Of a stretch of 61,835 bases of DNA, positions 1-61,835 are shown piece by piece; within the stretch, counting starts at the first letter, position 1, and every line of letters begins with the position of its first letter. This DNA comes from a bacterium. GTDB taxonomy: Bacteria > Sysuimicrobiota > Sysuimicrobiia > Sysuimicrobiales > Segetimicrobiaceae. The notes under the pieces are model-generated. The model did not search any database and was not told where the DNA came from. It saw only the letters and a list, made by a program, of their open reading frames with translations. Location of the stretch: contig DASSXJ010000154.1 of NCBI GenBank assembly GCA_035703895.1, forward strand, positions 1-61,835, read 5' to 3'. A program made the position numbers and the translations under genes.

Positions 1-707
1 CCGAGGCCGGAGTTCGAGCCGATCCATTCCCCGACGATCGCGCCGAGCAGGCTCGCGGTGCTCGCGATTCGCAGCGCCGAGAACAGGTACGGGAGCGACG
101 TCGGCCACCGCAGGTACCGGAACACTTCCCACCGGCTGGCCGAGAGGACGTGCATGAGTTCGAGCGCCTGAGGATCTACCGCGGTCAGCCCATCGGCCAT
201 GTTCACCAGGGTCGGGAAGAACGTGATGAGGGCCGCGATCGCGATCTTCGGCGCGTATCCGTTGCCGAGAAGGAGGACGAGGATCGGGCTGATCGCGACG
301 ATGGGGAGCGTCCGCACGGTCACGGCGAGCGGATAGACGCTCTGGCGGAAGATCCGATTGTGGACAAACCCAACCGCCGCCACGATAGCGATAAGGTTCC
401 CGACGATGAACCCGCCCACGGTTTCGATCAGCGTGGGCCACGTGTTGACGAGAAGCGTGTGCGACTCCGCGCGGAGCGCGTGGACCACCATGAGCGGTGA
501 CGGCGCGAGGTAGACCGGTACGTGAAACACGACCACGATGCCCTGCCAGGCGGCCAGCACGGCCAGGAGGGCGGCGACGGAGACGAGCGAGTGTCGCCAA
601 CCGGACGGCCGGCGCTTCGCGGGGCGGACGCGACCCCCGGCGCGGCGCGCGCGTGCCTTCGGCTCGATCGCTCCACCGGGCGTGGACGGGGCCGCAGGCA
701 GCGTCAC
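1..707 (-). CDS. ABC transporter permease, SsuC/TauC type (partial, C-terminus off window)
   Basis: Inner-membrane permease of an alkanesulfonate/nitrate/taurine-type importer. Read on the minus strand, the product opens with a basic, Pro/Ala-rich N-terminus of about 40 residues. A first membrane helix (VAALLAVLAAWQGIVVVF) follows, then the family's typical stretches around PTLIETVGGFIVGN and RTLPIVAISPILVLLLG, and the cytoplasmic coupling loop near MHVLSASRWEVFRYLRWP. The GTG start at 707 overlaps the stop of the upstream ATPase gene as GTGA, so translation is probably coupled. The 3' end lies beyond the window, leaving 235 codons visible. The substrate cannot be read from the permease; sulfonates, nitrate or thiamine precursors are all possible. 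Confidence 0.88.
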   Translation of the reverse strand, partial: MTLPAAPSTPGGAIEPKARARRAGGRVRPAKRRPSGWRHSLVSVAALLAVLAAWQGIVVVFHVPVYLAPSPLMVVHALRAESHTLLVNTWPTLIETVGGFIVGNLIAIVAAVGFVHNRIFRQSVYPLAVTVRTLPIVAISPILVLLLGNGYAPKIAIAALITFFPTLVNMADGLTAVDPQALELMHVLSASRWEVFRYLRWPTSLPYLFSALRIASTASLLGAIVGEWIGSNSGL

Positions 708-1474
708 GGATGCTCCAGCGCGTTCCGCAGCGCGGCGGTGAAGTGCGTGAACCGCGGCGTGTCCCGCATCTGCGGTTGGCGGGGGTAGGGGAGATCGATC
801 TCCATGAGCGCGCGGATCTCGGCGGGCCGGGACGAGAAGACCGCGACCCGCGTCGACAGGTACACCGCCTCCGGGATGCTGTGCGTGACGAAGACCACTG
901 TTCGGCGGGTTTCGGTCCAGATCCGGAGGAGCTCCTCGTTGAGCCGGTCCCGCGTGATCGCGTCGAGGGCGCCAAACGGCTCGTCCATGAGAAGGATCGG
1001 AGAGTTGTTCATCAACGCCCGGGCGATTGCGACTCGCTGCTGCATCCCGCCGGAGAGCTGCGCCGGCCGTGCCCGCTCAAATCCCTGCAGGCCGACGAGG
1101 TCGAGGAGCGCGGGAGGCGACGGGGCATCTGGATGCCGCGCGCCCCACCGTCCGATCCGGAGGGGCAGGGCGACGTTGTCCTCCACGGACAGCCAGGGGA
1201 GCAGCACAGGCTGCTGGAACACGATCCCCAGCGCGCGCTCGCGGCGGGCCTGGGCAGGGGATTGGCCCAGGACGGAGATCGTCCCGTTCGTCGGGACCAG
1301 GACGTCGGCGATCAGGCGGAGCAAGGTGGATTTGCCGCAGCCCGATGGACCGAGGAGCGACAAAAATTCGCCGTCGGTGACGGTGAGCGAGATGCTCTCG
1401 AGGACGCGCAGCGGGGAGCCTCCGTGCTCAAACGCCATGCTGACGCCGTCGACGACAATGGCCGGAGCGCTCAC
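704..1474 (-). CDS. ABC transporter ATP-binding protein, SsuB/TauB type
   Basis: Nucleotide-binding subunit that powers the adjacent SsuC-like permease. With the GTG start at 1474 it has 256 residues, the usual SsuB length. Walker A is GPSGCGKST at residues 42-50; a Q-loop FQQP, the signature LSGGMQQR near 140, Walker B ILLMDEP near 160 and a switch histidine (VFVTHS) are all present, so it should be active. The frame stays open upstream to 1603. The GTG at 1474 is preferred because a GGAAGGGG stretch precedes it and homologous sequence begins there. No periplasmic binding protein is visible in the window for this pair; it may lie beyond position 1. Substrate is unknown. Confidence 0.9.
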   Translation of the reverse strand: MSAPAIVVDGVSMAFEHGGSPLRVLESISLTVTDGEFLSLLGPSGCGKSTLLRLIADVLVPTNGTISVLGQSPAQARRERALGIVFQQPVLLPWLSVEDNVALPLRIGRWGARHPDAPSPPALLDLVGLQGFERARPAQLSGGMQQRVAIARALMNNSPILLMDEPFGALDAITRDRLNEELLRIWTETRRTVVFVTHSIPEAVYLSTRVAVFSSRPAEIRALMEIDLPYPRQPQMRDTPRFTHFTAALRNALEHP

Positions 1475-1590
1475 CCGCGCACCCCTTCCCCTCCAGATGA
1501 TCGGGTACGCGATCTGTTTCTGTGTGGCCGGGGGCGTCACCTCCGCTGGCGCTCCTCCGGAAGGGGTGAGAGGATACCGGTCGGGCGGAG

Positions 1591-1612
1591 CAGGATCTAT
1601 CACTCGATCCTG
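1591..1612. promoter_or_regulatory. Inverted repeat between divergent genes, candidate operator
   Basis: Perfect 7-bp arms CAGGATC and GATCCTG are separated by 8 bp in the space between the divergent SsuB-like and RidA-like genes. The size and spacing would suit a dimeric repressor or a small hairpin in the leader of the RidA-like mRNA. No regulator gene lies beside it. A short repeat can arise by chance, so this is only a candidate. Confidence 0.25.
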
Positions 1613-1626
1613 ACCGCGAGGAGTGC

Positions 1627-2091
1627 ATGGGAATGGGGCGGATCGACAAGCGATTGCGCGAACTCGGCATTGTTGTTCCGACGATGCCCAAACCTATCGC
1701 GAACTACGTTCCCGCCAAGCGCGTCGCTAACATCGTCTACACCGCTGGGCAGGTGTCCGCCGCAAAGGATCGCGAGTACAAAGGGAAGCTCGGTGTCGAC
1801 TTCAGCATTGAACAAGGCCGGCAGGCGACTCGCGCTTGTGCGATCAACTGTCTCGCCGCAATGCTCACGGTCCTGGATTCGCTCGACAAGGTGAAGCAGC
1901 TGGTGCACGTAGGGGGCTTCGTGAACAGCGCCCCGGAGTTTCAGGGTCAGGCGGCGGTCATGAACGGTGCGTCCGATGTGCTCGTCCAGGTGTTCGGAGA
2001 AATCGGAACCCACACGCGAACCGCGGTCGGAGTCGCCGGCCTGCCTCTAGGCTACGCAGCCTCCGTATACGTGATAGCTGAGGTCGAATAG
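1627..2091 (+). CDS. RidA (YjgF/YER057c/UK114) family protein
   Basis: Small cytosolic protein of 154 residues, of the longer RidA subgroup of about 150 residues. Canonical RidA proteins hydrolyse reactive enamine/imine intermediates released by PLP enzymes. Visible family signatures are the YTAGQVS stretch near residue 39, the helix with RACAINCLAAMLTVLDSLD, the VHVGGFVNSAPEFQGQ strand-loop, and the TRTAVGVAGLPLGYAASV tail. A GAGGAG ribosome-binding site precedes ATG 1627; ATG 1633 is an alternative. It is divergent from the transporter genes and upstream of the methyltransferases. The canonical RidA arginine is not obvious (the tail reads AGLPLG), so a substrate other than 2-aminoacrylate is possible. 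Confidence 0.88.
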   Translation: MGMGRIDKRLRELGIVVPTMPKPIANYVPAKRVANIVYTAGQVSAAKDREYKGKLGVDFSIEQGRQATRACAINCLAAMLTVLDSLDKVKQLVHVGGFVNSAPEFQGQAAVMNGASDVLVQVFGEIGTHTRTAVGVAGLPLGYAASVYVIAEVE

Positions 2092-2130
2092 GTCGACTGC
2101 GTCTTTCTTGCTGAGACGGAGTAGGTACTA

Positions 2131-3213
2131 GGAAGACTCCGCACGAGTGAGAAACACTGGATTGTATCGGTGCGTCTCTTGGAAGAGGCGAAGGCGATGG
2201 ATAAGGGTGACCAGAGGCCGTCGGCTAGGATCTTGGACTCAGTCAACGGATTCAAAGTGTCGCAGGCGCTCCATGTCGCCTCGACGCTCAGACTCGCCGA
2301 TCTCTTGAAGGACGGCCCGCGGAGCAGCGATGACCTCGCCGCAGCGACGGGCACGCATCCGGCTTCCTTATACCGGCTGCTGCGAGCGCTGGCCGCCATC
2401 GACGTCTTCCTGGAAGACTCGCACCGCCGCTTCGCGCTGACCCCGCTCGGCGAGTGCTTGCGGTCAGATGCGACAGAACCAGTCGCCCCTTGGGCGGTTT
2501 TCATCGGTCAGCCGGAATACTGGCAAGCATGGGGGCATCTTCTCGACAGCGTGCGCACCGGTGAACATGCCTTTCGCCATGTCCACGGCATGAACACGTG
2601 GGAGTACTATGCGCGCAATCCAGAGGCAGGAGCAGCTTTTGACGGCGCAATGACGAGTCGCTCCCGCCGCCAAGCCAATGCCGTGCTCAACGCCTGCGAT
2701 TTCAAACGGTTCGCATGCGTGGTCGACGTGGGAGGCGGGCATGGGCTGCTCCTTTCCGCGATCCTGGCCAACCACCCTCCGCTCCGCGGCGTGCTCTTCG
2801 ACCAGCCGCATGTCGTGGCCGGCTCCGAACCGGTGCTGCGGGCCGCTGGGGTTGCCGATCGTTGCCAGGTCGTTGGGGGAGACTTCTTCGAGTCCGTCCC
2901 GCACGGTGGCGACGCCTACGTATTGAAATTTATCCTCCACGACTGGGAGGACGAGCAAGCGACGGTCATTCTGCGGAACTGCCGCCGCGCAATTGCACCG
3001 AACGGGAAACTGCTAGTCATCGAGAGCGAGATCAGCCCGCCGAACGAAGGTGCCACGGGCAAGTTCCTCGATCTGACCATGTTGGTGCATACTGGAGGGC
3101 GAGAGCGCACGCGCGAAGAGTGGACGGCCCTTTTTGCCACGGCTGGGTTCCGGATGGTAGGTGCGACGCCGACCGAAGCACAGGCGAGCATCATCGAGGG
3201 CGTCCCGGTGTAG
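2131..3213 (+). repeat. Tandem duplication, unit 1 (leader plus methyltransferase gene)
   Basis: First unit of a direct duplication. The 66 bases before the start codon match those before the second methyltransferase gene at about 60 of 66 positions, and the genes are clearly homologous throughout. Leader start, start codon and stop codon are each offset by exactly 1177 bases, so the two units differ by substitutions with no net length change. The duplication therefore included the 5' leader and ribosome-binding site. Confidence 0.85.
2197..3213 (+). CDS. SAM-dependent O-methyltransferase (Methyltransf_2 family), copy 1
   Basis: Cytosolic class I methyltransferase of 338 residues, related to plant caffeate and polyketide O-methyltransferases. 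The N-terminal winged-helix dimerisation domain covers about residues 1-95 (QALHVASTLRLADLL, SLYRLLRALAA). The C-terminal Rossmann domain has the SAM loop VVDVGGGHG near 179, an acidic strand end FDQPHV, GDFFE, and the catalytic HDW motif with His248. ATG 2197 is chosen because GGAAGAGG lies 8 bases upstream; an in-frame GTG at 2170 is possible but the duplicated gene shares the ATG. Compared with copy 2 its codons are less GC-rich and several conserved positions differ, suggesting older divergence or weaker constraint. The acceptor substrate is unknown; no biosynthetic core enzyme is adjacent. Confidence 0.9.
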   Translation: MDKGDQRPSARILDSVNGFKVSQALHVASTLRLADLLKDGPRSSDDLAAATGTHPASLYRLLRALAAIDVFLEDSHRRFALTPLGECLRSDATEPVAPWAVFIGQPEYWQAWGHLLDSVRTGEHAFRHVHGMNTWEYYARNPEAGAAFDGAMTSRSRRQANAVLNACDFKRFACVVDVGGGHGLLLSAILANHPPLRGVLFDQPHVVAGSEPVLRAAGVADRCQVVGGDFFESVPHGGDAYVLKFILHDWEDEQATVILRNCRRAIAPNGKLLVIESEISPPNEGATGKFLDLTMLVHTGGRERTREEWTALFATAGFRMVGATPTEAQASIIEGVPV

Positions 3214-3307
3214 CAACGAGCAGAGAACATCAGGCGTCGCTGCCGGGGGCGTCCCTTCGCTGCGAGACCGGCTCGATCACTGCTCGCTTCATGACCTAGA
3301 TAGACCA

Positions 3308-4390
3308 GGAAGACTCCGCACGAGTGAGAAACACTGGATTGCATCGGTTCATCTCTTGGAAGGGGCGAAGACAATGGATAAGGGTGACCAGAGGCCGTCG
3401 GCTGCGTTTCTGGACTTGATCAACGGCTTCCGTGTATCGCAGGCGATCCACGTCGCCGCGACGCTCGGGATCGCCGACCTCTTGAGGGACGGCCCGCGGA
3501 GCTCCGATGAGCTGGCGGCGGCGACCGGTACCCACGCGGGCGCGCTGTACCGGTTGCTGCGCACGCTCGCCGGCGTGGGGGTGTTCCGGGAGGACGTGGA
3601 CCGCCGCTTCGGCCTGACACCGCTCGGCGAGTGCCTGCGGTCCGACGCGCACGAACCACTGGGTCCGTGGGCCGTGCACATTGGTCAGCCGTATGTGTGG
3701 CAGGCGTGGGGGCATCTGCTGGAGAGCGTGCGCACCGGGGAGAACGCCTTCCGCCGCGTCCACGGCGTGAGCGTGTGGGACTACTACGCGCGCAATCCAA
3801 CGGCGGGAGCCATCTTTGACCGCGCCATGACGGGTCACTCCCGTCTCCAGGCCGATGCCGTGCTCAAGGCCTACGACTTCGGGCGATTCGGGTGCGTGCT
3901 GGACGTGGGAGGCGGTCATGGGCTGCTCCTTTCCGCGGTCCTGGCCAAGCACCCGTCGCTCCGCGGCGTGCTCTTCGATCAGCCGCATGTCGTCGTGGGG
4001 GCCGAACCCGTGCTGCAGGCGGCCGGGGTTGCCGATCGCTGCCAGGTCGTCGGCGGAGATTTCTTCGAGGCGCTGCCCGATGGCAGTGACGCTCACGTGA
4101 TGAAGTTTATCCTCCACGACTGGGAGGACGCGCAAGCGACGGCCATTCTGCGGACCTGCCGCCGCGCCATTGCGCCGAACGGGAAGCTGCTGGTCATCGA
4201 TAGCGAAATTAGCCCGCCGAACGAGGGGGCCCTGGGCAAGCTCCGCGACCTGACCATGTTGGTGCATACCGGAGGACGAGAGCGCACGCGCGAAGAGTGG
4301 ACGGCTCTCTTTGCCGCGGGCGGGTTCCGGCTGGTGCGTGCGACCCCGACCGAGGCGGGCTTGAGCATCATCGAGGGCGTCCCGACGTAG
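3308..4390 (+). repeat. Tandem duplication, unit 2 (leader plus methyltransferase gene)
   Basis: Second unit of the direct duplication, equal in length to unit 1 (1083 bases). About 94 bases between the stop of unit 1 and this leader are not obviously related to the sequence before unit 1. Conservation of the leader suggests it holds a regulatory or translation signal, although no clear sigma-70 promoter is visible in it. Confidence 0.85.
3374..4390 (+). CDS. SAM-dependent O-methyltransferase (Methyltransf_2 family), copy 2
   Basis: Paralogue of the preceding gene, also 338 residues and without indels relative to it. The winged-helix dimerisation domain, SAM loop LDVGGGHG near 179, GDFFE and catalytic HDW at residue 248 are all conserved. 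The frame continues upstream to 3161, but ATG 3374 follows a GGAAGGGG site and aligns exactly with the start of copy 1. Differences cluster in the middle segment that lines the acceptor pocket in family members (for example GQPEYW versus GQPYVW, and HGMNTWEYY versus HGVSVWDYY), so the pair may methylate related but different substrates. The gene is followed closely by the gamma-glutamyltransferase-like gene. Confidence 0.9.
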   Translation: MDKGDQRPSAAFLDLINGFRVSQAIHVAATLGIADLLRDGPRSSDELAAATGTHAGALYRLLRTLAGVGVFREDVDRRFGLTPLGECLRSDAHEPLGPWAVHIGQPYVWQAWGHLLESVRTGENAFRRVHGVSVWDYYARNPTAGAIFDRAMTGHSRLQADAVLKAYDFGRFGCVLDVGGGHGLLLSAVLAKHPSLRGVLFDQPHVVVGAEPVLQAAGVADRCQVVGGDFFEALPDGSDAHVMKFILHDWEDAQATAILRTCRRAIAPNGKLLVIDSEISPPNEGALGKLRDLTMLVHTGGRERTREEWTALFAAGGFRLVRATPTEAGLSIIEGVPT

Positions 4391-4433
4391 CGGCAAGCTG
4401 GGAAGACCGCGCGTCGAGGTGGAGGCGAGGCTC

Positions 4434-6164
4434 GTGGAATTTGAATCGTTGCCGACGTTGCGTCCGACGATTCTTGGCACGAAGTACGTGGTGGCGTCCG
4501 GCCACTACCTGGCCAGCATGGCGGGGGCGAAGATCCTCGAGCGGGGCGGGAACGTCGTCGACGCGGGTGTCGCCGCCGGACTGTGCATCAATGTACTCCA
4601 GCCCGATATGACCAACATCGGCGGCGTCGCACCCATCATCCTGCGGCTCGAGGGGATGCCGGAGGTGGTGACGATCAGCGGCCTTGGGCGCTGGCCCAGG
4701 CAGCTTACGCTCGAAGACTACCGGCGGCGGGGAGATGATCTTTCCACGGGCATGGGGAGCGCCGTGGTCCCGGCCGCCCTCGATGCCTGGGTGACGGCCC
4801 TCGACCGGTACGGGACGATGACCTTCACCGAGGTGGCGATGCCGGCGATCGAACTGGCCGAGGGCGGATTCCCGGTGAACCGGTTCCTGCACGACAACCT
4901 TGGCAAGGCGGCTGAAAAGCTCGCGCAGTGGCCGTCCTCGCGAAGCGTCTTCCTCAGCCGCGGGCGAGCCCCCCGGGTGGGTGAGCGGTTGGTCCAGCCG
5001 GAACTCGCCCGTACCCTCAGGATTCTCGGAGAGGTGGAAGCCGGAGTACCGGGCCGGCATGCCGGGTTGCGGGCCGTACGGGATCTTTTCTATAAAGGGG
5101 ACATCGCGAGACAACTGGTGACGTTTTGTGGGCGAATGGGGGGCTTCCTGACTGCCGAGGACCTGGCGCAGTTTCATGTTCAGGACGAGCCGCCGGTGAG
5201 GACCGCGTACCGCGGGTACGAGGTGTACGGCTGCGGCCCGTGGTGCCAGGGCCCGGTCGTCCTCCAAGTTTTAAACATTCTCGAAGGATACGATCTGCCG
5301 GCTTACCCACACAACTCTGCGGCCGTGCTGCACCGGATCACGGAGGCGCTCAAGGCGGCGTTTGCAGACCGGCACGGGTATTATGGAGATCCGGAGTTCA
5401 CGAAGGTCCCGATTCGTGGGCTCCTCTCGAAAGAATACGCTATCGACTGGCGCCGGCGGATCGATCTCACGCGCGCCGCTCCAGGGATGCCGGATCCCGG
5501 CGATCCGTGGCCGTATGAGGAGGGCAGGGATCGATCCCTCGCCGCGGGCAGGGTCGCCGCCGTGCCTGGGGCCGAGCCCGCCGACACGAGTTACCTGTGC
5601 GTGATGGACTCCGACGGCAACGCCTTTTCGGCGACCCCCAGCGACGGGGTGTTAGATACGCCGCTTGTGCCCGACCTGGGCGTGATCATCTCTCCGAGGG
5701 GAAAGCAGTTCTGGCTCGATCCCGACCATCCCAGCTGCGTCGCGCCGGGCAAGCGGCCCCGGCTCACGCCGAACCCCGGTCTCGTCCTGAAGGACGGGCA
5801 CGTCGCCATCGCCTACGGGACTCCGGGTCTCGACGTCCAACCGCAGGCGATGACGCAGTTTCTAATCAACCTCATCGACTACGGGATGGACGTGCAGGAG
5901 GCTATCGAGGCTCCGCGCATCGCGACCTACAGCTTCCCCGCCTCGACGCATCCGCATCCATACCACCCCGGATTGCTGCACGCGGAGAGCCGGATCCCGG
6001 CCGACGTCCGCGAACAGCTGGCGCGGATGGGTCACCAGGTCGAGGCGTGGCCCGCCTATATCCCCCAGGCGGGCGGTTTGTGCGCCATCTATAGAAATCG
6101 AGACGAGCGGATCCTCGCCGGAGGGGCCGATCCACGTCGCGTGGCCTACGGCGTCGGTTGGTGA
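4434..6164 (+). CDS. Gamma-glutamyltransferase family protein (Ntn hydrolase)
   Basis: Member of the GGT family, which forms an autoprocessed heterodimer and cleaves or transfers gamma-glutamyl groups from glutathione-like donors; relatives include cephalosporin acylases. The large-subunit region begins VVASGHYLASMAGAKILERGG and continues with NVVDAGVAAGLCINVLQP. The predicted nucleophile is Thr385 in ADTSYLCVMD, followed by a DGNAFSATPSDG stretch where typical GGTs have the GNAVSLTQTING motif. No signal peptide is visible, so it is probably cytosolic, like YwrD-type GGTs. GTG 4434 is chosen because GGAGGCGAGG lies upstream; GTG 4419 in the same frame is an alternative. Donor specificity is uncertain because the glutamate-binding motif is diverged. 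Confidence 0.87.
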   Translation: MEFESLPTLRPTILGTKYVVASGHYLASMAGAKILERGGNVVDAGVAAGLCINVLQPDMTNIGGVAPIILRLEGMPEVVTISGLGRWPRQLTLEDYRRRGDDLSTGMGSAVVPAALDAWVTALDRYGTMTFTEVAMPAIELAEGGFPVNRFLHDNLGKAAEKLAQWPSSRSVFLSRGRAPRVGERLVQPELARTLRILGEVEAGVPGRHAGLRAVRDLFYKGDIARQLVTFCGRMGGFLTAEDLAQFHVQDEPPVRTAYRGYEVYGCGPWCQGPVVLQVLNILEGYDLPAYPHNSAAVLHRITEALKAAFADRHGYYGDPEFTKVPIRGLLSKEYAIDWRRRIDLTRAAPGMPDPGDPWPYEEGRDRSLAAGRVAAVPGAEPADTSYLCVMDSDGNAFSATPSDGVLDTPLVPDLGVIISPRGKQFWLDPDHPSCVAPGKRPRLTPNPGLVLKDGHVAIAYGTPGLDVQPQAMTQFLINLIDYGMDVQEAIEAPRIATYSFPASTHPHPYHPGLLHAESRIPADVREQLARMGHQVEAWPAYIPQAGGLCAIYRNRDERILAGGADPRRVAYGVGW

Positions 6165-6165
6165 G

Positions 6166-7323
6166 CTATCTCGCGAACCGCGATACGCCAAACGGGGTCA
6201 GGTCGATGTCGGACGGGTGTCCGAGCATGAGGTCGGCCGTCACCTTCCCGCTGTAAGGGCCGAGCTGCAGTCCGGTCGGGCCGTGGCCCGTCGCGAGGTA
6301 CACGCCTCCGATCCCTGGAACCGAGCCGAGGACGGGGAGCCCGTCCTCCGACAGCGGACGGAGGCCGACTCGCATCTCGTGGATCTCCCAGTCGGCGAGA
6401 CCAGGCGCCACCCGGATCGCCTCGTCGAGCACTTCCCGCACGCCGGCCACGGTCAGGCGAGGATCGAACCCCGAGCCGGTCTCCCTCGTCGCTCCCACGA
6501 CGACCCGGCTGTCCGGCCAGGGGACCATGTAGTGACCGTGAAAGGCGCTGACAATGGGCCAGTCCGCCGTCGAGACCTGAGGGTTCCGCAGGTGGATGAT
6601 CTGGCCGCGCTGGGGCGCGACGGGAATCCGGATCCCGAGTTGCTTGCCAAACGCGTTCGACCATGCGCCTCCCGTAATGGCGACGAGCCCCGCCGAAACG
6701 GTGTCCTCCCCAATCGCCACGCCGTTGATGCATTGGTTCGTGAGGATCAACCGATCCACGCTCCCCTGCCGCACGCTCAATCCATGGCGCTCGGCCCCCG
6801 CCCGCACCGCCCGCGACAGCAGCCTCCCGTCCACGCGGGCGCCGTGGCGGTAGAAGATGGCGCCGTGGACCGCCGCGAGCGGAGGGAACATGCGGTGCGC
6901 GTCGGCGGGCGACACCTCGTGGAGATCCTGCTGCGGGGGAGCGCCTCTCTGCTCTCGTCGGTTGAAGATCTGCGCCCGCGCTGCCGCAAACGCCCCGCGC
7001 TCATCATCGGTGGCCGCGACGACCAGGAGGCCGCACCGCGCGTATCCCGTCTCGCCCGCATCATCGGCCTCAAGGTGGGCGAGCAGGGTCGAGTAGTACG
7101 ACACGGCCCGGACGGCGAACTGGACCCACGCATCGGGATCACGCGAGTTTGTCTCCGGCGAGAGGATACCCGCTCCGGCATCGGTCGCCCGTCCAGGGTC
7201 CCCTCGGTCGACCAGGAGCGTTTTGGCCCCTCCCCGCACAAGGTGGTACGCTGTGGCGACGCCGAGCAGCCCTCCGCCGATCACGACGGCATCGTACCCT
7301 TTTGCGTTTCGTCGAATACTCAT
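6166..7323 (-). CDS. FAD-dependent oxidoreductase, DAO family (glycine oxidase / D-amino acid dehydrogenase-like)
   Basis: Flavoprotein of 385 residues that should oxidise an amine or amino acid to an imine. An N-terminal dinucleotide-binding fold (VVIGGGLLGVATAYHL, residues 13-28) ends with the acidic residue in LLVDRGD. The DAO-type substrate domain includes RPLSEDGLPVLGSVPGIGGVYLATGHGPTGLQLGP near the C-terminus, the family's FAD-closing motif. No signal peptide or membrane helix is visible. It is the last gene of a three-gene minus-strand operon: its ATG overlaps the preceding stop by four bases (ATGA). It converges on the GGT-like gene with one base between the two stops. Glycine, sarcosine or D-amino acids are plausible substrates; none can be chosen from sequence. 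Confidence 0.88.
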   Translation of the reverse strand: MSIRRNAKGYDAVVIGGGLLGVATAYHLVRGGAKTLLVDRGDPGRATDAGAGILSPETNSRDPDAWVQFAVRAVSYYSTLLAHLEADDAGETGYARCGLLVVAATDDERGAFAAARAQIFNRREQRGAPPQQDLHEVSPADAHRMFPPLAAVHGAIFYRHGARVDGRLLSRAVRAGAERHGLSVRQGSVDRLILTNQCINGVAIGEDTVSAGLVAITGGAWSNAFGKQLGIRIPVAPQRGQIIHLRNPQVSTADWPIVSAFHGHYMVPWPDSRVVVGATRETGSGFDPRLTVAGVREVLDEAIRVAPGLADWEIHEMRVGLRPLSEDGLPVLGSVPGIGGVYLATGHGPTGLQLGPYSGKVTADLMLGHPSDIDLTPFGVSRFAR

Positions 7324-8057
7324 CGATGACGAGGGAGGGGGCGGCGCCGGCGGTTGAGGGAGAGCGCCGCGATCGCGGCGAGCACGCCCGCGACCGCCGC
7401 GGCAACGGGCACATATCTGGCCCAGGGGACCGGCGCGGTGGCCGGGGGCGCCGCGGCCACAAACACGCCGAGCCTGTCGGTCGGGCCGAAGAGTTGCAGC
7501 GAGCCGGCGACGACGTGTGTTTCGAGCGACGTCCAGCCCGACTCCGACAAGCGGAGAAGCATCGTGGCGTGCTTCGGATAGCGGAGCACGGGTGTCGCGG
7601 ACGTGAGCAGCGCGATTGGGCCCCCGGTATCATACGTGCCTTCCATGCGGTACGCGTTGCCGTCGAACCGCAGGCCTGACGGAGGCGGCGACACGGTCGC
7701 CGGATCCAGCGGGGTGATCCGGATGGTGACGGAGGATGCGCCGCCGTGGGGCGCGATCGCGCCGAACCGCAGGATCAGCGCCGCCTGGCCATCGTCGGTG
7801 AGCACTGACGATGATTGGGAGCCGGTCGGGGTCAGAGCAACCGTCCCCGACCCCGGCGTCGGCGGTTGGTTGGGCTCGGGGAGGTTCGCCGGTGGGCGGA
7901 CCCACCGGTACGGCAGAGGGGGCGCCTCGCCTTCGTAGAGGATCTTGGGCGGAACAGCCGGCCAAACGAACGTACCCGCCACGAGATAGGCGACCGAGGC
8001 CGCGAGCCCCCACGCCAGCCACCGCCATTGTCCCCCACGTTGCCGTTGAGGGTCCAT
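7320..8057 (-). CDS. Membrane-anchored extracytoplasmic protein of unknown function
   Basis: I do not recognise a family. The 245-residue product has a basic N-terminus, a helix (WLAWGLAASVAYLVAGTFVW, residues 12-31) and a Pro-rich linker. A beta-rich region of roughly 140 residues follows, with a repeated Ser/Thr/Gly character. It ends in a second helix (VPVAAAVAGVLAAIAALSL) and a short Arg-rich tail, so the middle domain probably faces outside. The frame is open upstream to 8765, but ATG 8057 directly follows the stop of the CPBP gene by two bases. Its operon partners are a CPBP protease and the FAD oxidoreductase. The C-terminal helix plus Arg tail resembles a processing signal and could be cut by the neighbouring protease, but this is inference. 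Confidence 0.7.
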   Translation of the reverse strand: MDPQRQRGGQWRWLAWGLAASVAYLVAGTFVWPAVPPKILYEGEAPPLPYRWVRPPANLPEPNQPPTPGSGTVALTPTGSQSSSVLTDDGQAALILRFGAIAPHGGASSVTIRITPLDPATVSPPPSGLRFDGNAYRMEGTYDTGGPIALLTSATPVLRYPKHATMLLRLSESGWTSLETHVVAGSLQLFGPTDRLGVFVAAAPPATAPVPWARYVPVAAAVAGVLAAIAALSLNRRRRPLPRHR

Positions 8058-8059
8058 CC

Positions 8060-8602
8060 CTAGAGGAGCTGCAGCACGTTCGCGGCCCCATGCGTCAACG
8101 CGGGAGCCATCCACCCACCGGTCGCCCACCGCTGCCATCCGAAGATGATGCCTGCCGCCAGATCGAGCGGGAACACACGCACTCCGTACGCGGGAACGTG
8201 CACGGCGGCGAAGAGGACGGCGGCCCCGATGATTGCGACCGGGTCCCCGGCCGAGGCCAACCAGCCGTAGACGAGTCGCCTGAAGAAGATCTCCTCTGCG
8301 ACCGCGGCCACGATCGTCGCGCCGACGGTGAGCGCGGAAAACGGCAGCGGCAGCGGGGTCGTGATTGCCCGTGCCGTCGCAAACGCGAGCACGCCGAGGG
8401 CGACGACCGCGATCACACGCGCCGGCCCTCGGTGAGCGTCGCGGCGACCCGGCAGCGGTGCCAGCGCCCCGATCGTGCCGACCGTGATGACCACGAAGGA
8501 GGCGCTCCACAAGGCCGGGGGGCGGATCGCCAGCGCCACGCATCCAAGCAGCATGGCCGCCGGCACGAGGAGGAAACCGACGGACTGACCGCGGGCGATC
8601 AT
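8060..8602 (-). CDS. CPBP family intramembrane metalloprotease
   Basis: Polytopic membrane protein of 180 residues from the CPBP (CAAX protease and bacteriocin-processing, Abi) family. The diagnostic EExxxR motif is AEEIFFRR with the glutamates near residues 100-101, followed by the conserved FAAVHVP and a late THGAANVL histidine/asparagine helix, so the metal site looks complete. Five or six hydrophobic helices are visible. ATG 8602 follows AGGGTG; longer in-frame starts up to 8842 run through non-membrane sequence and were not used. It is the first gene of the minus-strand operon with the unknown double-anchored protein and the DAO oxidoreductase. Its substrate is unknown. Confidence 0.85.
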   Translation of the reverse strand: MIARGQSVGFLLVPAAMLLGCVALAIRPPALWSASFVVITVGTIGALAPLPGRRDAHRGPARVIAVVALGVLAFATARAITTPLPLPFSALTVGATIVAAVAEEIFFRRLVYGWLASAGDPVAIIGAAVLFAAVHVPAYGVRVFPLDLAAGIIFGWQRWATGGWMAPALTHGAANVLQLL

Positions 8603-8815
8603 GAGACACCCTGAGAGTCGTGAGCGGCGCGACGCGCGCTGGTTCGCATTGACGGCATATCGCTGATGGACTATTAGTTTCCGGCGGATTGGGCGAACAC
8701 CTCTCGCAGGCAAGCGGGGCGTGGATTTCCGCATCCTGCCTGCGTTTGCGGGCGATGCGCCCCATTCGGAGCCGGTCGGCGGTGTTCGGGGTCGGTCGGC
8801 CTCATTCGTCCACGT

Positions 8816-8866
8816 TTTGGCACCAGGAAGGCACCAGCTCATGCGACCCGTTCGTTGGCTAGGTGA
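8816..8866 (+). pseudogene. Possible integrase C-terminal remnant 1
   Basis: A short frame reads FGTRKAPAHATRSLAR followed by TGA. The DNA of its first part (8818-8838) matches 9392-9412 at 20 of 21 positions, and the second copy also ends in-frame soon afterwards. The motif resembles the variable tail after the last helix of tyrosine recombinases. No catalytic part is left. The alternative is that the 21-bp direct repeat is simply an attachment-like or repeat sequence. Confidence 0.25.
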
Positions 8867-8960
8867 GCAACGTATGCGGATCCGAGCTGCGCCCCAGAAG
8901 AATACCGGGCCGATCCTACGTTCGTGCCATCATCTGTTTTGCTTCCCACCATTTTAGTGT

Positions 8961-8989
8961 TTGACGGTGCTCGCTTGTCGATATATTGT
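8961..8989 (+). promoter_or_regulatory. Sigma-70-type promoter for the small HTH gene
   Basis: TTGACG at 8961-8966 and TATTGT at 8984-8989 are separated by exactly 17 bp in AT-rich DNA. Five of six bases match the -35 consensus and four of six the -10. Transcription would start near 8996, giving a leader of about 90 bases before the ATG at 9087. Confidence 0.6.
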
Positions 8990-9086
8990 AGATATACCGT
9001 GGAAATAGTGCTGTAAGATCCAACAAAATCGACTGGCGACCATATATACGATCTTGTCCTTTGCTGACATGGGAGGTCCCGGCACG

Positions 9087-9317
9087 ATGAACGATGAGAC
9101 TGACTCCCAGTGTCTCTCGCCGCTCGAACAGGCGATTTGGTCTGAAAAGATGAAAGGTGCAAGCTACCTTGAAATCGCCCTGAAGATGTTCCTCTATGAG
9201 GCTACTGTCAAGCAACGTCTCAAAATGATATCGCACAAACTCCACGCCCTGCCGCAGACACGAGGAAGCCTGTCCTCTGGCGACCACGCTAACTCCCCAC
9301 CCAGACCTGCCGCTTAG
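9087..9317 (+). CDS. Small LuxR/GerE-type helix-turn-helix protein
   Basis: Predicted DNA-binding protein of 76 residues. Residues about 8-52 match the GerE/LuxR C-terminal HTH layout: LSPLEQAIWSEKMKGASYLEIA, then a turn, then FLYEATVKQRLKMISHKL, where EATVKQRLKMISHKL corresponds to the usual SEATVKxHLxxIxxKL recognition helix. No receiver, PAS or ligand-binding domain is fused to it. ATG 9087 is chosen because GGGAGG lies 9-10 bases upstream; earlier in-frame ATGs at 9054 and 9069 lack such a site. The gene is less GC-rich than its neighbours and is flanked by imperfect direct repeats, so it may be horizontally acquired. Its targets are unknown; the divergent protease operon and the downstream amidohydrolase are the nearest candidates. 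Confidence 0.72.
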   Translation: MNDETDSQCLSPLEQAIWSEKMKGASYLEIALKMFLYEATVKQRLKMISHKLHALPQTRGSLSSGDHANSPPRPAA

Positions 9318-9318
9318 G

Positions 9319-9449
9319 CCCACCCTGGAAGGCCACAACACAAGCCGCAGGCGTTCGCGGGGATCGGCGGGAAGCTGGACGGCCTCATGTATGGCACGAG
9401 GAAGGCACCAGCCGCAAAGGAGGTCGCGGCCGGATCGCGCCAGCCCTAG
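9319..9449 (+). pseudogene. Possible integrase C-terminal remnant 2
   Basis: After an in-frame stop, a coding-like frame ends in KLDGLMYGTRKAPAAK and about nine further residues before TAG at 9447. This resembles the A-x-x-LD-x-L(L/M)-(F/Y)GT ending of phage-type tyrosine recombinases. The upstream catalytic region is absent. The family call rests on pattern recall only. Confidence 0.3.
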
Positions 9450-9544
9450 CTAGAGGCGACCTAGCGGGGCGCAGGGGATCGACGACCTGCTGATGGACTA
9501 TAAGAATACCATAGCGTGGTCGCGAACCCTGCGGATGGTGGCCG

Positions 9545-11254
9545 ATGATGCGGTTTCGGGTAATCTCCATCGGGTGTTTGGTGGCGGCGCTGGCGCTCGG
9601 CTCAGGGCTGGGAGCGCGGGCCGCAGTCGCGCCTGCCGACATGATCCTGATGAACGGCAAGATCGTCACTCTCAACCCAAAGTCTTCGATTGCGCAGGCG
9701 GTCGCGATCGAGCAGGGGAAGATCGTGGCGGTGGGGACCAACACCGACCTCCACCAGTACATGGGCCATACGACGCGGGTGATCGATCTGCACGGCCGAA
9801 CGGTGATCCCGGGGCTCATCGATTCCCACATGCACGCGATCCGCCAGGGCCTGACATGGGACGACGAGGTGCACTGGCAGACCGTCACATCGCTCGCGCA
9901 GGGCCTCAAGATGATCCGCGACCAGGCGGCGCGGACTCCGCCCGGCACGTGGATCGTGGTCGCGGGCGGCTGGCACGAGAGCCAGTTCGCCGAGAATCGC
10001 AAGCCGACCCTGGACGAGATCGAGGCGCTCTCCGCGGACCATCCGATTTGGGTGCAGTATCTGTATGACGAGGCGATGATGAACAAGGCGGCGGTCAAGG
10101 TGCTCGGATTGACCGCCGAGACCAAGGATCCATTCGGTGGCAAGGTGCTCAAGGACGCGTCCGGGCAGCCTACCGGTGTGGTGACGGGGTTCGGGGGCAT
10201 CAATGCATTCTACTTTAAGATCCCACGTCCTCCGCTGGACCGGCAGACCACCGACACCCGCAACTGGTTCCGTGAGTTGAACCGCCTCGGCATCACCGAT
10301 GTCGGAGATGTGGCCGGCGGCGGCCTGATCTGGCCCGACAACTATCAGGCCGTCACGACGCTCCACGACCGCGGGGAGCTCACCGTGCGGTTGCACTGGT
10401 ACATGCAGCCGAACCGGCCCGGCGGCGAGCTGGACGTGATCAAGCGCTTCGTCACCACGGTCCGGCCGGGCAGCGGGGATGACATGCTGCGGCCGATCGG
10501 GGTCGGTGAGCAGGTGCTCGCTTCCTCCTATGACGGAGACGCCTTTGGGCCCCTGCCTCCGCAGTTCTCGGAGAAGGCGATCGAAGACTGGCGGAAGGCC
10601 GTCCGGATGATCATCGAGAGCGGCTGGCGCTTCCAGGTGCACACGACCCGCAACCACTCCGCCGAGCAGCTGCTTCCCACGATCGAGGAGATCAACCGCG
10701 AGATCCCGCTGGCCAACCGCCGGCTCGGCTTCGCGCACATGGAGGACGTCACCGTCGCCACGATCCGGCGGATCAAGGCGCTCGGGGGAGGGATCACGAT
10801 TCAGGACCGGTTCGTGTACTCAGGCGACGAGATCGCACACAACTGGCCCGAAGATGTCGCCCGAAAGGCGCCGCCCATGAAGACGATGTTGGCGATTGGG
10901 CTTCCCGTTGGCGGGGGCACCGACTCCACGCGGGTCGCACCCTACAATCCGTTCGTCTCCATCTGGTGGCTCGTCACCGGGAAGACGGTCGCCGGACATG
11001 TGATTCGCGGATCGCAGGAAAATCTCTCCCGGCTGCAGGCCTTGCGCGTGTACACGCTCGGGAGCGCCTGGTTCAACATGGACGAGGACAAGGTCGGATC
11101 GATCGAGCCGGGCAAGTACGCCGACCTCGCCGTCCTCTCGGCCGACTATCTCAGCGTGCCCGTGGATAAGATCAAGGATCTGGCCTCCGTGCTCACGATC
11201 GTCAACGGGAAGCCCGTGTACGCAGCCGGGGACTATCAGAGCCTGGCGAGGTAA
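9545..11254 (+). CDS. Secreted amidohydrolase, YtcJ-like (Amidohydro_3)
   Basis: Metal-dependent hydrolase of 569 residues. A Sec signal peptide covers residues 1-27 (MMRFRVISIGCLVAALALG, cleavage near ARAA), so it acts outside the cytoplasm, which is less usual for this family. The composite beta-sandwich (ADMILMNGKIVTLNP, GKIVAVGTN, TRVIDLHGRTVIPGLID) leads to the metal-binding DSHMH at about 94-98. Later strands carry WRFQVHTTRNHS, RLGFAHMED and GGGTDSTRVAPYNPF, and the protein closes with SIEPGKYADLAVLS. ATG 9545 or 9548 may be the start; a weak TATAAG element lies at 9499. Relatives act on amides, hydantoins, formamides or imines; the substrate is unknown. It converges on the receptor gene at 11270. 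Confidence 0.88.
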   Translation: MMRFRVISIGCLVAALALGSGLGARAAVAPADMILMNGKIVTLNPKSSIAQAVAIEQGKIVAVGTNTDLHQYMGHTTRVIDLHGRTVIPGLIDSHMHAIRQGLTWDDEVHWQTVTSLAQGLKMIRDQAARTPPGTWIVVAGGWHESQFAENRKPTLDEIEALSADHPIWVQYLYDEAMMNKAAVKVLGLTAETKDPFGGKVLKDASGQPTGVVTGFGGINAFYFKIPRPPLDRQTTDTRNWFRELNRLGITDVGDVAGGGLIWPDNYQAVTTLHDRGELTVRLHWYMQPNRPGGELDVIKRFVTTVRPGSGDDMLRPIGVGEQVLASSYDGDAFGPLPPQFSEKAIEDWRKAVRMIIESGWRFQVHTTRNHSAEQLLPTIEEINREIPLANRRLGFAHMEDVTVATIRRIKALGGGITIQDRFVYSGDEIAHNWPEDVARKAPPMKTMLAIGLPVGGGTDSTRVAPYNPFVSIWWLVTGKTVAGHVIRGSQENLSRLQALRVYTLGSAWFNMDEDKVGSIEPGKYADLAVLSADYLSVPVDKIKDLASVLTIVNGKPVYAAGDYQSLAR

Positions 11255-11269
11255 CGGGCGCGCTCGTCT

Positions 11270-12511
11270 TCACGGAAACACGATGGGGTGCGTCGCAAAC
11301 GACTCCGGCCACACGACGGCCCGGGTGTAGGGCCGGATCCACTCCCAGATAACGCTGGCCGCGTGCAGATTGGCCCCGGCATCGGGCGAACCCGCCGTCG
11401 CGAAGGCCAGGCCGCTGCCGTTCGGCAGCGTGCCTTCCGGGAGGTTGACCGCACGGGCCGCCTCCGCCACGGCGTTTGCGGATAGATCGCGGGCGCGCGG
11501 GAGGGTGTACTCGAACAGGCCAAGGCCTCCTGCGAACCCGGCGAGCGCGGGTGCCGTCATCGCTTCCGTATATTGCCTGCGGTACTCCGCCGTGCCCCAG
11601 CGAAGCGCACCCGCACCAGCCGGCGCCAACCGGTCAGGCCGGATCACCTCCCCGTCGGGTTTGTCCGACGCGAAGACGCCGACCGCCTCTCGCCCCAAGA
11701 GCTGGCCGAACGCCGGCATGCAGTAACTGGAGCTCGTGCCGATGTTGGCGACGAGGGGGACGCGGGCGCGGACCAACCCTCGGCGCAACCCCACGCCATC
11801 CTCGAGGTAGGCGGCCACGACGAGGACATCGGGTCGGGCGCGTGCGATCCGATCCGCGAGATCTTCGTACCGCAGACGTCTGAGCTCGTACGGGAACACC
11901 GCCGCAAGCGGGAGGCCGGAGCGCCGAATCTCCGCCACGGCCCCGAGCCCCACCGCGCGCCCGTAGACGTCGTCGACATAGGCGACCGCATACCGGAGCG
12001 CGCGGTTGAGACGGATGCGGGGAGCCAGCTTATCGCGGACGAACGCCGCCGCCGCCCGCCCGAGGGCGCCCCCGGTCGGCGAGACGCGGAACACCCGTGT
12101 GCCGCCGGCGGCTTCCACGCCGAGCTCGCCAACCGCGCCGGTTTCCCAAAATACCAGTCCCAAGCGCGAGGCGGTTGCCGCCGCGGGGCGAGAGATCGTG
12201 CTTCCATAGGAACCCACCACAACCGTGACGCCGGACTGCGCGAGACGCTCAACCGCGTCCGGCGCGGCGTCCCACGACTCCGCATCGGCGAGCCGGAGAT
12301 GGACCGGCCGCCCGCCGACACCTCCGCGGCCGTTGACATATTCGGCCGCGAGCTCCACGCCGCGGTATTCTTCGAGGCCGCCGGCGCCCTGAGCCCCGGC
12401 GGTCGGATACACCGCGCCGATCTCGATCGGAGATCTAGCGGGCTCGGCGACCCCAAGCGCGAGGATGCTGACGAGGATCAATCCGAACATGGCGAGACCT
12501 ATCCGGCGCAT
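11270..12511 (-). CDS. ABC-type branched-chain amino acid receptor family protein (periplasmic binding protein)
   Basis: Type I periplasmic binding fold (Peripla_BP_6, LivJ-like) of 413 residues. A signal peptide (MRRIGLAMFGLILVSILALG) precedes IEIGAVYPTAGAQGAGGLEE. The hinge-region pattern VVVGSYGSTISRPAAATASR and the FRVSPTGGALGRAAAAFV stretch are typical of the family. A strong GAGGAGAGGG site sits about seven bases before ATG 12511; an in-frame ATG at 12553 overlaps the lipoprotein stop as TGATG and is a second candidate. No LivH, M, G or F genes are nearby, so it is either an orphan receptor or feeds a transporter elsewhere. It appears to be the last gene of the copper-type operon, an unexpected partner. 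Ligand unknown. Confidence 0.83.
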   Translation of the reverse strand: MRRIGLAMFGLILVSILALGVAEPARSPIEIGAVYPTAGAQGAGGLEEYRGVELAAEYVNGRGGVGGRPVHLRLADAESWDAAPDAVERLAQSGVTVVVGSYGSTISRPAAATASRLGLVFWETGAVGELGVEAAGGTRVFRVSPTGGALGRAAAAFVRDKLAPRIRLNRALRYAVAYVDDVYGRAVGLGAVAEIRRSGLPLAAVFPYELRRLRYEDLADRIARARPDVLVVAAYLEDGVGLRRGLVRARVPLVANIGTSSSYCMPAFGQLLGREAVGVFASDKPDGEVIRPDRLAPAGAGALRWGTAEYRRQYTEAMTAPALAGFAGGLGLFEYTLPRARDLSANAVAEAARAVNLPEGTLPNGSGLAFATAGSPDAGANLHAASVIWEWIRPYTRAVVWPESFATHPIVFP

Positions 12512-12552
12512 CGCGAACCCTCTCCTCACTGTGCGCATTGTGGTTTCGTCCA

Positions 12553-13026
12553 TCACTGCACGTCGAACGTCACGGTCTTGAGCACGCGCGGGTTGAACGG
12601 GAAGTGGTCGGTCGCGACGAACTCGGCGGTGAGGAGGTGCGTGCCTGCGGTCACCGGGACATCCTGCTCGACGCCATAGGCCATCGAGACGACCCTGCCG
12701 TCGACGCTGAGGTGGACGTGTCCCTTGTCCGGGCTCAGGTCCGCCGAGGTCTGCGGGATGATCGTGCCCCCCGTCAACTGAATCCGAACATGGAGGGTCG
12801 TTCCGGAGATCCGTTCGCCGGGGGCGGGGGAGACGATCGCGAGGGCTGCCGTCGATTTGGGGCGGGGCCCGGCGGGCTGCGGCCCTGGCGCCTGGGGGGT
12901 CGAGGCCGTCTGCGTGCGTGGGGCGCACCCCGAGAGCAGTAGCATCAGGATCGCGGCCATGACGACTGCGGCGCCTGGGCGATCGGAGCGTCTACCGTTG
13001 CGTCGCAGTGCCGGCTGCGTCATCAT
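12553..13026 (-). CDS. Lipoprotein with a His-containing beta-sandwich (DUF4399-like)
   Basis: Predicted lipoprotein of 157 residues. The lipobox LLLSGC follows a hydrophobic stretch (VVMAAILMLLLSG); the mature protein starts at Cys and has a Pro/Gln-rich linker to about residue 58. The remaining beta-rich domain reads like DUF4399 or Ig-like modules: IVSPAPGERISGTTLHVRI, then KGHVHLSVDG, then TAGTHLLTAEFVATDH. The His residues in GHVH, GTH and TDH could bind a metal, which would suit the neighbouring CopC-CopD protein, but this is inference. Start ATG 13026 or 13023. It lies 41 bases after the CopC-CopD stop, and its own stop overlaps an in-frame start of the receptor gene (TGATG), suggesting one operon. 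Confidence 0.75.
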   Translation of the reverse strand: MMTQPALRRNGRRSDRPGAAVVMAAILMLLLSGCAPRTQTASTPQAPGPQPAGPRPKSTAALAIVSPAPGERISGTTLHVRIQLTGGTIIPQTSADLSPDKGHVHLSVDGRVVSMAYGVEQDVPVTAGTHLLTAEFVATDHFPFNPRVLKTVTFDVQ

Positions 13027-13067
13027 TCGTCCCGTGTCATGAGGCGTCCTCGCTCCTTTTGATGTCC

Positions 13068-15017
13068 CTACAGTTGTATCGTCAGACGGGTTCGGAGGAC
13101 TTCTCCCCCGGCGGTCGCTGCCACGATCTCCAACTGCCACTCCCCCTGCCCGAGGGTCGCGTCTCCGATGAAGTGGCCCGGGCCGAATCGTCGGACGGGG
13201 AGGGCGATCGGAGCTGCCCCCTGGCGAGTCATGGTCATCGTCGCGAGCCGGGGCACCGGCAACTCGCCTCCGGCCGCGTCGATGTACGTCGCATGAACCT
13301 CGTTCAGGCCGGTCCGCCCCGGATCAAGGTAGACGTCTACCACGCGTCCTCCCGACAGATCGATCGCGTAGAGAGTCGGCTGGCCCGGTGCCTGGATGGT
13401 CCGGACGCGTTGGGGCTGACTGGGCACGACGACCGCGATCGGGATCTCGACGGAGTTCACGCCGCGCTCAACGACGACGACGACGTTCCACTTCCCCTCC
13501 AGTGAAAGGTTGGGGCCCTGCCCCTGGTAGGTTCCGCTAGGCGTTCGAGTCAGGTCGAGCGTGGACGGCCCGAGATCAGGACGATCCGCCGCGGTGAAAC
13601 GAAGGCTCACCCGCCCGGCCTGGATCAGCCGGCCCGTATCGTAGTCTCGGAGGTCCGCAACGAATCGGTTGGGTCCCGGGAGCCCGGGGTCGATCTGGAG
13701 CCGCGCCCGGACCGAGGTGGCAAAGTCGCTTCCGGTGGCTGCGAGCCGGGCCGCGTTTCCCGCGGCTCTGAGCGCGAAGATCGCCGGCGCCGACTGCGTC
13801 AACACGGCGGCGATCATGAGCGTGACGGCGGCCACCACGAGCTCGGCCGCGCCGATCCGCCTGAGGCCGATCAGGGTGCGGGCCGCCGCGGGAACGCTCC
13901 GGTACCGGTTGAGTGCGCCGAGGACCGCCAGCAGGATCAGCAGCCCCGCTTTCACCAGGACGAGTCGGCCGTAGATGGTCGTGATGAGCCCGGTCCACGT
14001 TCCCACCTCATCGACGGCGCGTGCCGTCCCGGTTGCAGCCACAGTGACGATGAGAACGCCCGCAACCGTCGAGAAGCGCCGCACCGCGAGGGTCCGATCG
14101 TCACCTGGGGTGCGACCCAAGACGGCCAAGAGCGCAGCCAAGCCGCCGATCCAGGCGCCGACCGCCGAGACATGCAGCCACTGCACCATCAGGTTGGCCG
14201 GACGCCACGCTCCTGAGGCGGCCGCCGCATGTCCTCCCGCGATGTGGGCCAGGATGGCGAGTGCGGTCAGCACGCCCACGACGGCAAGGGAGACCCGGCG
14301 CGCGGGTCCGGTCAGCCTGCCACCCGTGACGAGAGACCCTGCGATGGCCACCAGAGGCAGGGCACGCCAGACGAGCGCATTCCCCAGCGATGTTCGCATG
14401 AAGCGGACGATATCGACCCCGGCGTCCGCGCGCTGCGCTTCCGCCAGGCCGGCGATGCCGAGCGCAGCAGCGAGCCACGCGACCCACAGAATGCGCCAGG
14501 ACCCCGCCGCCGCCCCCGGAAACGCCAGGGTCCACACCCACGCGCCGCCGATCAGCACGCAGAGGCCCGCATAGAGCAGCCATCGCGCAACCCCTCCGAC
14601 CACGGAGGGAGGCGGGCTCGTGACCTCCGGGACCGACGCGGCGGACGGGGTGACGCCAACGCCGAACGCGAACGCTCCGCCGGTGACGTGCCCGTCGATC
14701 CGAGATACGGTCCGCCATACGACGGTGTAGACGCCCGTCGACAGGGGGCCGAGGTCGACCCGGAGCGAGTTGGGCCGCCCAGGCACCGACCGCGCCGGGC
14801 CCCGCGAGACCTCGAGGCCTGACGTGGTGAGGACCCGGATGCTCGACAGCGACGGTTCCGGATCCTCGGTAAACGCGAGGGTGACGACCTGCGGAGGCGC
14901 CAACAACGTTGCCCCGTTTGCCGGATCGGCCTGGCTGAGGAGCGCGTGGGCAGTGACAGAGGGAGCCATGACCAGCGCCACGAGCGCGAGCAGCCCAATA
15001 ACGGCCGGCCCCTTCAT
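13068..15017 (-). CDS. CopC-CopD fusion with C-terminal extracytoplasmic domain (copper handling)
   Basis: Membrane protein of 649 residues. A signal peptide (VIGLLALVALVMAPSVTA) is followed by a CopC beta-barrel at about 24-125. The mature protein begins HALLSQADPANGATL, whose N-terminal His is the Cu(II) ligand in CopC, and VSRIDGHVTGGAFAFGV supplies the second His motif. About eight membrane helices of the CopD domain span roughly 140-430, including NLMVQWLHVSAVGAWIGGL with its conserved His. The last 200 residues form a soluble beta-rich region resembling YtkA-like domains, with FRADL-like and GxGHFIGDATLGQGEW patterns. CopC-CopD proteins bind periplasmic copper and help its import. The ATG has no good ribosome-binding site of its own; a tiny leader reading frame ends two bases upstream. 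Confidence 0.9.
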   Translation of the reverse strand: MKGPAVIGLLALVALVMAPSVTAHALLSQADPANGATLLAPPQVVTLAFTEDPEPSLSSIRVLTTSGLEVSRGPARSVPGRPNSLRVDLGPLSTGVYTVVWRTVSRIDGHVTGGAFAFGVGVTPSAASVPEVTSPPPSVVGGVARWLLYAGLCVLIGGAWVWTLAFPGAAAGSWRILWVAWLAAALGIAGLAEAQRADAGVDIVRFMRTSLGNALVWRALPLVAIAGSLVTGGRLTGPARRVSLAVVGVLTALAILAHIAGGHAAAASGAWRPANLMVQWLHVSAVGAWIGGLAALLAVLGRTPGDDRTLAVRRFSTVAGVLIVTVAATGTARAVDEVGTWTGLITTIYGRLVLVKAGLLILLAVLGALNRYRSVPAAARTLIGLRRIGAAELVVAAVTLMIAAVLTQSAPAIFALRAAGNAARLAATGSDFATSVRARLQIDPGLPGPNRFVADLRDYDTGRLIQAGRVSLRFTAADRPDLGPSTLDLTRTPSGTYQGQGPNLSLEGKWNVVVVVERGVNSVEIPIAVVVPSQPQRVRTIQAPGQPTLYAIDLSGGRVVDVYLDPGRTGLNEVHATYIDAAGGELPVPRLATMTMTRQGAAPIALPVRRFGPGHFIGDATLGQGEWQLEIVAATAGGEVLRTRLTIQL

Positions 15018-15019
15018 CG

Positions 15020-15064
15020 TTACCGACGCCGATGCCCCAGGCCCGCCCTGAATCCCAACAGCAT
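15020..15064 (-). CDS. Possible 14-residue leader peptide upstream of copC-copD
   Basis: An AAAGGAGG site (15071-15078), the best ribosome-binding site in this intergenic region, lies six bases before an ATG at 15064 instead of before copC-copD. The frame encodes MLLGFRAGLGHRRR and ends in TAA at 15020-15022, two bases before the ATG of copC-copD. This geometry is what termination-reinitiation coupling needs. The alternative is a misplaced or non-ATG start for copC-copD itself, but no standard start codon is in frame near that site. Confidence 0.4.
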   Translation of the reverse strand: MLLGFRAGLGHRRR

Positions 15065-15221
15065 TCGGGTCCTCCTTTCGCCTCGGCTGCGTTAGTCTAC
15101 CATACTCCGTATCACGTTCCCACGCGATCCCGCACCACGCCCACCACAGGGGTGCGGTGGTCCGATCTCGAAGTTCCGGCCCGGAAGGCGGATCACCGGC
15201 TCGATACGGGGGGTGTCATAC

Positions 15222-16874
15222 GTGAGGCACTGGGCGCTGAGATCCCGCCCGGGTTTCGGAGCGGCGATCGTCACTTGGGTCGTGCTGACGGCGTTCACGC
15301 TGGCACCCGGCTCGGGTGCGCCGAAGGACTCCCTGACGATTGGGCTGAGCAGCGACGCCTCCTTCATCAACGCGCTGATCGCCAGCGACGGACAATCCTA
15401 CAAGGTCGAGTGGTCGGTGTTCGACTGCCTGGTGCAATACGATCAAAATCTTGGGATCAAGCCGATGCTGGCGGAGAGTTGGGAGTCGTCGCCGGACGGG
15501 TTGAGCTACACGTTCCACCTTCGGAAGAACGTCGTCTGGCAGGACGGCCGCCCGTTCACGGCGGACGACGTCGCGTTCTGGATGTACTCGATGCTGAACC
15601 CCAAAGTCAGGGCGCCCTCCCGGGCGTTCTTCGGAGGGATGGCCGGGTACGACGAATTGACCAACCCGGATCATCCCGCCGATCCGGCGAGCCTCCCCCG
15701 GAAGCCGGTGGAGGTGGTGAATCCATCCACGGTGCGCCTGAACCTCGCGTATCCCTACGCAGCGTTTCTTGGTGTTCTCACATGCCCACGCGGCGGGATC
15801 GTGCCCAAGCACGCGCTCGAGGGGAAAGACATGAACACCGCCGAGTTCAATACCAAGCCCGTCGGCACGGGCCCCTACCGCGTCGTCGAGTGGCGCAAAG
15901 GCGAGAGCATCGCCCTTACGGCGTTCGACCGCTACTACGGCGGCCGCCCCCCGACGCGGCAGGTGATCTTTAGGATCATTCCGGATCCCGTCGTGCGGAC
16001 CCAGGCGCTGCGCACCGGCGGGATCGATATGCTCGACGACCCGCCGGCGGATGAGCTGGACAAGTTCGCCAAGGATCCCCAGTACACCGTGGCCGGGGTC
16101 TACACGCCCACCTACCAGTACTTTGGATATCGACTCGACCGCCCGCCGTTCTCCGACCTGCGGGTCCGCCGGGCGATGGCGCACGCGGTCGATTTCGACA
16201 TCATCGTGCGGAAGGTGTTGCGGAGTTACGCGGTGCGCGCCACCGGGCCGATCCCTCCCACCAGTTGGGCGTACACGCCGAAGGTCACGCGCTACCCGTA
16301 CAATCCCGAAAAGGCGAAACAATTGCTTGCCGAGGCCGGCTATACGCCGGGACCGGACGGGATCATGCAGAAAGACGGGCGCCCCCTTCGCTTTACGCTC
16401 AAAGGAGATACGGGGACCCAATCGGTGCGTGATTCTGCCGTGGTCATCCAGGATCAACTCGCCCGCATCGGCGTGGCGGCCGAGATCCGGCTCCTGGACT
16501 TTCCGACATTCGTGCGCCAGTTGTTCGCGTCGGATTTCGAAGCGATCCTGGTTGGGTGGACGGGTCACCCGGATCCCGACCCGTTCAGCTATACGATCTG
16601 GCACTCCAGCCAGTGGAACGGCCGGAACTTCGCCCACTACAAGAACCCGGATGTGGACAAAGCGCTCGAGGATGCGAGAAGGACGATGGACCTAAAGAAG
16701 CGTCGCGACGCGTACGTCCGCTTTCAGCAACTCCTCGCAGACGATGCCCCCTACGTCTGGGGGTACTATCCGAAGGAGATGTACGTGTATCGGAAGGAAC
16801 TGCGCGGGCTGTCCCTCCTTCCCGCCCAGGCCGCGATCTTTCAATCCTTGCGGACGGCCGCCTGGCAACCGTAG
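15222..16874 (+). CDS. Peptide-type ABC transporter substrate-binding protein (SBP_bac_5)
   Basis: Periplasmic receptor of about 550 residues of the DppA/OppA family. The N-terminus is basic with a hydrophobic core (FGAAIVTWVVLTAFTLAP). Family hallmarks are the LAESWESSPDGLSYTFHLRKNVVWQDGRPFTADDV region near residues 75-120, the GTGPYRVVEW strand near 215, and RRAMAHAVDFD near 320. GTG 15222 is preferred because a GGGGG run ends nine bases upstream; GTG 15213 is the alternative. It opens a seven-gene plus-strand operon with both permeases, a hydrolase, a flavoprotein and a ThDP enzyme pair. Despite the family name, members also bind opines, oligosaccharides, nickel and glutathione, so the ligand should be judged from the catabolic genes. 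Confidence 0.9.
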   Translation: MRHWALRSRPGFGAAIVTWVVLTAFTLAPGSGAPKDSLTIGLSSDASFINALIASDGQSYKVEWSVFDCLVQYDQNLGIKPMLAESWESSPDGLSYTFHLRKNVVWQDGRPFTADDVAFWMYSMLNPKVRAPSRAFFGGMAGYDELTNPDHPADPASLPRKPVEVVNPSTVRLNLAYPYAAFLGVLTCPRGGIVPKHALEGKDMNTAEFNTKPVGTGPYRVVEWRKGESIALTAFDRYYGGRPPTRQVIFRIIPDPVVRTQALRTGGIDMLDDPPADELDKFAKDPQYTVAGVYTPTYQYFGYRLDRPPFSDLRVRRAMAHAVDFDIIVRKVLRSYAVRATGPIPPTSWAYTPKVTRYPYNPEKAKQLLAEAGYTPGPDGIMQKDGRPLRFTLKGDTGTQSVRDSAVVIQDQLARIGVAAEIRLLDFPTFVRQLFASDFEAILVGWTGHPDPDPFSYTIWHSSQWNGRNFAHYKNPDVDKALEDARRTMDLKKRRDAYVRFQQLLADDAPYVWGYYPKEMYVYRKELRGLSLLPAQAAIFQSLRTAAWQP

Positions 16875-16883
16875 GGTTCCGGG

Positions 16884-17834
16884 GTGACAGGGTACCTGGT
16901 CCGCCGCCTGCTCGGGACGATCCCCATGCTGGTCGGGGTGTCGGTGGTGCTGTTTCTCCTGATCCACGCCGCCCCCGGTGGACCGGAGGCGGCCCTCCTC
17001 GGCGGGGATATCTCAAAGGACACGGCGGCACAGATCCGCCGCAGCCTCGGCCTTGATCAACCGCTGCCGGTCCAGTACGTCACGTGGCTCGGGAGCGCGC
17101 TTCGTGGGAACCTCGGGATCTCCTACCTCCAGGGCGAGCCGGTCTCGAGAGTGATCCACGCCCATCTCGGGGCCACCGTGCAGCTCGCCGCGGGCGCGCT
17201 GACGCTGGCGGTGCTGGCGGCAATCCCCCTGGGGGTCGTCTCCGCCGTCCGCGCGAACACGTGGATCGATCGTGCGGCGACGGGAGTGGCCCTCGCGGGG
17301 GTGTCGTTCCCGAGCTTCTGGTTGGGGATTCTCCTGATCCTGTTGTTCGCGAGCGCCCTGCGGTGGGTCCCGGCCTCGGGGATGGCGGGCACCGGCCTCG
17401 AGGGCGATGTGGCCGACCGCCTCCGCCACGCGATCCTGCCGACGATCACGCTCGCCTCGACGCAGATGGCGGCGTTCCTGCGTTTCACACGCTCGAGCCT
17501 CCTCGACGCGCTACAGCAGCCCTTCGTGGCCGTAGCGCGCGCGAAGGGGCTGCGCGAGCGGCGCGTGCTCCTGCGCCATGCCTTTCGCAACGCCCTGATG
17601 CCGTTGATCACGCTCCTGGGCCTCTCCGTGCGGTTTCTCGTCGGGGGGGCCGTGCTCACGGAGACGGTGTTCGCCTGGCCTGGGATCGGACGGCTGGCGG
17701 TCGATGCCGTCACCGCCCGCGACTACCCGCTCCTGCTGGGGCTCAACCTCCTGGTCGCGCTGGCCGTCATCGTGGGGAACGTCGTGACGGATCTGCTCTA
17801 CTCGCTCGCCGATCCTCGCATCGCATGGCAATGA
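16884..17834 (+). CDS. Peptide-type ABC transporter permease, DppB-like
   Basis: Inner-membrane permease of 316 residues. It starts with the DppB hallmark YLVRRLLGTIPMLVGVSVVLFLLIHAAPGGP, then LGLDQPLPVQY near residue 52. The cytoplasmic coupling (EAA) loop is VARAKGLRERRVLLRHAFRNALMP near 215. The motif VLTETVFAWPGIGRLAVDA and the C-terminal LADPRIAW are typical. Six helices are expected. The GTG start lies nine bases after the binding-protein stop. Its stop overlaps the start of the second permease as ATGA. Confidence 0.92.
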   Translation: MTGYLVRRLLGTIPMLVGVSVVLFLLIHAAPGGPEAALLGGDISKDTAAQIRRSLGLDQPLPVQYVTWLGSALRGNLGISYLQGEPVSRVIHAHLGATVQLAAGALTLAVLAAIPLGVVSAVRANTWIDRAATGVALAGVSFPSFWLGILLILLFASALRWVPASGMAGTGLEGDVADRLRHAILPTITLASTQMAAFLRFTRSSLLDALQQPFVAVARAKGLRERRVLLRHAFRNALMPLITLLGLSVRFLVGGAVLTETVFAWPGIGRLAVDAVTARDYPLLLGLNLLVALAVIVGNVVTDLLYSLADPRIAWQ

Positions 17835-18712
17835 GCGTCGGGGCCGTCGCGCTTGGGGGGCCCGCGCGATCGTTCCCGGGCGCGTGGGCCGTGGCCGCCC
17901 GCCAGTTCGCGAAGAACCGGGTGGCGGCCGCGAGCGCGGCCGTGTTTCTCGCTATTCTGCTCACCGCGCTCCTGGCACCGCGCATCTCGCCGTTTCCCCC
18001 AGCCCGGCAGGACCTCGACCAGCGGCTCACCCCTCCGAGCCGCGTGCACGTGCTGGGGACCGACGGCTTCGGGCGCGACGTCCTCAGCCGGATCATGGTC
18101 GGGGCCCGCGCATCGCTCGCCACCGGGCTCCTTGCGACCGGCCTGGCGCTCGCGATTGGAATCGCGGTAGGGATCTTCGGCGGCTATTTTCTCGGCGGCG
18201 TCGATCTCTGGCTGACACGCCTCACCGAGCTCGCCCTCGGAATCCCGCCGCTGTTCCTGGTGCTCCTGATCATCGCGTTGTTCGGCCCGAGCCTGCGCAA
18301 CACGATCCTGGTCATCGGATTGGTCTACTGGCCGCCAACGGCCCGGATCATCCGGGGGGAGGCGCTTCGCATCCGGCAGTTTCAGTTCATCGAGGCCGCG
18401 CGCGCCGTCGGTGCGGCCTCAAGGCGCATTCTCGGACGTCACCTCGTGCCGAACCTGTTGCCGGCGCTGATCGTGCAGGCCACCTTGTTCATGGCGGACG
18501 CGATCCTGATCGAGTCAGGGCTCAGTTACCTCGGGGTCGGCATTCAGCCCCCGGCCCCGTCCTGGGGAAACATGCTCGTCGATGGGAGGCGGTACGTGGA
18601 CAGCGCCTGGTGGATCGCCACGTTTCCAGGAACCGCCATCCTTCTGACGGTGCTGAGCATCAACCTCGTCGGCGACGGGCTTCGAGACGCCCTGGATCCC
18701 CGACGCAGGTGA
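17831..18712 (+). CDS. Peptide-type ABC transporter permease, DppC-like
   Basis: Second permease, 293 residues, partner of the DppB-like protein. Hallmarks are the N-terminal FAKNRVAAASAAVFLAILLTALLAP helix, HVLGTDGFGRDVLSRIMVGAR near residue 75, the coupling loop EAARAVGAASRRILGRHLVPNL, LSYLGVGIQPPAPSWGNML, and the end GDGLRDALDPR. ATG 17831 overlaps the dppB-like stop as ATGA; ATG 17825 is two codons earlier in the same frame. The stop overlaps the hydrolase start as GTGA. No DppD/DppF ATPase follows, so ATP-binding subunits must come from elsewhere. Confidence 0.92.
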   Translation: MSVGAVALGGPARSFPGAWAVAARQFAKNRVAAASAAVFLAILLTALLAPRISPFPPARQDLDQRLTPPSRVHVLGTDGFGRDVLSRIMVGARASLATGLLATGLALAIGIAVGIFGGYFLGGVDLWLTRLTELALGIPPLFLVLLIIALFGPSLRNTILVIGLVYWPPTARIIRGEALRIRQFQFIEAARAVGAASRRILGRHLVPNLLPALIVQATLFMADAILIESGLSYLGVGIQPPAPSWGNMLVDGRRYVDSAWWIATFPGTAILLTVLSINLVGDGLRDALDPRRR

Positions 18713-19545
18713 AGATTCGCGTCCGGGATGTCGAGCTGCACTACGAGGAGATGGGATCGGGCCCACCATGCGTCCTCGTGCACGGAGGACCTGGAATCGG
18801 CCATCCGGGGACGCTGGCCCCGTTCGCGCCCCTGGCGGATCGGATGCGGCTCATCGCCTACGAGCATCGGGGCCACGGGGAGTCGTCCCGTGCCCCCGTC
18901 GATACCTACACCCAGCGCGAACTCTCCGAGGATCTCCGTGCCTTCTGCCACGCGCTCGGGTTGGACCGGCCGGTGATCTTGGGCACGTCCGCCGGCGGGT
19001 TTGTCTCGCTGCTCTACGCCGGACGGTATCCCGACGAGCCGCGCGCCCTCATCCTGATCGGGACGGCGGCCAGCCAGAGTTTCATGGCCCGCGCGACGGC
19101 GAACATGCAGCGCCTCGGGACCCCCGCGATGCAGGAGGCCTACCGCGCGCTGTGGGATGGGTCCCTCACGGATCCGGGGGCGTTCCAGCGGGCGTTCGAG
19201 GCGATCCTGCCGATGTACTATCATGATCGTAGCCGGGTTCCGGCGAGTCTGGCCGGCCGGCGGTTCGATCCGGAAACGAGAGCGGCCCTCATCCGGGATT
19301 ACGCGACGTACGATGCCCGGCCACAGTTGGGCCGGGTGACCGCGCCGACGTTTGTAGCGGTGGGACGTCACGACTGGATCTGTCCCGTCGAAGAGTCCGT
19401 CGAGATCGCGGGGTTGATTCGCGGCGCGGAACTGCATATCTTCGAACACAGCGGGCACTCTCCGCACATCGAGGAATCCGGGGCGCTGCTCGGAGCGCTG
19501 CGAACGTTTCTCACCAGGGTGCTGACCGGTCCTCGACCGATGTGA
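18709..19545 (+). CDS. Alpha/beta hydrolase, proline iminopeptidase-like
   Basis: Cytosolic serine hydrolase of 278 residues. The oxyanion motif HGGPG (25-29) is the form found in proline iminopeptidases and related S33 enzymes. The nucleophile elbow is GTSAGG with Ser near residue 94. The acid is in VGRHDWICP near 225 and the base in HSGHSPHIE near 248, so the triad looks complete. The GTG start overlaps the permease stop by four bases, implying coupled translation with the transporter. It probably cleaves the imported compound (amide, ester or C-C bond) before the flavoprotein and ThDP steps. The leaving group cannot be read from sequence. Confidence 0.87.
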   Translation: MKIRVRDVELHYEEMGSGPPCVLVHGGPGIGHPGTLAPFAPLADRMRLIAYEHRGHGESSRAPVDTYTQRELSEDLRAFCHALGLDRPVILGTSAGGFVSLLYAGRYPDEPRALILIGTAASQSFMARATANMQRLGTPAMQEAYRALWDGSLTDPGAFQRAFEAILPMYYHDRSRVPASLAGRRFDPETRAALIRDYATYDARPQLGRVTAPTFVAVGRHDWICPVEESVEIAGLIRGAELHIFEHSGHSPHIEESGALLGALRTFLTRVLTGPRPM

Positions 19546-19560
19546 CCTCGGGAGACGCGG

Positions 19561-21045
19561 ATGGACAGGGTTGAAGTGATCGTGATCGGAGGCGGCAACG
19601 CGGCCCTCTGCGCTGCGCTGGCCGCCGCGGAGCGCGGCGCGGGCGTGCTCGTGTTGGAGCGGGCGCCCGAGGAGAAGCGCGGGGGGAACTCGTTCGTGAC
19701 GGCCGGCGCGATGCGGTTTCCCTACCGCGGGATCGAGGATGTCGCGCAGATCGTGTCGGATCCGGCTCTTCGGACCCCGGGGAGGGTCGAGATCGGCCAA
19801 TACCCTGAAGAGGAGTTCCTCGGCGATCTTCAACGGGTGACGCAGGGGGAGGCGGACCCGGAACTCGGCCGCGCGCTGGCGGCGCGAGCGTTTCCCACGA
19901 TGAAGTGGCTGCGGGAGAAGGGGGTGGAGTTCGTCCTTGCCTACGACCGCCAGTCGTTCCTCGTGAACGGGCGCCACCGATTCTGGGGCGGATTGATCGT
20001 CAAGGCGCACGGTGAAGGCCCTGGGCTGATCGGCGCGCTGTACCGGGCCGCCCAGCGATCTCGTGTGGCGGTGCAGTATGGGGCGCGGGCGACGTCACTG
20101 GAATGGGAAGGCGGTGCGAGATGGTGGCGGGTCCAGGCCACGGTCGACGACCGGCCGCGCGACTACCGTGCCCACGCGGTGGTGTTGGCCTCGGGTGGCT
20201 TTGAGGCGAACCCCGAGATGCGGGCCGCCCACCTCGGGCCGAGATGGAAGGCCGCGAAGGTCCGCGGCACCCCGTACAATACGGGGGACGGAATCCGGAT
20301 GGGGTTGGCCGCGGGCGGCCGGCCGTTCGGGGACTGGAGTGGGTGCCACGCCGTCGCATGGGATGTCAACGCGCCGGCGACCAACGAAGAGCGGCTGGGG
20401 CAGCACTTCGAACGGGACTCGTATCCGCTCGGCATCTACGTCAACATCCGGGGAGAACGGTTCGTGGACGAGGGCGCCGAGTTCCGTAACTACACCTACG
20501 CGCGGTACGGCCAGGAGATTATCCGTCAGACCCATCAGGTCGCCTTTCAAATCTTCGACCAGAAGGTCGTGCCGTTGTTGAAGAAGCCGTACACACTTCC
20601 CCGCACGACTCGGCTGGAGGCCAGGACTGTATCTGAGCTCGCGCGGAAAGCCGGGATCGAGGTGCGCAGCCTGGAACGGACGATGGCCGAGTTCAACGCC
20701 TCGGTCAACACCAACGCGTTCAACCCCGCGGTCCTGGACGGAAAGGCGGCGCGCGGGGTCACCCCGCCGAAGTCGAATTGGGCGCAGCGGCTCGACGCTC
20801 CCCCGTATGTGTGCTTCCCGGTGACCTGCGGGATCACATTCACCTTCGGCGGGCTCAAGATCACGCCCCAGGCCGAGGTCGTGGAGGCCGACGGCCGGGT
20901 CGTGGCCGGGCTGTTTGCCTGCGGGGAGCTCGTGGGAGGCCTCTTCTACCATAATTATCCGGGCGGCTCCGGCCTCATGGCGGGCGCCGTCTTTGGGCGG
21001 ACGGCAGGGACGGCGGCGGCGGCGTTCACCGGGCACGGCGGATGA
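19561..21045 (+). CDS. FAD-dependent dehydrogenase, TcuA/fumarate-reductase-flavoprotein type
   Basis: Flavoprotein of 494 residues (FAD_binding_2). The FAD motif VIVIGGGNAALCAALAAAERG (residues 7-27) has the GGGNAALCA variant typical of tricarballylate dehydrogenase TcuA and its relatives. The next loop, APEEKRGGNSFVTAGAMRF, matches the family's RGGNS flavin-contact motif. The capping domain lies in the middle, and the C-terminal GLFACGELVGGLFYHNYPGGSGLMAGAVFGRTAG closes the FAD site. It likely dehydrogenates a carboxylic acid to an unsaturated or oxo product. It sits between the hydrolase and the ThDP subunits, and its stop overlaps an in-frame start of the next gene as ATGA. No TcuB partner is present, so the electron acceptor is open. 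Confidence 0.88.
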   Translation: MDRVEVIVIGGGNAALCAALAAAERGAGVLVLERAPEEKRGGNSFVTAGAMRFPYRGIEDVAQIVSDPALRTPGRVEIGQYPEEEFLGDLQRVTQGEADPELGRALAARAFPTMKWLREKGVEFVLAYDRQSFLVNGRHRFWGGLIVKAHGEGPGLIGALYRAAQRSRVAVQYGARATSLEWEGGARWWRVQATVDDRPRDYRAHAVVLASGGFEANPEMRAAHLGPRWKAAKVRGTPYNTGDGIRMGLAAGGRPFGDWSGCHAVAWDVNAPATNEERLGQHFERDSYPLGIYVNIRGERFVDEGAEFRNYTYARYGQEIIRQTHQVAFQIFDQKVVPLLKKPYTLPRTTRLEARTVSELARKAGIEVRSLERTMAEFNASVNTNAFNPAVLDGKAARGVTPPKSNWAQRLDAPPYVCFPVTCGITFTFGGLKITPQAEVVEADGRVVAGLFACGELVGGLFYHNYPGGSGLMAGAVFGRTAGTAAAAFTGHGG

Positions 21046-21059
21046 CAGGAGAGCGGCAG

Positions 21060-21569
21060 ATGGACTGGAGTACCGACATGGCGAAGGCCCTCAAGACACA
21101 CGGCTACGAGATGGTGGCATACGTCCCGGACGAGGTGGCCGATCGCCTCCTGCAGCTGCTTCACCAGGACGGTGCGTTCACCATGGTCTCCGCGACCCGC
21201 GAGGAAGAGGCGGTGGGGGTCCTGTGCGGCGGGTTTCTCGGCGGAAAGCGAGGCGTGCTGGTGATGCAGGGGAGCGGGTTGGGGAACTCGATCAACGCCT
21301 TGTGCGGACTCGCAATCGGCTACCAGATTCCATTCCTCATGATCATCAGCGAGCGGGGCCGCCTCGGGGAGTTCAACTCGGTCCAGGTGCCGATGGGCCG
21401 CGCCGCGCCCAAGATCTACGAGGCGCTCGGGATTCAGGCGTTCTGGATCGACGAGGCCGAGGACATCGCCTCGACCGTGGATGGGGCAACGAAGCTGGCG
21501 TTCGCGAGCTCGCTCCCGGTCGCGCTCGTGCTCTCCACCGCGCTGAGCGGAGGGAAGACGTGGCGATGA
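21060..21569 (+). CDS. ThDP-dependent decarboxylase alpha subunit (PYR domain), sulfopyruvate decarboxylase ComD-like
   Basis: Small protein of 169 residues that is only the N-terminal (PYR) half of a thiamine-diphosphate enzyme. The activating glutamate lies in SATREEEAVGVLCGGFLGGKRG near residue 50, followed by GVLVMQGSGLGNSINALCGL and PFLMIISERG, the pattern of ComD and of phosphonopyruvate decarboxylase. ATG 21060 follows AGGAGAG by about six bases; ATG 21042 overlaps the flavoprotein stop as ATGA and is also possible. The next gene supplies the missing PP domain. Known relatives decarboxylate 3-sulfopyruvate or phosphonopyruvate; here the substrate may be any 2-oxo acid formed upstream in the operon. 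Confidence 0.86.
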   Translation: MDWSTDMAKALKTHGYEMVAYVPDEVADRLLQLLHQDGAFTMVSATREEEAVGVLCGGFLGGKRGVLVMQGSGLGNSINALCGLAIGYQIPFLMIISERGRLGEFNSVQVPMGRAAPKIYEALGIQAFWIDEAEDIASTVDGATKLAFASSLPVALVLSTALSGGKTWR

Positions 21570-22135
21570 TTCGTCTGGAGGCGTTTCAGAGACTCGTCAC
21601 GCTCCTCGACAACGAACCGGTCCTCTCCAACCTGGGACGGAACACGTACGACCTGTTCGCGGCCGGCCACCGGCCGCAGAACTTTTATACGTGGGGGGCG
21701 ATGGGGACCGTCTCCTCCGTGGGGCTAGGGCTCGCGCTGGCCCGGCCGGATCTGCGCGTCGTGGTGCTGGACGGCGACGGGTCGTTGCTCATGAACCTCG
21801 GGTCGCTGGCCACGATCGCGTCCCTACGTCCCGCCAACCTCGTGCACATCGTATGCGACACCGCGACCTATGAGACGACCGGGGGACAGGTATCCCACAC
21901 CGCGGGGGCCACCGACCTCGCCGCGATCGGCAGGGGCGCGGGACTCTCCCGGGTCGAGCGGGTCGAGGATCTCGCTCAGTTCGAGCGGACGGCGCGAAGG
22001 AGCCTTGTGGAGCCGGGTCCGTGGTTGATCGTGGCCAGGATGGAGGGGACGACCACACCCGTCAAGGTGCCGCGGCGTCCGATCTACGACAAATACCGGT
22101 TTATGGAGGCGATCACCGCTCACCCGCGGCTGTAG
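21566..22135 (+). CDS. ThDP-dependent decarboxylase beta subunit (PP domain), sulfopyruvate decarboxylase ComE-like
   Basis: C-terminal (PP) half of the split ThDP enzyme, 189 residues. The diphosphate/Mg-binding motif is GDGSLLMNLGSLATIA, with the second part at CDTATYETTGGQ, the same layout as ComE (DNxxYxSTGGQ). The N-terminal region FYTWGAMGTVSSVGLGLALARPD is typical of PP domains. ATG 21566 overlaps the alpha-subunit stop as ATGA and has GGAGGG eight to ten bases upstream; GTG 21560 is an alternative. The two subunits should form the active site together. The 3' end overlaps the convergent SDR gene by 16 bases. Confidence 0.87.
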   Translation: MIRLEAFQRLVTLLDNEPVLSNLGRNTYDLFAAGHRPQNFYTWGAMGTVSSVGLGLALARPDLRVVVLDGDGSLLMNLGSLATIASLRPANLVHIVCDTATYETTGGQVSHTAGATDLAAIGRGAGLSRVERVEDLAQFERTARRSLVEPGPWLIVARMEGTTTPVKVPRRPIYDKYRFMEAITAHPRL

Positions 22136-22902
22136 GGAAGGAAGAAGCGCCCGGCGCTCGCACCGCCGTTCACATCGATGACCGTGCCGGTGATGTACTC
22201 GGCGTAGCGGGAAGCGAGGAACAACACCGCCTCGGCGATCTCCGAGGGTTGACCGGCGCGCCCCCACGGGATGTTCTTGATCAGTGTGTCGCGGTAGCTG
22301 GGGTTCACGTCCCCGCGCCGCCCCACGTCGATGAGGCCGGGAGAGACCACGTTCACGTGGATGCGGTGCTCGGCCAGTTCCTGGGCCAGCACTTTGCTGA
22401 ACATGACGACCGCGGCCTTGGACGCACAGTAGTGCGAGGCGCCCCGGCGCGCCGACTCGTAGGCTCCCGACGCGATGCTGACGACGTGTCCGTGGATGCC
22501 CTCCGTCACCATCCGGCGGGCAACCGCCCGGGACATCAGGAACGTGCCCTTGAGGTTGGTGTCGATGACGGCGTCCCACTGCTCCTCGGGCATCTCGATC
22601 ACCGGGCAGTTGGGATACACCGCGGCGTTGTTCACGAGCACGTCGATCCGGCCGAGGTGGCCGGCCGCCTCCGAGACGATGCGCTCGACCGCGTCTGCCG
22701 TTCGGATGTCTCCCACGACGCCGAACGCGCGGCCCGGCCCCTCTCCCAACTCCGCCAGCACGGTCTTCACCCGATCGGCGGCGACGTCGACGAGAGCCAC
22801 CCAGGCCCCGGCCCGCACGAACGCCGTCGCGATCCCGCGGCCGATCCCCGCGCCGCCGCCGGTGACGAGCACCCGCCGTCCCTCAAACTCCGCATTGTTC
22901 AT
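22120..22902 (-). CDS. Short-chain dehydrogenase/reductase (SDR)
   Basis: Classical SDR of 260 residues, NAD(P)-dependent. The cofactor motif is TGGGAGIG (14-21), with D in LVDVA ending the second strand, which favours NAD. NNAAVYP follows, then the catalytic Ser in VVSIASGAY, and Tyr158 and Lys162 in YCASK. The C-terminal GTVIDVNGGASAG is standard. It stands alone on the minus strand and overlaps the end of the ThDP beta-subunit gene tail to tail. It may act on an alcohol or aldehyde from the same pathway, but opposite transcription leaves this open. Confidence 0.88.
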   Translation of the reverse strand: MNNAEFEGRRVLVTGGGAGIGRGIATAFVRAGAWVALVDVAADRVKTVLAELGEGPGRAFGVVGDIRTADAVERIVSEAAGHLGRIDVLVNNAAVYPNCPVIEMPEEQWDAVIDTNLKGTFLMSRAVARRMVTEGIHGHVVSIASGAYESARRGASHYCASKAAVVMFSKVLAQELAEHRIHVNVVSPGLIDVGRRGDVNPSYRDTLIKNIPWGRAGQPSEIAEAVLFLASRYAEYITGTVIDVNGGASAGRFFLPYSRG

Positions 22903-23013
22903 CCGCGTTGCCCCCCTGTGTGTGCCGTTGCGACCACGGCCGTACGCCTGTGAGGAGATTCGCCGCGGGACGGCGAAAACGCTGGCGTCGCTGTGACGCG
23001 CGGAGGTGGCAGC

Positions 23014-24666
23014 ATGAGGGGGGATCGTCAGATGTCTGCAAGGCCACGTCGCGGGCTCAGCCGACGCGAGCTGCTGCGGCTGGTCCCGGGCGCGGCGCTG
23101 GGGGCGACCGGGGCGCTCAGGCCGGCAACGCCGCCCGCGGCGTCGGCGGCCGCCGCGGCGCCCAGGCGCGGCGGGACGTTCAAGATCCCGATCACAGCCA
23201 ACGTGACTCCGTGGCCGCCCATCGGCCTGATCCAGAACCTGATGGTCAACAAATCCATGTTCAACGGCCTGGTGCGGTACAGCCCGGTCGACTGGACGCC
23301 GCAGCCGGACTTGGCCGAGACGTGGGAGATCTCCAAAGATGGGTTGGCCTGGACTTTTCATCTGCGGAAGGGGGTCGTCTGGCACGACGGGAGGCCGTTT
23401 ACCGCCGACGACGTGAAGTTTTCCCTCGACCTCTACGCCGATCCGAAGGTGAACAGCATCCTGCAGGGCAACCTCGAACCGGTCGCCGGGATCGAGGCGG
23501 TGAACCCGACCACGGTGAAGGTGGTGACCAAGCAGCCCTACTCATCGCTCATCGAGCTCTTGTGCTATCTCACGTTCATGATGCCCAAGCACCTGCTGGC
23601 CGGGCAGGAGTTCAGCCGGACGAAGTTCCCGGACGCCTTCATTCGACATCCGGTCGGAACCGGGCCGTTCAAGTTCGGTGAGCACATCGTGGGCGATCAC
23701 TTCACCGTCGTCGCCAACGACCACTACCACGAGGGGCGCCCGTACCTCGACTCGGTGATTTACAAAGTCGTCCGGGACCTCAACTCCACCGTGGTCCAGG
23801 TCAAGACGGGCGAGCTCGACATTGCGTTCCCGACCGTGGCGCAGCTCCCCGCGCTGGAGAGCGCGTCGAACCTCTACATTATCGAGCGGGGGCTGATGGA
23901 CTATCGATTCTTGGGGCTCAACCACACCGACCCGAAGTTCGGCAAGTGGTTCAGAGACAAGCGCGTCCGCCAGGCGCTGGCCTACGCGATCAACGCCAAG
24001 GGGATCATCGGCCAGGTTGCCAAGGGCCGGGCGGACCGAAGCAACGGCCCGCTCCCTCCCGCGCTCAAAGCCTGGTTCGTCAAGGGCGCGCCCGTCTTCG
24101 AGTACGATCCCGACAAGGCGAAGCGGATGCTCGGCGAGGTGGGCTTCAAACCCGGCCCGGACGGCGTCCTGGCGAAGGACGGCGAGAAGTTCTCCTTCGC
24201 GTTCTTCTCCGACCAGGGGCAGCCCGAGCGCGAGCAGACGTCGCTCATCGTCCAGCAGAACCTCAAAGATATCGGCGTCGACGCGCAGTTCCAGACGTTG
24301 GAGTTCAATAACTTCATGCAACGGGAGCGGGTGACGAAGGAGTTCTCGGCGGTGTGCTTCTACTACGTCACGCCGGCCACGCCGGATCTGCACTCCTATT
24401 GGCAGACCGGGGGATCGACCAACGAGTGGAGCTATTCGAACCCCGAGGTCGATCGGATGTTTCGGGATGGCTTGAGCATCTTCGATCCCGAGAAGCGCCG
24501 CGAGCACTACCGGAAGCTCTACACGTTGCTCGCGGAGGAGCAGCCCGTCGTCTACATCTACCATCCGCACGAGCTGCAGGCGGTGAGCAAGAAGGTGCGC
24601 GGCTGGGCTAGGACGGACTACCGCGACGCGTTGCTCTACCTCAACCAAGTGTGGGTCGAGGCGTAG
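23014..24666 (+). CDS. Peptide-type ABC transporter substrate-binding protein (SBP_bac_5), Tat-type signal
   Basis: Receptor of 550 residues. The N-terminus carries a twin-arginine-like signal (LSRRELLRLVPGAALGATGAL, residues 17-37), implying folding before export. The mature part begins RRGGTFKIPI, followed by LAETWEISKDGLAWTFHLRKGVVWHDGRPFTADDV, GTGPFKFGEH and RQALAYAINAKGI, all family features. ATG 23014 is chosen because GGAGGTGG precedes it by five bases; GTG 22993 is in frame but lacks such a site. It heads a three-gene transporter operon with no catabolic gene on the same strand. Ligand unknown. Confidence 0.9.
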   Translation: MRGDRQMSARPRRGLSRRELLRLVPGAALGATGALRPATPPAASAAAAAPRRGGTFKIPITANVTPWPPIGLIQNLMVNKSMFNGLVRYSPVDWTPQPDLAETWEISKDGLAWTFHLRKGVVWHDGRPFTADDVKFSLDLYADPKVNSILQGNLEPVAGIEAVNPTTVKVVTKQPYSSLIELLCYLTFMMPKHLLAGQEFSRTKFPDAFIRHPVGTGPFKFGEHIVGDHFTVVANDHYHEGRPYLDSVIYKVVRDLNSTVVQVKTGELDIAFPTVAQLPALESASNLYIIERGLMDYRFLGLNHTDPKFGKWFRDKRVRQALAYAINAKGIIGQVAKGRADRSNGPLPPALKAWFVKGAPVFEYDPDKAKRMLGEVGFKPGPDGVLAKDGEKFSFAFFSDQGQPEREQTSLIVQQNLKDIGVDAQFQTLEFNNFMQRERVTKEFSAVCFYYVTPATPDLHSYWQTGGSTNEWSYSNPEVDRMFRDGLSIFDPEKRREHYRKLYTLLAEEQPVVYIYHPHELQAVSKKVRGWARTDYRDALLYLNQVWVEA

Positions 24667-24700
24667 AAGACGGTGCGTCGCGGATAAGCGGGTCGGCCCC

Positions 24701-25648
24701 GTGCAGCGGTACGTGATCACCCGGATCGGGCATTCGATCGTGCTCCTCGTGTTTGTGAGCATCCTGACCTTTGTCCTGATCCACGCGGCGCCGGGCGGGC
24801 CGGCGATCCTGCTGGCCCCGGAGATGTCGGGCGAGCAGATCAAACAGGCGGCGCGGAGCCTGGGTCTCGACCAGCCGCTGCCCATCCAGTACCTGCGCTG
24901 GTTGGGCAACGTCGCGCGCGGGCGCCTCGGCCAGTCCTATGGGGCCGGTCTGCCGGTGCTCGGCCTGATCGTCGATCGGTTGCCCGCCACCCTCGAACTT
25001 GTGGCGACCGGCCTGCTGTTATCGGTGGCCGTGGGAGTGCTCGTCGGTGTCGTGTCGGCCATTCATCGCTACTCCCTGGTCGACCATCTCACAACCGGTG
25101 TGGCGTTCTTCGGGATGTCGGTGCCGGTATTTTGGCTCGGCATCATGCTGATCATCGTGTTCTCTATCAGCTTCCGCCTGTTGCCGTCGGCGGGCGCCTA
25201 TTCGTTGGGGGCGTCCGCATCGGTGGGGGATCGACTCGCGCATCTGGTGCTGCCCGCGGTCGTCCTCGCTACCGCGAATCTGGCGCAGATCGCCCGGTAC
25301 GCCCGGTCGAGCATGCTGGAGGTCCTGAACGCCGAATTCTTGAGAACGGCGCGGGCCAAAGGCGTCTCCGCGCGGGGGGTGATCTACCATCACGCGCTGC
25401 GGAACGCCCTGATACCGATCGTGACCGTCGTCGCGCTGGCGGTCCCCCGCCTCGTCGGAGGGGTGGCGATCACCGAGAGCGTGTTTGCGTGGCCGGGGAT
25501 GGGACAGCTGGCGGTCGACTCCGCCCTCCAGCGCGACTACCCGATGATCATGGGGATCACGCTCGTCGTCTCGACGGTGGTGGTCCTCACCAATTTCCTG
25601 ACCGACCTCAGTTACCTGATCCTCGATCCCCGCGTGGAGCTCGGGTAA
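24701..25648 (+). CDS. Peptide-type ABC transporter permease, DppB-like
   Basis: Permease of 315 residues, second DppB-like protein of the window. It shows ITRIGHSIVLLVFVSILTFVLIHAAPGGP at the N-terminus, LGLDQPLPIQYLRWLGN, the coupling loop RTARAKGVSARGVIYHHALRNALIP and VAITESVFAWPGMGQLAVD. The GTG start is the only in-frame start near the first helix. It follows the binding-protein gene by 34 bases and precedes the DppC-like gene by 15. Confidence 0.92.
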   Translation: MQRYVITRIGHSIVLLVFVSILTFVLIHAAPGGPAILLAPEMSGEQIKQAARSLGLDQPLPIQYLRWLGNVARGRLGQSYGAGLPVLGLIVDRLPATLELVATGLLLSVAVGVLVGVVSAIHRYSLVDHLTTGVAFFGMSVPVFWLGIMLIIVFSISFRLLPSAGAYSLGASASVGDRLAHLVLPAVVLATANLAQIARYARSSMLEVLNAEFLRTARAKGVSARGVIYHHALRNALIPIVTVVALAVPRLVGGVAITESVFAWPGMGQLAVDSALQRDYPMIMGITLVVSTVVVLTNFLTDLSYLILDPRVELG

Positions 25649-25663
25649 GGGCCGGGGTGTCCC

Positions 25664-26554
25664 ATGGCACGAGACGTGGCGGACCGGGCGGCGGCGGGCA
25701 TCCCCGCGGCGCCTGCCCGCCCGCGCCGGCCCGCGAGGCTGCGGCGGTTCTGGCAGAATCCGTTCGCCGTGGCCTCGGCGGTCTTCGTCGCCCTGATGAT
25801 CTCGGCGGCGGCCTGCGCGCCGTTCATCACGCCGCATGCCCCGGACCGGATCGTGCTGGGTCAAGAACTGCGCGCTCCGTCCGCGCAGCATTGGCTCGGG
25901 ACGGACCAGAGCGGCCGCGATGAGTTCGCGCGTCTCCTCTATGGGGCACGGATCTCGCTGGTCATTGGGATCGTTGCCGTTCTCGTGTCGGTCAGCCTCG
26001 GCACGGTCATCGGCGCCGTCTCGGGGGCGTTCGGGGGGCTGATGGACGCGCTCCCGATGCGCCTCACGGATGCGATGCTGGCGATTCCGCTGTTCTTCCT
26101 GCTGCTGGCGGCGTTGGCGGCGATCGGATCCACCGTTGTGAACATCGTGCTCGTGATCGGCCTCTCCTCTTGGATGACGACCGCCCGGGTGGTGCGGAGC
26201 GAGGTGTTGCGCACCGTCAACCTCGAGTATGTCACCGCGGCCCGCGCGTTGGGCGCGGGGTCGGGGCGGGTCGTCGCCCGCCACCTCCTGCCCCCGGCGC
26301 TGCCGTCCATGCTGGTCTCGTCGACGCTCGGCGTGGGACAGGCGATCCTCGCGGAGTCCGCGCTCAGCTACCTGGGCGTCGGCGTGCAACCGCCGACCGC
26401 CTCGTGGGGCAACATGCTGAGCCACGCCCAAAACTACATCTTTGCGTCGCCGCTTCTGGCCCTGTGGCCCGGTATCGCGATCTTGCTGACGGTGCTCAGT
26501 TTCAACTTCATCGGGGACGCCGTGCGCGACACGCTGAGCCCATACCAGACCTAG
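25664..26554 (+). CDS. Peptide-type ABC transporter permease, DppC-like
   Basis: Partner permease of 296 residues. An unusually Ala/Arg/Pro-rich cytoplasmic N-terminus of about 30 residues precedes the first helix (FAVASAVFVALMISAAACAPF). Hallmarks are HWLGTDQSGRDEFARLLYGAR, the coupling loop TAARALGAGSGRVVARHLLPPAL, LSYLGVGVQPPTASWGNML and GDAVRDTLSP. It ends the transporter operon without DppD/DppF genes and converges on the LLM oxidoreductase three bases later. Confidence 0.92.
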   Translation: MARDVADRAAAGIPAAPARPRRPARLRRFWQNPFAVASAVFVALMISAAACAPFITPHAPDRIVLGQELRAPSAQHWLGTDQSGRDEFARLLYGARISLVIGIVAVLVSVSLGTVIGAVSGAFGGLMDALPMRLTDAMLAIPLFFLLLAALAAIGSTVVNIVLVIGLSSWMTTARVVRSEVLRTVNLEYVTAARALGAGSGRVVARHLLPPALPSMLVSSTLGVGQAILAESALSYLGVGVQPPTASWGNMLSHAQNYIFASPLLALWPGIAILLTVLSFNFIGDAVRDTLSPYQT

Positions 26555-26557
26555 AGA

Positions 26558-27457
26558 TCAGGCGGCGGTTCGGAGACGGTCGAGGATCCGGAACTGATCG
26601 TGTAACGGGATCGACCACCGGTTCATGTCGAAGAACACTTCCGCGACGCCGAGGTCGCTCATGCGGCGAAGATCGTCGACGACCTGGTCGTGTGAGCCGC
26701 TGAGCGGCGGCCGGGGATCCGGGGCGGGGCTCTCCGTGACGGTCGTGTTGGTCCGCACGACGATCGGAAGCCCGGTGGGGTGGTGGGGGGCGGCGCGCCG
26801 AAATCGGGCGATGGTCTCCGTGAATGACTCCCAGTCCGTGGGAATCGTGTGGAGGCCCGCGCTCATTCGCGCCGCGCGCTCGACCGCGGCGGGTTCTCTC
26901 GCGGCGATGATGACCGGTGGACCTCCCGGCTGCACCGGCTTGGGGTTGATCTGGGACGGCGGGATCCGGTAGAAGCGTCCGGTGAAACTGACCGGATCAG
27001 GTCCCCAGGCCGCGCGCATCGCCGCGACGAACTCCTCGAATCCCGATCCGCGGCGGCGAAGCGGCACGTTGGCCGCTGCAAACTCTTCTTCCGACCACCC
27101 CTGGCCGAGCCCGGCGACAAGCCGGGCGCCGCTGAACCGGTCGAGGGTCGCCAGGCGCTTCGCCAGCATCGCGGGGATGTGGAGCGGTGCGACCAGAATG
27201 CTGGTCCCCAGCTTGATGCGCGTTGTCTTGGCGGCGACATACGTCAGCGTTTCGATGGGATCGTATGCGACGGCGTAGGACTCCGGCATCGGCCGTCCCG
27301 GTTGACCGTCCGCGGTGCGCGGGGTGAGTGGCCGGAGCAGCCGCTCGAGGACCCACACGGTCGCATACCCGCGTCGCTCCGCTTCTTGGGCGGCTTCTAC
27401 AATCGCCTGCGGGGAGGCGAGCGACCCCGTCTGCGGGAGCGCGAAGCCAAACTTCAT
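26558..27457 (-). CDS. LLM class flavin-dependent oxidoreductase (F420- or FMN-dependent)
   Basis: Luciferase-like TIM-barrel enzyme of 299 residues. MKFGFALPQTG opens the barrel; AERRGYATVWVLER, TTRIKLGTSILVAPLHIPAMLAKRLATLD and FSGARLVAGLGQGWSEEEFAA are typical of the F420-dependent subgroup (TIGR03619-like). Substrates of the family range from sugar phosphates to nitro compounds and alkanesulfonates. Its ATG overlaps the SPOR-protein stop as ATGA. Cofactor choice between F420 and FMN cannot be made from sequence by eye. Confidence 0.86.
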   Translation of the reverse strand: MKFGFALPQTGSLASPQAIVEAAQEAERRGYATVWVLERLLRPLTPRTADGQPGRPMPESYAVAYDPIETLTYVAAKTTRIKLGTSILVAPLHIPAMLAKRLATLDRFSGARLVAGLGQGWSEEEFAAANVPLRRRGSGFEEFVAAMRAAWGPDPVSFTGRFYRIPPSQINPKPVQPGGPPVIIAAREPAAVERAARMSAGLHTIPTDWESFTETIARFRRAAPHHPTGLPIVVRTNTTVTESPAPDPRPPLSGSHDQVVDDLRRMSDLGVAEVFFDMNRWSIPLHDQFRILDRLRTAA

Positions 27458-28008
27458 CGGGCAGGGCTGAGCGTCGTTTCGAACCCGTTGGCTTGGAGAT
27501 TGCCGGCAAACTGCTCGGCGGCACTCCGGCTCATTGGCGGCCCGACCCACACGCGGATGATGGGACCCTCGACGATCGAGGCCGTGTAGCCCTTCGCCCG
27601 GAGTTGCCGGATCAGGTCATCCGCGTACTCGCGACGCTTGAACGCTCCTGCCTGGACACGGAACTCGGGAGGGCCCGGCGGAACCGCGGCGCGCGCGGGA
27701 GAGCCCGCGGCCGCCGGCGCCGAAGAAGGAACGGCTGCGTTTGGCGGCGCCGGGGCCGAAAGCGGCGTTGCCCTCGTGGGAGCAGACGGGCGAGGGACGG
27801 GCGGCGAGGTAGCCGGTGGGGGCGCGGCCACGTCCTTTCCGGAGGCCGGTGCCGAAGCAGGGGCGAGGGGTGTCGTGGCCGGTACCGTCTGGGGAGGATG
27901 TGTGACCAGGTAGCCCGCCGCGGCGCTGACCACCAACACGGTCAGGAGTCCGGGCACCGTGGCGAGAATCTTGCCGGTCACGACAGCCGCCACCCCTCCC
28001 TCTGCCAT
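27454..28008 (-). CDS. SPOR-domain membrane protein
   Basis: Single-pass membrane protein of 184 residues. A membrane helix lies at about 15-36 (ATVPGLLTVLVVSAAAGYLV), followed by a Pro/Ala-rich linker of about 70 residues. The C-terminal SPOR domain starts at about residue 113 (FRVQAGAFKRREYADDLIRQLRAKGYTA) and ends with RVWVGPPMSRSAAEQFAGNLQANGF. SPOR domains bind denuded septal peptidoglycan, so a role in cell division or envelope maintenance is likely. It starts at ATG 28008, divergent from the S9 peptidase gene. Coupling to an LLM oxidoreductase by a four-base overlap is functionally unexplained. Confidence 0.87.
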   Translation of the reverse strand: MAEGGVAAVVTGKILATVPGLLTVLVVSAAAGYLVTHPPQTVPATTPLAPASAPASGKDVAAPPPATSPPVPRPSAPTRATPLSAPAPPNAAVPSSAPAAAGSPARAAVPPGPPEFRVQAGAFKRREYADDLIRQLRAKGYTASIVEGPIIRVWVGPPMSRSAAEQFAGNLQANGFETTLSPAR

Positions 28009-28161
28009 CAGTGGATACCCGTGTGCGATCCCAGGCTCAATTCCCTTCGGGGATGTGTTTACCTGCTCATCCCACGCGCGCAGAGACTAGGGATTCCCCC
28101 CGCGTTGCTGGAACACGTACATGCCCTTGCACAAACGAATGCACCCGAGGAGCCTGAGACG

Positions 28162-30162
28162 ATGAGCAATGCAACCCTCCGTCCCGTGGAAGTCGAAGAC
28201 CTGGCCGCGATCAAGACCGTCGCGGACGTACACCTGTCGCGCGACGGCCGCCGCGCCGCCTATACCCTCGCCGAGATCGATCTCGACGGGGATCGATACC
28301 GCACCGCGATCTGGGTCGTGTCCACCGACGGCGGCGACCCGGTGCGGTGGACGCACGGACCGCAGCGCGACTTCGCGCCGCGGTGGTCGCCCGATGGACG
28401 GTGGCTGGCCTTTCTCTCCGACCGCGACGATGACCCCGCGCAGTTGTACATCATGCCCGCAGACGGCGGCGAACCGCGCAGGCTGACCACGATCGCGTCC
28501 GGAGCCGGCCCGGCGGTGTGGTCCCCTGACGGAGAGCGGATCGTGTTTGCCACCCGCGTGCCGAAGGAGGTGCCCCCGGTCGAGAAGGAGGCGCAGGCAC
28601 GCTGGGCCCGGCGGCCCAAGGTGATCACGAGGGCGCAGTATAAGGCCGACGGCGAGGGATACACGTTCGGCGCATCGAGCCAGGTGTTCGTGCTTTCGCC
28701 GGCGACCGGGGTGGCGATCCAGGTGACGCGTGACGACGGCGAATGCCTCAACCCCGCCTGGTCACCGGACGGCACACGGATCGCGTTCTGCCGCAGCCGC
28801 GGAGGTATCGCGGACTATTCCCTCTTCGACCTGTGGGTGATAGATGCAGATGGCCGCAATGCGCGCCGCCTCACGCAGGATATCGGGCGCGCGTCTTCGC
28901 CGACGTGGTCCCCGGATGGGTCGACCATCGCGTGCTACGGCACGGACGACCAGGAACCGGGGGTGGGCGAGTCGTTGACGCGTGTCTGGCTCGTGCCCGC
29001 GGCGGGCGGCGCGGCGCGGTGTCTCACCGCCGAGTACGACCGCGGCGCAGCCATCCTCCCCCGTCCGGCCGTGACCCCCGGCCCGGTTTGGTCCGCCGAC
29101 GGCTCCTCGATCACGTACGTCGTGGCGACGGCCGGGAGCCAGCACATCGTGCGCGCCGATGTGGCGACCGGAGCGGTGTACCCCGTCGTGGCCGGCGAAC
29201 GGCAGGTGCTCCGCGCCAGCGCGGCGGAGGCTGCCGGAACAATCGCCTTCATCGCCACCGACCCGCACACTCCTAGCGACGTGTTCGCCTGTCAGTGGGA
29301 GGGCTCTAGCGAGCGGCGCCTGACGCACGTCAACGCGACCCTGCTGTCGGAGATGTCGCTGCCGCGCGTCGAGCGGCGCACGTTTGCGAATCCCCACGGA
29401 GAACCCGTCGAAGGGTGGCTCTTCCGTCCGGTGAACGGCGTCGCGCCATCGCCGTTGCTCCTCGACATCCACGGCGGCCCCCACAGTTTTCACGGCAACC
29501 TCTTCACGCTGGGGTACTTTTACCGTTACGTCTTGGCGTCGAGAGGATGGGCGGTGCTCGCCCTCAATCCTACCGGGTCGGGGTCGTACGGGAAGGCCTT
29601 CGCCCACGCCATCCGGGGCCGGTGGGGAGAGTACGACCTGCCCGAGCAGGTTGCCGCGGTCGACGCGCTGGTGGCGGAAGGTATCGCGGACGCCCGCCGC
29701 CTGGCGGTCGCCGGCTACTCCTACGGGGGCTTTATGACTTCGTGGACGATCACCCATACCGATCGCTTCAAAGCCGCGGTGGTGGGGGCCCCGGTCGTGA
29801 ACCTCGAGTCCTTCCATGGGACATCGGATATCGGGATGTGGTTTGCGCCGTGGGAGATGCGCGGCAACGTCGATCACGAGCGCGAGACGTACCGGCGGTT
29901 ATCGCCCATCCACTACGTAGATCAGGTGGTCACCCCCACGTTGATCGTGCACGGCGAAGCGGATGACCGCTGCCCAATCGGGCAGGGAGAGGAACTGTTT
30001 CTCGGGCTCATCGCCGCCGGACGGGTCCCCACCGAGTTTGTGCGGTATCCCGGCGAAGGCCACCTGTTCCTCGGCACCGGACGTCCCAGCCACCGGTTGG
30101 ACGTCAATCGACGGGTGCTCGCCTGGCTGGAGAAGTACACGCTCGAAGACGGCCCGGCCTGA
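28162..30162 (+). CDS. S9 family peptidase (dipeptidyl aminopeptidase / acylaminoacyl peptidase)
   Basis: Prolyl-oligopeptidase-family serine peptidase of 666 residues without a signal peptide, so probably cytosolic. The N-terminal beta-propeller carries repeated WSPDG motifs (PRWSPDGRWLAFLSD, VWSPDGERIVF, AWSPDGTRIAF, TWSPDGSTIAC). The C-terminal hydrolase domain includes DIHGGPH, NPTGSGSYGKAF, the nucleophile Ser520 in GYSYGGF, the acid in HGEADDRCP near 603, and the base in GEGHLF near 634. ATG 28162 is selected by GAGGAG nine bases upstream. It trims short peptides, possibly those brought in by the peptide-type transporters nearby. The divergent SPOR gene starts 153 bases away. Confidence 0.92.
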   Translation: MSNATLRPVEVEDLAAIKTVADVHLSRDGRRAAYTLAEIDLDGDRYRTAIWVVSTDGGDPVRWTHGPQRDFAPRWSPDGRWLAFLSDRDDDPAQLYIMPADGGEPRRLTTIASGAGPAVWSPDGERIVFATRVPKEVPPVEKEAQARWARRPKVITRAQYKADGEGYTFGASSQVFVLSPATGVAIQVTRDDGECLNPAWSPDGTRIAFCRSRGGIADYSLFDLWVIDADGRNARRLTQDIGRASSPTWSPDGSTIACYGTDDQEPGVGESLTRVWLVPAAGGAARCLTAEYDRGAAILPRPAVTPGPVWSADGSSITYVVATAGSQHIVRADVATGAVYPVVAGERQVLRASAAEAAGTIAFIATDPHTPSDVFACQWEGSSERRLTHVNATLLSEMSLPRVERRTFANPHGEPVEGWLFRPVNGVAPSPLLLDIHGGPHSFHGNLFTLGYFYRYVLASRGWAVLALNPTGSGSYGKAFAHAIRGRWGEYDLPEQVAAVDALVAEGIADARRLAVAGYSYGGFMTSWTITHTDRFKAAVVGAPVVNLESFHGTSDIGMWFAPWEMRGNVDHERETYRRLSPIHYVDQVVTPTLIVHGEADDRCPIGQGEELFLGLIAAGRVPTEFVRYPGEGHLFLGTGRPSHRLDVNRRVLAWLEKYTLEDGPA

Positions 30163-30191
30163 GACGACGCAGCCGGCAGGGGGAGGGAAGC

Positions 30192-31379
30192 ATGCGGATC
30201 ACGGACCTCGAAGCGATTCCCGTCGCGGTGCCCGATCCTCCGCTTCGAAACTCGTGGGGGGTCCACGCGCCATATTTCCTGCGAACCATCCTGCGGCTCC
30301 GCACCGACGAGGGCCTGGTCGGGTTGAGCGAGACCTACGGTCCCGACATCGTCACGCCGCTCATGGTGGACCGCGCCCGCCAGGTGGTCGTCGGGGACGA
30401 TCCCACCAATATGCAGCGATTCGTCTACCGCCTGCGCTCTCCGATCATCGCCGGCGCGATCGAAGTGGCGTGCCTCGATCTGATCGGCCGGGCCACGAAC
30501 CGGCGGGTATGCGACCTCCTCGGCGGCCCGGTGCGGGAGCGGGTCGCATTCAGCGCCTACCTCTTCTTCAAGTATGCGGGCGATGACATCTGGGGAGAGG
30601 TGGGGTCTCCTGAGCAGATGGCGGCGCTGGCCGGGAAATTTGTCGACCGGTTCGGCTTCACCACGCTCAAGGTGAAGGGAGGCGTGCTCCCCCCGGCCGA
30701 GGAGGTTGAGACGATGCAGCTTCTCCGGCAGCGGTTCGGTCCCGACCACGCCCTTCGTCTGGACCCGAACGCGGTCTGGTCGGTGGAGACGAGTCTCAAG
30801 GTCGCCTACGAACTCGAGCGGTCAGGCGTCTGGCTGGAATACCTGGAGGATCCGACCGAGGGCATCGCGGGGATGGCCCGGGTGCGCGAGCGCATTACGA
30901 TGCCGCTCGCGACCAATATGTGCGTGACGGCGTGGGAGGAGATCGCTCCCGCGGTCGAGGCTCGCGCCGTCGATGTGATCCTCTCCGACCACCATGGGTG
31001 GGGTGGCTTACGGGCCTGTCAGGAGCTCGGCCGGATCTGCGCGACCTTCCATCTGGGGATCGGGATGCATTCCAACAGCCACCTGGGGATCTCGATGGCG
31101 GCCATGACGCATTTGGCGAGCGTCGTGCCGGCCATGGTGGTGGCGTCGGATACGCACTACCCGTGGCTGACCGAAGACGTCCTTTCCGGCGATGGATTCC
31201 GGTTCCACGGGGGGGCGCTTGCGATCCCGCCGGGCCCCGGACTCGGCGTAGAATTAGATGAAGACCAGTTGGCCAAGTACCACGAGACGTTCCAGCGCGG
31301 CGTCGTGCGCCAGCGCGATGACACCGCCGAACTGGTAAAGCGCGACCCGGGTTGGCTGCCGATCAAACCCCGCTGGTAA
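30192..31379 (+). CDS. Enolase-superfamily sugar-acid dehydratase, glucarate dehydratase-like
   Basis: Protein of 395 residues with the enolase-superfamily capping domain followed by the (beta/alpha)7-beta barrel. The catalytic K-x-K is K160-V-K162 in LKVKGG; metal ligands lie in LRLDPNAVW and LEYLEDP; the second catalytic base is His in GMHSNSHLGISMAAMTHLAS, the GlucD signature. GlucD converts D-glucarate to 5-keto-4-deoxyglucarate. Substrate within the GlucD subgroup (glucarate, idarate or other diacid sugar) is not fixed by these residues. A GGGGGAGGG site precedes ATG 30192. It lies 29 bases after the S9 peptidase and before a LacI-regulated transporter and a second enolase-superfamily gene, which supports sugar-acid catabolism. 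Confidence 0.87.
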   Translation: MRITDLEAIPVAVPDPPLRNSWGVHAPYFLRTILRLRTDEGLVGLSETYGPDIVTPLMVDRARQVVVGDDPTNMQRFVYRLRSPIIAGAIEVACLDLIGRATNRRVCDLLGGPVRERVAFSAYLFFKYAGDDIWGEVGSPEQMAALAGKFVDRFGFTTLKVKGGVLPPAEEVETMQLLRQRFGPDHALRLDPNAVWSVETSLKVAYELERSGVWLEYLEDPTEGIAGMARVRERITMPLATNMCVTAWEEIAPAVEARAVDVILSDHHGWGGLRACQELGRICATFHLGIGMHSNSHLGISMAAMTHLASVVPAMVVASDTHYPWLTEDVLSGDGFRFHGGALAIPPGPGLGVELDEDQLAKYHETFQRGVVRQRDDTAELVKRDPGWLPIKPRW

Positions 31380-31395
31380 GACCAGCCGCCTTTTT
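31372..31395 (+). terminator. Weak intrinsic terminator after the glucarate dehydratase-like gene
   Basis: A 6-bp stem (GCTGGT and ACCAGC) with a three-base loop is followed by CGCC and five T residues. The TAA stop codon lies at the top of the stem. The stem is short and the T-run is displaced, so termination would be partial. It separates this gene from the LacI promoter a few bases downstream. Confidence 0.45.
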
Positions 31396-31396
31396 G

Positions 31397-31425
31397 TTGA
31401 AAACACGAGCGCCATGTGCTATTGT
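31397..31425 (+). promoter_or_regulatory. Extended -10 sigma-70-type promoter for the LacI-ABC-enolase operon
   Basis: TTGAAA (31397-31402) and TATTGT (31420-31425) are spaced by 17 bp, with TG one base before the -10 element (TGC then TATTGT). The transcript would begin near 31432, about 50 bases before the LacI start. A LacI operator would be expected around here; I see no clear CG-centred palindrome. Confidence 0.55.
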
Positions 31426-31481
31426 TCGATTGGTTTCACGCTCTATTCGCGTCTAACAAGGCTTATCTAGGGGCGTGTTCG

Positions 31482-32531
31482 ATGCGAACAACGTTACGGG
31501 ATGTGGCGCGCCGCGCCGGCGTTTCACTGGCGACCGTCTCCTACGTCCTGAACCGCGGTCCTCGGCCGGTGGGCGCAGAGCGCCGCGAGCGGGTGCTCGC
31601 GGCGGTACGGGAATTAGATTACCTGCCTCCCCCTCGTGAGAGGAAACGGTCGCGCCCGCGCACGATCGGTGTCATCGTTCCCGATGCCTCCCACCCCTTT
31701 TTCGCCGGCGCCATCCAGGGGATCGACCATGTGGTGTCTCCGGATGGCCATCTCCTGTTTGTCGCGTCGAGCCTCGAGGATCCCGCGCGTGAGCGGCACC
31801 TGGTGCACGCGTTCCTGCGTAGTCGAGTAGACGGTTTGATCCTGACCCCGTGCTGCGAAGAGTCGCCGTACGTCGAGCACATGGTCCAGCGTGGGGTGCC
31901 GGTCGTGATCATGGATCGAGGCGGCGCATCGCCTTCCCTCACCCACGTGACGATCAACAACTACAGGAGCGCTTTCCAGGCCGTTCGCCTGCTCTGGGAA
32001 AGCGGGCATAACCGGATCGCGCTCGTGAACGGGCCCGACCAGATCGACACCTACCGCGAGCGCCTCCGCGGATACACCGACGCGCTGGCGTTTGCCGGTC
32101 TTCCATTCGAGCCTGAGCTCGTGTGCCGAGGTCCGCAGACGTTCGACCACGGCCTCCAGGCCACCCGGACGCTGCTGGGGCTGGCTGAGTCTCCAAGCGC
32201 GATCTTCAGCAGCAGCGTCCCGCTGACGTCAGGGGTCCTATCGGGGCTGCGCGAGCGCCGGCTTCGAGTGCCGGCCGACATCGCCCTGGTCGGGTTTGGC
32301 GATCCGATCTGGGCGTCGCTCGTGACGCCCCCCCTGACGGTCATCGAGCAGCCGACGGTGCTCCTCGGCGAGGCGGCGGCGCGCCTCTTGGTGGCCAGTA
32401 TCGGCAGAGAGCCGTCTGCGACGGGCCAACGCGTGGTCCTCGAGACGCGACTGATATTGCGGGAGTCCCACTGGCGGGTGGCCCAACCGGCGGCTGGAGT
32501 GACGGTCGGGGCGGAGATGTCCGCCGAATAG
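31482..32531 (+). CDS. LacI family transcriptional regulator
   Basis: Repressor of 349 residues. The N-terminal LacI HTH is textbook: TLRDVARRAGVSLATVSYVLNRGPRPV, with the hinge helix region around YLPPPRERKRSRPRTIGVIVPD. The sugar-binding core runs to about residue 330 (HPFFAGAIQGID, GVPVVIMDRGG, SGHNRIALVNGP, DIALVGFGDPIWASLVTPPLTVIEQP). ATG 31482 gives the HTH its normal position. It is directly upstream of the transporter and enolase genes, so it probably controls them and itself, with a sugar acid or oligosaccharide as effector. The last 20 residues are unlike the family core. Confidence 0.92.
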   Translation: MRTTLRDVARRAGVSLATVSYVLNRGPRPVGAERRERVLAAVRELDYLPPPRERKRSRPRTIGVIVPDASHPFFAGAIQGIDHVVSPDGHLLFVASSLEDPARERHLVHAFLRSRVDGLILTPCCEESPYVEHMVQRGVPVVIMDRGGASPSLTHVTINNYRSAFQAVRLLWESGHNRIALVNGPDQIDTYRERLRGYTDALAFAGLPFEPELVCRGPQTFDHGLQATRTLLGLAESPSAIFSSSVPLTSGVLSGLRERRLRVPADIALVGFGDPIWASLVTPPLTVIEQPTVLLGEAAARLLVASIGREPSATGQRVVLETRLILRESHWRVAQPAAGVTVGAEMSAE

Positions 32532-32588
32532 CGCGGAGCGGAGTTGCTCGGAGAGTCGAGTCGTCAGATAAAAGGGGAGGGGTTGCGC

Positions 32589-34520
32589 ATGACTACAGGG
32601 ATCGACCGCCGGGAGTTTCTTCGAGTGGCTGCCCTCGGCGCGGCTGGAGCAGTATCCGCCGTGTACTTTCCCACGCGCGGCGCGCGTGGGGCGCTTGCCG
32701 CCATGCCCGAAAAATACACAGAGGCGCCGCTGCTGGCCGGCCTGGTGAAACAGGGGAAGCTGCCGCCGCTGGCCCAGCGGCTCCCGGCCGCGGACGACAT
32801 TCTCGTCGTCAAGCCGATCGAGGAGATCGGTCAGTACGGCGGCACCTGGCGGCTCGTGTGGAAAGGGCCTGCCGATTTCCACGCCTACGGCCGGGAGAAC
32901 TACGAGCCCGTCCTCCGCTGGCCCCGCGACCCCAAAGATCCAATCCAGCCCGGACTGGCCAAACGCTGGCAGTTCAGCGACGACGGGAAGACGCTGACGC
33001 TGTTCTTTCGAAAAGGGCTCAAGTGGTCCGACGGGAAGCCGTGGACGGTCGACGACATCCTCTTCTGGTGGCAGGATATCGAGACCAACAAGGAACTGAC
33101 GGCGGCGCCGCACGCGGAATGGGTCGTCGACGGCAAGCCGATGACGCTGGAAAAAGTAGACGACTCCACGATCCGGCTCAAATTCGCCGGCCCGAACGGC
33201 CTGGTGCTCCAGATGCTTGCGTTCCACGGCAACCAGTGGCCCCTCAATTTCGAGCGGTTCGGCTTCTTTGCCCCGGCCCATTACCTCAGGCAGTTCCACC
33301 CGAAATACAACAAGGACATCAAGGACTACAAGCTCTTCAACGAGAAGGCGGACGATCTCAACCAGGAGCGCCCGGCGATGACGCCGTGGCCCGTCTCGCA
33401 GTACCGGCCCGGGGACGCCAAACTGGTCGCCACCCGCAACCCCTACTATTGGAAGGTGGATCCGCAGGGGCAGCAGCTCCCGTACATCGACCGGCTCGAG
33501 CTCACGCTGGTCGAGAATAACGAAGCGGCGGCCACGCTGGCGCTCTCCTGCCAGATCGACATGCAGTACCGCAGCATGGACCTGAAGAAGTTTCCGCTCT
33601 TCGTGCAGAAGTCCGGCGAGTGCGGCTACCGGGTCTACAAGTGGCGATCGGCGCAGGGCAGCGCGGTGCTGTTCTGGCCGAATCAGAGCTACGGCGGCGA
33701 CCCCGTGCTCCGGAAGATTTTCCAGGACAAGAACTTTCGGATCGCGCTCTCGCTGGCGCTCGACCGCAAGAAGATCAACGCAGTCTCGTATCTGTATCAA
33801 GGGATCATCAACGCTCCGTCGGTCGTGCCCGACTCGGCGTACTTCGTCCCCGAAGTCGCCAAGACGTATCAGGACTACAATCCGAAGTCGGCGGGCGAGT
33901 ATCTGGACAAGGCGGGCCTCAAGCTGAGCCCGGACGGCAAGACACGCCTCAGGCCGGACGGGAAGTCGCTGGAGGTCACGATCGAAACGCAGCTGCAGGG
34001 CGCGGACCTCGACGCGGTCCAGCTGGCCGCTGCGGATTGGAACGCGGTAGGGGTGAAGGCCGTCGTCAAGACGATGTCCCGCGACCTCTACTGGCCGCGG
34101 GCGACCGGCAACGAAGTCCAGATCGCCACCTGGTTTGGCGATCGGGGAATCGAGCCGTTCGTCGACCCCATCTACATCTTCCCGTTCGACGAGCGCTCCT
34201 GGATGGCGCCCGCGTTCGGGACGTACTACAAGACCAACGGCCAGAAGGGCGAGAAACCCGTCGGGTCGCTGGCCGAGATGCAGAAGATGTACGACCAATT
34301 CAAGGTGACGGTCGACCGGGCCAAGCAGGTCGCGATCGGCAAGCGGCTCGTCCAGATGGCGGTCGAAGAGTGTATGGCGATCAACACGGTGGGCGCCACC
34401 CCCGTCCCGTTGATTGTGAAGAACAACTTCAAGAACGTTCCGATACAATACATGCAGGACTGGATCATCATGTCGCCGGGGAACCTCGACACGATCCAGT
34501 TCTTCTTCAAGAAGTCCTAG
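32589..34520 (+). CDS. Large peptide-type ABC substrate-binding protein (SBP_bac_5), Tat signal
   Basis: Receptor of 643 residues, longer than the usual 500-550. The N-terminus has a twin-arginine motif (DRREFLRVAALGAAGAVSAVYF). Family motifs include LAKRWQFSDDGKTLTLFFRKGLKWSDGKPWTVDDILFWW-type sequence near 140-180, YKWRSAQGSAVLFWPNQSYGG near 355, and RIALSLALDRKKINAV near 395. A GGGGAGGGG site lies upstream of ATG 32589; in-frame codons from 32544 lack one. Long relatives of this kind in Thermotoga and proteobacteria bind oligosaccharides, which suits the LacI and enolase-superfamily neighbours. Confidence 0.88.
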   Translation: MTTGIDRREFLRVAALGAAGAVSAVYFPTRGARGALAAMPEKYTEAPLLAGLVKQGKLPPLAQRLPAADDILVVKPIEEIGQYGGTWRLVWKGPADFHAYGRENYEPVLRWPRDPKDPIQPGLAKRWQFSDDGKTLTLFFRKGLKWSDGKPWTVDDILFWWQDIETNKELTAAPHAEWVVDGKPMTLEKVDDSTIRLKFAGPNGLVLQMLAFHGNQWPLNFERFGFFAPAHYLRQFHPKYNKDIKDYKLFNEKADDLNQERPAMTPWPVSQYRPGDAKLVATRNPYYWKVDPQGQQLPYIDRLELTLVENNEAAATLALSCQIDMQYRSMDLKKFPLFVQKSGECGYRVYKWRSAQGSAVLFWPNQSYGGDPVLRKIFQDKNFRIALSLALDRKKINAVSYLYQGIINAPSVVPDSAYFVPEVAKTYQDYNPKSAGEYLDKAGLKLSPDGKTRLRPDGKSLEVTIETQLQGADLDAVQLAAADWNAVGVKAVVKTMSRDLYWPRATGNEVQIATWFGDRGIEPFVDPIYIFPFDERSWMAPAFGTYYKTNGQKGEKPVGSLAEMQKMYDQFKVTVDRAKQVAIGKRLVQMAVEECMAINTVGATPVPLIVKNNFKNVPIQYMQDWIIMSPGNLDTIQFFFKKS

Positions 34521-34554
34521 TGGGCACGCGCACGACCGTACACGGGGGGTCCGC

Positions 34555-35538
34555 ATGATCGCGTTCATCATCCGGCGCCTCTTGGCGATGATTCCCACAC
34601 TATTCTTCGTGTCGATCGCCACCTTCATCATCATTCAGTTGCCTCCGGGTGACTTCTTGACGTCCCTGCAGGCGCTCGCCGCGAGTTCGGGCTCCGGCGC
34701 CGACAAGGCCGCGATGGACAACCTGCGCCACCAGTACGGGTTGGATCAGCCGAAGTGGGTACGGTACGTCAAGTGGGTCTCGGGCTTCCCCCGCGGCGAC
34801 TTCGGCTACTCGTTCGAGTGGAAACGCCCGGTGCGCGAGTTGATCGCGGACCGGCTCGGGCTGACGATCCTGCTGTCGGTCCTGTCGCTGGTGCTCATGT
34901 GGATCGTCGCGGTGCCCGTCGGGATCTACTCCGCCACGCACCAGTACTCGGGCACGGATAACACGCTGACGGCGCTTGCGTTTCTGGGGCTCTCGGTGCC
35001 CGATTTTCTCCTCGGGCTGGTGTACGTGTTCATCGGGCTCTTCGTCTTCGGCGCGTCGGTGACCGGCCTGTTCTCGCAGCGGTTCGCCGACGCGCCCTGG
35101 TCGGCCGGCAAGGTGCTCGACCTCTCGAACCACCTGTTCTGGCCCGCGCTCATCCTCGCCGTGGCCGGCATGACCCAGCTGATCCGGATTCTGAGGGGGA
35201 GCATGCTCGAGGTGGTCGGGCAGCAGTTCGTCAGGACCGCCCGGGCGAAGGGGTTGAGCGAGCAGGTGGTCATCCACAAGCACGCCGTCCGGGTGGCAAT
35301 CAACCCCCTCGTCAGCGTGATGGGGATGCAGCTTCCGCAGTTGATCTCGGGGGCGACGATCCTCGGCATCGTGCTCTCGCTGCCGACCACCGGCCCGATG
35401 TTCATCCGCGCGCTGACCAGCCAGGACATGTATCTGGCGGGGACATTCCTCCTCTTTCTCGCGCTGATGTTGATGGTCGGGAACTTGCTCGCCGACGTCG
35501 CGCTCGCCGCGATCGACCCAAGGATTCGCTATCAATGA
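34555..35538 (+). CDS. Peptide-type ABC transporter permease, DppB-like (oligosaccharide-type)
   Basis: Permease of 327 residues. It begins FIIRRLLAMIPTLFFVSIATFIIIQLPPGD, with the less common LPPGD ending seen in oligosaccharide-type members instead of APGGP. Then come YGLDQPKWVRYVKWVSGFPRGDFGYSF, the coupling loop RTARAKGLSEQVVIHKHAVRVAINP and a divergent GATILGIVLSLPTTGPMFIRAL in place of the ETVFxxPGxG motif. A GGGGGGT site precedes ATG 34555. The stop overlaps the next start as ATGA. Confidence 0.9.
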   Translation: MIAFIIRRLLAMIPTLFFVSIATFIIIQLPPGDFLTSLQALAASSGSGADKAAMDNLRHQYGLDQPKWVRYVKWVSGFPRGDFGYSFEWKRPVRELIADRLGLTILLSVLSLVLMWIVAVPVGIYSATHQYSGTDNTLTALAFLGLSVPDFLLGLVYVFIGLFVFGASVTGLFSQRFADAPWSAGKVLDLSNHLFWPALILAVAGMTQLIRILRGSMLEVVGQQFVRTARAKGLSEQVVIHKHAVRVAINPLVSVMGMQLPQLISGATILGIVLSLPTTGPMFIRALTSQDMYLAGTFLLFLALMLMVGNLLADVALAAIDPRIRYQ

Positions 35539-36680
35539 GCGTGTTCGAGAAGCCGGCCGCCGCGGTCGCCGGCGAGATTCCCGCCGTGACGGCGGCGGCC
35601 CCCGCGGCGGGCCGGATAGGGATGACCCGCCGGCAGCTGATCTGGCGGCGCTTCATCCGGAGCCGCGCCGCCGTCATGGGCGGGCTTGTCGTCGTCGGAT
35701 TTTACATCGTCGCGCTGTTCGCGAACTTCCTCGCGCCGTACGGGGTCGACCAGCGGTTTATCGAGTACCTGTACGCGCCGCCCCAGGGCCTCCATCTTGA
35801 CCTGCGGAGGGGTCTCTACGTCTACGGGGTGCAGCAGACGGTGAACCCGGACACCTTGCTCACCACGTATGCCATCGACCGAAGCCGCCGCGTCTCCCTC
35901 CGCTTCTTCGTGCGGGGGGACTCCTATCCGGTGCTCGGCCTCTTCACGTCCGATCTCCACTTGTTCGGTGTGGGTGATGCGGGGAGCGGCGCGTTCTTCC
36001 TGGGGACCGACCGGCAGGGGCGCGACATGCTGTCCCGCATCCTGATCGGAAGCCAGATGTCGCTCACGATCGGCCTCGTCGGGGTGTTCCTCAGCCTCAT
36101 CATCGGCTCGGTGCTGGGTGTCGTCTCGGGCTACTACGGGGGGCGGGTGGACGAGGTCGTCCAGCGGCTGATCGAAGTCATCCGCTCGTTCCCGGCGATC
36201 CCGCTCTGGATGGCGCTTACGGCGGCGCTCCCGCAGCACTGGCCGCCCGAACGCGTCTACTTTGCGATCACCGTGATCCTCTCCGTGATCGGGTGGACGT
36301 GGCTGGCGCGTCAGCTGCGCGGCAAGGTGCTTGCGCTTCGAGAAGAGGAGTTCGTCACCGCCGCGCGGGTCATGGGGGCGCACGACGGCCGGATCATCTT
36401 CAAGCATCTCCTGCCGCAGGTCTTCGGGCATATCGTCGTGATCGCGACCCTGGCGATGCCGGGAATGATCCTGGCGGAGACCGCGCTCTCGTTCCTCAAT
36501 CTCGGCCTGCGGCCGCCGCTGACGAGTTGGGGGGTCCTGCTCCAAGAGGCGCAAAACCTCGAGAGCCTGCGCAATTATCCGTGGTTGCTGATTCCCGCGG
36601 GGTTCATCTCGGTGGTGGTGCTTGCGTTCAACTTCTTCGGCGACGGTCTCCGCGACGCCGCCGACCCCTACTCGGCCTGA
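35535..36680 (+). CDS. Peptide-type ABC transporter permease, DppC-like, with long periplasmic insertion
   Basis: Permease of 381 residues, about 85-90 longer than the other DppC-like proteins here. The extra sequence lies between the first helix (MGGLVVVGFYIVALFANFLAPYG) and FFLGTDRQGRDMLSRILIGSQ near residue 157. It is a soluble, aromatic-rich periplasmic loop that could contact the large binding protein. The coupling loop TAARVMGAHDGRIIFKHLLPQVFG, LSFLNLGLRPPLTSWGVLL and GDGLRDAADP are standard. No ATPase genes follow; the enolase-superfamily gene starts 36 bases later. Confidence 0.9.
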   Translation: MSVFEKPAAAVAGEIPAVTAAAPAAGRIGMTRRQLIWRRFIRSRAAVMGGLVVVGFYIVALFANFLAPYGVDQRFIEYLYAPPQGLHLDLRRGLYVYGVQQTVNPDTLLTTYAIDRSRRVSLRFFVRGDSYPVLGLFTSDLHLFGVGDAGSGAFFLGTDRQGRDMLSRILIGSQMSLTIGLVGVFLSLIIGSVLGVVSGYYGGRVDEVVQRLIEVIRSFPAIPLWMALTAALPQHWPPERVYFAITVILSVIGWTWLARQLRGKVLALREEEFVTAARVMGAHDGRIIFKHLLPQVFGHIVVIATLAMPGMILAETALSFLNLGLRPPLTSWGVLLQEAQNLESLRNYPWLLIPAGFISVVVLAFNFFGDGLRDAADPYSA

Positions 36681-36716
36681 TCGCTACCGCACCGATACGC
36701 ACGGCGGAGGGCTCGG

Positions 36717-37841
36717 ATGCGCATTGCCGAGGTGAAGCTCATCGCCTTTCGGTACCCGTCGCGGGTGGTGCGCGATGCCGAGGGCCACGGGCATCCCGGA
36801 CCGGTCCACGAGGCGATCCAGACCCTCACGGTGATCACGACCGATGACGCCGTGGAGGGGTATTCGTTCGGGGGGAGCGAGCCGCTGATCCGGGTGGCGG
36901 CCGGATGGCTCGCCGGCGAGGATCCGTTCGACCGGGAACGGATCTGGCAGATGCTTCGCCGGCACCAGCGGTTGCACGGCGACGTGCTGACCGACCGGAA
37001 CCTCGCGATCATCGACAACGCCTTGTGGGACTTGACGGGTCGGGCTCTCGACCTCCCAGTGTGCAAGCTGCTGGGCCGGTATCGGGACACCGTGCCGGCC
37101 TACGGGAGCACGATGTGCGGGGACGATCTCCCCGGAGGCCTGAGCTCCCCCGAGGCATACGCGGATTTTGCCGCGGCCCTCGTGTCGGAGGGGTATCCGG
37201 CCATCAAGCTGCACACGTGGATGCCGCCATTGGGACCGGACCCCAAGCGCGACGTCGCCGCGTGTCGGGCGGTGCGCGAACGGGTCGGGCCCAACGTCCG
37301 CCTCATGCTGGATTGCTATCACGATTACAGCCGGACCGACGCCCTGTACATCGGCCGGGCCCTGGAAGAGCTCGACTTCTACTGGCTCGAGGAGCCGATG
37401 AGCGAGCACAGCATGAGCTCGTACGTCTGGCTGGCGAAGGAGCTGCGCATCCCGATCGTCGGGCCGGAAACCGCCGAGGGCAAGATGTTCACCAGGGCGG
37501 AATGGATCCTGCAAGGCGCCGCCGATATCAGCCGGTACTCCGCGAACGTGGCCGGGATCACCGCGATGATGAAGGCGGTCCACCTGTGCGAGTCGTTCGG
37601 GATCCAACTGGAGGTGCACGGTGGTGGCCCGGCCAACCTGCAGGCGCTGGGCGCGATGGGGATTCCGGGCGAGTACTACGAGCGGGGGTTGCTGCACCCA
37701 TTCTTCGACTATCGCGAGGCCGCCCCATGGTTCAGCGACCTCATCGATCCGATGGACGCCCAGGGCCGTGTGCACATCTCGCAAAAGCCGGGGCTCGGCA
37801 CGGAGATCGACTGGGACTTCATCGAGCGGTATAAGGTGTAA
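36717..37841 (+). CDS. Enolase-superfamily dehydratase/racemase (mandelate racemase type)
   Basis: Protein of 374 residues with an N-terminal capping domain and barrel. The expected catalytic lysine is K164 in IKLHTW, so the second position of the K-x-K motif is His166 (KLH), an uncommon variant. Metal ligands are in LMLDCYHDY, WLEEPMSEHSM and VGPETAEG; the second base may be His in LEVHGGGP near 301. GGAGGG lies seven bases before ATG 36717. As last gene of the LacI-regulated operon it probably dehydrates or epimerises an imported sugar acid. Substrate is open: the variant motif prevents a safe transfer from mandelate racemase, galactonate or fuconate dehydratases. The 3' end overlaps the convergent MFS gene by 23 bases. 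Confidence 0.85.
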   Translation: MRIAEVKLIAFRYPSRVVRDAEGHGHPGPVHEAIQTLTVITTDDAVEGYSFGGSEPLIRVAAGWLAGEDPFDRERIWQMLRRHQRLHGDVLTDRNLAIIDNALWDLTGRALDLPVCKLLGRYRDTVPAYGSTMCGDDLPGGLSSPEAYADFAAALVSEGYPAIKLHTWMPPLGPDPKRDVAACRAVRERVGPNVRLMLDCYHDYSRTDALYIGRALEELDFYWLEEPMSEHSMSSYVWLAKELRIPIVGPETAEGKMFTRAEWILQGAADISRYSANVAGITAMMKAVHLCESFGIQLEVHGGGPANLQALGAMGIPGEYYERGLLHPFFDYREAAPWFSDLIDPMDAQGRVHISQKPGLGTEIDWDFIERYKV

Positions 37842-39045
37842 GCCAGACCACGAGGCCGGCGATAGCGACGGCGGACCCGAGCAGCCAAAAGACAGGTTCG
37901 TACCCGCCGAGCCAGACCCACAGCAGAGAGGCGCCGACGGGACCCACGGCGCGGGCGCCGTTGGCCCACAGCCCGATGGCGCCGTTGACGCTGCCGTAGT
38001 AGCGCCGTCCGAAGACTTCCGCAACCGCCGTCGCGCGCGCTAGTGTCGACATGCCGTTGGCAGCGCCGAGGAGGACGATCACCGGGATCACGCTGGGGAG
38101 GCGTGCCACCATGGCGAGCAGTGCCATCCCCGCTCCCTGCGCGAGGAAGATCGATGCGGTCGCCGTGCCGGCGCCGAGCCACGAGGCAATCGGGACAAAG
38201 AGCAGGCGCCCCGGCAACTGCATCGCCCCCATCCACCCGACGGCGGCCGCTGCGTAGGTGGGTGAGTATCCTTGCGAAGTTAAGTAGGGGATCGCGTGCA
38301 CGCTGACCGTGGCCGCGACGAATGTGCTGGCGGCAAACGCCACTGCGAGGATCCAGAAGATCGCGGTGCGGAGCGCCGCGCTGAGGGGCATCCCTCCCAC
38401 CGCGGCGGTGGGGAGATCGTCCTTTGACGGTGGGGTGGCGGGGGCGGGCCGGAGCGCGAGGGCATGGATCGGGATGGTGGTGGCCGCGAGGAACGCCGCC
38501 AACACCGCCACGGTCGTGCGCCAGCCGAACCGCTCGAGCAGATGCGCGGTGATCGGCAGGAAGATCGTGCTGGCCAGGCCGCCGGCGAGCGTGAGGACCA
38601 GCAGGGCGCGGTCGCGCCGGTACGGGAACCACTGCACGATGGCGGCGAAGGCGGGCTCATACAGCACCGTGGCCATCGCGAGCCCCATGCCGCCCCAGAC
38701 GATGTAGAGTTCGCCCAAGGTCTGGATCCGTGACCACGCCAGGAGGAGGACTGCGGCGAGGCAGGACCCCGCCGTCATCAGGGCGCGCGGACCATACCGA
38801 TCGAGCCATCGCCCCACGGGTATCGCCGCCAGGGCCGAGGCGGCCAGGGCCGTGGAGAAGGCACCGGTGACCGCCGCTCGAGACGCGCCGAGATCGCGCT
38901 CGACGGCCTGGAGGACGACCGGGAAGCTGTAATAGGCGATCCCCCACGAGATGATCTCCGTGACGGACAGGGCAGCGACGACCACCCAGCCATATGCGGG
39001 ATCCCTCTCGGGAGTCCGCGGACTCTCCAGCGTCGTCTCCCTCAA
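37819..39045 (-). CDS. MFS transporter (OxlT/monocarboxylate-like)
   Basis: Twelve-helix major facilitator of about 408 residues. The first helix is YGWVVVAALSVTEIISWGIAYYSFPVV; the loop 2-3 signature is represented by GRWLDRYGPRALM; FGWRTTVAVLAAFLAA and GYSPTYAAAAVGWMGAMQLPGRLLF lie further on. Such transporters often carry organic anions. The start is uncertain: no ATG or GTG occurs near the expected N-terminus, so TTG 39045 is proposed, without a good ribosome-binding site. The gene is divergent from the third DppB-like permease, only 55 bases apart under this start. It converges on the enolase-superfamily gene and may carry a related acid. Confidence 0.82.
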   Translation of the reverse strand: MRETTLESPRTPERDPAYGWVVVAALSVTEIISWGIAYYSFPVVLQAVERDLGASRAAVTGAFSTALAASALAAIPVGRWLDRYGPRALMTAGSCLAAVLLLAWSRIQTLGELYIVWGGMGLAMATVLYEPAFAAIVQWFPYRRDRALLVLTLAGGLASTIFLPITAHLLERFGWRTTVAVLAAFLAATTIPIHALALRPAPATPPSKDDLPTAAVGGMPLSAALRTAIFWILAVAFAASTFVAATVSVHAIPYLTSQGYSPTYAAAAVGWMGAMQLPGRLLFVPIASWLGAGTATASIFLAQGAGMALLAMVARLPSVIPVIVLLGAANGMSTLARATAVAEVFGRRYYGSVNGAIGLWANGARAVGPVGASLLWVWLGGYEPVFWLLGSAVAIAGLVVWLTPYTAR

Positions 39046-39100
39046 CGCCAGAATCTTCTGCGGAGCGTCCGCGTGTCCTGCGCCTCGGGACGACGCGGGA

Positions 39101-40054
39101 ATGCGGACGTCGGGATGGAATCTGGTGGAGGTGCTCTCGTTTCTCGCGCGGCGGGTGCTGGGAATGATCCCGATCGTTTTCGGAGCGAGCCTCATCGTCT
39201 TTATCGTGGGACATCTCGCTCCCGGCGACCCTGTGCAAATCCTCTTCGGAGATATCAGCGATCCGATCATCGAAGCGCGGGCCCGCGCGAGTCTCGGTTT
39301 GGATAAGCCGCTGGCCGTGCAGTACCTGCGGTTCCTGGACCGTCTGGCTCATCTCGACCTCGGAACCTCCTACGCCTACCCGGGGATGCGGATCGGCAGG
39401 ATGATCGGCGCGGCGCTGCCGGTCAGCCTGGAGCTGGCAATCATGGCGGTCCTCGTGGCGGTGGCGGTGGGAGTGCCGTTGGGAGCCGTGGCCGCGCTCC
39501 GGCGGCATTCGCTGCTGGATCGTGCGGTGCGGTTCATCACGGTGCTCGGGATCGCGGTGCCGTTCTTTGTGATCGCGGTGATCCTCGTGCTCGTGTTTTC
39601 GCTGAGGCTGCGCTGGCTGCCGGTATCGGGGTGGGGCACGCCTAGGGACCTCGTGCTCCCGATCGTGATTCAGATGCTGCGCCCCATGGCCTACCTCGCC
39701 AGGATCACACGGTTGTCGTTGTTGCAGGTGCTGGGGGAGGATTACATTCGCACTGCCCGGGCCAAGGGACTCCCCACCCGCCTCGTCACCTTCCGGCACG
39801 CGCTGCGCAACGCGGCGGTCACCATTCTCACGACGGCCGGTCTCACCCTCAGCCTCGCGTTCACGGGGGCGTTTGTCACGGAGACGATCTTCGGCATCCC
39901 GGGGATGGGCCGGGCGACGGTGACGGCGATCTTTCAGCGCGACTACCCGATGATCCAGGCCGTGGTCCTTGTGTACACGGGGCTCATCCTGACCCTCAAC
40001 TTGATGATGGACTTGGCGTATGCGGTGGTCGATCCGCGGATACGCTACGCCTAG
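39101..40054 (+). CDS. Peptide-type ABC transporter permease, DppB-like
   Basis: Permease of 317 residues. It shows FLARRVLGMIPIVFGASLIVFIVGHLAPGDP, LGLDKPLAVQYLRFLDRLAHLDLGTSY, the coupling loop RTARAKGLPTRLVTFRHALRNAAV and FVTETIFGIPGMGRATV. ATG 39101 adds about ten residues before the first helix; GTG 39125 and 39131 are alternatives. The matching binding-protein gene is not upstream, as it is in the other three sets; the nearest one is on the opposite strand at 41873-43474. Confidence 0.91.
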   Translation: MRTSGWNLVEVLSFLARRVLGMIPIVFGASLIVFIVGHLAPGDPVQILFGDISDPIIEARARASLGLDKPLAVQYLRFLDRLAHLDLGTSYAYPGMRIGRMIGAALPVSLELAIMAVLVAVAVGVPLGAVAALRRHSLLDRAVRFITVLGIAVPFFVIAVILVLVFSLRLRWLPVSGWGTPRDLVLPIVIQMLRPMAYLARITRLSLLQVLGEDYIRTARAKGLPTRLVTFRHALRNAAVTILTTAGLTLSLAFTGAFVTETIFGIPGMGRATVTAIFQRDYPMIQAVVLVYTGLILTLNLMMDLAYAVVDPRIRYA

Positions 40055-40059
40055 CTCCG

Positions 40060-40881
40060 ATGCGGTGGGCGCGGCGGGACCCCCCGACGGCGATCGCGGC
40101 CGCGGTGCTCGTGCTCCTCGTGAGCGGGTGCCTTGCGATTCCGGCGGTGAGTCCGTACTCGGTCGGCGGCCAAAACCTGGGACAAACCTTCCAACCCCCG
40201 GGACCCACGCATTGGCTCGGCACGGATCACCTGGGCCGCGACATCCTCGTACGTGTCGCGTACGGGGCGCGCATCTCGTTCCTCATCAGCGTGCTGGCCG
40301 TCGCCGCGCATACGGTGATCGGGATCGTCGTAGGCATGGCCGCGGGGTTTCTGGGAGGCTGGATCGACGGCGGGCTCATGCGGATGACCGACGTGTTCCT
40401 GGTGTTTCCCCCGCTCCTCTTTCTGATCCTGATCACCGGGCTGCTCGGCCCCAGCCTGGTGAACATCATCATTGCCCTCTCCGCGGTGGGGTGGGCCGGA
40501 ATGGCGCGGCAAGTGCGGGCCGAGGCCTTGGCGCTGCGCGAGCGGGAGTTTGTGACTGCGGCGCGGGCCAGCGGTGCGACCGACTCCTGGATCCTCGGCC
40601 GCCACGTCTTCGTCAACATTGTGACGCTGGCCCTGGTCCGCGCGTCCTTGGACATCGGCCCGGTGATCCTGTCGGAAGCCACGCTGTCGTTCCTCGGCAT
40701 TGGGATCCAACCGCCGACGCCGTCGTGGGGGGTGATGATCGCGGCCGGCTTCACGCACCTCCGCACCTACCCGTACCTGACGGCCATCCCGAGCGCCGTG
40801 CTCTCGATCGCCATCCTGGCCGTGACGTTCGTAGGCGAGGGGATCGCCGAGGCGCTGGATCCCCGGTGGAGGCGGCGCTAG
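40060..40881 (+). CDS. Peptide-type ABC transporter permease, DppC-like
   Basis: Partner permease of 273 residues, the shortest DppC-like protein here because its cytoplasmic N-terminus is brief. Hallmarks are HWLGTDHLGRDILVRVAYGAR, the coupling loop TAARASGATDSWILGRHVFVN, LSFLGIGIQPPTPSWGVMI and GEGIAEALDPRW. It starts five bases after its partner and overlaps the convergent LLM gene by four bases. No ATPase genes are present. Confidence 0.91.
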   Translation: MRWARRDPPTAIAAAVLVLLVSGCLAIPAVSPYSVGGQNLGQTFQPPGPTHWLGTDHLGRDILVRVAYGARISFLISVLAVAAHTVIGIVVGMAAGFLGGWIDGGLMRMTDVFLVFPPLLFLILITGLLGPSLVNIIIALSAVGWAGMARQVRAEALALREREFVTAARASGATDSWILGRHVFVNIVTLALVRASLDIGPVILSEATLSFLGIGIQPPTPSWGVMIAAGFTHLRTYPYLTAIPSAVLSIAILAVTFVGEGIAEALDPRWRRR

Positions 40882-41876
40882 GCGTGGCGGGCGCCCGCGC
40901 GCACGCCCTCCCACACAGCGGGCATGACTTCACGCAGGAGCAGCGGGATCTGATGCTCGTAGTTGAGCGCGCCGACGCGCACCGCGATGTGACGACACCC
41001 AGCCGCCCAATATTTCAGGATCCCCTCCGCGACGACCGCCGGCGGCCCGGAGATGAGCCGGTCGAAGCTGCGAGGTCCGTAGGTCTCTGGCCAGTACCGC
41101 CGAACGTACTCTTCCGCTTCGGCGCGGGCCTTGGCCGGGTCAGGCTGGATGTTCACGAGGCTGCCGCAGCCGACGGAAAAATTGCGGAGATCCTTGCCGA
41201 TTGATGCGGCGAGGGTCTCCAGCCGCTCACGCAGGGCGCCAAACTGGGCCGGAGTCAGGCCGGTCGGGTGCCAGCCGTCCGCGTGGCGCAGGGCCCGGAG
41301 CAACATCCGGTCCACCATCTCGGGGGGGCCGTCGAGGTTGGGAGCATTGGCCAGATAGATCGGCGGGGGGGTCTGCAGGGGTTTCGGATAGGCGCTCACA
41401 TCGTCAAACTGGTGGAACCGCCCGGCGAAGGTGACGTGATCTTCTCGCCAGAGCCGCCGCACGGCTTCCAAAGTCTCCAACAGGCGGGGCACGCGGTCAC
41501 GCGTGTTCAGCCGGTAGGGGCGCATCTCGCGATCGTCGCCGCCGCCGATGCAGACGGAGAGTTCAATCCGACCCCTGCTGATCACATCGAGGCTCGCCCA
41601 CTGGATCGCAAACAGGATCGGATCGCGCAGGATGAACGTCGAGAGGCAGCCGACGTTGAGGCGAATCCGCTGCGTGCGGCCGGCCAGCGCGCCGAGCAGG
41701 GCGATGACCTCGATGCGGGGTTTCTCGAGGAGGTTGTCCCCGACGCTGACGGCCCCGAAGTGTCCAGAGGCCTCCGCCTGTGCCGCCGCATCGAGCAGCT
41801 GCTCGACGGTCAGGATGCCGAGCAGGCACCCCCGGTTCGGCAGGCTCAACGTGAACGTCGCCGGCTGGTCGGTCAC
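40878..41876 (-). CDS. LLM class flavin-dependent oxidoreductase (Mer-like)
   Basis: Luciferase-like barrel enzyme of 332 residues. It shows TLSLPNRGCLLGILTVEQLLDAA, GHFGAVSVGDNLLEKPRIEVIALLGALAGRTQRIRLNVGCL, ILFAIQWASLDVISRGRIELSVCIGGG and the later ISGPPAVVAEGILKYWAAGC. The layout follows F420-dependent methylene-H4MPT reductase-like and alkanal monooxygenase-like proteins. The GTG start overlaps the binding-protein stop as GTGA, so it is translationally coupled to a transporter gene and likely handles the imported compound or its product. Only about a quarter of positions look alike between this and the LLM protein at 26558, so they are not recent duplicates (estimate by eye). Confidence 0.85.
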   Translation of the reverse strand: MTDQPATFTLSLPNRGCLLGILTVEQLLDAAAQAEASGHFGAVSVGDNLLEKPRIEVIALLGALAGRTQRIRLNVGCLSTFILRDPILFAIQWASLDVISRGRIELSVCIGGGDDREMRPYRLNTRDRVPRLLETLEAVRRLWREDHVTFAGRFHQFDDVSAYPKPLQTPPPIYLANAPNLDGPPEMVDRMLLRALRHADGWHPTGLTPAQFGALRERLETLAASIGKDLRNFSVGCGSLVNIQPDPAKARAEAEEYVRRYWPETYGPRSFDRLISGPPAVVAEGILKYWAAGCRHIAVRVGALNYEHQIPLLLREVMPAVWEGVRAGARHA

Positions 41877-43474
41877 TTCACGATCGACGCCGTGGCGAGA
41901 TGCTCGAGAAAGCCGAGGCCGTAGGGGGTGAGGGTGAGGTCACGCACGTAGGGTTTTTTCAAGATTACTTCACGCACATGGTAGATCGGGAGCACACCGA
42001 CGTCGTCGAAGACGAGGAAGCGTTCGACCTCGGCCATTTTCCGGAGGACGGCGTCCCGGGTACGCTCGTGGTTTGCGGCATCCACCATCTTGTCGTACGC
42101 GGGGTTCACATATCCGGAGAAGTAGTTGAAGGGGGCCTTCGAGGCGAACAGCGCGAACAGGTAATCATTGGGATCGGCGATGTCCGCGGTCCACCCGGTC
42201 ACCGCGGCAAACGCGGTTCGCCTTCGCATGTCGCTCCGCCATTTGGCAATATCCAGGATCTGCACGTGCGTGTCGATCCCGAGGTTCTGCTGGATCATCG
42301 CCGCCACAACCTCAGCCGCCTCCCGCGGCCCGAATCCCCGAGGGTTCGGGCCCAGGAGCAGGGGAGGAAGTCCCTTGCCTCCGGGGTAGCCGGCTTCGGC
42401 AAGGAGGGACCGGGCTTTCGACGGATTGTACGCGATGGCAGGGAGGGGATGATACCCTGGAAGGCCGGGGGGAAGGATCTCATTCGCCGGCTGATAGAGC
42501 CCGACGAAGACCGCCTTGACGATTTCCGGTCGATTGACCGCGAGGGCGATCGCCCGCCGTATACGGGCGTCCTTGAACGGGGGATAGGCGAAGGTATTCA
42601 GCGCAAGGAAAGTGGTCGAAGCGCGGTTGTACTCGACGATCTCCTTGCTCAGCTTTGGATCCCGCCTGAGACGAGTATATTCACTCCCGGGCACCTGGAC
42701 GATGTCCAGTTCGCCCGCCTCGTACTTCTCGACGTCGACGTTCGGATCGGGAACGATCTGTAGGACGATCCGCTGGATCTTGGGGGCGCCCCCGAAGTAT
42801 GCCGGGTTGGCGGCCAGCACGATCTGGTTGCGGAGCGACCACTGCACCACCCGGAATGCGCCGGTCCCGTTGGCGTGCGTGGTGCCCCATTCCTGGCCTC
42901 CCTGTTCCACCGACTCTCGCGAGACGATGGACGAGGCGACGTGGGCGAGCCGGACGAGGAGATCGCCCTCACTGGGCCGGTCGACCTTGATCTCCAGCTC
43001 GGTCGGGCTGACCACTCTGACCCCGCGGAGGCCCGGGGCCTTTCCCGCCTGTTCGTCCTGGTACCCCTCGATCGGCGTCAGGAGGAGTTCGGCGTTCGGG
43101 GAGTTCAGCTTGGGGCTCGCCAGCCGATCCAGCGAATATTTGACATCGTTCGCGGTGACCGCTTGACCGTTCTGAAACTTGAGGCCGTCTCTCAGAATGA
43201 ACCGGTAGGTGCGGCCGTCGGGGGAGACCGTCCAGCTCTTCGCGGTGAAGGGTTTCACTTGTCCTAGTGCGGTGACCTCGAGGAGCGGCGTGTAGACGTC
43301 CTGCAGCAAGGCGGTCCCGGTCGGGTCGTCCGTCAGGGCGGGGTCGAGGGTCGTCGGATCGGCCTGGATCGAGATCCGCAGCGCCGCCTCGGTCTGGGCC
43401 CCGGCCTGCGGCGCGATCAAAGCGGCACCCAGGAGCACCACGAGTGCGGCGCACAGCGCGGTTGGTCGCAGCAT
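41873..43474 (-). CDS. Peptide-type ABC transporter substrate-binding protein (SBP_bac_5)
   Basis: Receptor of 533 residues with a Sec signal peptide (MLRPTALCAALVVLLGAALIAPQAGA). Motifs include SIQADPTTLDPALTDDPTGTALLQDVYTPLLE-type sequence at the mature N-terminus, RFILRDGLKFQNGQAVTANDVKYSLDRL, NGTGAFRVVQWSLRNQI and RRAIALAVNRPEIV. ATG 43474 follows GGAAGGGGG by about seven bases. It lies four bases after the creatininase-family gene and overlaps the LLM gene, in a three-gene minus-strand operon that faces the two permease genes. It presumably serves those permeases. Confidence 0.9.
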   Translation of the reverse strand: MLRPTALCAALVVLLGAALIAPQAGAQTEAALRISIQADPTTLDPALTDDPTGTALLQDVYTPLLEVTALGQVKPFTAKSWTVSPDGRTYRFILRDGLKFQNGQAVTANDVKYSLDRLASPKLNSPNAELLLTPIEGYQDEQAGKAPGLRGVRVVSPTELEIKVDRPSEGDLLVRLAHVASSIVSRESVEQGGQEWGTTHANGTGAFRVVQWSLRNQIVLAANPAYFGGAPKIQRIVLQIVPDPNVDVEKYEAGELDIVQVPGSEYTRLRRDPKLSKEIVEYNRASTTFLALNTFAYPPFKDARIRRAIALAVNRPEIVKAVFVGLYQPANEILPPGLPGYHPLPAIAYNPSKARSLLAEAGYPGGKGLPPLLLGPNPRGFGPREAAEVVAAMIQQNLGIDTHVQILDIAKWRSDMRRRTAFAAVTGWTADIADPNDYLFALFASKAPFNYFSGYVNPAYDKMVDAANHERTRDAVLRKMAEVERFLVFDDVGVLPIYHVREVILKKPYVRDLTLTPYGLGFLEHLATASIVK

Positions 43475-43478
43475 CAAT

Positions 43479-44288
43479 CTACCCCCTTCCTTCTATCATG
43501 GCTTCGGACCAGGGGATGCCCGGCCTCGATGAGACCCAGGGCGCGGTGCGGAGCCGTTCGGCGGCAATGACGAGATCGTCCACCAGCGCTCTGGCGATCG
43601 TCGTGCCTTTCTCCTTCGTCCCCAACGTCGCGTCACCGTACACGCCGGTATCCGAGTGGCCCGGTCCCGGCTCTCGGTGATAGGCGGATGGGACGAAGAC
43701 GCCGCGGGCATCCGGCCGCTCAGGAATCTCCGCGACCACTCGCTCGAGGCGCACCACCTCCGGGGCGATGGCGAGGAGCAGCGAGGTCTCATACTCGTCG
43801 GCGTGGCTCCCCTTCGGCTGCATGAGCAACCCGGAGATCCGCTGGGCACCGAGGTCCCCGATCCTCGTGACGCCGACGAGCAGCCGGTGCACGCGGTCGA
43901 GATCTCGTGCCACGATCTCCAACACCGGGAAGGTGGACACGCCGGTGTTCAGCACAAAGAACCTCCTGGGTCCGTGCCGGTGCATGGAAAGAATAATCTC
44001 TTTCATCATCGCCCCAAAGGTGCCCGCTTCGAGGTGGGTGCTCCCCGGAAACGCGGAGAAGTGCGGGTAGTAGCCGTATGTGACCGTGGGCATGATGATG
44101 GTTTCGACCTGCTCGGCGACGCGACGCGCCAGATAATCCGCCATGATGTGATCGGTCCCGAGGGGGAGGTGGGGACCGTGCTCCTTGGCGGCCGCTCCCA
44201 CGGGGATCACGACCAACGGGTCGGCGGTGAGGAGCGGTTCGGCCTCCGCCCACGTGAGCTGTTCCAAGAACACGCCTCGGAGTCCCAT
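43479..44288 (-). CDS. Creatininase family hydrolase
   Basis: Metal-dependent amidohydrolase-like enzyme of 269 residues. The signature VIPVGAAAKEHGPHLPLGTDH (about residues 27-47) carries the Glu, His and Asp metal ligands; FPGSTHLEAGTF and the later GSHADEYETSLLLAI supply further ligands. The family includes creatininase, the ArfB formamide hydrolase of deazaflavin/riboflavin synthesis in archaea, and MftE of mycofactocin maturation. Here the operon context is a binding protein and an LLM oxidoreductase, so hydrolysis of an imported cyclic amide is plausible. ATG 44288 is the best start. It is divergent from azlC, with about 120 bases between. Confidence 0.87.
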   Translation of the reverse strand: MGLRGVFLEQLTWAEAEPLLTADPLVVIPVGAAAKEHGPHLPLGTDHIMADYLARRVAEQVETIIMPTVTYGYYPHFSAFPGSTHLEAGTFGAMMKEIILSMHRHGPRRFFVLNTGVSTFPVLEIVARDLDRVHRLLVGVTRIGDLGAQRISGLLMQPKGSHADEYETSLLLAIAPEVVRLERVVAEIPERPDARGVFVPSAYHREPGPGHSDTGVYGDATLGTKEKGTTIARALVDDLVIAAERLRTAPWVSSRPGIPWSEAMIEGRG

Positions 44289-44409
44289 GCGCACCCGCCA
44301 TGTTCTGGCCGCGGCAGTTCTGCGGCGCCGCATCAGAAGTTGTGCTCGTGCGGGAAACGTCAGGGTATTCTCCAGGGCGGGAGGGGGTCCTGCGCGAATA
44401 GGGAGGCGC

Positions 44410-45081
44410 GTGAAGCTGGGCTGCTTTCGTTCGGGGCTCCTCGACGCGCTCCCCCTCTGGCTGGGCGTTGTGCCGTTTGGATTTGTCTACGCGGCGGTGG
44501 GACGCCGCGCCGGCCTCAGCGTGTGGGAACTTCAGCTCATGTCCATGCTCGTGTATGCGGGCGGCGCGCAGTTCACCGTCGTGCGTCTCGTCGCCGAGCG
44601 TGCCCCGCGTCATTTCCTGATCGTGGCGACGGCGCTCATCAATCTCCGGCACGTGCTCTACGGGGTCTCGCTGGCCCCGCACCTCAAGCAGGTTCGGGCC
44701 GGCGTCCGCGCGCTCGCGGCGTTCTTCATCGTCGATGAGAGTTACGGCCTCGGGATGCGGGCGTTTCTCGAGGGTCGCGGATCCGTATCCTATCTCGTGG
44801 GGGCGGGGGTCTCATTGTATCTGGCCTGGAACGTGGGGACTGCGCTCGGGATCCTCTTCACGGCGGCCCTGCCCGATCCGAGGAACCTCGGGCTCGACCT
44901 CGTGTTTCCACTCACGTTCGTGGCCTTGCTGGCCCCGCTGTTGCGGCACGCGCCGAACCGGTGGGCCGCGCTCACCGCGTTCATCGCGGGTCTGGTTGTG
45001 CTGCCGGCGTTGCCTGCCGGCGTGGGGTTCGTCGCGGCGACGATGCTGGGGATGCTCGGGGGGATGTGGGTGCGTGACTGA
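44410..45081 (+). CDS. azlC: AzlC family branched-chain amino acid exporter, large subunit
   Basis: Membrane protein of 223 residues. The AzlC hallmarks are DALPLWLGVVPFGFVYAAVGRRAGLSVWE, SMLVYAGGAQFTVV and ALINLRHVLYGVSLAPHL, followed by FFIVDESYGL. With AzlD it exports branched-chain or other hydrophobic amino acids. GTG 44410 follows GGGAGG at a short distance; upstream in-frame sequence is not membrane-like. The stop overlaps the azlD start by eight bases. Export next to four peptide-type importers could relieve amino acid overload, which is inference. Confidence 0.9.
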   Translation: MKLGCFRSGLLDALPLWLGVVPFGFVYAAVGRRAGLSVWELQLMSMLVYAGGAQFTVVRLVAERAPRHFLIVATALINLRHVLYGVSLAPHLKQVRAGVRALAAFFIVDESYGLGMRAFLEGRGSVSYLVGAGVSLYLAWNVGTALGILFTAALPDPRNLGLDLVFPLTFVALLAPLLRHAPNRWAALTAFIAGLVVLPALPAGVGFVAATMLGMLGGMWVRD

Positions 45082-45361
45082 CACGATCGTGGCGATGGCG
45101 GTCGCCACGTTCCTCACGCGGGCCATCGGGCTCTGGGGCGCGCCGCTTCGCGCTCCGTGGATGCTGCGCGCGGTCGGGCTGGTTCCGGTCGCGGCGTTTG
45201 CGGTCCTCGTGTCGGCCAGCCTCGACCTGAAACCCGGGGCGTGGTTTCGCTGGCTGGTGGTCGCATTGGGCGGGTGGCTCTCCTGGCGCGGGGTTCCGGT
45301 GTGGGCCTGTCTTGGGATCGGACTCGCGATCTACCTCGTCGGGTCGTCGATCTTCCGGTGA
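45074..45361 (+). CDS. azlD: AzlD family branched-chain amino acid exporter, small subunit
   Basis: Small membrane protein of 95 residues with three or four helices, the normal AzlD size. It begins with a helix including VAMAVATFLTRAIGLWG; the FLTRxxG pattern and the following AVGLVPVAAFAVLVSASL are characteristic. GTG 45074 lies inside the last codons of azlC, so the two subunits are translationally coupled. The longer open frame upstream belongs to the azlC shadow. Confidence 0.88.
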   Translation: MTDTIVAMAVATFLTRAIGLWGAPLRAPWMLRAVGLVPVAAFAVLVSASLDLKPGAWFRWLVVALGGWLSWRGVPVWACLGIGLAIYLVGSSIFR

Positions 45362-45484
45362 AGCCGTCCGGTCTGGGGAGGGTGGCCGGTGGAGGAATGA
45401 TCCTGGGCGGGGTGGCCATCACCCAAATCCGACCTCGTGAGGGGGCGGGGAAGATAGGATAGTGCTTCCGCTGCAGCAAAGGGA

Positions 45485-45513
45485 TTGGTAAACGCCCACC
45501 CGAATATTACTAT
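45485..45513 (+). promoter_or_regulatory. Candidate promoter for the formate dehydrogenase operon
   Basis: TTGGTA (45485-45490) and TACTAT (45508-45513) are spaced by 17 bp in a locally AT-richer stretch upstream of fdhA. Each box matches four of six consensus bases. The start site would be near 45520, leaving a leader of about 43 bases. No clear regulator site is seen. Confidence 0.4.
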
Positions 45514-45562
45514 CTTGTTCCACGCAACCTCCTGGCATCTTCCAACGACGTTTCTGGGGGGG

Positions 45563-48500
45563 ATGATCGTGGCCACGCTCACGCGTCGAGGTTTCTTGAA
45601 ACTGACGGGGGTGGGCGTGGGCACGCTCGCCCTCTCAGAGCTGGGGTTCGACCTCGCCCACGCGTACCAGGTTCGTCAGACTCTCCGCATCGCCGGCGCC
45701 ACCCAATCCCACTCAGTTTGTCCGTACTGTGCCGTGGGGTGCGCGCTCGTGGCCTACACGCGGAAAGAGGCCGACGGGACGGTCAAGATCCTGCAAATTG
45801 AAGGCGACCCGGATAGTCCTATCACCGAGGGCCGGCTGTGCCCCAAAGGGGCGACGGCCATGCAACTCGCCACCTCGGCCCGGCGCGTGGAACACCCTCT
45901 GTACCGAGCGCCTGGCGCATCCTCCTGGCAGACGGTGTCCTGGGATTTTGTGCTGGACAAGATCGCCCAGCATGTCAAGGCGACCCGCGATCGGACGTTT
46001 GTTGCCACGGATGCGGCGGGCAATGTCGTCAATCGGACGGAAGGCATGGCATTCGCCGGCGGGGCGACGTTCAGCAACGAGGAAGGGTACCTCGCCACGA
46101 AGGTGATGCGCGGCCTGGGCGCGGTGTACTTAGAGCAGCAGGCCCGGGTCTGACACGGCCCCACGGTGGTCAGTTTGGCCGCCACGTTCGGAAGAGGGGC
46201 AATGACAAATCACTGGAGGGACATCAAAAACGCCGACTTGATTTTGATCAACGGCGCCAACCCGGCGGAGGCGCATCCGGTCGGGTTCCAGTGGTTCATG
46301 CGCGCCAAGCTAGATCCCGCACGCGGCCCCGGCAAGGGGGGTGGGGCCAAGATCATTCACGCCGATCCCCGCTTCTCCCGCACGTCGGCGGTGTCCGACA
46401 TCTACCTCAGGATCCGGACCGGCACCGACGTGGCGTACTATGGTGGGCTGATCAACTACGTCCTCCAAAGCGACCTTTATCACGCCGAGTACGTCAAGCA
46501 CTACACGAATGCTGCCTTCATCGTGAAAGAGGGCTACGCGTTCACCGACGGCTTGTTCAGCGGCTACGACAAGGACAAGCGGACCTACGATACGTCGACG
46601 TGGGCGTACGAAGGCGACGAGGCCGCAAACGCGGCCTTTGAGCGCACGCAAAAAGAAGCGCTCGCCCACGGCGAGGCCCCCTCCACGGGCGCCGGTGTCA
46701 GCTTCGCCAAGCGGGACGACACCCTCCAGAATCCGCGTACGGTGTTCCAGCTGCTGAAGAAACACTACGAACGCTACACCCCGGAGATGGTCTCGAAGAT
46801 CACCGGCATCCCCCCGGAGGACTTCCTGAGGGTCGCGAAGCTCGTCGGCGAGATGGGCCGGCCCGACAAGGTGATGACGATCGTGTACGCGGTCGGGCTC
46901 ACCCATCACACCACCGGTAGCCAGATGATTCGGACGGGCGCCGTGCTGCAGCTCCTGCTCGGCAACATCGGGCGCCCCGGCGGGGGCATGAACGCCGAGC
47001 GCGGGCACGCCAACATCCAGGGGAACACCGACAACGCGATCTCCTGGGATATCCTGCCCGGATACATGCGCGTCCCGGCACCCGGCCAAAAGTCCCTCAG
47101 CGATTACGTCGCCAAGAGCGCGTCGAAAAAGTCCGACCCGCATTCCTGGAACTTCTTCGGCACCAACTACCGGAAATTTACGGTGAGCCTGCTCAAAGCC
47201 TGGTACGGAGATGCGGCCACCAAGGACAACGACTTTGCCTTCCACTATCTCCCCAAGCCGGCCGGGAATTCCTCGTGGATGTCCATCTTCGACCAGGCCC
47301 TGCGGGGGAAGATGGAAGGGCTGTTCCTCTCCGGCATGATGGCGACGAGCATCGGTCCCGACGTCAACCAGGTGCTCCAGGCGCAGGCAAACTTGAAATG
47401 GCTCGTGGTCATGGATCCCTTCCCGACCACCAGCTCCGAGTTCTGGCACGCTCCCGAGATGGACCCGAGCAAGGTCCAGACCGAGGTCTTCCACATCCCG
47501 TGCACGCACTGGATCGAGAAGGCCGGCTCGTTCACGAACAGCGGTCGGTGGGTGCAGTGGAAGGACCAGGTCATCCCTCCGCAGGGCGAGGCCCGGGATG
47601 ACCAATCGGTCCTCGCCGACCTTTTCCAGCGCGTCAAGGCACTGTACCAGGCCGATCAGCAGAACGGCAAGTTCCCAGACCCGATTCTGCACCTGACGAT
47701 GGACTACAAGGACCCGCGAAAGCCCGAGCTGGACGAGATCGCCCAGGAGATCAATGGCAAAGACCTCAAGACGGGGAAGCGCCTGGCGACCTTCGCCGCG
47801 CTCAAGGACGATGGCACCACCACCGCGGGCAACTGGATCTACACCGGCTTCTATCCGGAGGCGGGCAATCTCGCCAAGCGACGCGATGGGGTGCAGGACC
47901 CCGCCAAGAACGACCCGACCGGGATGGGGTTCTATCCCGGGTGGGCGTGGAGCTGGCCGCTCAACCGGCGGGTGCTGTACAATCGTGCCTCGGCAGACCT
48001 CGATGGCCAGCCCTGGGATCCAAAACGCCCCGGGATCCAGTGGGAGGGCAAGAAGTGGGTCGGCGATGTGCCGGATTATCCTCCCACGATGGACCCCAAG
48101 GATCCGAAAGCGTGGCTGCCGTTCATCATGAACGGCGAGGGCGTCGGGCGGCTGTTCAGCAACTCGCTGCTCGACGGGCCGCTGCCCGAGCACTACGAAC
48201 CCGTCGAGTCGCCGATCGAGAACCCGCTGCATCCCCAGGTATCCGCGTCGCCCGTGGCCTTCCTCTACGACCAAGCGGCCGGCCGACCCAACCGCTTTGG
48301 GACCGCGGCGGAGTTCCCAATCATCGCCACCACCTACCGCCTCACGGAGCATGAACACTACATCACCCAGCAGGTCCCGCACCTTGTCCAGCTCCAGCCA
48401 GAGGCCTTCGTCGAGTTGCCCGAGGGCCTGGCCCGGGAGAAGGGGATCAAGAACGGCGATATGGTGCGCGTGCTGTCAAAACGCGGCAAGATCGAGGTGC

Positions 48501-48721
48501 GCGCGATCGTGACCAAGCGGCTCGGCCAGGTGGAGGTCGGCGGCAAGAAGGTGTGGCAGCTGGGCATCCCCATTCACTGGGGCTTCGTCGGTATCTCGGC
48601 CGAGCTGTACCCGGAGAAGTCCAAACACTGGCTGGTCAATCAGCTCACCCCGTTCGTGGGTGACGCAAACGCCAGGACGCCCGAGTTCAAGGCGTTCCTC
48701 GTGAACGTTGAGAAGATGTGA
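45563..48721 (+). CDS. fdhA: Formate dehydrogenase major (catalytic) subunit, selenocysteine-containing
   Basis: Molybdopterin (bis-MGD) enzyme oxidising formate to CO2, FdnG/FdoG type, 1052 residues counting selenocysteine. An in-frame TGA at 46151 is residue 197 and lies in EQQARV-Sec-HGPTV, matching the E. coli FdnG site (Sec196). The sequence continues in the same frame as SLAATFGRGAMTNHWRDIKNAD, so the gene is intact. A Tat signal (LTRRGFLKLTGVGVGTLALSE) leads to the 4Fe-4S motif CPYCAVGC near 53. The C-terminal MGD-binding domain holds ITTKR-like and IHWGFVG stretches. ATG 45563 directly follows a G-run; GTG 45569 has better spacing and is an alternative. Predicted periplasmic, paired with the Fe-S and NrfD-like subunits; fdhE begins at its stop (TGATG). 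Confidence 0.95.
46151..46183 (+). promoter_or_regulatory. Selenocysteine UGA codon and bacterial SECIS hairpin
   Basis: The UGA at 46151-46153 is followed by a hairpin at 46165-46183: eight consecutive pairs (six Watson-Crick, two G-U) with a three-base loop GUU at 46173-46175. The loop begins 20 bases after the UGA, within the spacing needed by SelB in known bacterial SECIS elements, and the apical GU is the conserved contact. The first coding triplets after UGA (CAC GGC CC) also match E. coli fdhF. Confidence 0.85.
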
Positions 48722-49611
48722 TGGGACCGCAGGCCGCGGCAGTTGGGCAGTGGACGGAGCGCCGCCGTCGCGCCACGGAACTGGCGGAGCGCTGGCCGTT
48801 TGCCACAGAGGTGCTGACGTTTTACACGGCGCTTCTCGACGCGCAGGAGCGGGCCTATGAAACGGCCCGGGCGGAATTGTCCGATCCTTCTCGGACAGTC
48901 CCCTATGCCGTCGCCCGCGTCCTGCCCATGGTGAGAGCGGTGACCACTGCCACCGGGCCCCAGAAGCTGGCGCGCGCGGTGGCCGATCTGCCTCCAGCTG
49001 GAGGGAACGGGTCCACCGCACAGTGGGAGGAGAAAGTGAAGCGCTGGCTCGACGGCGGGGAACTGTCCGCAGTCGACCGCTACATGGCTCGCGCCGCGGT
49101 CGGACCGGTGCTCGAGGCGCTCGGCCAGGCATTCGGCCGAGTGTGGGACGGACCGCGCGATGCGCGCCACTGTCCCCATTGCGGCGGCCTGCCCCAAGTC
49201 AGCGTCCTCGCCTCTACGGGCGAGGACCTGGTCGCCCCCCGTCGCTATCTGGAGTGCTCCCGGTGCGCCCGGCGGTGGGCGTATCCACGCATGACCTGCG
49301 CCGGATGCGGCGAGACCGAGGCCCACCACCTACCGATCTTTGCCGAGGAGGGCACCACCGAGGCCGAGGCGACAGGCACGGTGGTACGGGGATTGGGGGC
49401 CGCTCCCGCCGGGACGCCGGCCGCCGGCGCGCGCTTTCGGCACGTCAGCATCTATGCCTGCCGGAGTTGCTCTCGCTATCTGCTGAACGTTGATCTCAGC
49501 CGGGATGCCCGCGCGGTTCCGGTGGTCGATGAGATGGCAGCCGTGCCGCTTGATCTGTACGCCAGGGAACAGGGCGTCATGAAGATCGTGCCCAATCTCA
49601 TGGGCCTCTGA
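48721..49611 (+). CDS. fdhE: Formate dehydrogenase accessory protein FdhE
   Basis: Cytosolic maturation protein of 296 residues needed for active respiratory formate dehydrogenases. The C-terminal half has the rubredoxin-like metal motifs of FdhE: CPHCGG near 150, CSRC near 180, CAGC near 194 and CRSC near 246, followed by YLLNVDLSRDARAVPVVDEMAAVPLDLYARE. The N-terminal half is helical and less conserved. The start overlaps the fdhA stop as TGATG; a GTG three bases earlier is equivalent. FdhE in E. coli binds the catalytic subunit, fitting the coupled expression seen here. Confidence 0.92.
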   Translation: MGPQAAAVGQWTERRRRATELAERWPFATEVLTFYTALLDAQERAYETARAELSDPSRTVPYAVARVLPMVRAVTTATGPQKLARAVADLPPAGGNGSTAQWEEKVKRWLDGGELSAVDRYMARAAVGPVLEALGQAFGRVWDGPRDARHCPHCGGLPQVSVLASTGEDLVAPRRYLECSRCARRWAYPRMTCAGCGETEAHHLPIFAEEGTTEAEATGTVVRGLGAAPAGTPAAGARFRHVSIYACRSCSRYLLNVDLSRDARAVPVVDEMAAVPLDLYAREQGVMKIVPNLMGL

Positions 49612-49626
49612 AGGGAGCTGGGGAAG

Positions 49627-50457
49627 ATGCCGGAGGCGGTAGGCTTCTTCACAGACACCAGCGTCTGCATCGGCTGCAAAGCCTGCGAGGTGGCCTGCAA
49701 GGAGTGGAACCAGCTCAAGGGCAACAAGCCTGTGTTCCTCGACAGCTTCGACAACACGGGCAAGCTCGACGAGGAGAACTGGCGCCACGTCGCGTTTATC
49801 GACAAGGTTCCCGAGGCTCCCGCGACCACGGGCAACGGGGCGGCGTGGCTGATGTTCTCGGATGTGTGCAAGCACTGCAAACACGCCAGCTGTTTGGAAG
49901 TGTGCCCCACAGGGGCGATCATCCGGACCGAGTTCGACACGGTGTTCATCCAGCAAGATGTCTGTAATGGCTGTCGGGACTGCATCTCCGCCTGCCCCTT
50001 CGGCGTGATCGGGTTCAACGAGCTGTCGGGCACCGTGCACAAGTGCACCTTCTGCTACGATCGACTGCAAAGTGGCCTGATGCCGGCCTGCGCCAAGGTC
50101 TGCCCAACCCAGGCGATTCAGTTCGGGCCGCTGAGTGAGATGCAGAAGAAGGCCGATGCGCGGCTGGGGACCCTCCGTGCCCAAGGTAATACGCAGGCTA
50201 GTCTCTACGGTCGGGACGACAAGATCTACGGGGGCCTCAACGCGTTCTTCCTGCTCATGGACAAGCCGGAGGTCTACGGACTCCCCAACGCGCAGAATGC
50301 GGTCCTCCCGCGGCGCAACAACCGGATGAGCTATCTCGGCATCGTCGTGACCGCCGCCCTCAGCATGGTGGCCGGCCTCGTCGCGTTCCGCGACCGGGGA
50401 GAAGCCAGGCGGGCTGAGGAGGCGGCCCGCCAGACCGACACGACGAAGAGGTCGTAG
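49627..50457 (+). CDS. fdhB: Formate dehydrogenase iron-sulfur subunit (4Fe-4S, FdnH/HybA type)
   Basis: Electron-transfer subunit of 276 residues. Four [4Fe-4S] motifs are visible: CIGCKACEVAC near 16-26, CKHCKHASCLEVC near 81-93, CNGCRDCISAC near 114-124 and CTFC with CAKVC near 141-160. A C-terminal hydrophobic helix (YLGIVVTAALSMVAGLVAF, about 236-254) anchors it, as in FdnH. It passes electrons from the catalytic subunit to the membrane protein encoded three bases later. No signal peptide is present, consistent with co-export with the Tat-dependent large subunit. A GGAGCTGGGG stretch precedes the ATG. Confidence 0.93.
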   Translation: MPEAVGFFTDTSVCIGCKACEVACKEWNQLKGNKPVFLDSFDNTGKLDEENWRHVAFIDKVPEAPATTGNGAAWLMFSDVCKHCKHASCLEVCPTGAIIRTEFDTVFIQQDVCNGCRDCISACPFGVIGFNELSGTVHKCTFCYDRLQSGLMPACAKVCPTQAIQFGPLSEMQKKADARLGTLRAQGNTQASLYGRDDKIYGGLNAFFLLMDKPEVYGLPNAQNAVLPRRNNRMSYLGIVVTAALSMVAGLVAFRDRGEARRAEEAARQTDTTKRS

Positions 50458-50460
50458 GCG

Positions 50461-51381
50461 ATGGCAGAGCACTTCGTTCAGCCTCCGCACTGGGAATGGT
50501 ACATTCTCGGGTATTTCTTCCTCGGCGGGCTCAGTGGGGGCACGTATGCGCTGGCGACCATGCTGAGGATCTGGGGCGGTCCTCGCGACGAGACAACTGT
50601 CAGGATCGGGTTCCTTACGGCCTTTCCGCTGCTCGTGGCATGTCCCATCTTGCTCTCGATCGATCTTGGGCAGCCGCTCCGTTTCTGGCACATGCTGATC
50701 GAGACCACGCCCGGCCACGTGGGCCTGGTGTTTAAGTACTGGTCGCCGATGTCGGTCGGGAGCTGGGTGCTGCTGATCTACGGCGTCTTCGCGTTTGTCT
50801 CGTTCCTGGAGGTGCTGGTGCCCGGTGGCCTCTCGCTGCCCCGTATCCTCTCCGGCGGGATCGGCCGCATTTTTATCGTCGTGGGGTCTATCCTGGGTCT
50901 CTTCGTCGCATCGTATACCGGGGTGCTGCTGAGCGTCTCGAACCAGCCGATTTGGAGCGACACCTGGGCCCTCGGAGGTCTCTTCCTCGCGTCGAGCCTG
51001 GGCGGGTCGGCGGCGCTGCTCTCCTGGTTGGCGCGGCATCGCCCGGAGGCGGAGGGGACCGAGCGCCGCCTTTTCTTTGCGGACCGCTCCTTTGCGCTGT
51101 TGGAGCTAGTCTTGATCGCCCTATTCTTTGTGAACCTCGCGGGCGCCGGGACGCTGGCGAGAGCCCTTGCGGGACCCTGGGTAGGATTTTGGGGGTTGGT
51201 GGTCGCGAGCCTTCTCCTCCCGCTCGCCGGCCTGGGGAGGCCACGCACCGCGGTCGCGGCCGGTTCGGGCTCGGCGCCTGCCGGCCGCGCGGCGGGTGGA
51301 TCGCGTACCATGGTCCTTGCCGGCGTGCTGATCGGTGTGCTGTTGATGCGGTTCGTGGTGATCTTCAGCGCACAGTTCTGA
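50461..51381 (+). CDS. NrfD/PsrC family membrane subunit of formate dehydrogenase
   Basis: Polytopic membrane protein of 306 residues with about eight helices. It begins HFVQPPHWEWYILGYFFLGGLSGGTYALATML, the NrfD-family first helix, followed by PILLSIDLGQPLRFWHML and a GSWVLLIYGVFAFVSFLEVL helix. NrfD-type proteins oxidise or reduce quinones without haem. Here it replaces the cytochrome b556 (FdnI) of the enterobacterial enzyme, so electrons from formate should enter the quinone pool through a haem-free subunit. The C-terminal part contains an Ala/Gly-rich loop before the last helix. Three bases separate it from fdhB. Confidence 0.9.
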   Translation: MAEHFVQPPHWEWYILGYFFLGGLSGGTYALATMLRIWGGPRDETTVRIGFLTAFPLLVACPILLSIDLGQPLRFWHMLIETTPGHVGLVFKYWSPMSVGSWVLLIYGVFAFVSFLEVLVPGGLSLPRILSGGIGRIFIVVGSILGLFVASYTGVLLSVSNQPIWSDTWALGGLFLASSLGGSAALLSWLARHRPEAEGTERRLFFADRSFALLELVLIALFFVNLAGAGTLARALAGPWVGFWGLVVASLLLPLAGLGRPRTAVAAGSGSAPAGRAAGGSRTMVLAGVLIGVLLMRFVVIFSAQF

Positions 51382-51493
51382 TCTAGGCTCGCACTCGCGC
51401 CACCTCCCCGCACCGACGGCCGGATTGACACGGCCCAACAAGAGACTCGACAATAGACTCACCTGCCGGACCCACTCCTCGTCAGGCAGGACG

Positions 51494-53278
51494 GTGAGGC
51501 GCGTGTCGCGACTCGAAGACGCCGTAGAGCGGTTGCTGGCGGCGACGACCCCGCTGCCGTTGGAGTCCGTCCCCATCTGGGAGGCGGACGGGCGAGTCGC
51601 GGCCGCAGATGTGGACGCGCCGGGGCCGGTTCCCCACTTTCCCAGGCCCGCGATGGACGGCTATGTGTGCCACGACGCGGATCTCCGCGACGCGTCCCCC
51701 GGCCGGCCCGCGATCCTCCGGATCACCGGCGCGGTCCGCATGGGAGACCTGCCGGGCCGCGGTCCCGGGCCGGGGGAAGCGTGGTCGATCACCACGGGGG
51801 CGCCGCTGCCGGAACGCGGCGATCGGATCCTGCCCGTGGAGGCGGTCCGTCTCGCCGGTGATCAGGTGAGGGTTGAACAGCCACCCAGCGGGAAAACACA
51901 CATCGTCACCGCCGGGGAGGCGATTCGCGAGGGCGCCCCGTTGATCAGGAGGGGCGAGGTCATCCGGCCGGCAGGTGCCGGGGCCCTGGCCGCGTGTGGT
52001 GTCGGGACGGTGCGCGTGCACCGCCGCCCCCGTATCGCTCTTGTCTCGACCGGAGACGAACTGGTCGATGTGACCGAGGCGGCGGCGCCGCTCCCGCGCG
52101 GGCGGGTGTTCAACAGCAACGCCGTGACCCTGGGCGGCTTGCTCCGCACCCTCGGGTGTGAGGTCCAGTATCGCGGCATCGTGCGTGATGCTCCGGAGGA
52201 GTTGCGCGCCGCATTTGCCGCGCTCCGCGACGAGTTCGACGTGGTGCTGTCGACAGGGGGAGTGTCGATCGGCCGGCACGACGCGGTTCACCGCACCTGG
52301 CTCGACCTCGGGGCGCAGCGGATCGTCGGTCGCGTCGATCTCAAGCCCGGCGGTCCATTCTTTGCGGGGCGGTTACGCGACTCCTGGGGCGTGGGCCTTT
52401 CGGGCACCCCGGTGGCCTGCCTCGCCGCGTTCCACCTGCTGGTGCGCCCATTCTTCGCGCGATTGGCAGGGCAGCGGCACGCGGTCAGACCCCTCCAGCA
52501 GGTCACGCTCGCAGATGCGATCGGCCGCCCCACGGACCGGATGCGCGCGCTATGGGCACGCACGCATCCTGCCGAGTCCGGACGCACGATGGCCACGGTT
52601 CTCGACGGCGACGATGTCGGCGACTTCGCCTCGCTGCTCCACGCCACCGCGTTGGTGCTCATCCCACCGGGATCCCCTCCGCTGCCTGCCGGATCCCGCG
52701 TCACGGCGCTGTTGTTGGACCGCGAGGAGGACCGCGATCGATTGGTCGTCACCCCGCCCCGCCCGGGCCCACTCGTGATCGGAGTGGTCGGGGAATCGGG
52801 GAGCGGGAAGACGACCGTGATCGTCGATGTGGTTCGGAGGCTGGCGGAAGACGGCATCCGCGTCGCGGCCGTAAAGCACGCCGCCCACGGGTTCGACCTT
52901 GACCGCGAGGGGAGCGACAGCGCCCGCGTGGCCGGTGCGGGCGCGGCATTGGTGGTGCTGGCGGGGCCCACGGAGACCGTGCTGCGCATCACCGCCCCGC
53001 TGCGCTCTCCTGATCATGCCGCGGGCCTTGCGACCCTCGTCGCCGAGCAGATCTGGGGAGAGCTCCCCGCGCTCGTGCTCGTCGAGGGCTTTCAACACCC
53101 GTCCGGACCCGTCATTACCGTCGGCCCGCAGAAGCCGGGCGCAGCGGCGGGGGAGGTGCTCGCTGCGGTTCTCGCGGTGAACGGCGTGAACGGGCAGCGG
53201 CTGGAGACGGAGCTCCAGCGGGTCTCAGAAGCCGTGCGCTCTCGAGTACGGGCAGGACAAGCGGAATGGCCTCGCTGA
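51494..53278 (+). CDS. MoeA-MobB fusion protein (molybdenum cofactor synthesis)
   Basis: Bifunctional protein of about 594 residues from GTG 51494. The MoeA domain (about 1-420) inserts molybdate into adenylated molybdopterin; motifs are RPAMDGYV, SITTGAPLP, LVSTGDELVD, GGVSIGRHD and LKPGGPFFAG, with GLSGTPVACLAAF in place of the usual GLPGNPVS. The MobB domain follows from about residue 427: a Walker A GESGSGKTT at 433-441, VAAVKHAAHGFDLDREGSDS and VLVEGFQ. MobB aids attachment of GMP to make bis-MGD, the cofactor form used by formate dehydrogenase. Placement inside the fdh cluster supports dedicated cofactor supply. The frame extends upstream to 51425, but the conserved MoeA start (RLEDAVERLL) favours 51494 or GTG 51503. 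Confidence 0.9.
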   Translation: MRRVSRLEDAVERLLAATTPLPLESVPIWEADGRVAAADVDAPGPVPHFPRPAMDGYVCHDADLRDASPGRPAILRITGAVRMGDLPGRGPGPGEAWSITTGAPLPERGDRILPVEAVRLAGDQVRVEQPPSGKTHIVTAGEAIREGAPLIRRGEVIRPAGAGALAACGVGTVRVHRRPRIALVSTGDELVDVTEAAAPLPRGRVFNSNAVTLGGLLRTLGCEVQYRGIVRDAPEELRAAFAALRDEFDVVLSTGGVSIGRHDAVHRTWLDLGAQRIVGRVDLKPGGPFFAGRLRDSWGVGLSGTPVACLAAFHLLVRPFFARLAGQRHAVRPLQQVTLADAIGRPTDRMRALWARTHPAESGRTMATVLDGDDVGDFASLLHATALVLIPPGSPPLPAGSRVTALLLDREEDRDRLVVTPPRPGPLVIGVVGESGSGKTTVIVDVVRRLAEDGIRVAAVKHAAHGFDLDREGSDSARVAGAGAALVVLAGPTETVLRITAPLRSPDHAAGLATLVAEQIWGELPALVLVEGFQHPSGPVITVGPQKPGAAAGEVLAAVLAVNGVNGQRLETELQRVSEAVRSRVRAGQAEWPR

Positions 53279-53357
53279 TCCTGAGGGCGGCATCGATTGA
53301 CGCTCTTCTGGGCCGATGCTACCATGGCCGCGACGACGTCACCTCTCGAGGTCGGCA

Positions 53358-54284
53358 GTGGCAACCCCAATCAATCGTCTAGCGGCAATGGAGGGCGATC
53401 CAGGTCCCGAGCCTCCTCGCACGAGCACGACGAGACGGCGCGTCGGCCAGGTACAGGGAGGCGCGGCGCGGATTCGCGACGACGTGCTGGCGGTCGAAGA
53501 GCCGCTCGAGATCCGCCTGTACCCCGGCGACGGCCGGCCACATGTGCAGATCTCCGTCACCATGCGCACTCCAGGGCACGATTTTGAGCTGGCCGCGGGC
53601 TTCCTCTTCACCGAAGGGATCGTGCGGGACGCGGGGCAGGTCGACCATATCAATTACTGCGCGGACCATACACTCGAGAGCGCGCAGCGCTACAATATCG
53701 TGAACGTCTTCCTGCGACCGGGCGTGCCGTTCGACGCGGAGCGCCTCCGGCGGAACTTCTACACGACCTCGAGTTGCGGGGTATGCGGAAAGGCCTCGAT
53801 CGAGGCGATTCAAGTCCGGGGCATCTGCCCCATCCACGACGACGCGTTCGCAGTGGAGGGCGAGGTGTTCGCCCGGCTCGGCGGTGCCCTGCGCGGGTCG
53901 CAGGCGATCTTTGACAAGACCGGGGGGCTGCACGCGGCCGCGCTCTTTGACAGCGCCGGTCAACTGCTCGCCACCCGGGAGGATGTGGGACGGCATAACG
54001 CAGTGGACAAGCTCGTCGGCGATGCGTTTCTCCGGCACCAGCTCCCACTCAGCCGGCGCCTGCTGATGGTCAGCGGCAGGGCGAGCTTCGAGATCATGCA
54101 GAAGGCCGCCGCAGCCGGCATCCCCCTGGTGGCGGCCGTGTCCGCCCCCTCGAGCCTCGCCTGCGACCTCGCCCGTGCCTTCGGGATGACCCTCGTCGGG
54201 TTTCTGCGGGGCGATCGGTTCACGGTGTACACCGGGTCGCACAGGATCCGGCGGGACGGAACACCGCTCACCAACGTCGAGTAA
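53358..54284 (+). CDS. fdhD: Formate dehydrogenase accessory sulfurtransferase FdhD
   Basis: FdhD transfers sulfur from cysteine desulfurase to the Mo-bisMGD cofactor, which formate dehydrogenases need for activity. Signatures visible are VEEPLEIRLYPG, TPGHDFELAAGFLFTEGIV, the catalytic loop with CGVC (TTSSCGVCGKASIEAI), GGLHAAALFD, REDVGRHNAVDKLVG, GRASFEIMQKAAAAGIPLVAAVSAPSSLA. Length is about 308 residues from GTG 53358, with AGGT a few bases upstream; ATG 53388 and ATG 53316 are other starts in frame. It follows moeA-mobB by about 80 bases and precedes the FdhF/YdeP-like gene by ten. Confidence 0.93.
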   Translation: MATPINRLAAMEGDPGPEPPRTSTTRRRVGQVQGGAARIRDDVLAVEEPLEIRLYPGDGRPHVQISVTMRTPGHDFELAAGFLFTEGIVRDAGQVDHINYCADHTLESAQRYNIVNVFLRPGVPFDAERLRRNFYTTSSCGVCGKASIEAIQVRGICPIHDDAFAVEGEVFARLGGALRGSQAIFDKTGGLHAAALFDSAGQLLATREDVGRHNAVDKLVGDAFLRHQLPLSRRLLMVSGRASFEIMQKAAAAGIPLVAAVSAPSSLACDLARAFGMTLVGFLRGDRFTVYTGSHRIRRDGTPLTNVE

Positions 54285-54294
54285 CCCTCTTCCT

Positions 54295-56562
54295 GTGACC
54301 GTCCGCCAGCGCGGCGACCGCACGCGATCCCGGCGGTATGTAGGGCCCTCGCCTATGGGGTTGGGCTACACGAAGCCCAACCACTATCTCGAGATGGCCA
54401 AGGTGCTCGGCGAGAACCGCGATCAGCTCGCCTACGCCTGGCGGATCCTCAACAACGGGTGCTGCGACGGATGCGCGCTCGGCACGGTCGGATTGCGCGA
54501 TTGGACGATCAGCGGAATCCATCTTTGCACGATCAGACTCAAGTTGCTTCGGCTCAACACGATGCCCGCCGCGGATGTCCGGGTGCTGGAACACCCCGAA
54601 CGGTTGCGGGGGCTTTCGGCCAAATCGCTGCGGCGGCTGGGACGACTTCCCTATCCGATGGTCTGGCGTCGGGGGGAGCCCGGCTACCGGCGCGTTGCCT
54701 GGGACGAGGCGCTCACCGTCTGCGGCGAGCAGGTCCGCCGGGTAATGGCCGAAGATCCCGACCGGATGTACTTCTATATGACGTCCCGGGGCATGACGAA
54801 CGAGGCCTACTTTGTCTTCCAGAAGGTCGCCCGGTTCCTCGGGACCAACAACGTCGACAACGCCGCCCGCGTGTGCCATGCGGCCAGCACCACGGGGCTC
54901 AACGCGACGATTGGATACGGCGCGACGACGTGTTCCTACACCGATTGGATCGGGACGGATCTGTTGCTCCTTATCGGCACCAACCTCGCCAACAATCAGC
55001 CCGTGGCCGTCAAGTACATCGACGAGGCCAAGAAGCGGGGGACGCGCGTCGTGGTGGTCAACCCCTATCGCGAGGAAGGCCTCGATCGTTACTGGGTCCC
55101 GTCATCGTGGGATAGCGCGGCGTTCGGCACCCGCATCATGGATGCGTTCTTCCAGGTCGGCGTCGGCGGGGATGCGGCGTTCCTGACCGGCGCGCTCAAG
55201 CACCTCATCGAGACGAACAGGGTCAACGGGGACTTCATCGACCGGTACACGGTCGGGTTCGACGACCTGCAGCAGTACGCGCGGGCAGTGCCGTGGGGCG
55301 CACTCGAGCGCGCGGCGGGGACGACCGCCGCGGAGATGCGCCGGTTTGCGGATCTCTATGCGGGCGTCGAGACGTCGATCTCGGTGTGGTCGATGGGCAT
55401 CACCCAGCACGAGCACGGAGCGCAGAACGTCTTTGCGATCAGCAACCTGGCTCTTGCCTTGGGGCGCATCGGCCGCCCCCACACCGGCCTGATGCCGATA
55501 CGCGGCCACTCGGGTGTCCAGGGGGGTGCCGAGGTCGGAGCCGTTCCGAACGCATACGGGCTGGGGCGCAAGGTCGGCGACCCCGAGACGATGGCGGCGA
55601 TGAAAACGTTCTGGGGCTTCGACGTTCCCGGGAAGCCCGGGCTCACCGCCGCGGCGTCCATGAACGCCGCGCATGACGGGAAGGTCGCCCTGGTCTACTC
55701 CGTGGGAGGCAACTTCCTCGAGACGCTCCCCGACCCAGTGTACGTACGGGAAGCCCTGGATCGCATTCCGGTCAAGATCTTTCAGGATATCGTGATCAAT
55801 CCGATGATGCTCCTCGCCCCCGTCGAGGTCTCGATCATCCTCCCGGCGGCCACACGATACGAGACTCGGGGCGGGGTGACGGAGACGACGACAGAGCGCC
55901 GGATCGTCTTCAGCCCGGAGATTCCGGGGCGTCGGATCGGCGACGCCAAACCGGAATGGGAGATTCCCATGCTCATCGCCGAGCGGGCATGCCGCGACCG
56001 CCGCCATCTGATCCACTTCGATTCGACCGCGCAGATTCGTGACGAGATCGCGCGGGTCATCCCGCTCTATGACGGGATCCAGCGGCTCCGCCAGAAGGGG
56101 GACCAGGTGCAGTGGGGCGGACCGAGGCTGTGTGCCGACTACCGCTTCAACACCCTAGACGGCAAGGCGCGCTTCGTGATTCCTCACTGGCCGGAACGCG
56201 ATACCCCGCCCGGAATGTTCTGCGTCACCACCCGCCGCGGGAACCAGTTCAACAGCATGGTGTGGGGTGAGCACGATCCCCTCACGGGTTCCGACCGGGA
56301 TGACGTCATCATCTCGGCCGAAGATGCACGCCGCCTGACCCTGAAGAAAGGCGATCCCGTCCTCTTGCGCTCAGAGGTGGGAAGATTTTGGGGCAAGGTG
56401 AGGATCGCGGAGATCGCTCCGGGCACCTTAGCGGTCCACTGGCCTGAGGCCAATGCGTTGATCCGGACAGGCCGTTACGACCCGAGCTGTGGCGAGCCGG
56501 ACTACAATGCGATCTGCGACCTCAGCGCGGTAGTACCATCGGCCGGCGACGAAGGCCGCTAG
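54295..56562 (+). CDS. Molybdopterin oxidoreductase, FdhF/YdeP family (cysteine form)
   Basis: Cytosolic bis-MGD enzyme of 755 residues, the length of YdeP-type alpha subunits. No Tat or Sec signal is seen. An N-terminal Cys cluster (NNGCCDGCALG near 55-62, with another Cys in GIHLCTIRL) matches the reduced Fe-S motif of YdeP proteins. The active-site position aligned with selenocysteine of FdhF is Cys194 in NAARVCHAASTTGL. MGD contacts lie in LLIGTNLANNQPVAVKYIDEAKKRGTRVVVVNPYRE, and the C-terminal domain has FCVTTRRGNQFNSMVWGEHDPLTG. It has its own GTG start after fdhD. It may be a formate dehydrogenase or an oxidoreductase for another substrate; E. coli YdeP is linked to acid resistance, with unknown chemistry. 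Confidence 0.88.
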   Translation: MTVRQRGDRTRSRRYVGPSPMGLGYTKPNHYLEMAKVLGENRDQLAYAWRILNNGCCDGCALGTVGLRDWTISGIHLCTIRLKLLRLNTMPAADVRVLEHPERLRGLSAKSLRRLGRLPYPMVWRRGEPGYRRVAWDEALTVCGEQVRRVMAEDPDRMYFYMTSRGMTNEAYFVFQKVARFLGTNNVDNAARVCHAASTTGLNATIGYGATTCSYTDWIGTDLLLLIGTNLANNQPVAVKYIDEAKKRGTRVVVVNPYREEGLDRYWVPSSWDSAAFGTRIMDAFFQVGVGGDAAFLTGALKHLIETNRVNGDFIDRYTVGFDDLQQYARAVPWGALERAAGTTAAEMRRFADLYAGVETSISVWSMGITQHEHGAQNVFAISNLALALGRIGRPHTGLMPIRGHSGVQGGAEVGAVPNAYGLGRKVGDPETMAAMKTFWGFDVPGKPGLTAAASMNAAHDGKVALVYSVGGNFLETLPDPVYVREALDRIPVKIFQDIVINPMMLLAPVEVSIILPAATRYETRGGVTETTTERRIVFSPEIPGRRIGDAKPEWEIPMLIAERACRDRRHLIHFDSTAQIRDEIARVIPLYDGIQRLRQKGDQVQWGGPRLCADYRFNTLDGKARFVIPHWPERDTPPGMFCVTTRRGNQFNSMVWGEHDPLTGSDRDDVIISAEDARRLTLKKGDPVLLRSEVGRFWGKVRIAEIAPGTLAVHWPEANALIRTGRYDPSCGEPDYNAICDLSAVVPSAGDEGR

Positions 56563-56580
56563 GCAGGCCTCCGAGCCTGG

Positions 56581-56838
56581 TTATCCGGCGAGCCACCGCG
56601 GTTCCGCCGTCCCGGTCTCTGCGATCTGCCTCGACCACACACCGTACGACAGGCAGTAGGCGCGGATGATGTCCTCATCCTCGGCCGCGTCATCGATGTC
56701 CGGGCCGGCCGTTCTCCGCGATAGGGACAGGAGGTTCAATCGGTTGCGCTCATGGATATCGATCACCGCGCCGACAAATTCCTCGATGGTCGGGTTGGTG
56801 AGCCGCCGCAGCTCCTCGAGAATGGTCTCCATGACCAT
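56581..56838 (-). CDS. Small hypothetical protein, acidic and helical
   Basis: Not recognised. The 85-residue product reads as a helical protein: METILEELRRLTNPTIEEFVGAVIDIHERNRLN, then an acidic stretch GPDIDDAAEDEDIIRAY, then YGVWSRQIAETG. The start ATG 56838 is supported by GGAGG five bases upstream; another ATG follows two codons later. No Cys motif, signal or membrane helix is present. It is convergent with the FdhF/YdeP-like gene and divergent from the aminotransferase gene, and its upstream DNA is AT-richer. It could be a small adaptor, but nothing shows its role. Confidence 0.6.
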   Translation of the reverse strand: MVMETILEELRRLTNPTIEEFVGAVIDIHERNRLNLLSLSRRTAGPDIDDAAEDEDIIRAYCLSYGVWSRQIAETGTAEPRWLAG

Positions 56839-57063
56839 AGTCCTCCCTGGACTCAAAAATTCTCACTACCTTCATATACCCAGATCGAGGGGGGCCACAT
56901 TCCCATTCCAGAGAGTTCTTGCAAAATTGTTACAGGGCGCAGCCACGATCACTCGATCGCCTCAGGAGGGCCTCCGGAGGATGCCCCCTCCGGCCCTCGA
57001 ATACCTAGCCAGCCGCGGGCCCTGGGGCCGGCGCGCCAGACGCTTCGCCGCGAGGATGCATCG

Positions 57064-58395
57064 ATGGCCAAAGTGTACGGGCAGACGGTGTTTGAGCAAT
57101 ACCTTCGGGCCAACCGCCGGTCGAAGGAGCTCAACGACCGCGCCCGGTTGCTGCTCCCGGGGGGCATAACGCGGACCTCGGTGTACTTCGACCCCTTCCC
57201 GCCGTACATGGAGTATGGCGCAGGGTGCCGGATCCACGACGTCGACGGCAACGAGCGGATCGATTTTTCCAATAACTACACCGCGCTCATCCTCGGGCAC
57301 TGCCCGCCCGCGGTCGTGGACGCGGTGCAGGCGCAGGTGACTCGCGGCAGCGCATTCGCGGCGCCGACCCGCTACGAGATCGATCTCGCCGGGACCATCA
57401 CCGAGCGGATCCCGTCGGTCCGGCGCGTGCGGTTTGCGAGCTCGGGGACCGAGGCCGTGATGTTTGCGCTCCGCCTGGCCAGGGCCTTCACGGGCCGCCG
57501 GAAGATCGCCAAGGCCGAGGGGGGATTCCACGGCACCTCCGAGTATGCCGCCGTCTCGGTGAGCCCCGATCTGCACCTGGCGGGCGACGCGCGCACCCCC
57601 GTGTCCCTGGCGTCCGCGCAAGGGGTGCCCGACCGCGTCGTGGAGGACGTGGTGGTGTTTCCCTTCAACGATATCGACGCCACGGAGGCGATCGTTCGGC
57701 GGCACCGCGACGATCTGGCCGCCGTGATCGTGGAGCCGGTGCTGGGATCGAGCGGGATGATCCCCGCGCGACCGGAATACCTGCAGGCGTTGCGCGAGAT
57801 CACGGCCCGCCACGGCGTTCTCCTCATCCTCGATGAGATCATCACGCTGCGCCTGGCGCCCGGCGGCGCGCAGAGCCTATACGGGGTGGCGCCCGACTTG
57901 ACGGTCATGGGAAAGATCATCGGCGGCGGTTATCCCGTGGCGGCGTTCGGCGGCAGGGCCGAGATCATGGCGCTGCTCGATCCCGAGGGCGGACGCCCCC
58001 CGATTCCCCAAAGCGGCACCTTCAACGGGAACCCGATCGGGATGATCGCCGGGCTCGCCACCCTGCGCCAGCTCACACCGGCCGTCTACGACCGCCTCAA
58101 CGGGATGGGCGATGATCTCCGCCGCCGCCTCAGGGAGCTGTTTGCGCGCAAGGGCGTTCCGGCGCAGGTGACGGGGATGGGGTCGCTCCTGAACCTCCAC
58201 TTTTCCGGCGTAGAGGTCACGGACTTCCGGACGATGCGCACGGGGGACGGCGGACGGCTTCGGCAGGTGTTCTTCGGCCTCCTCAACGAGGGTATCTACC
58301 TCGCTCCGCGCGGCATGGCGTGTCTCTCGACCGCGATGGGCGATGAGGAGATCCTCGCGTTCGTGCGCGCCACCGAACGGGCGCTTGAAACCTGA
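57064..58395 (+). CDS. Class III aminotransferase, glutamate-1-semialdehyde aminomutase-like
   Basis: PLP enzyme of 443 residues. Motifs are LLPGGITRTSVYFDPFPPYMEYGAGCRIHDVDG, FASSGTEAVMFALRLARAFTGR (phosphate-binding), LLILDEIITLRLAPGG with the Asp that binds the pyridine nitrogen, and the Schiff-base lysine K284 in MGKIIGGGYP. The family includes HemL and many omega-aminotransferases; GSA aminomutase itself normally accompanies haem genes, absent here. The operon-like position before hydantoinase genes, 11 bases apart, suggests amino-compound catabolism instead. ATG 57064 fits the family N-terminus and has GAGG upstream; the open frame before it (from 56752) is not conserved. Confidence 0.88.
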   Translation: MAKVYGQTVFEQYLRANRRSKELNDRARLLLPGGITRTSVYFDPFPPYMEYGAGCRIHDVDGNERIDFSNNYTALILGHCPPAVVDAVQAQVTRGSAFAAPTRYEIDLAGTITERIPSVRRVRFASSGTEAVMFALRLARAFTGRRKIAKAEGGFHGTSEYAAVSVSPDLHLAGDARTPVSLASAQGVPDRVVEDVVVFPFNDIDATEAIVRRHRDDLAAVIVEPVLGSSGMIPARPEYLQALREITARHGVLLILDEIITLRLAPGGAQSLYGVAPDLTVMGKIIGGGYPVAAFGGRAEIMALLDPEGGRPPIPQSGTFNGNPIGMIAGLATLRQLTPAVYDRLNGMGDDLRRRLRELFARKGVPAQVTGMGSLLNLHFSGVEVTDFRTMRTGDGGRLRQVFFGLLNEGIYLAPRGMACLSTAMGDEEILAFVRATERALET

Positions 58396-58406
58396 GCACG
58401 CCTGCG

Positions 58407-60128
58407 ATGGTGCTCGCACGTCTCGATCGGATCACGGTGTCGGTCATCCAGCATCGCTTCGTCGCGATCGTCGCGGAGATGGGAGAGGCGATGCTGCGGA
58501 CCGCCTACTCCCAGATCTTGAACTCGAGCCGGGACTTTTCGACCGCCCTCACCGATGGAGAGGGACGGTTGGTGGCTCAGGCCGAGCACGTCCCGATCCA
58601 TGTGGGCGCGCTTCCCTGGGCCGTGCGGTCTGTGGCGGAGTATTTCTCGGGCCGCATCCGGCCGGGCGATCTCTATCTGCTGAATGACCCGTACCACGGG
58701 GGCAACCACCTTCCCGACCTCACCGTGCTGCTGCCGGTGTTCGCGGACGGCTGCCTGCTCTTCTGGTCCATCAATCGGGCGCACCAGAGCGATATCGGGG
58801 GATCCACCCACGGCGCCTATAACCCGGGCGCGACGGAGATCTGGCAGGAAGGGATCCGCGTCCCCCCGCTCAAGCTCTACGACGCCGGGGATCTTCGCGA
58901 CGACGTCATGCAGATGATCGCCCTGAACGTGCGCCATTCGCGCGACTTCCTCGGCGATCTCCGGGCGTCGATGGGCTCGGCCCGGCTCGGCGAGCGCCGG
59001 CTGCTCCGGTTGGTGGCCGAGTACGGGGCCGAATGCGTGTCGGCCGCCGTCGAGGAGATCCTCGACGGGACCGAGCGGCAGACCCGCGCCTGCATCCGCT
59101 CCTGGAAGAACGGCGTGTACCGGGGCGAGGCGATCCTCGACGACGACGGCCACGGCGCCCGGGACATCGCCGTCCGAGCGACCGTCACCAAGGCGGACAG
59201 CGCGCTGATCATCGATCTGACCGAGAGCGCCCCTCAGGTCGCGGGGTTCGTCAACTCGTCCTATCCGAACACGATGTCGGCCGTGTTCATGGCGCTCGCG
59301 TACCTCATCGATCCCGACATCCCGAAGAACGACGGCACGGTTCGCCCGGTGACAGTGCGGGCGAAGCAGGGCACCGTGGTGTGGCCGCACGCCCCGGCGC
59401 CGGTGACGCTGTCCACCAACCACTGCGGCCAGGAGATCGGCGAGGCCATCATCAAGGCGCTGGCGGGCGCCTGTCCCGAGCGGGCGGTCGCCGGGTGGTC
59501 CCGGCGGTTCAGGATTGCGCTCCGGGGCGTCGACCCTCGGACCGGGCGGCCCTTTATCTGGCACATGTTCCATGCCCGCGGCGGCGGCGGTGCCTCCGCC
59601 GCGGGCGACGGGTGGCCCACCGCCGGCGAGGGGCAGGCCGCCGGGGGCATCAAGTTCGGGAGCGTCGAGGTGACCGAGGTCCGGTTTCCGCTGTTTCTCC
59701 GCCGGCACGAGTTCCGGCCCGATTCGGGCGGCGCGGGGAAGTTTCGCGGCGGAGTTGGATCGGTACTGGAGATGCGGGCCGACGTCACGGCCCCTGCGGT
59801 TGCGAACACCGCCGGCGATGGCGTGCGGCACGCCCCCTACGGGCTCTTCGGCGGTCAGGACGGGCTGCCCCACCGGTATCGGCTGATCTCGAGGGGGCAT
59901 GCCCGAGTGCTTCGGACGAAAGAAGTCGGCATCGTGGTGCGACCGGGCGATATGTTCCGGATCGAATCCTCCGGAGGCGGAGGCTACGGCGATCCCACAC
60001 TGCGCGCGCCCGCGGCCCGCGCCGCCGATCTCGCGAACGGATTCGTCACCGTCCGTCACGCGCGGCCCGGGCGAGCAGCGCCGCGCACGCGGTCGCCCTC
60101 GACGCTGAGACGCGCCGGGACGGGGTGA
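58407..60128 (+). CDS. Hydantoinase B / N-methylhydantoinase beta-type subunit
   Basis: Subunit of an ATP-dependent hydantoinase/oxoprolinase-type enzyme, 573 residues. Hallmarks are AYSQILNSSRDFSTALTDGEGRLVAQAEHVPIHVG, GDLYLLNDPYHGGNHLPDLTVL, SINRAHQSDIGG with likely metal ligands, and TLSTNHCGQEIGEAIIKALA. The C-terminal part includes LRRHEFRPDSGGAGKFRGGVGS and IESSGGGGYGDP, both typical. Partner HyuA begins one base after its stop. Family members open hydantoin, N-methylhydantoin, oxoproline or, in acetone carboxylases, bind related substrates; the exact ring is unknown. It follows the aminotransferase closely. Confidence 0.9.
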   Translation: MVLARLDRITVSVIQHRFVAIVAEMGEAMLRTAYSQILNSSRDFSTALTDGEGRLVAQAEHVPIHVGALPWAVRSVAEYFSGRIRPGDLYLLNDPYHGGNHLPDLTVLLPVFADGCLLFWSINRAHQSDIGGSTHGAYNPGATEIWQEGIRVPPLKLYDAGDLRDDVMQMIALNVRHSRDFLGDLRASMGSARLGERRLLRLVAEYGAECVSAAVEEILDGTERQTRACIRSWKNGVYRGEAILDDDGHGARDIAVRATVTKADSALIIDLTESAPQVAGFVNSSYPNTMSAVFMALAYLIDPDIPKNDGTVRPVTVRAKQGTVVWPHAPAPVTLSTNHCGQEIGEAIIKALAGACPERAVAGWSRRFRIALRGVDPRTGRPFIWHMFHARGGGGASAAGDGWPTAGEGQAAGGIKFGSVEVTEVRFPLFLRRHEFRPDSGGAGKFRGGVGSVLEMRADVTAPAVANTAGDGVRHAPYGLFGGQDGLPHRYRLISRGHARVLRTKEVGIVVRPGDMFRIESSGGGGYGDPTLRAPAARAADLANGFVTVRHARPGRAAPRTRSPSTLRRAGTG

Positions 60129-60129
60129 C

Positions 60130-61835
60130 GTGTTCCGGATCGGGATCGACGTGGGCGGGACGTTCACCGATCTGGTCGCGGTCGATGACGCCGGCCGCGT
60201 CGCCCTTGCCAAGTCACCCACGACCCCGGAGGATCCGTCCCGCGGCGTAATGGCGGGGCTGGACGCGCTTGCGCAAGACCTCGGGCGAGATCTGGCCTCG
60301 CTGCTCGCCGAGACCGAACGGCTCGTGCACGGAACCACGGTGGCGACCAACGCGCTCGTGGAGCGCAAAGGGGCGCGGGTGGGGTTGCTCACCACCGAAG
60401 GCCATCGCGACGTGCTCGAGATGCGGGAGGGCTTGAAGGACGATCGCTACAACCTGCGGATGCCCCCGCCGGTTCCGCTCGTTCCCCGCGCGCTCCGCAT
60501 CGGGGTTCGCGAGCGCGTCCGATCTGACGGGACGATCGACGTCCCGCTCAGCCGGGTCTCGCTCCGCGCAGGCATCCGCACCCTGGCACGACAGGGGGCC
60601 GACGCGGTGGCGATCTGCTACCTGCATGCCTATCAGAACCCCCGGCACGAGACCGAGACCCGAGAGGCGGTGGCGGAACAGCTGCCCGGCGCCTACCTCT
60701 CCGTGTCCTCGGAGGTCCTTCCGCAAATCAAGGAGTACGAGCGGATCTGCACGACTGTGGTGAACGCCTACGTCGGCCCGTCGCTCGCTCGATACCTCGA
60801 CGCGCTCGCCGGCAGGCTCGCCCGCGCGGGGTACCGGCGCGAGGTGCTCATCATGCAGTCGCACGGCGGCGTCGGCACCATCGACGACTCTATGCACCTC
60901 GCCGCCGGCGCGATTCTCTCCGGCCCGGCCGGTGGGATCGCCGGCAGCCGGTACTGCGCGCGGGTGCTGCACTGCGGGGATCTCATTACTTTCGACATGG
61001 GGGGGACGAGCAGCGATATCGCGCTCATGGAGGCGGGGGAGCCACCGTTGACCGGAGATAAGGTGGTGTCCGGCCACAAGGTGGCGCTTCCCAGCCTCGA
61101 CATCCACACGTTGGGAGCGGGCGGCGGGTCGATCGCGCGGGTCGACGCCGGCGGCATCCTGCACGTCGGTCCGGAGAGCGCCGGCGCCGACCCCGGTCCG
61201 GCCTGCTACGCCAAGGGCGGCGAAGCGCCGACGGTCACCGATGCCAACTTGGTCCTCGGGTGCCTGGATCCGGACAACTTTCTGGGCGGCCGGACCCGGT
61301 TGGACCGCGCCGCCGCGCAGCGCGTGATTGAGCAGATCGCCAGCCGGCTGGGGTGTTCGACCGTGGAGGCGGCGGAGGGGATCCACCGCGTCGTCACCAC
61401 CAACATGGCGGAGGGGATCAGGATCGTCTCGATCCGGCGCGGCGTCGATCCGCGGCGCTTCACGCTGCTCGCGTTTGGGGGCGCCGCCGGCCTCCACGTG
61501 ACACAGGTCGCGCGGCAGCTGGAGGTGGGGCGCGTGGTCGTGCCGCGTATGGCGGCCGCCCTCTCGGCCTGGGGGATGCTGGCCACCGACCTCCGCTACG
61601 AACTCGCCCGCACGCATGTGGGCGAGATCCACCACGTGGGCCCGGAGACCCTCCGCCGCCTCTTCACCGAGATGGAGGCGGAGGGACGACGGCGGCTGGG
61701 GCGCGCCACCACCGGCCCCATGATGATCCGGCGGTCGGTCGAGATGCGGTACGGCGAGCAGATCTTCGAGATCGCAGTCCCGCTCGATGACGTGGCAATG
61801 AATGCGCCGGATCTGATCGAACAGGTCGTCGATCG
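60130..61835 (+). CDS. Hydantoinase A / N-methylhydantoinase alpha-type subunit (partial, C-terminus off window)
   Basis: ATP-binding subunit of the ASKHA-type hydantoinase/oxoprolinase family; 568 codons are visible of a usual 650-700. The N-terminal phosphate-binding motif is FRIGIDVGGTFTDLVAVDD (2-20). HGTTVATNALVERKGARVGLLTT follows near 66, then SSEVLPQIKEYERICTTVVNAYVGP near 197, and the second phosphate motif TFDMGGTSSDIAL near 288. The GTG start lies one base after the hyuB stop, so both subunits are co-translated. No stop is reached before the window ends. Confidence 0.9.
   Translation, partial: MFRIGIDVGGTFTDLVAVDDAGRVALAKSPTTPEDPSRGVMAGLDALAQDLGRDLASLLAETERLVHGTTVATNALVERKGARVGLLTTEGHRDVLEMREGLKDDRYNLRMPPPVPLVPRALRIGVRERVRSDGTIDVPLSRVSLRAGIRTLARQGADAVAICYLHAYQNPRHETETREAVAEQLPGAYLSVSSEVLPQIKEYERICTTVVNAYVGPSLARYLDALAGRLARAGYRREVLIMQSHGGVGTIDDSMHLAAGAILSGPAGGIAGSRYCARVLHCGDLITFDMGGTSSDIALMEAGEPPLTGDKVVSGHKVALPSLDIHTLGAGGGSIARVDAGGILHVGPESAGADPGPACYAKGGEAPTVTDANLVLGCLDPDNFLGGRTRLDRAAAQRVIEQIASRLGCSTVEAAEGIHRVVTTNMAEGIRIVSIRRGVDPRRFTLLAFGGAAGLHVTQVARQLEVGRVVVPRMAAALSAWGMLATDLRYELARTHVGEIHHVGPETLRRLFTEMEAEGRRRLGRATTGPMMIRRSVEMRYGEQIFEIAVPLDDVAMNAPDLIEQVVD

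Follow-up and report, generated by a model that had tools for sequence, protein, structure and literature searches.

The window, a 61,835-nucleotide stretch of DNA from a member of the Segetimicrobiaceae (Sysuimicrobiota) that we take to be a little-studied soil bacterium, encodes an apparent formate dehydrogenase that is interrupted by a TGA codon at position 46151. This arrangement raises the question of whether the codon is an error, is read as one of the ordinary amino acids or directs the insertion of selenocysteine. We compared the gene, the sequence downstream of the TGA codon and the rest of the genome (a draft assembly of 4.38 Mb in 337 contigs, 97.2% complete) with profiles, structures and homologous loci from other genomes. 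On the combined evidence, we assign a probability of about 0.96 to the reading that TGA 46151 is decoded as selenocysteine via SelB and a hairpin (Table 1), within the gene for a probably exported respiratory formate dehydrogenase.

Table 1. Features of the formate dehydrogenase locus (window coordinates) and the basis of each assignment
Feature	Coordinates	Strand	Basis
fdnG-type formate dehydrogenase alpha gene	45563..48721	+	TIGR01553 match, 1KQF chain A alignment, translation
Probable twin-arginine (Tat) signal, MIVATLTRRGFLKLTGVG...AHA	45563..45664	+	RRxFLK motif and subsequent hydrophobic stretch
In-frame TGA, selenocysteine U197 (Sec196 of E. coli FdnG)	46151..46153	+	Aligned to X196 of 1KQF in ARV-X-HGPTV
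Spacer between UGA and hairpin, 11 nt	46154..46164	+	Sequence and fold
SECIS hairpin GGUGGUCA-GUU-UGGCCGCC, 8-bp stem	46165..46183	+	Fold, Rfam SECIS_3, covariation, loss in Cys homologues
FdhE-like accessory protein	48721..49611	+	Pfam FdhE_central and FdhE_C above gathering; TIGR01562 under cut-off
Iron-sulphur (beta) subunit, 4Fe-4S ferredoxin type, C-terminal hydrophobic segment	49627..50457	+	Pfam Fer4_11
NrfD/PsrC-type membrane subunit, probable quinone-reducing anchor	50461..51381	+	Pfam NrfD (59.4 bits) and NrfD_2 (64.2 bits), above gathering
MoeA-MobB fusion, molybdenum cofactor maturation	51425..53278	+	Family profile match
FdhD sulphurtransferase for formate dehydrogenase	53316..54284	+	NF001943, 309 bits (cut-off 269)
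Second molybdopterin oxidoreductase, FdhF/YdeP family	54295..56562	+	TIGR01701, 628 bits (cut-off 582)

An fdnG-type gene with an in-frame TGA codon

Standard ORF calling yields two frames in place of one gene, 45485-46153 and 46166-48721, as the first-pass annotation had anticipated, and its claim that the frame is unbroken across the UGA is confirmed, with TGA 46151-46153 lying in the frame of a conserved fdnG-type gene. The start of this gene is the ATG at 45563, within a longer called frame that begins with TTG at 45485, and its true stop is the TGA at 48719-48721; when read through, the product comprises 1052 amino acids, with selenocysteine at residue 197. The joined protein exceeds the cut-off of TIGR01553 (FDH-N alpha; 1294 bits, cut-off 814.2), matches Pfam families PF04879, PF00384 and PF01568 above gathering (the 4Fe-4S N-terminal, molybdopterin and dinucleotide-binding domains, respectively), and its best solved relative is chain A of 1KQF, E. 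coli FdnG (E 1.9e-290). In this alignment, U197 stands opposite the selenocysteine X196, which bears out the earlier match of the flanking residues to FdnG, and U197-H198 correspond to Sec196-His197 of 1KQF, that is, to the Sec/Cys followed by His that characterizes the metal site of FDH-N alpha subunits. The RRxFLK leader suggests that the product is exported through the Tat pathway, by analogy with the FDH-N family.

The hairpin downstream of the TGA codon

Folding recovers the previously noted eight-pair hairpin with a GUU loop, 11 nucleotides after the UGA, with all coordinates right; two of the pairs are G-U wobbles and the apical loop occupies 46173-46175. The nucleotides that define the E. 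coli-type SECIS, namely U17, which is bulged out of the stem, G23 and U24 (PMC8659212), are all in register in the window, at 46167, 46173 and 46174, respectively. Here U17 is predicted to form a wobble pair with G31, a prediction that cannot separate a wobble from a 1x1 mismatch. Bacterial SECIS elements have been delineated by a loop of 3-9 nt, an upper stem of 4-16 bp, a G at loop position 1 or 2, a distance of 16-37 nt from UGA to loop and a minimum free energy (MFE) of at most -7.5 kcal/mol (PMC13188914). The window hairpin, with its 3-nt loop, 8-bp stem, G first in GUU, UGA-to-loop distance of 19 nt (46154-46172) and MFE of -12.2 kcal/mol, is within all these limits. The Rfam SECIS_3 model (RF01989) matches positions 46148-46206 with 51.4 bits (E 2.4e-11 in a 250-base search), short of its gathering score of 63, and there is no match in the window at the gathering threshold.

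The folding energy of the hairpin is not beyond chance expectation when compared with dinucleotide shuffles (z from -0.13 to -0.70, and +0.55 for the 90-nt context), nor is it better than that of synonymous recodings of the same peptide, as would be expected if a conserved, GC-rich peptide-coding sequence merely happened to form the hairpin and the hairpin had no role. We nevertheless consider this explanation highly improbable because the hairpin shows compensatory changes, the rare AGT codon is retained with the GU loop, and the GU hairpin is lost in Cys homologues. A stem of 8 bp with a GU loop arises in only 0.33% of 200,000 synonymous recodings made with local codon usage. Across the relatives, the upper five pairs are paired in 98.4% of cases, and three of the five have changes on both sides, with compensatory double changes at columns 18-30, 19-29 and 21-27. 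Among 38 distinct relatives, 17 double-changed cells were observed, compared with a shuffled mean of 2.3, and none of 500 shuffles reached 17, these controls being of a kind that does not remove relatedness among the sequences. At 18-30, replacement of G-C by C-G alters two third codon positions (GTG to GTC and GCC to GCG) and leaves the protein unchanged. Structures slid along the sequence are at most 54% paired, and the eight-pair form is 98.6% paired in the 26 sequences of that type.

U17, G23 and U24 are invariant in all 38 distinct TGA sequences. The constancy of U17 says little, given that this nucleotide occupies the middle position of a Val codon and is retained in Cys homologues as well. 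G23-U24 is encoded by AGT or GGT; the window uses AGT, which accounts for 3.9% of the Ser codons in its genes. The four Cys homologues found (TGC or TGT) have the loops CGC, CUC, GCC and CGC and broken stems, and one of them retains the Ser, encoded as AGC. The conservation of G23-U24 is informative, unlike that of U17. The case for a hairpin beyond chance is therefore one of specific arrangement and comparative evidence, with no support from folding energy alone.

A predicted unbroken-stem form of the SECIS element

In the window, an Ala codon (GCC) takes the place of the Pro codon (CCN) found in most Proteobacteria examined, so that G31 faces U17 and the predicted stem is unbroken. Only two of the 11 unbroken-stem loci tested (L080 and L026) pass the SECIS_3 gathering threshold, compared with all seven proteobacterial members of the bulged type (80-85 bits). 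It is conceivable, although we rather doubt it, that these loci represent a distinct FDH-N SECIS subclass common to the fdnG genes of five phyla (Sysuimicrobiota, Chloroflexota, Dormibacterota, Eremiobacterota and Actinomycetota), with U17 facing G31 in an unbroken 8-pair stem instead of bulging out; such elements would be read by SelB proteins that need no free U17 bulge or that flip U17 out of a U-G wobble. A literature search for the bulged U yielded no papers. The selD SECIS hairpins of the lineage, when examined for an apical GU, turned out to have other loops (e.g., GGC, GGA, GAC and UGA), leaving a lineage-wide GU loop rule unsupported.

Selenocysteine machinery and the identity of the decoded residue

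SelA, SelB, SelC and SelD, all of which the organism had been predicted to encode, are present in its genome. The genes for SelA (555 bits) and SelB (359 bits, with the winged-helix domains SelB-wing_2 and wing_3) adjoin on contig C81, SelD (393 bits) is encoded on contig C205, and tRNA-Sec (74.9 bits, anticodon UCA) is on contig C336; selA-selB and selC are thus on separate contigs of this fragmented assembly. SelD has an in-frame TGA of its own in CAG-U-ASKLGP, at the catalytic position (L018, 1531-1533; G000, C205, 6700-7620), and is predicted to be a selenoprotein as well. A phage-type tyrosine integrase gene (L190, 3942-4763, minus strand) is located 47 bases upstream of selC (tRNA-Sec at 3805-3894, minus strand), and one further genome of the family (L121) encodes an integrase with 64% identity close to its selC; a short repeat of the tRNA was sought in the 4.8-kb selC contig and none was found.

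Codes in which UGA is read as a different amino acid are known from other bacteria, and the codon could in principle be translated by a Cys-tRNA(UCA) or be reassigned to Trp or Gly throughout the genome. We regard this possibility as very improbable considering that the genome carries the full set of SelA, SelB, SelD and tRNA-Sec, and that the hairpin occurs only alongside TGA. Genome-wide reassignment is further contradicted by the use of TGA as the ordinary stop in seven of the 11 window genes checked, the fdnG-type gene included.

One scan of GTDB genomes retrieved 45 loci, and in all 43 in which the homologous codon could be located it is TGA (44 of 44 with the window); these loci are in records of Sysuimicrobiota, Chloroflexota, Dormibacterota, Eremiobacterota and Actinomycetota. 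After the addition of Sysuimicrobiota and plasmid copies, the tally is 71 TGA and three Cys codons, with the window's gene and one other gene counted twice each, and a further set of homologues contributes six more TGA and one more Cys codon. The fdnG gene of E. coli plasmid pCFSAN004179G (L169) has Cys (TGT) at this position and lacks the GU hairpin, unlike that of another E. coli plasmid (L166). The least probable alternative, that the TGA arose through a sequencing or assembly error or through a mutation disabling a Cys gene (a pseudogene), could draw on the draft state of the 337-contig assembly, but the recurrence of TGA at the same codon in 43 loci from independent assemblies excludes an error of either kind, the 1052 codons are otherwise open and conserved, and the SECIS features track the TGA.

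Selenocysteine use across Sysuimicrobiota

The closest fdnG genes are 81-83% identical to that of the window (best segments) and include that of Terrabacteria group bacterium ANGP1, which is Candidatus Segetimicrobium genomatis (Segetimicrobiaceae, Sysuimicrobiota) in NCBI. Among 43 genomes of Sysuimicrobiota (CSP1-3), selA is present in 34, selD in 35 and FDH-N in 13, and matches to the tRNA-Sec model exceed the cut-off in 37; the weaker matches are probably Ser-type tRNAs, like L002. Each selD gene detected at E <= 1e-60 across the phylum bears one TGA, except for one Cys copy in G030. A second type of formate dehydrogenase (TIGR01591) with one in-frame TGA occurs in many Sysuimicrobiota (L196-L206), and of the 16 matches to this type 15 contain one TGA; the window's own genome contains no match of this type at the threshold used.

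Selenocysteine use is a general trait of the phylum that persists without fdnG, which is one user among others, given that 26 of the 30 genomes without an FDH-N match still have selA and that TGA also occurs in selD and in the second formate dehydrogenase type. The first-pass deduction that the machinery is present holds, but it is not the fdnG-type gene that marks selenocysteine use in this lineage. The seeming occurrence of TGA-bearing fdnG without selA in G020, G039 and G040 is probably apparent only. Assembly gaps explain the first and the last of these: in G040, 90 bases separate tRNA-Sec from the end of the 31557-base contig C14, and a partial selB-like match begins at the edge of the contig carrying tRNA-Sec in G020; a similar gap is likely to account for G039. 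Contig C34 of G030 (L194, 14.7 kb) encompasses a Cys-type selD, tRNA-Sec, selB, selA, fdhE and a Burkholderia-like fdnG. This second compact set, in a genome of the same genus with 6% contamination, reflects either lateral transfer or a foreign contig.

A genome paper on this phylum from 2024 covers fdhA in the context of the reductive glycine pathway, and selenium goes unmentioned in its main text (PMC11604079). A literature search for selenocysteine combined with Sysuimicrobiota returned no papers.

The gene cluster and a model of its function

The start of the FdhE-like gene overlaps the fdnG stop (TGATG), and the order fdnG-fdhE-beta-NrfD is kept in most relatives with sufficiently long loci, from several phyla. 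The beta subunit scores 167.8 bits against TIGR01582 (FdnH-type) and does not reach the cut-off of 334.7, and a cytochrome b556 gamma subunit (FdnI) was not found at the cluster, where the adjoining membrane gene is of the NrfD type. From these profile matches, the alpha subunit is assigned to the FDH-N family and the predicted complex is not of the E. coli FdnGHI type, because it has an NrfD partner in place of cytochrome b and a beta subunit under the FDH-N beta cut-off. The formate dehydrogenase identified in the first-pass annotation is thus retained, with its name refined from fdhA to fdnG/fdoG-type (FDH-N alpha) and its membrane partner assigned to the NrfD type. There is no in-frame stop within the gene for the second oxidoreductase. 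Taken together, the gene content points to an exported enzyme encoded beside its own maturation genes. The cluster is flanked by genes for a family-5 solute-binding protein, a creatininase-type hydrolase and AzlC (41873-45081) and by those for a class-III aminotransferase and hydantoinase B and A (56914-61833).

What we observe directly is the codon, the hairpin and the way it covaries, the full gene set and the operon; the efficiency of decoding, the catalysis, the localization and the electron path are inferred. SelD would make selenophosphate, and SelA would convert Ser-tRNA-Sec(UCA) to Sec-tRNA-Sec. The winged-helix domains of SelB would bind the hairpin, recognizing the apical GU and probably U17, and SelB would deliver selenocysteine to the ribosome when the UGA enters the A site. 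The product would be the catalytic subunit of a respiratory formate dehydrogenase, probably exported by Tat, with selenocysteine as a ligand of the Mo or W bis-pterin site. The enzyme would oxidize formate to CO2, and the electrons would pass via its own 4Fe-4S cluster, the iron-sulphur beta subunit and the NrfD-type membrane protein to the quinone pool.

Implications

The fdnG-type gene is a further case of a well-known selenocysteine mechanism and encodes a genuine, if ordinary, selenium-containing formate dehydrogenase. The direct search shows that an uncultured phylum uses selenocysteine, with the decoding genes present in most of its genomes, where gene callers would split or truncate such formate dehydrogenases and the selenocysteine-containing SelD. 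Surveys of this phylum that take fdhA to indicate CO2 fixation should keep the exported, probably respiratory enzyme apart from cytosolic ones. In addition, a curated SECIS model that performs well on Proteobacteria misses most of the tested members of the unbroken-stem group.

Comparison with known systems

The similarity to E. coli FdnG (FDH-N alpha, 1KQF) extends over the full length and includes the selenocysteine (residue 196 in FdnG and 197 here), the motif ARVUHGPTV, the 4Fe-4S domain and the twin-arginine leader. The partners differ: E. coli FDH-N has FdnH and the cytochrome b556 FdnI, whereas the window encodes an FdhE-like protein, a shorter beta subunit and an NrfD-type anchor. With the FDH-N type bacterial SECIS of Rfam (SECIS_3), the window element shares the position, the 11-nt spacer, the U17/G23/U24 register and the 3-nt loop, but its U17 faces G31 within eight predicted unbroken pairs and its score is lower than those of the seven proteobacterial members (51.4 versus 80-85 bits). 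Further counterparts come from Chloroflexota, Dormibacterota, Eremiobacterota and Actinomycetota (fdnG, L023-L066); most of these genes are 69-83% identical and have the same TGA and hairpin, and where the locus is long enough their gene order is that of the window. In a few, pair 18-30 is C-G and not G-C, or pair 19-29 is mismatched.
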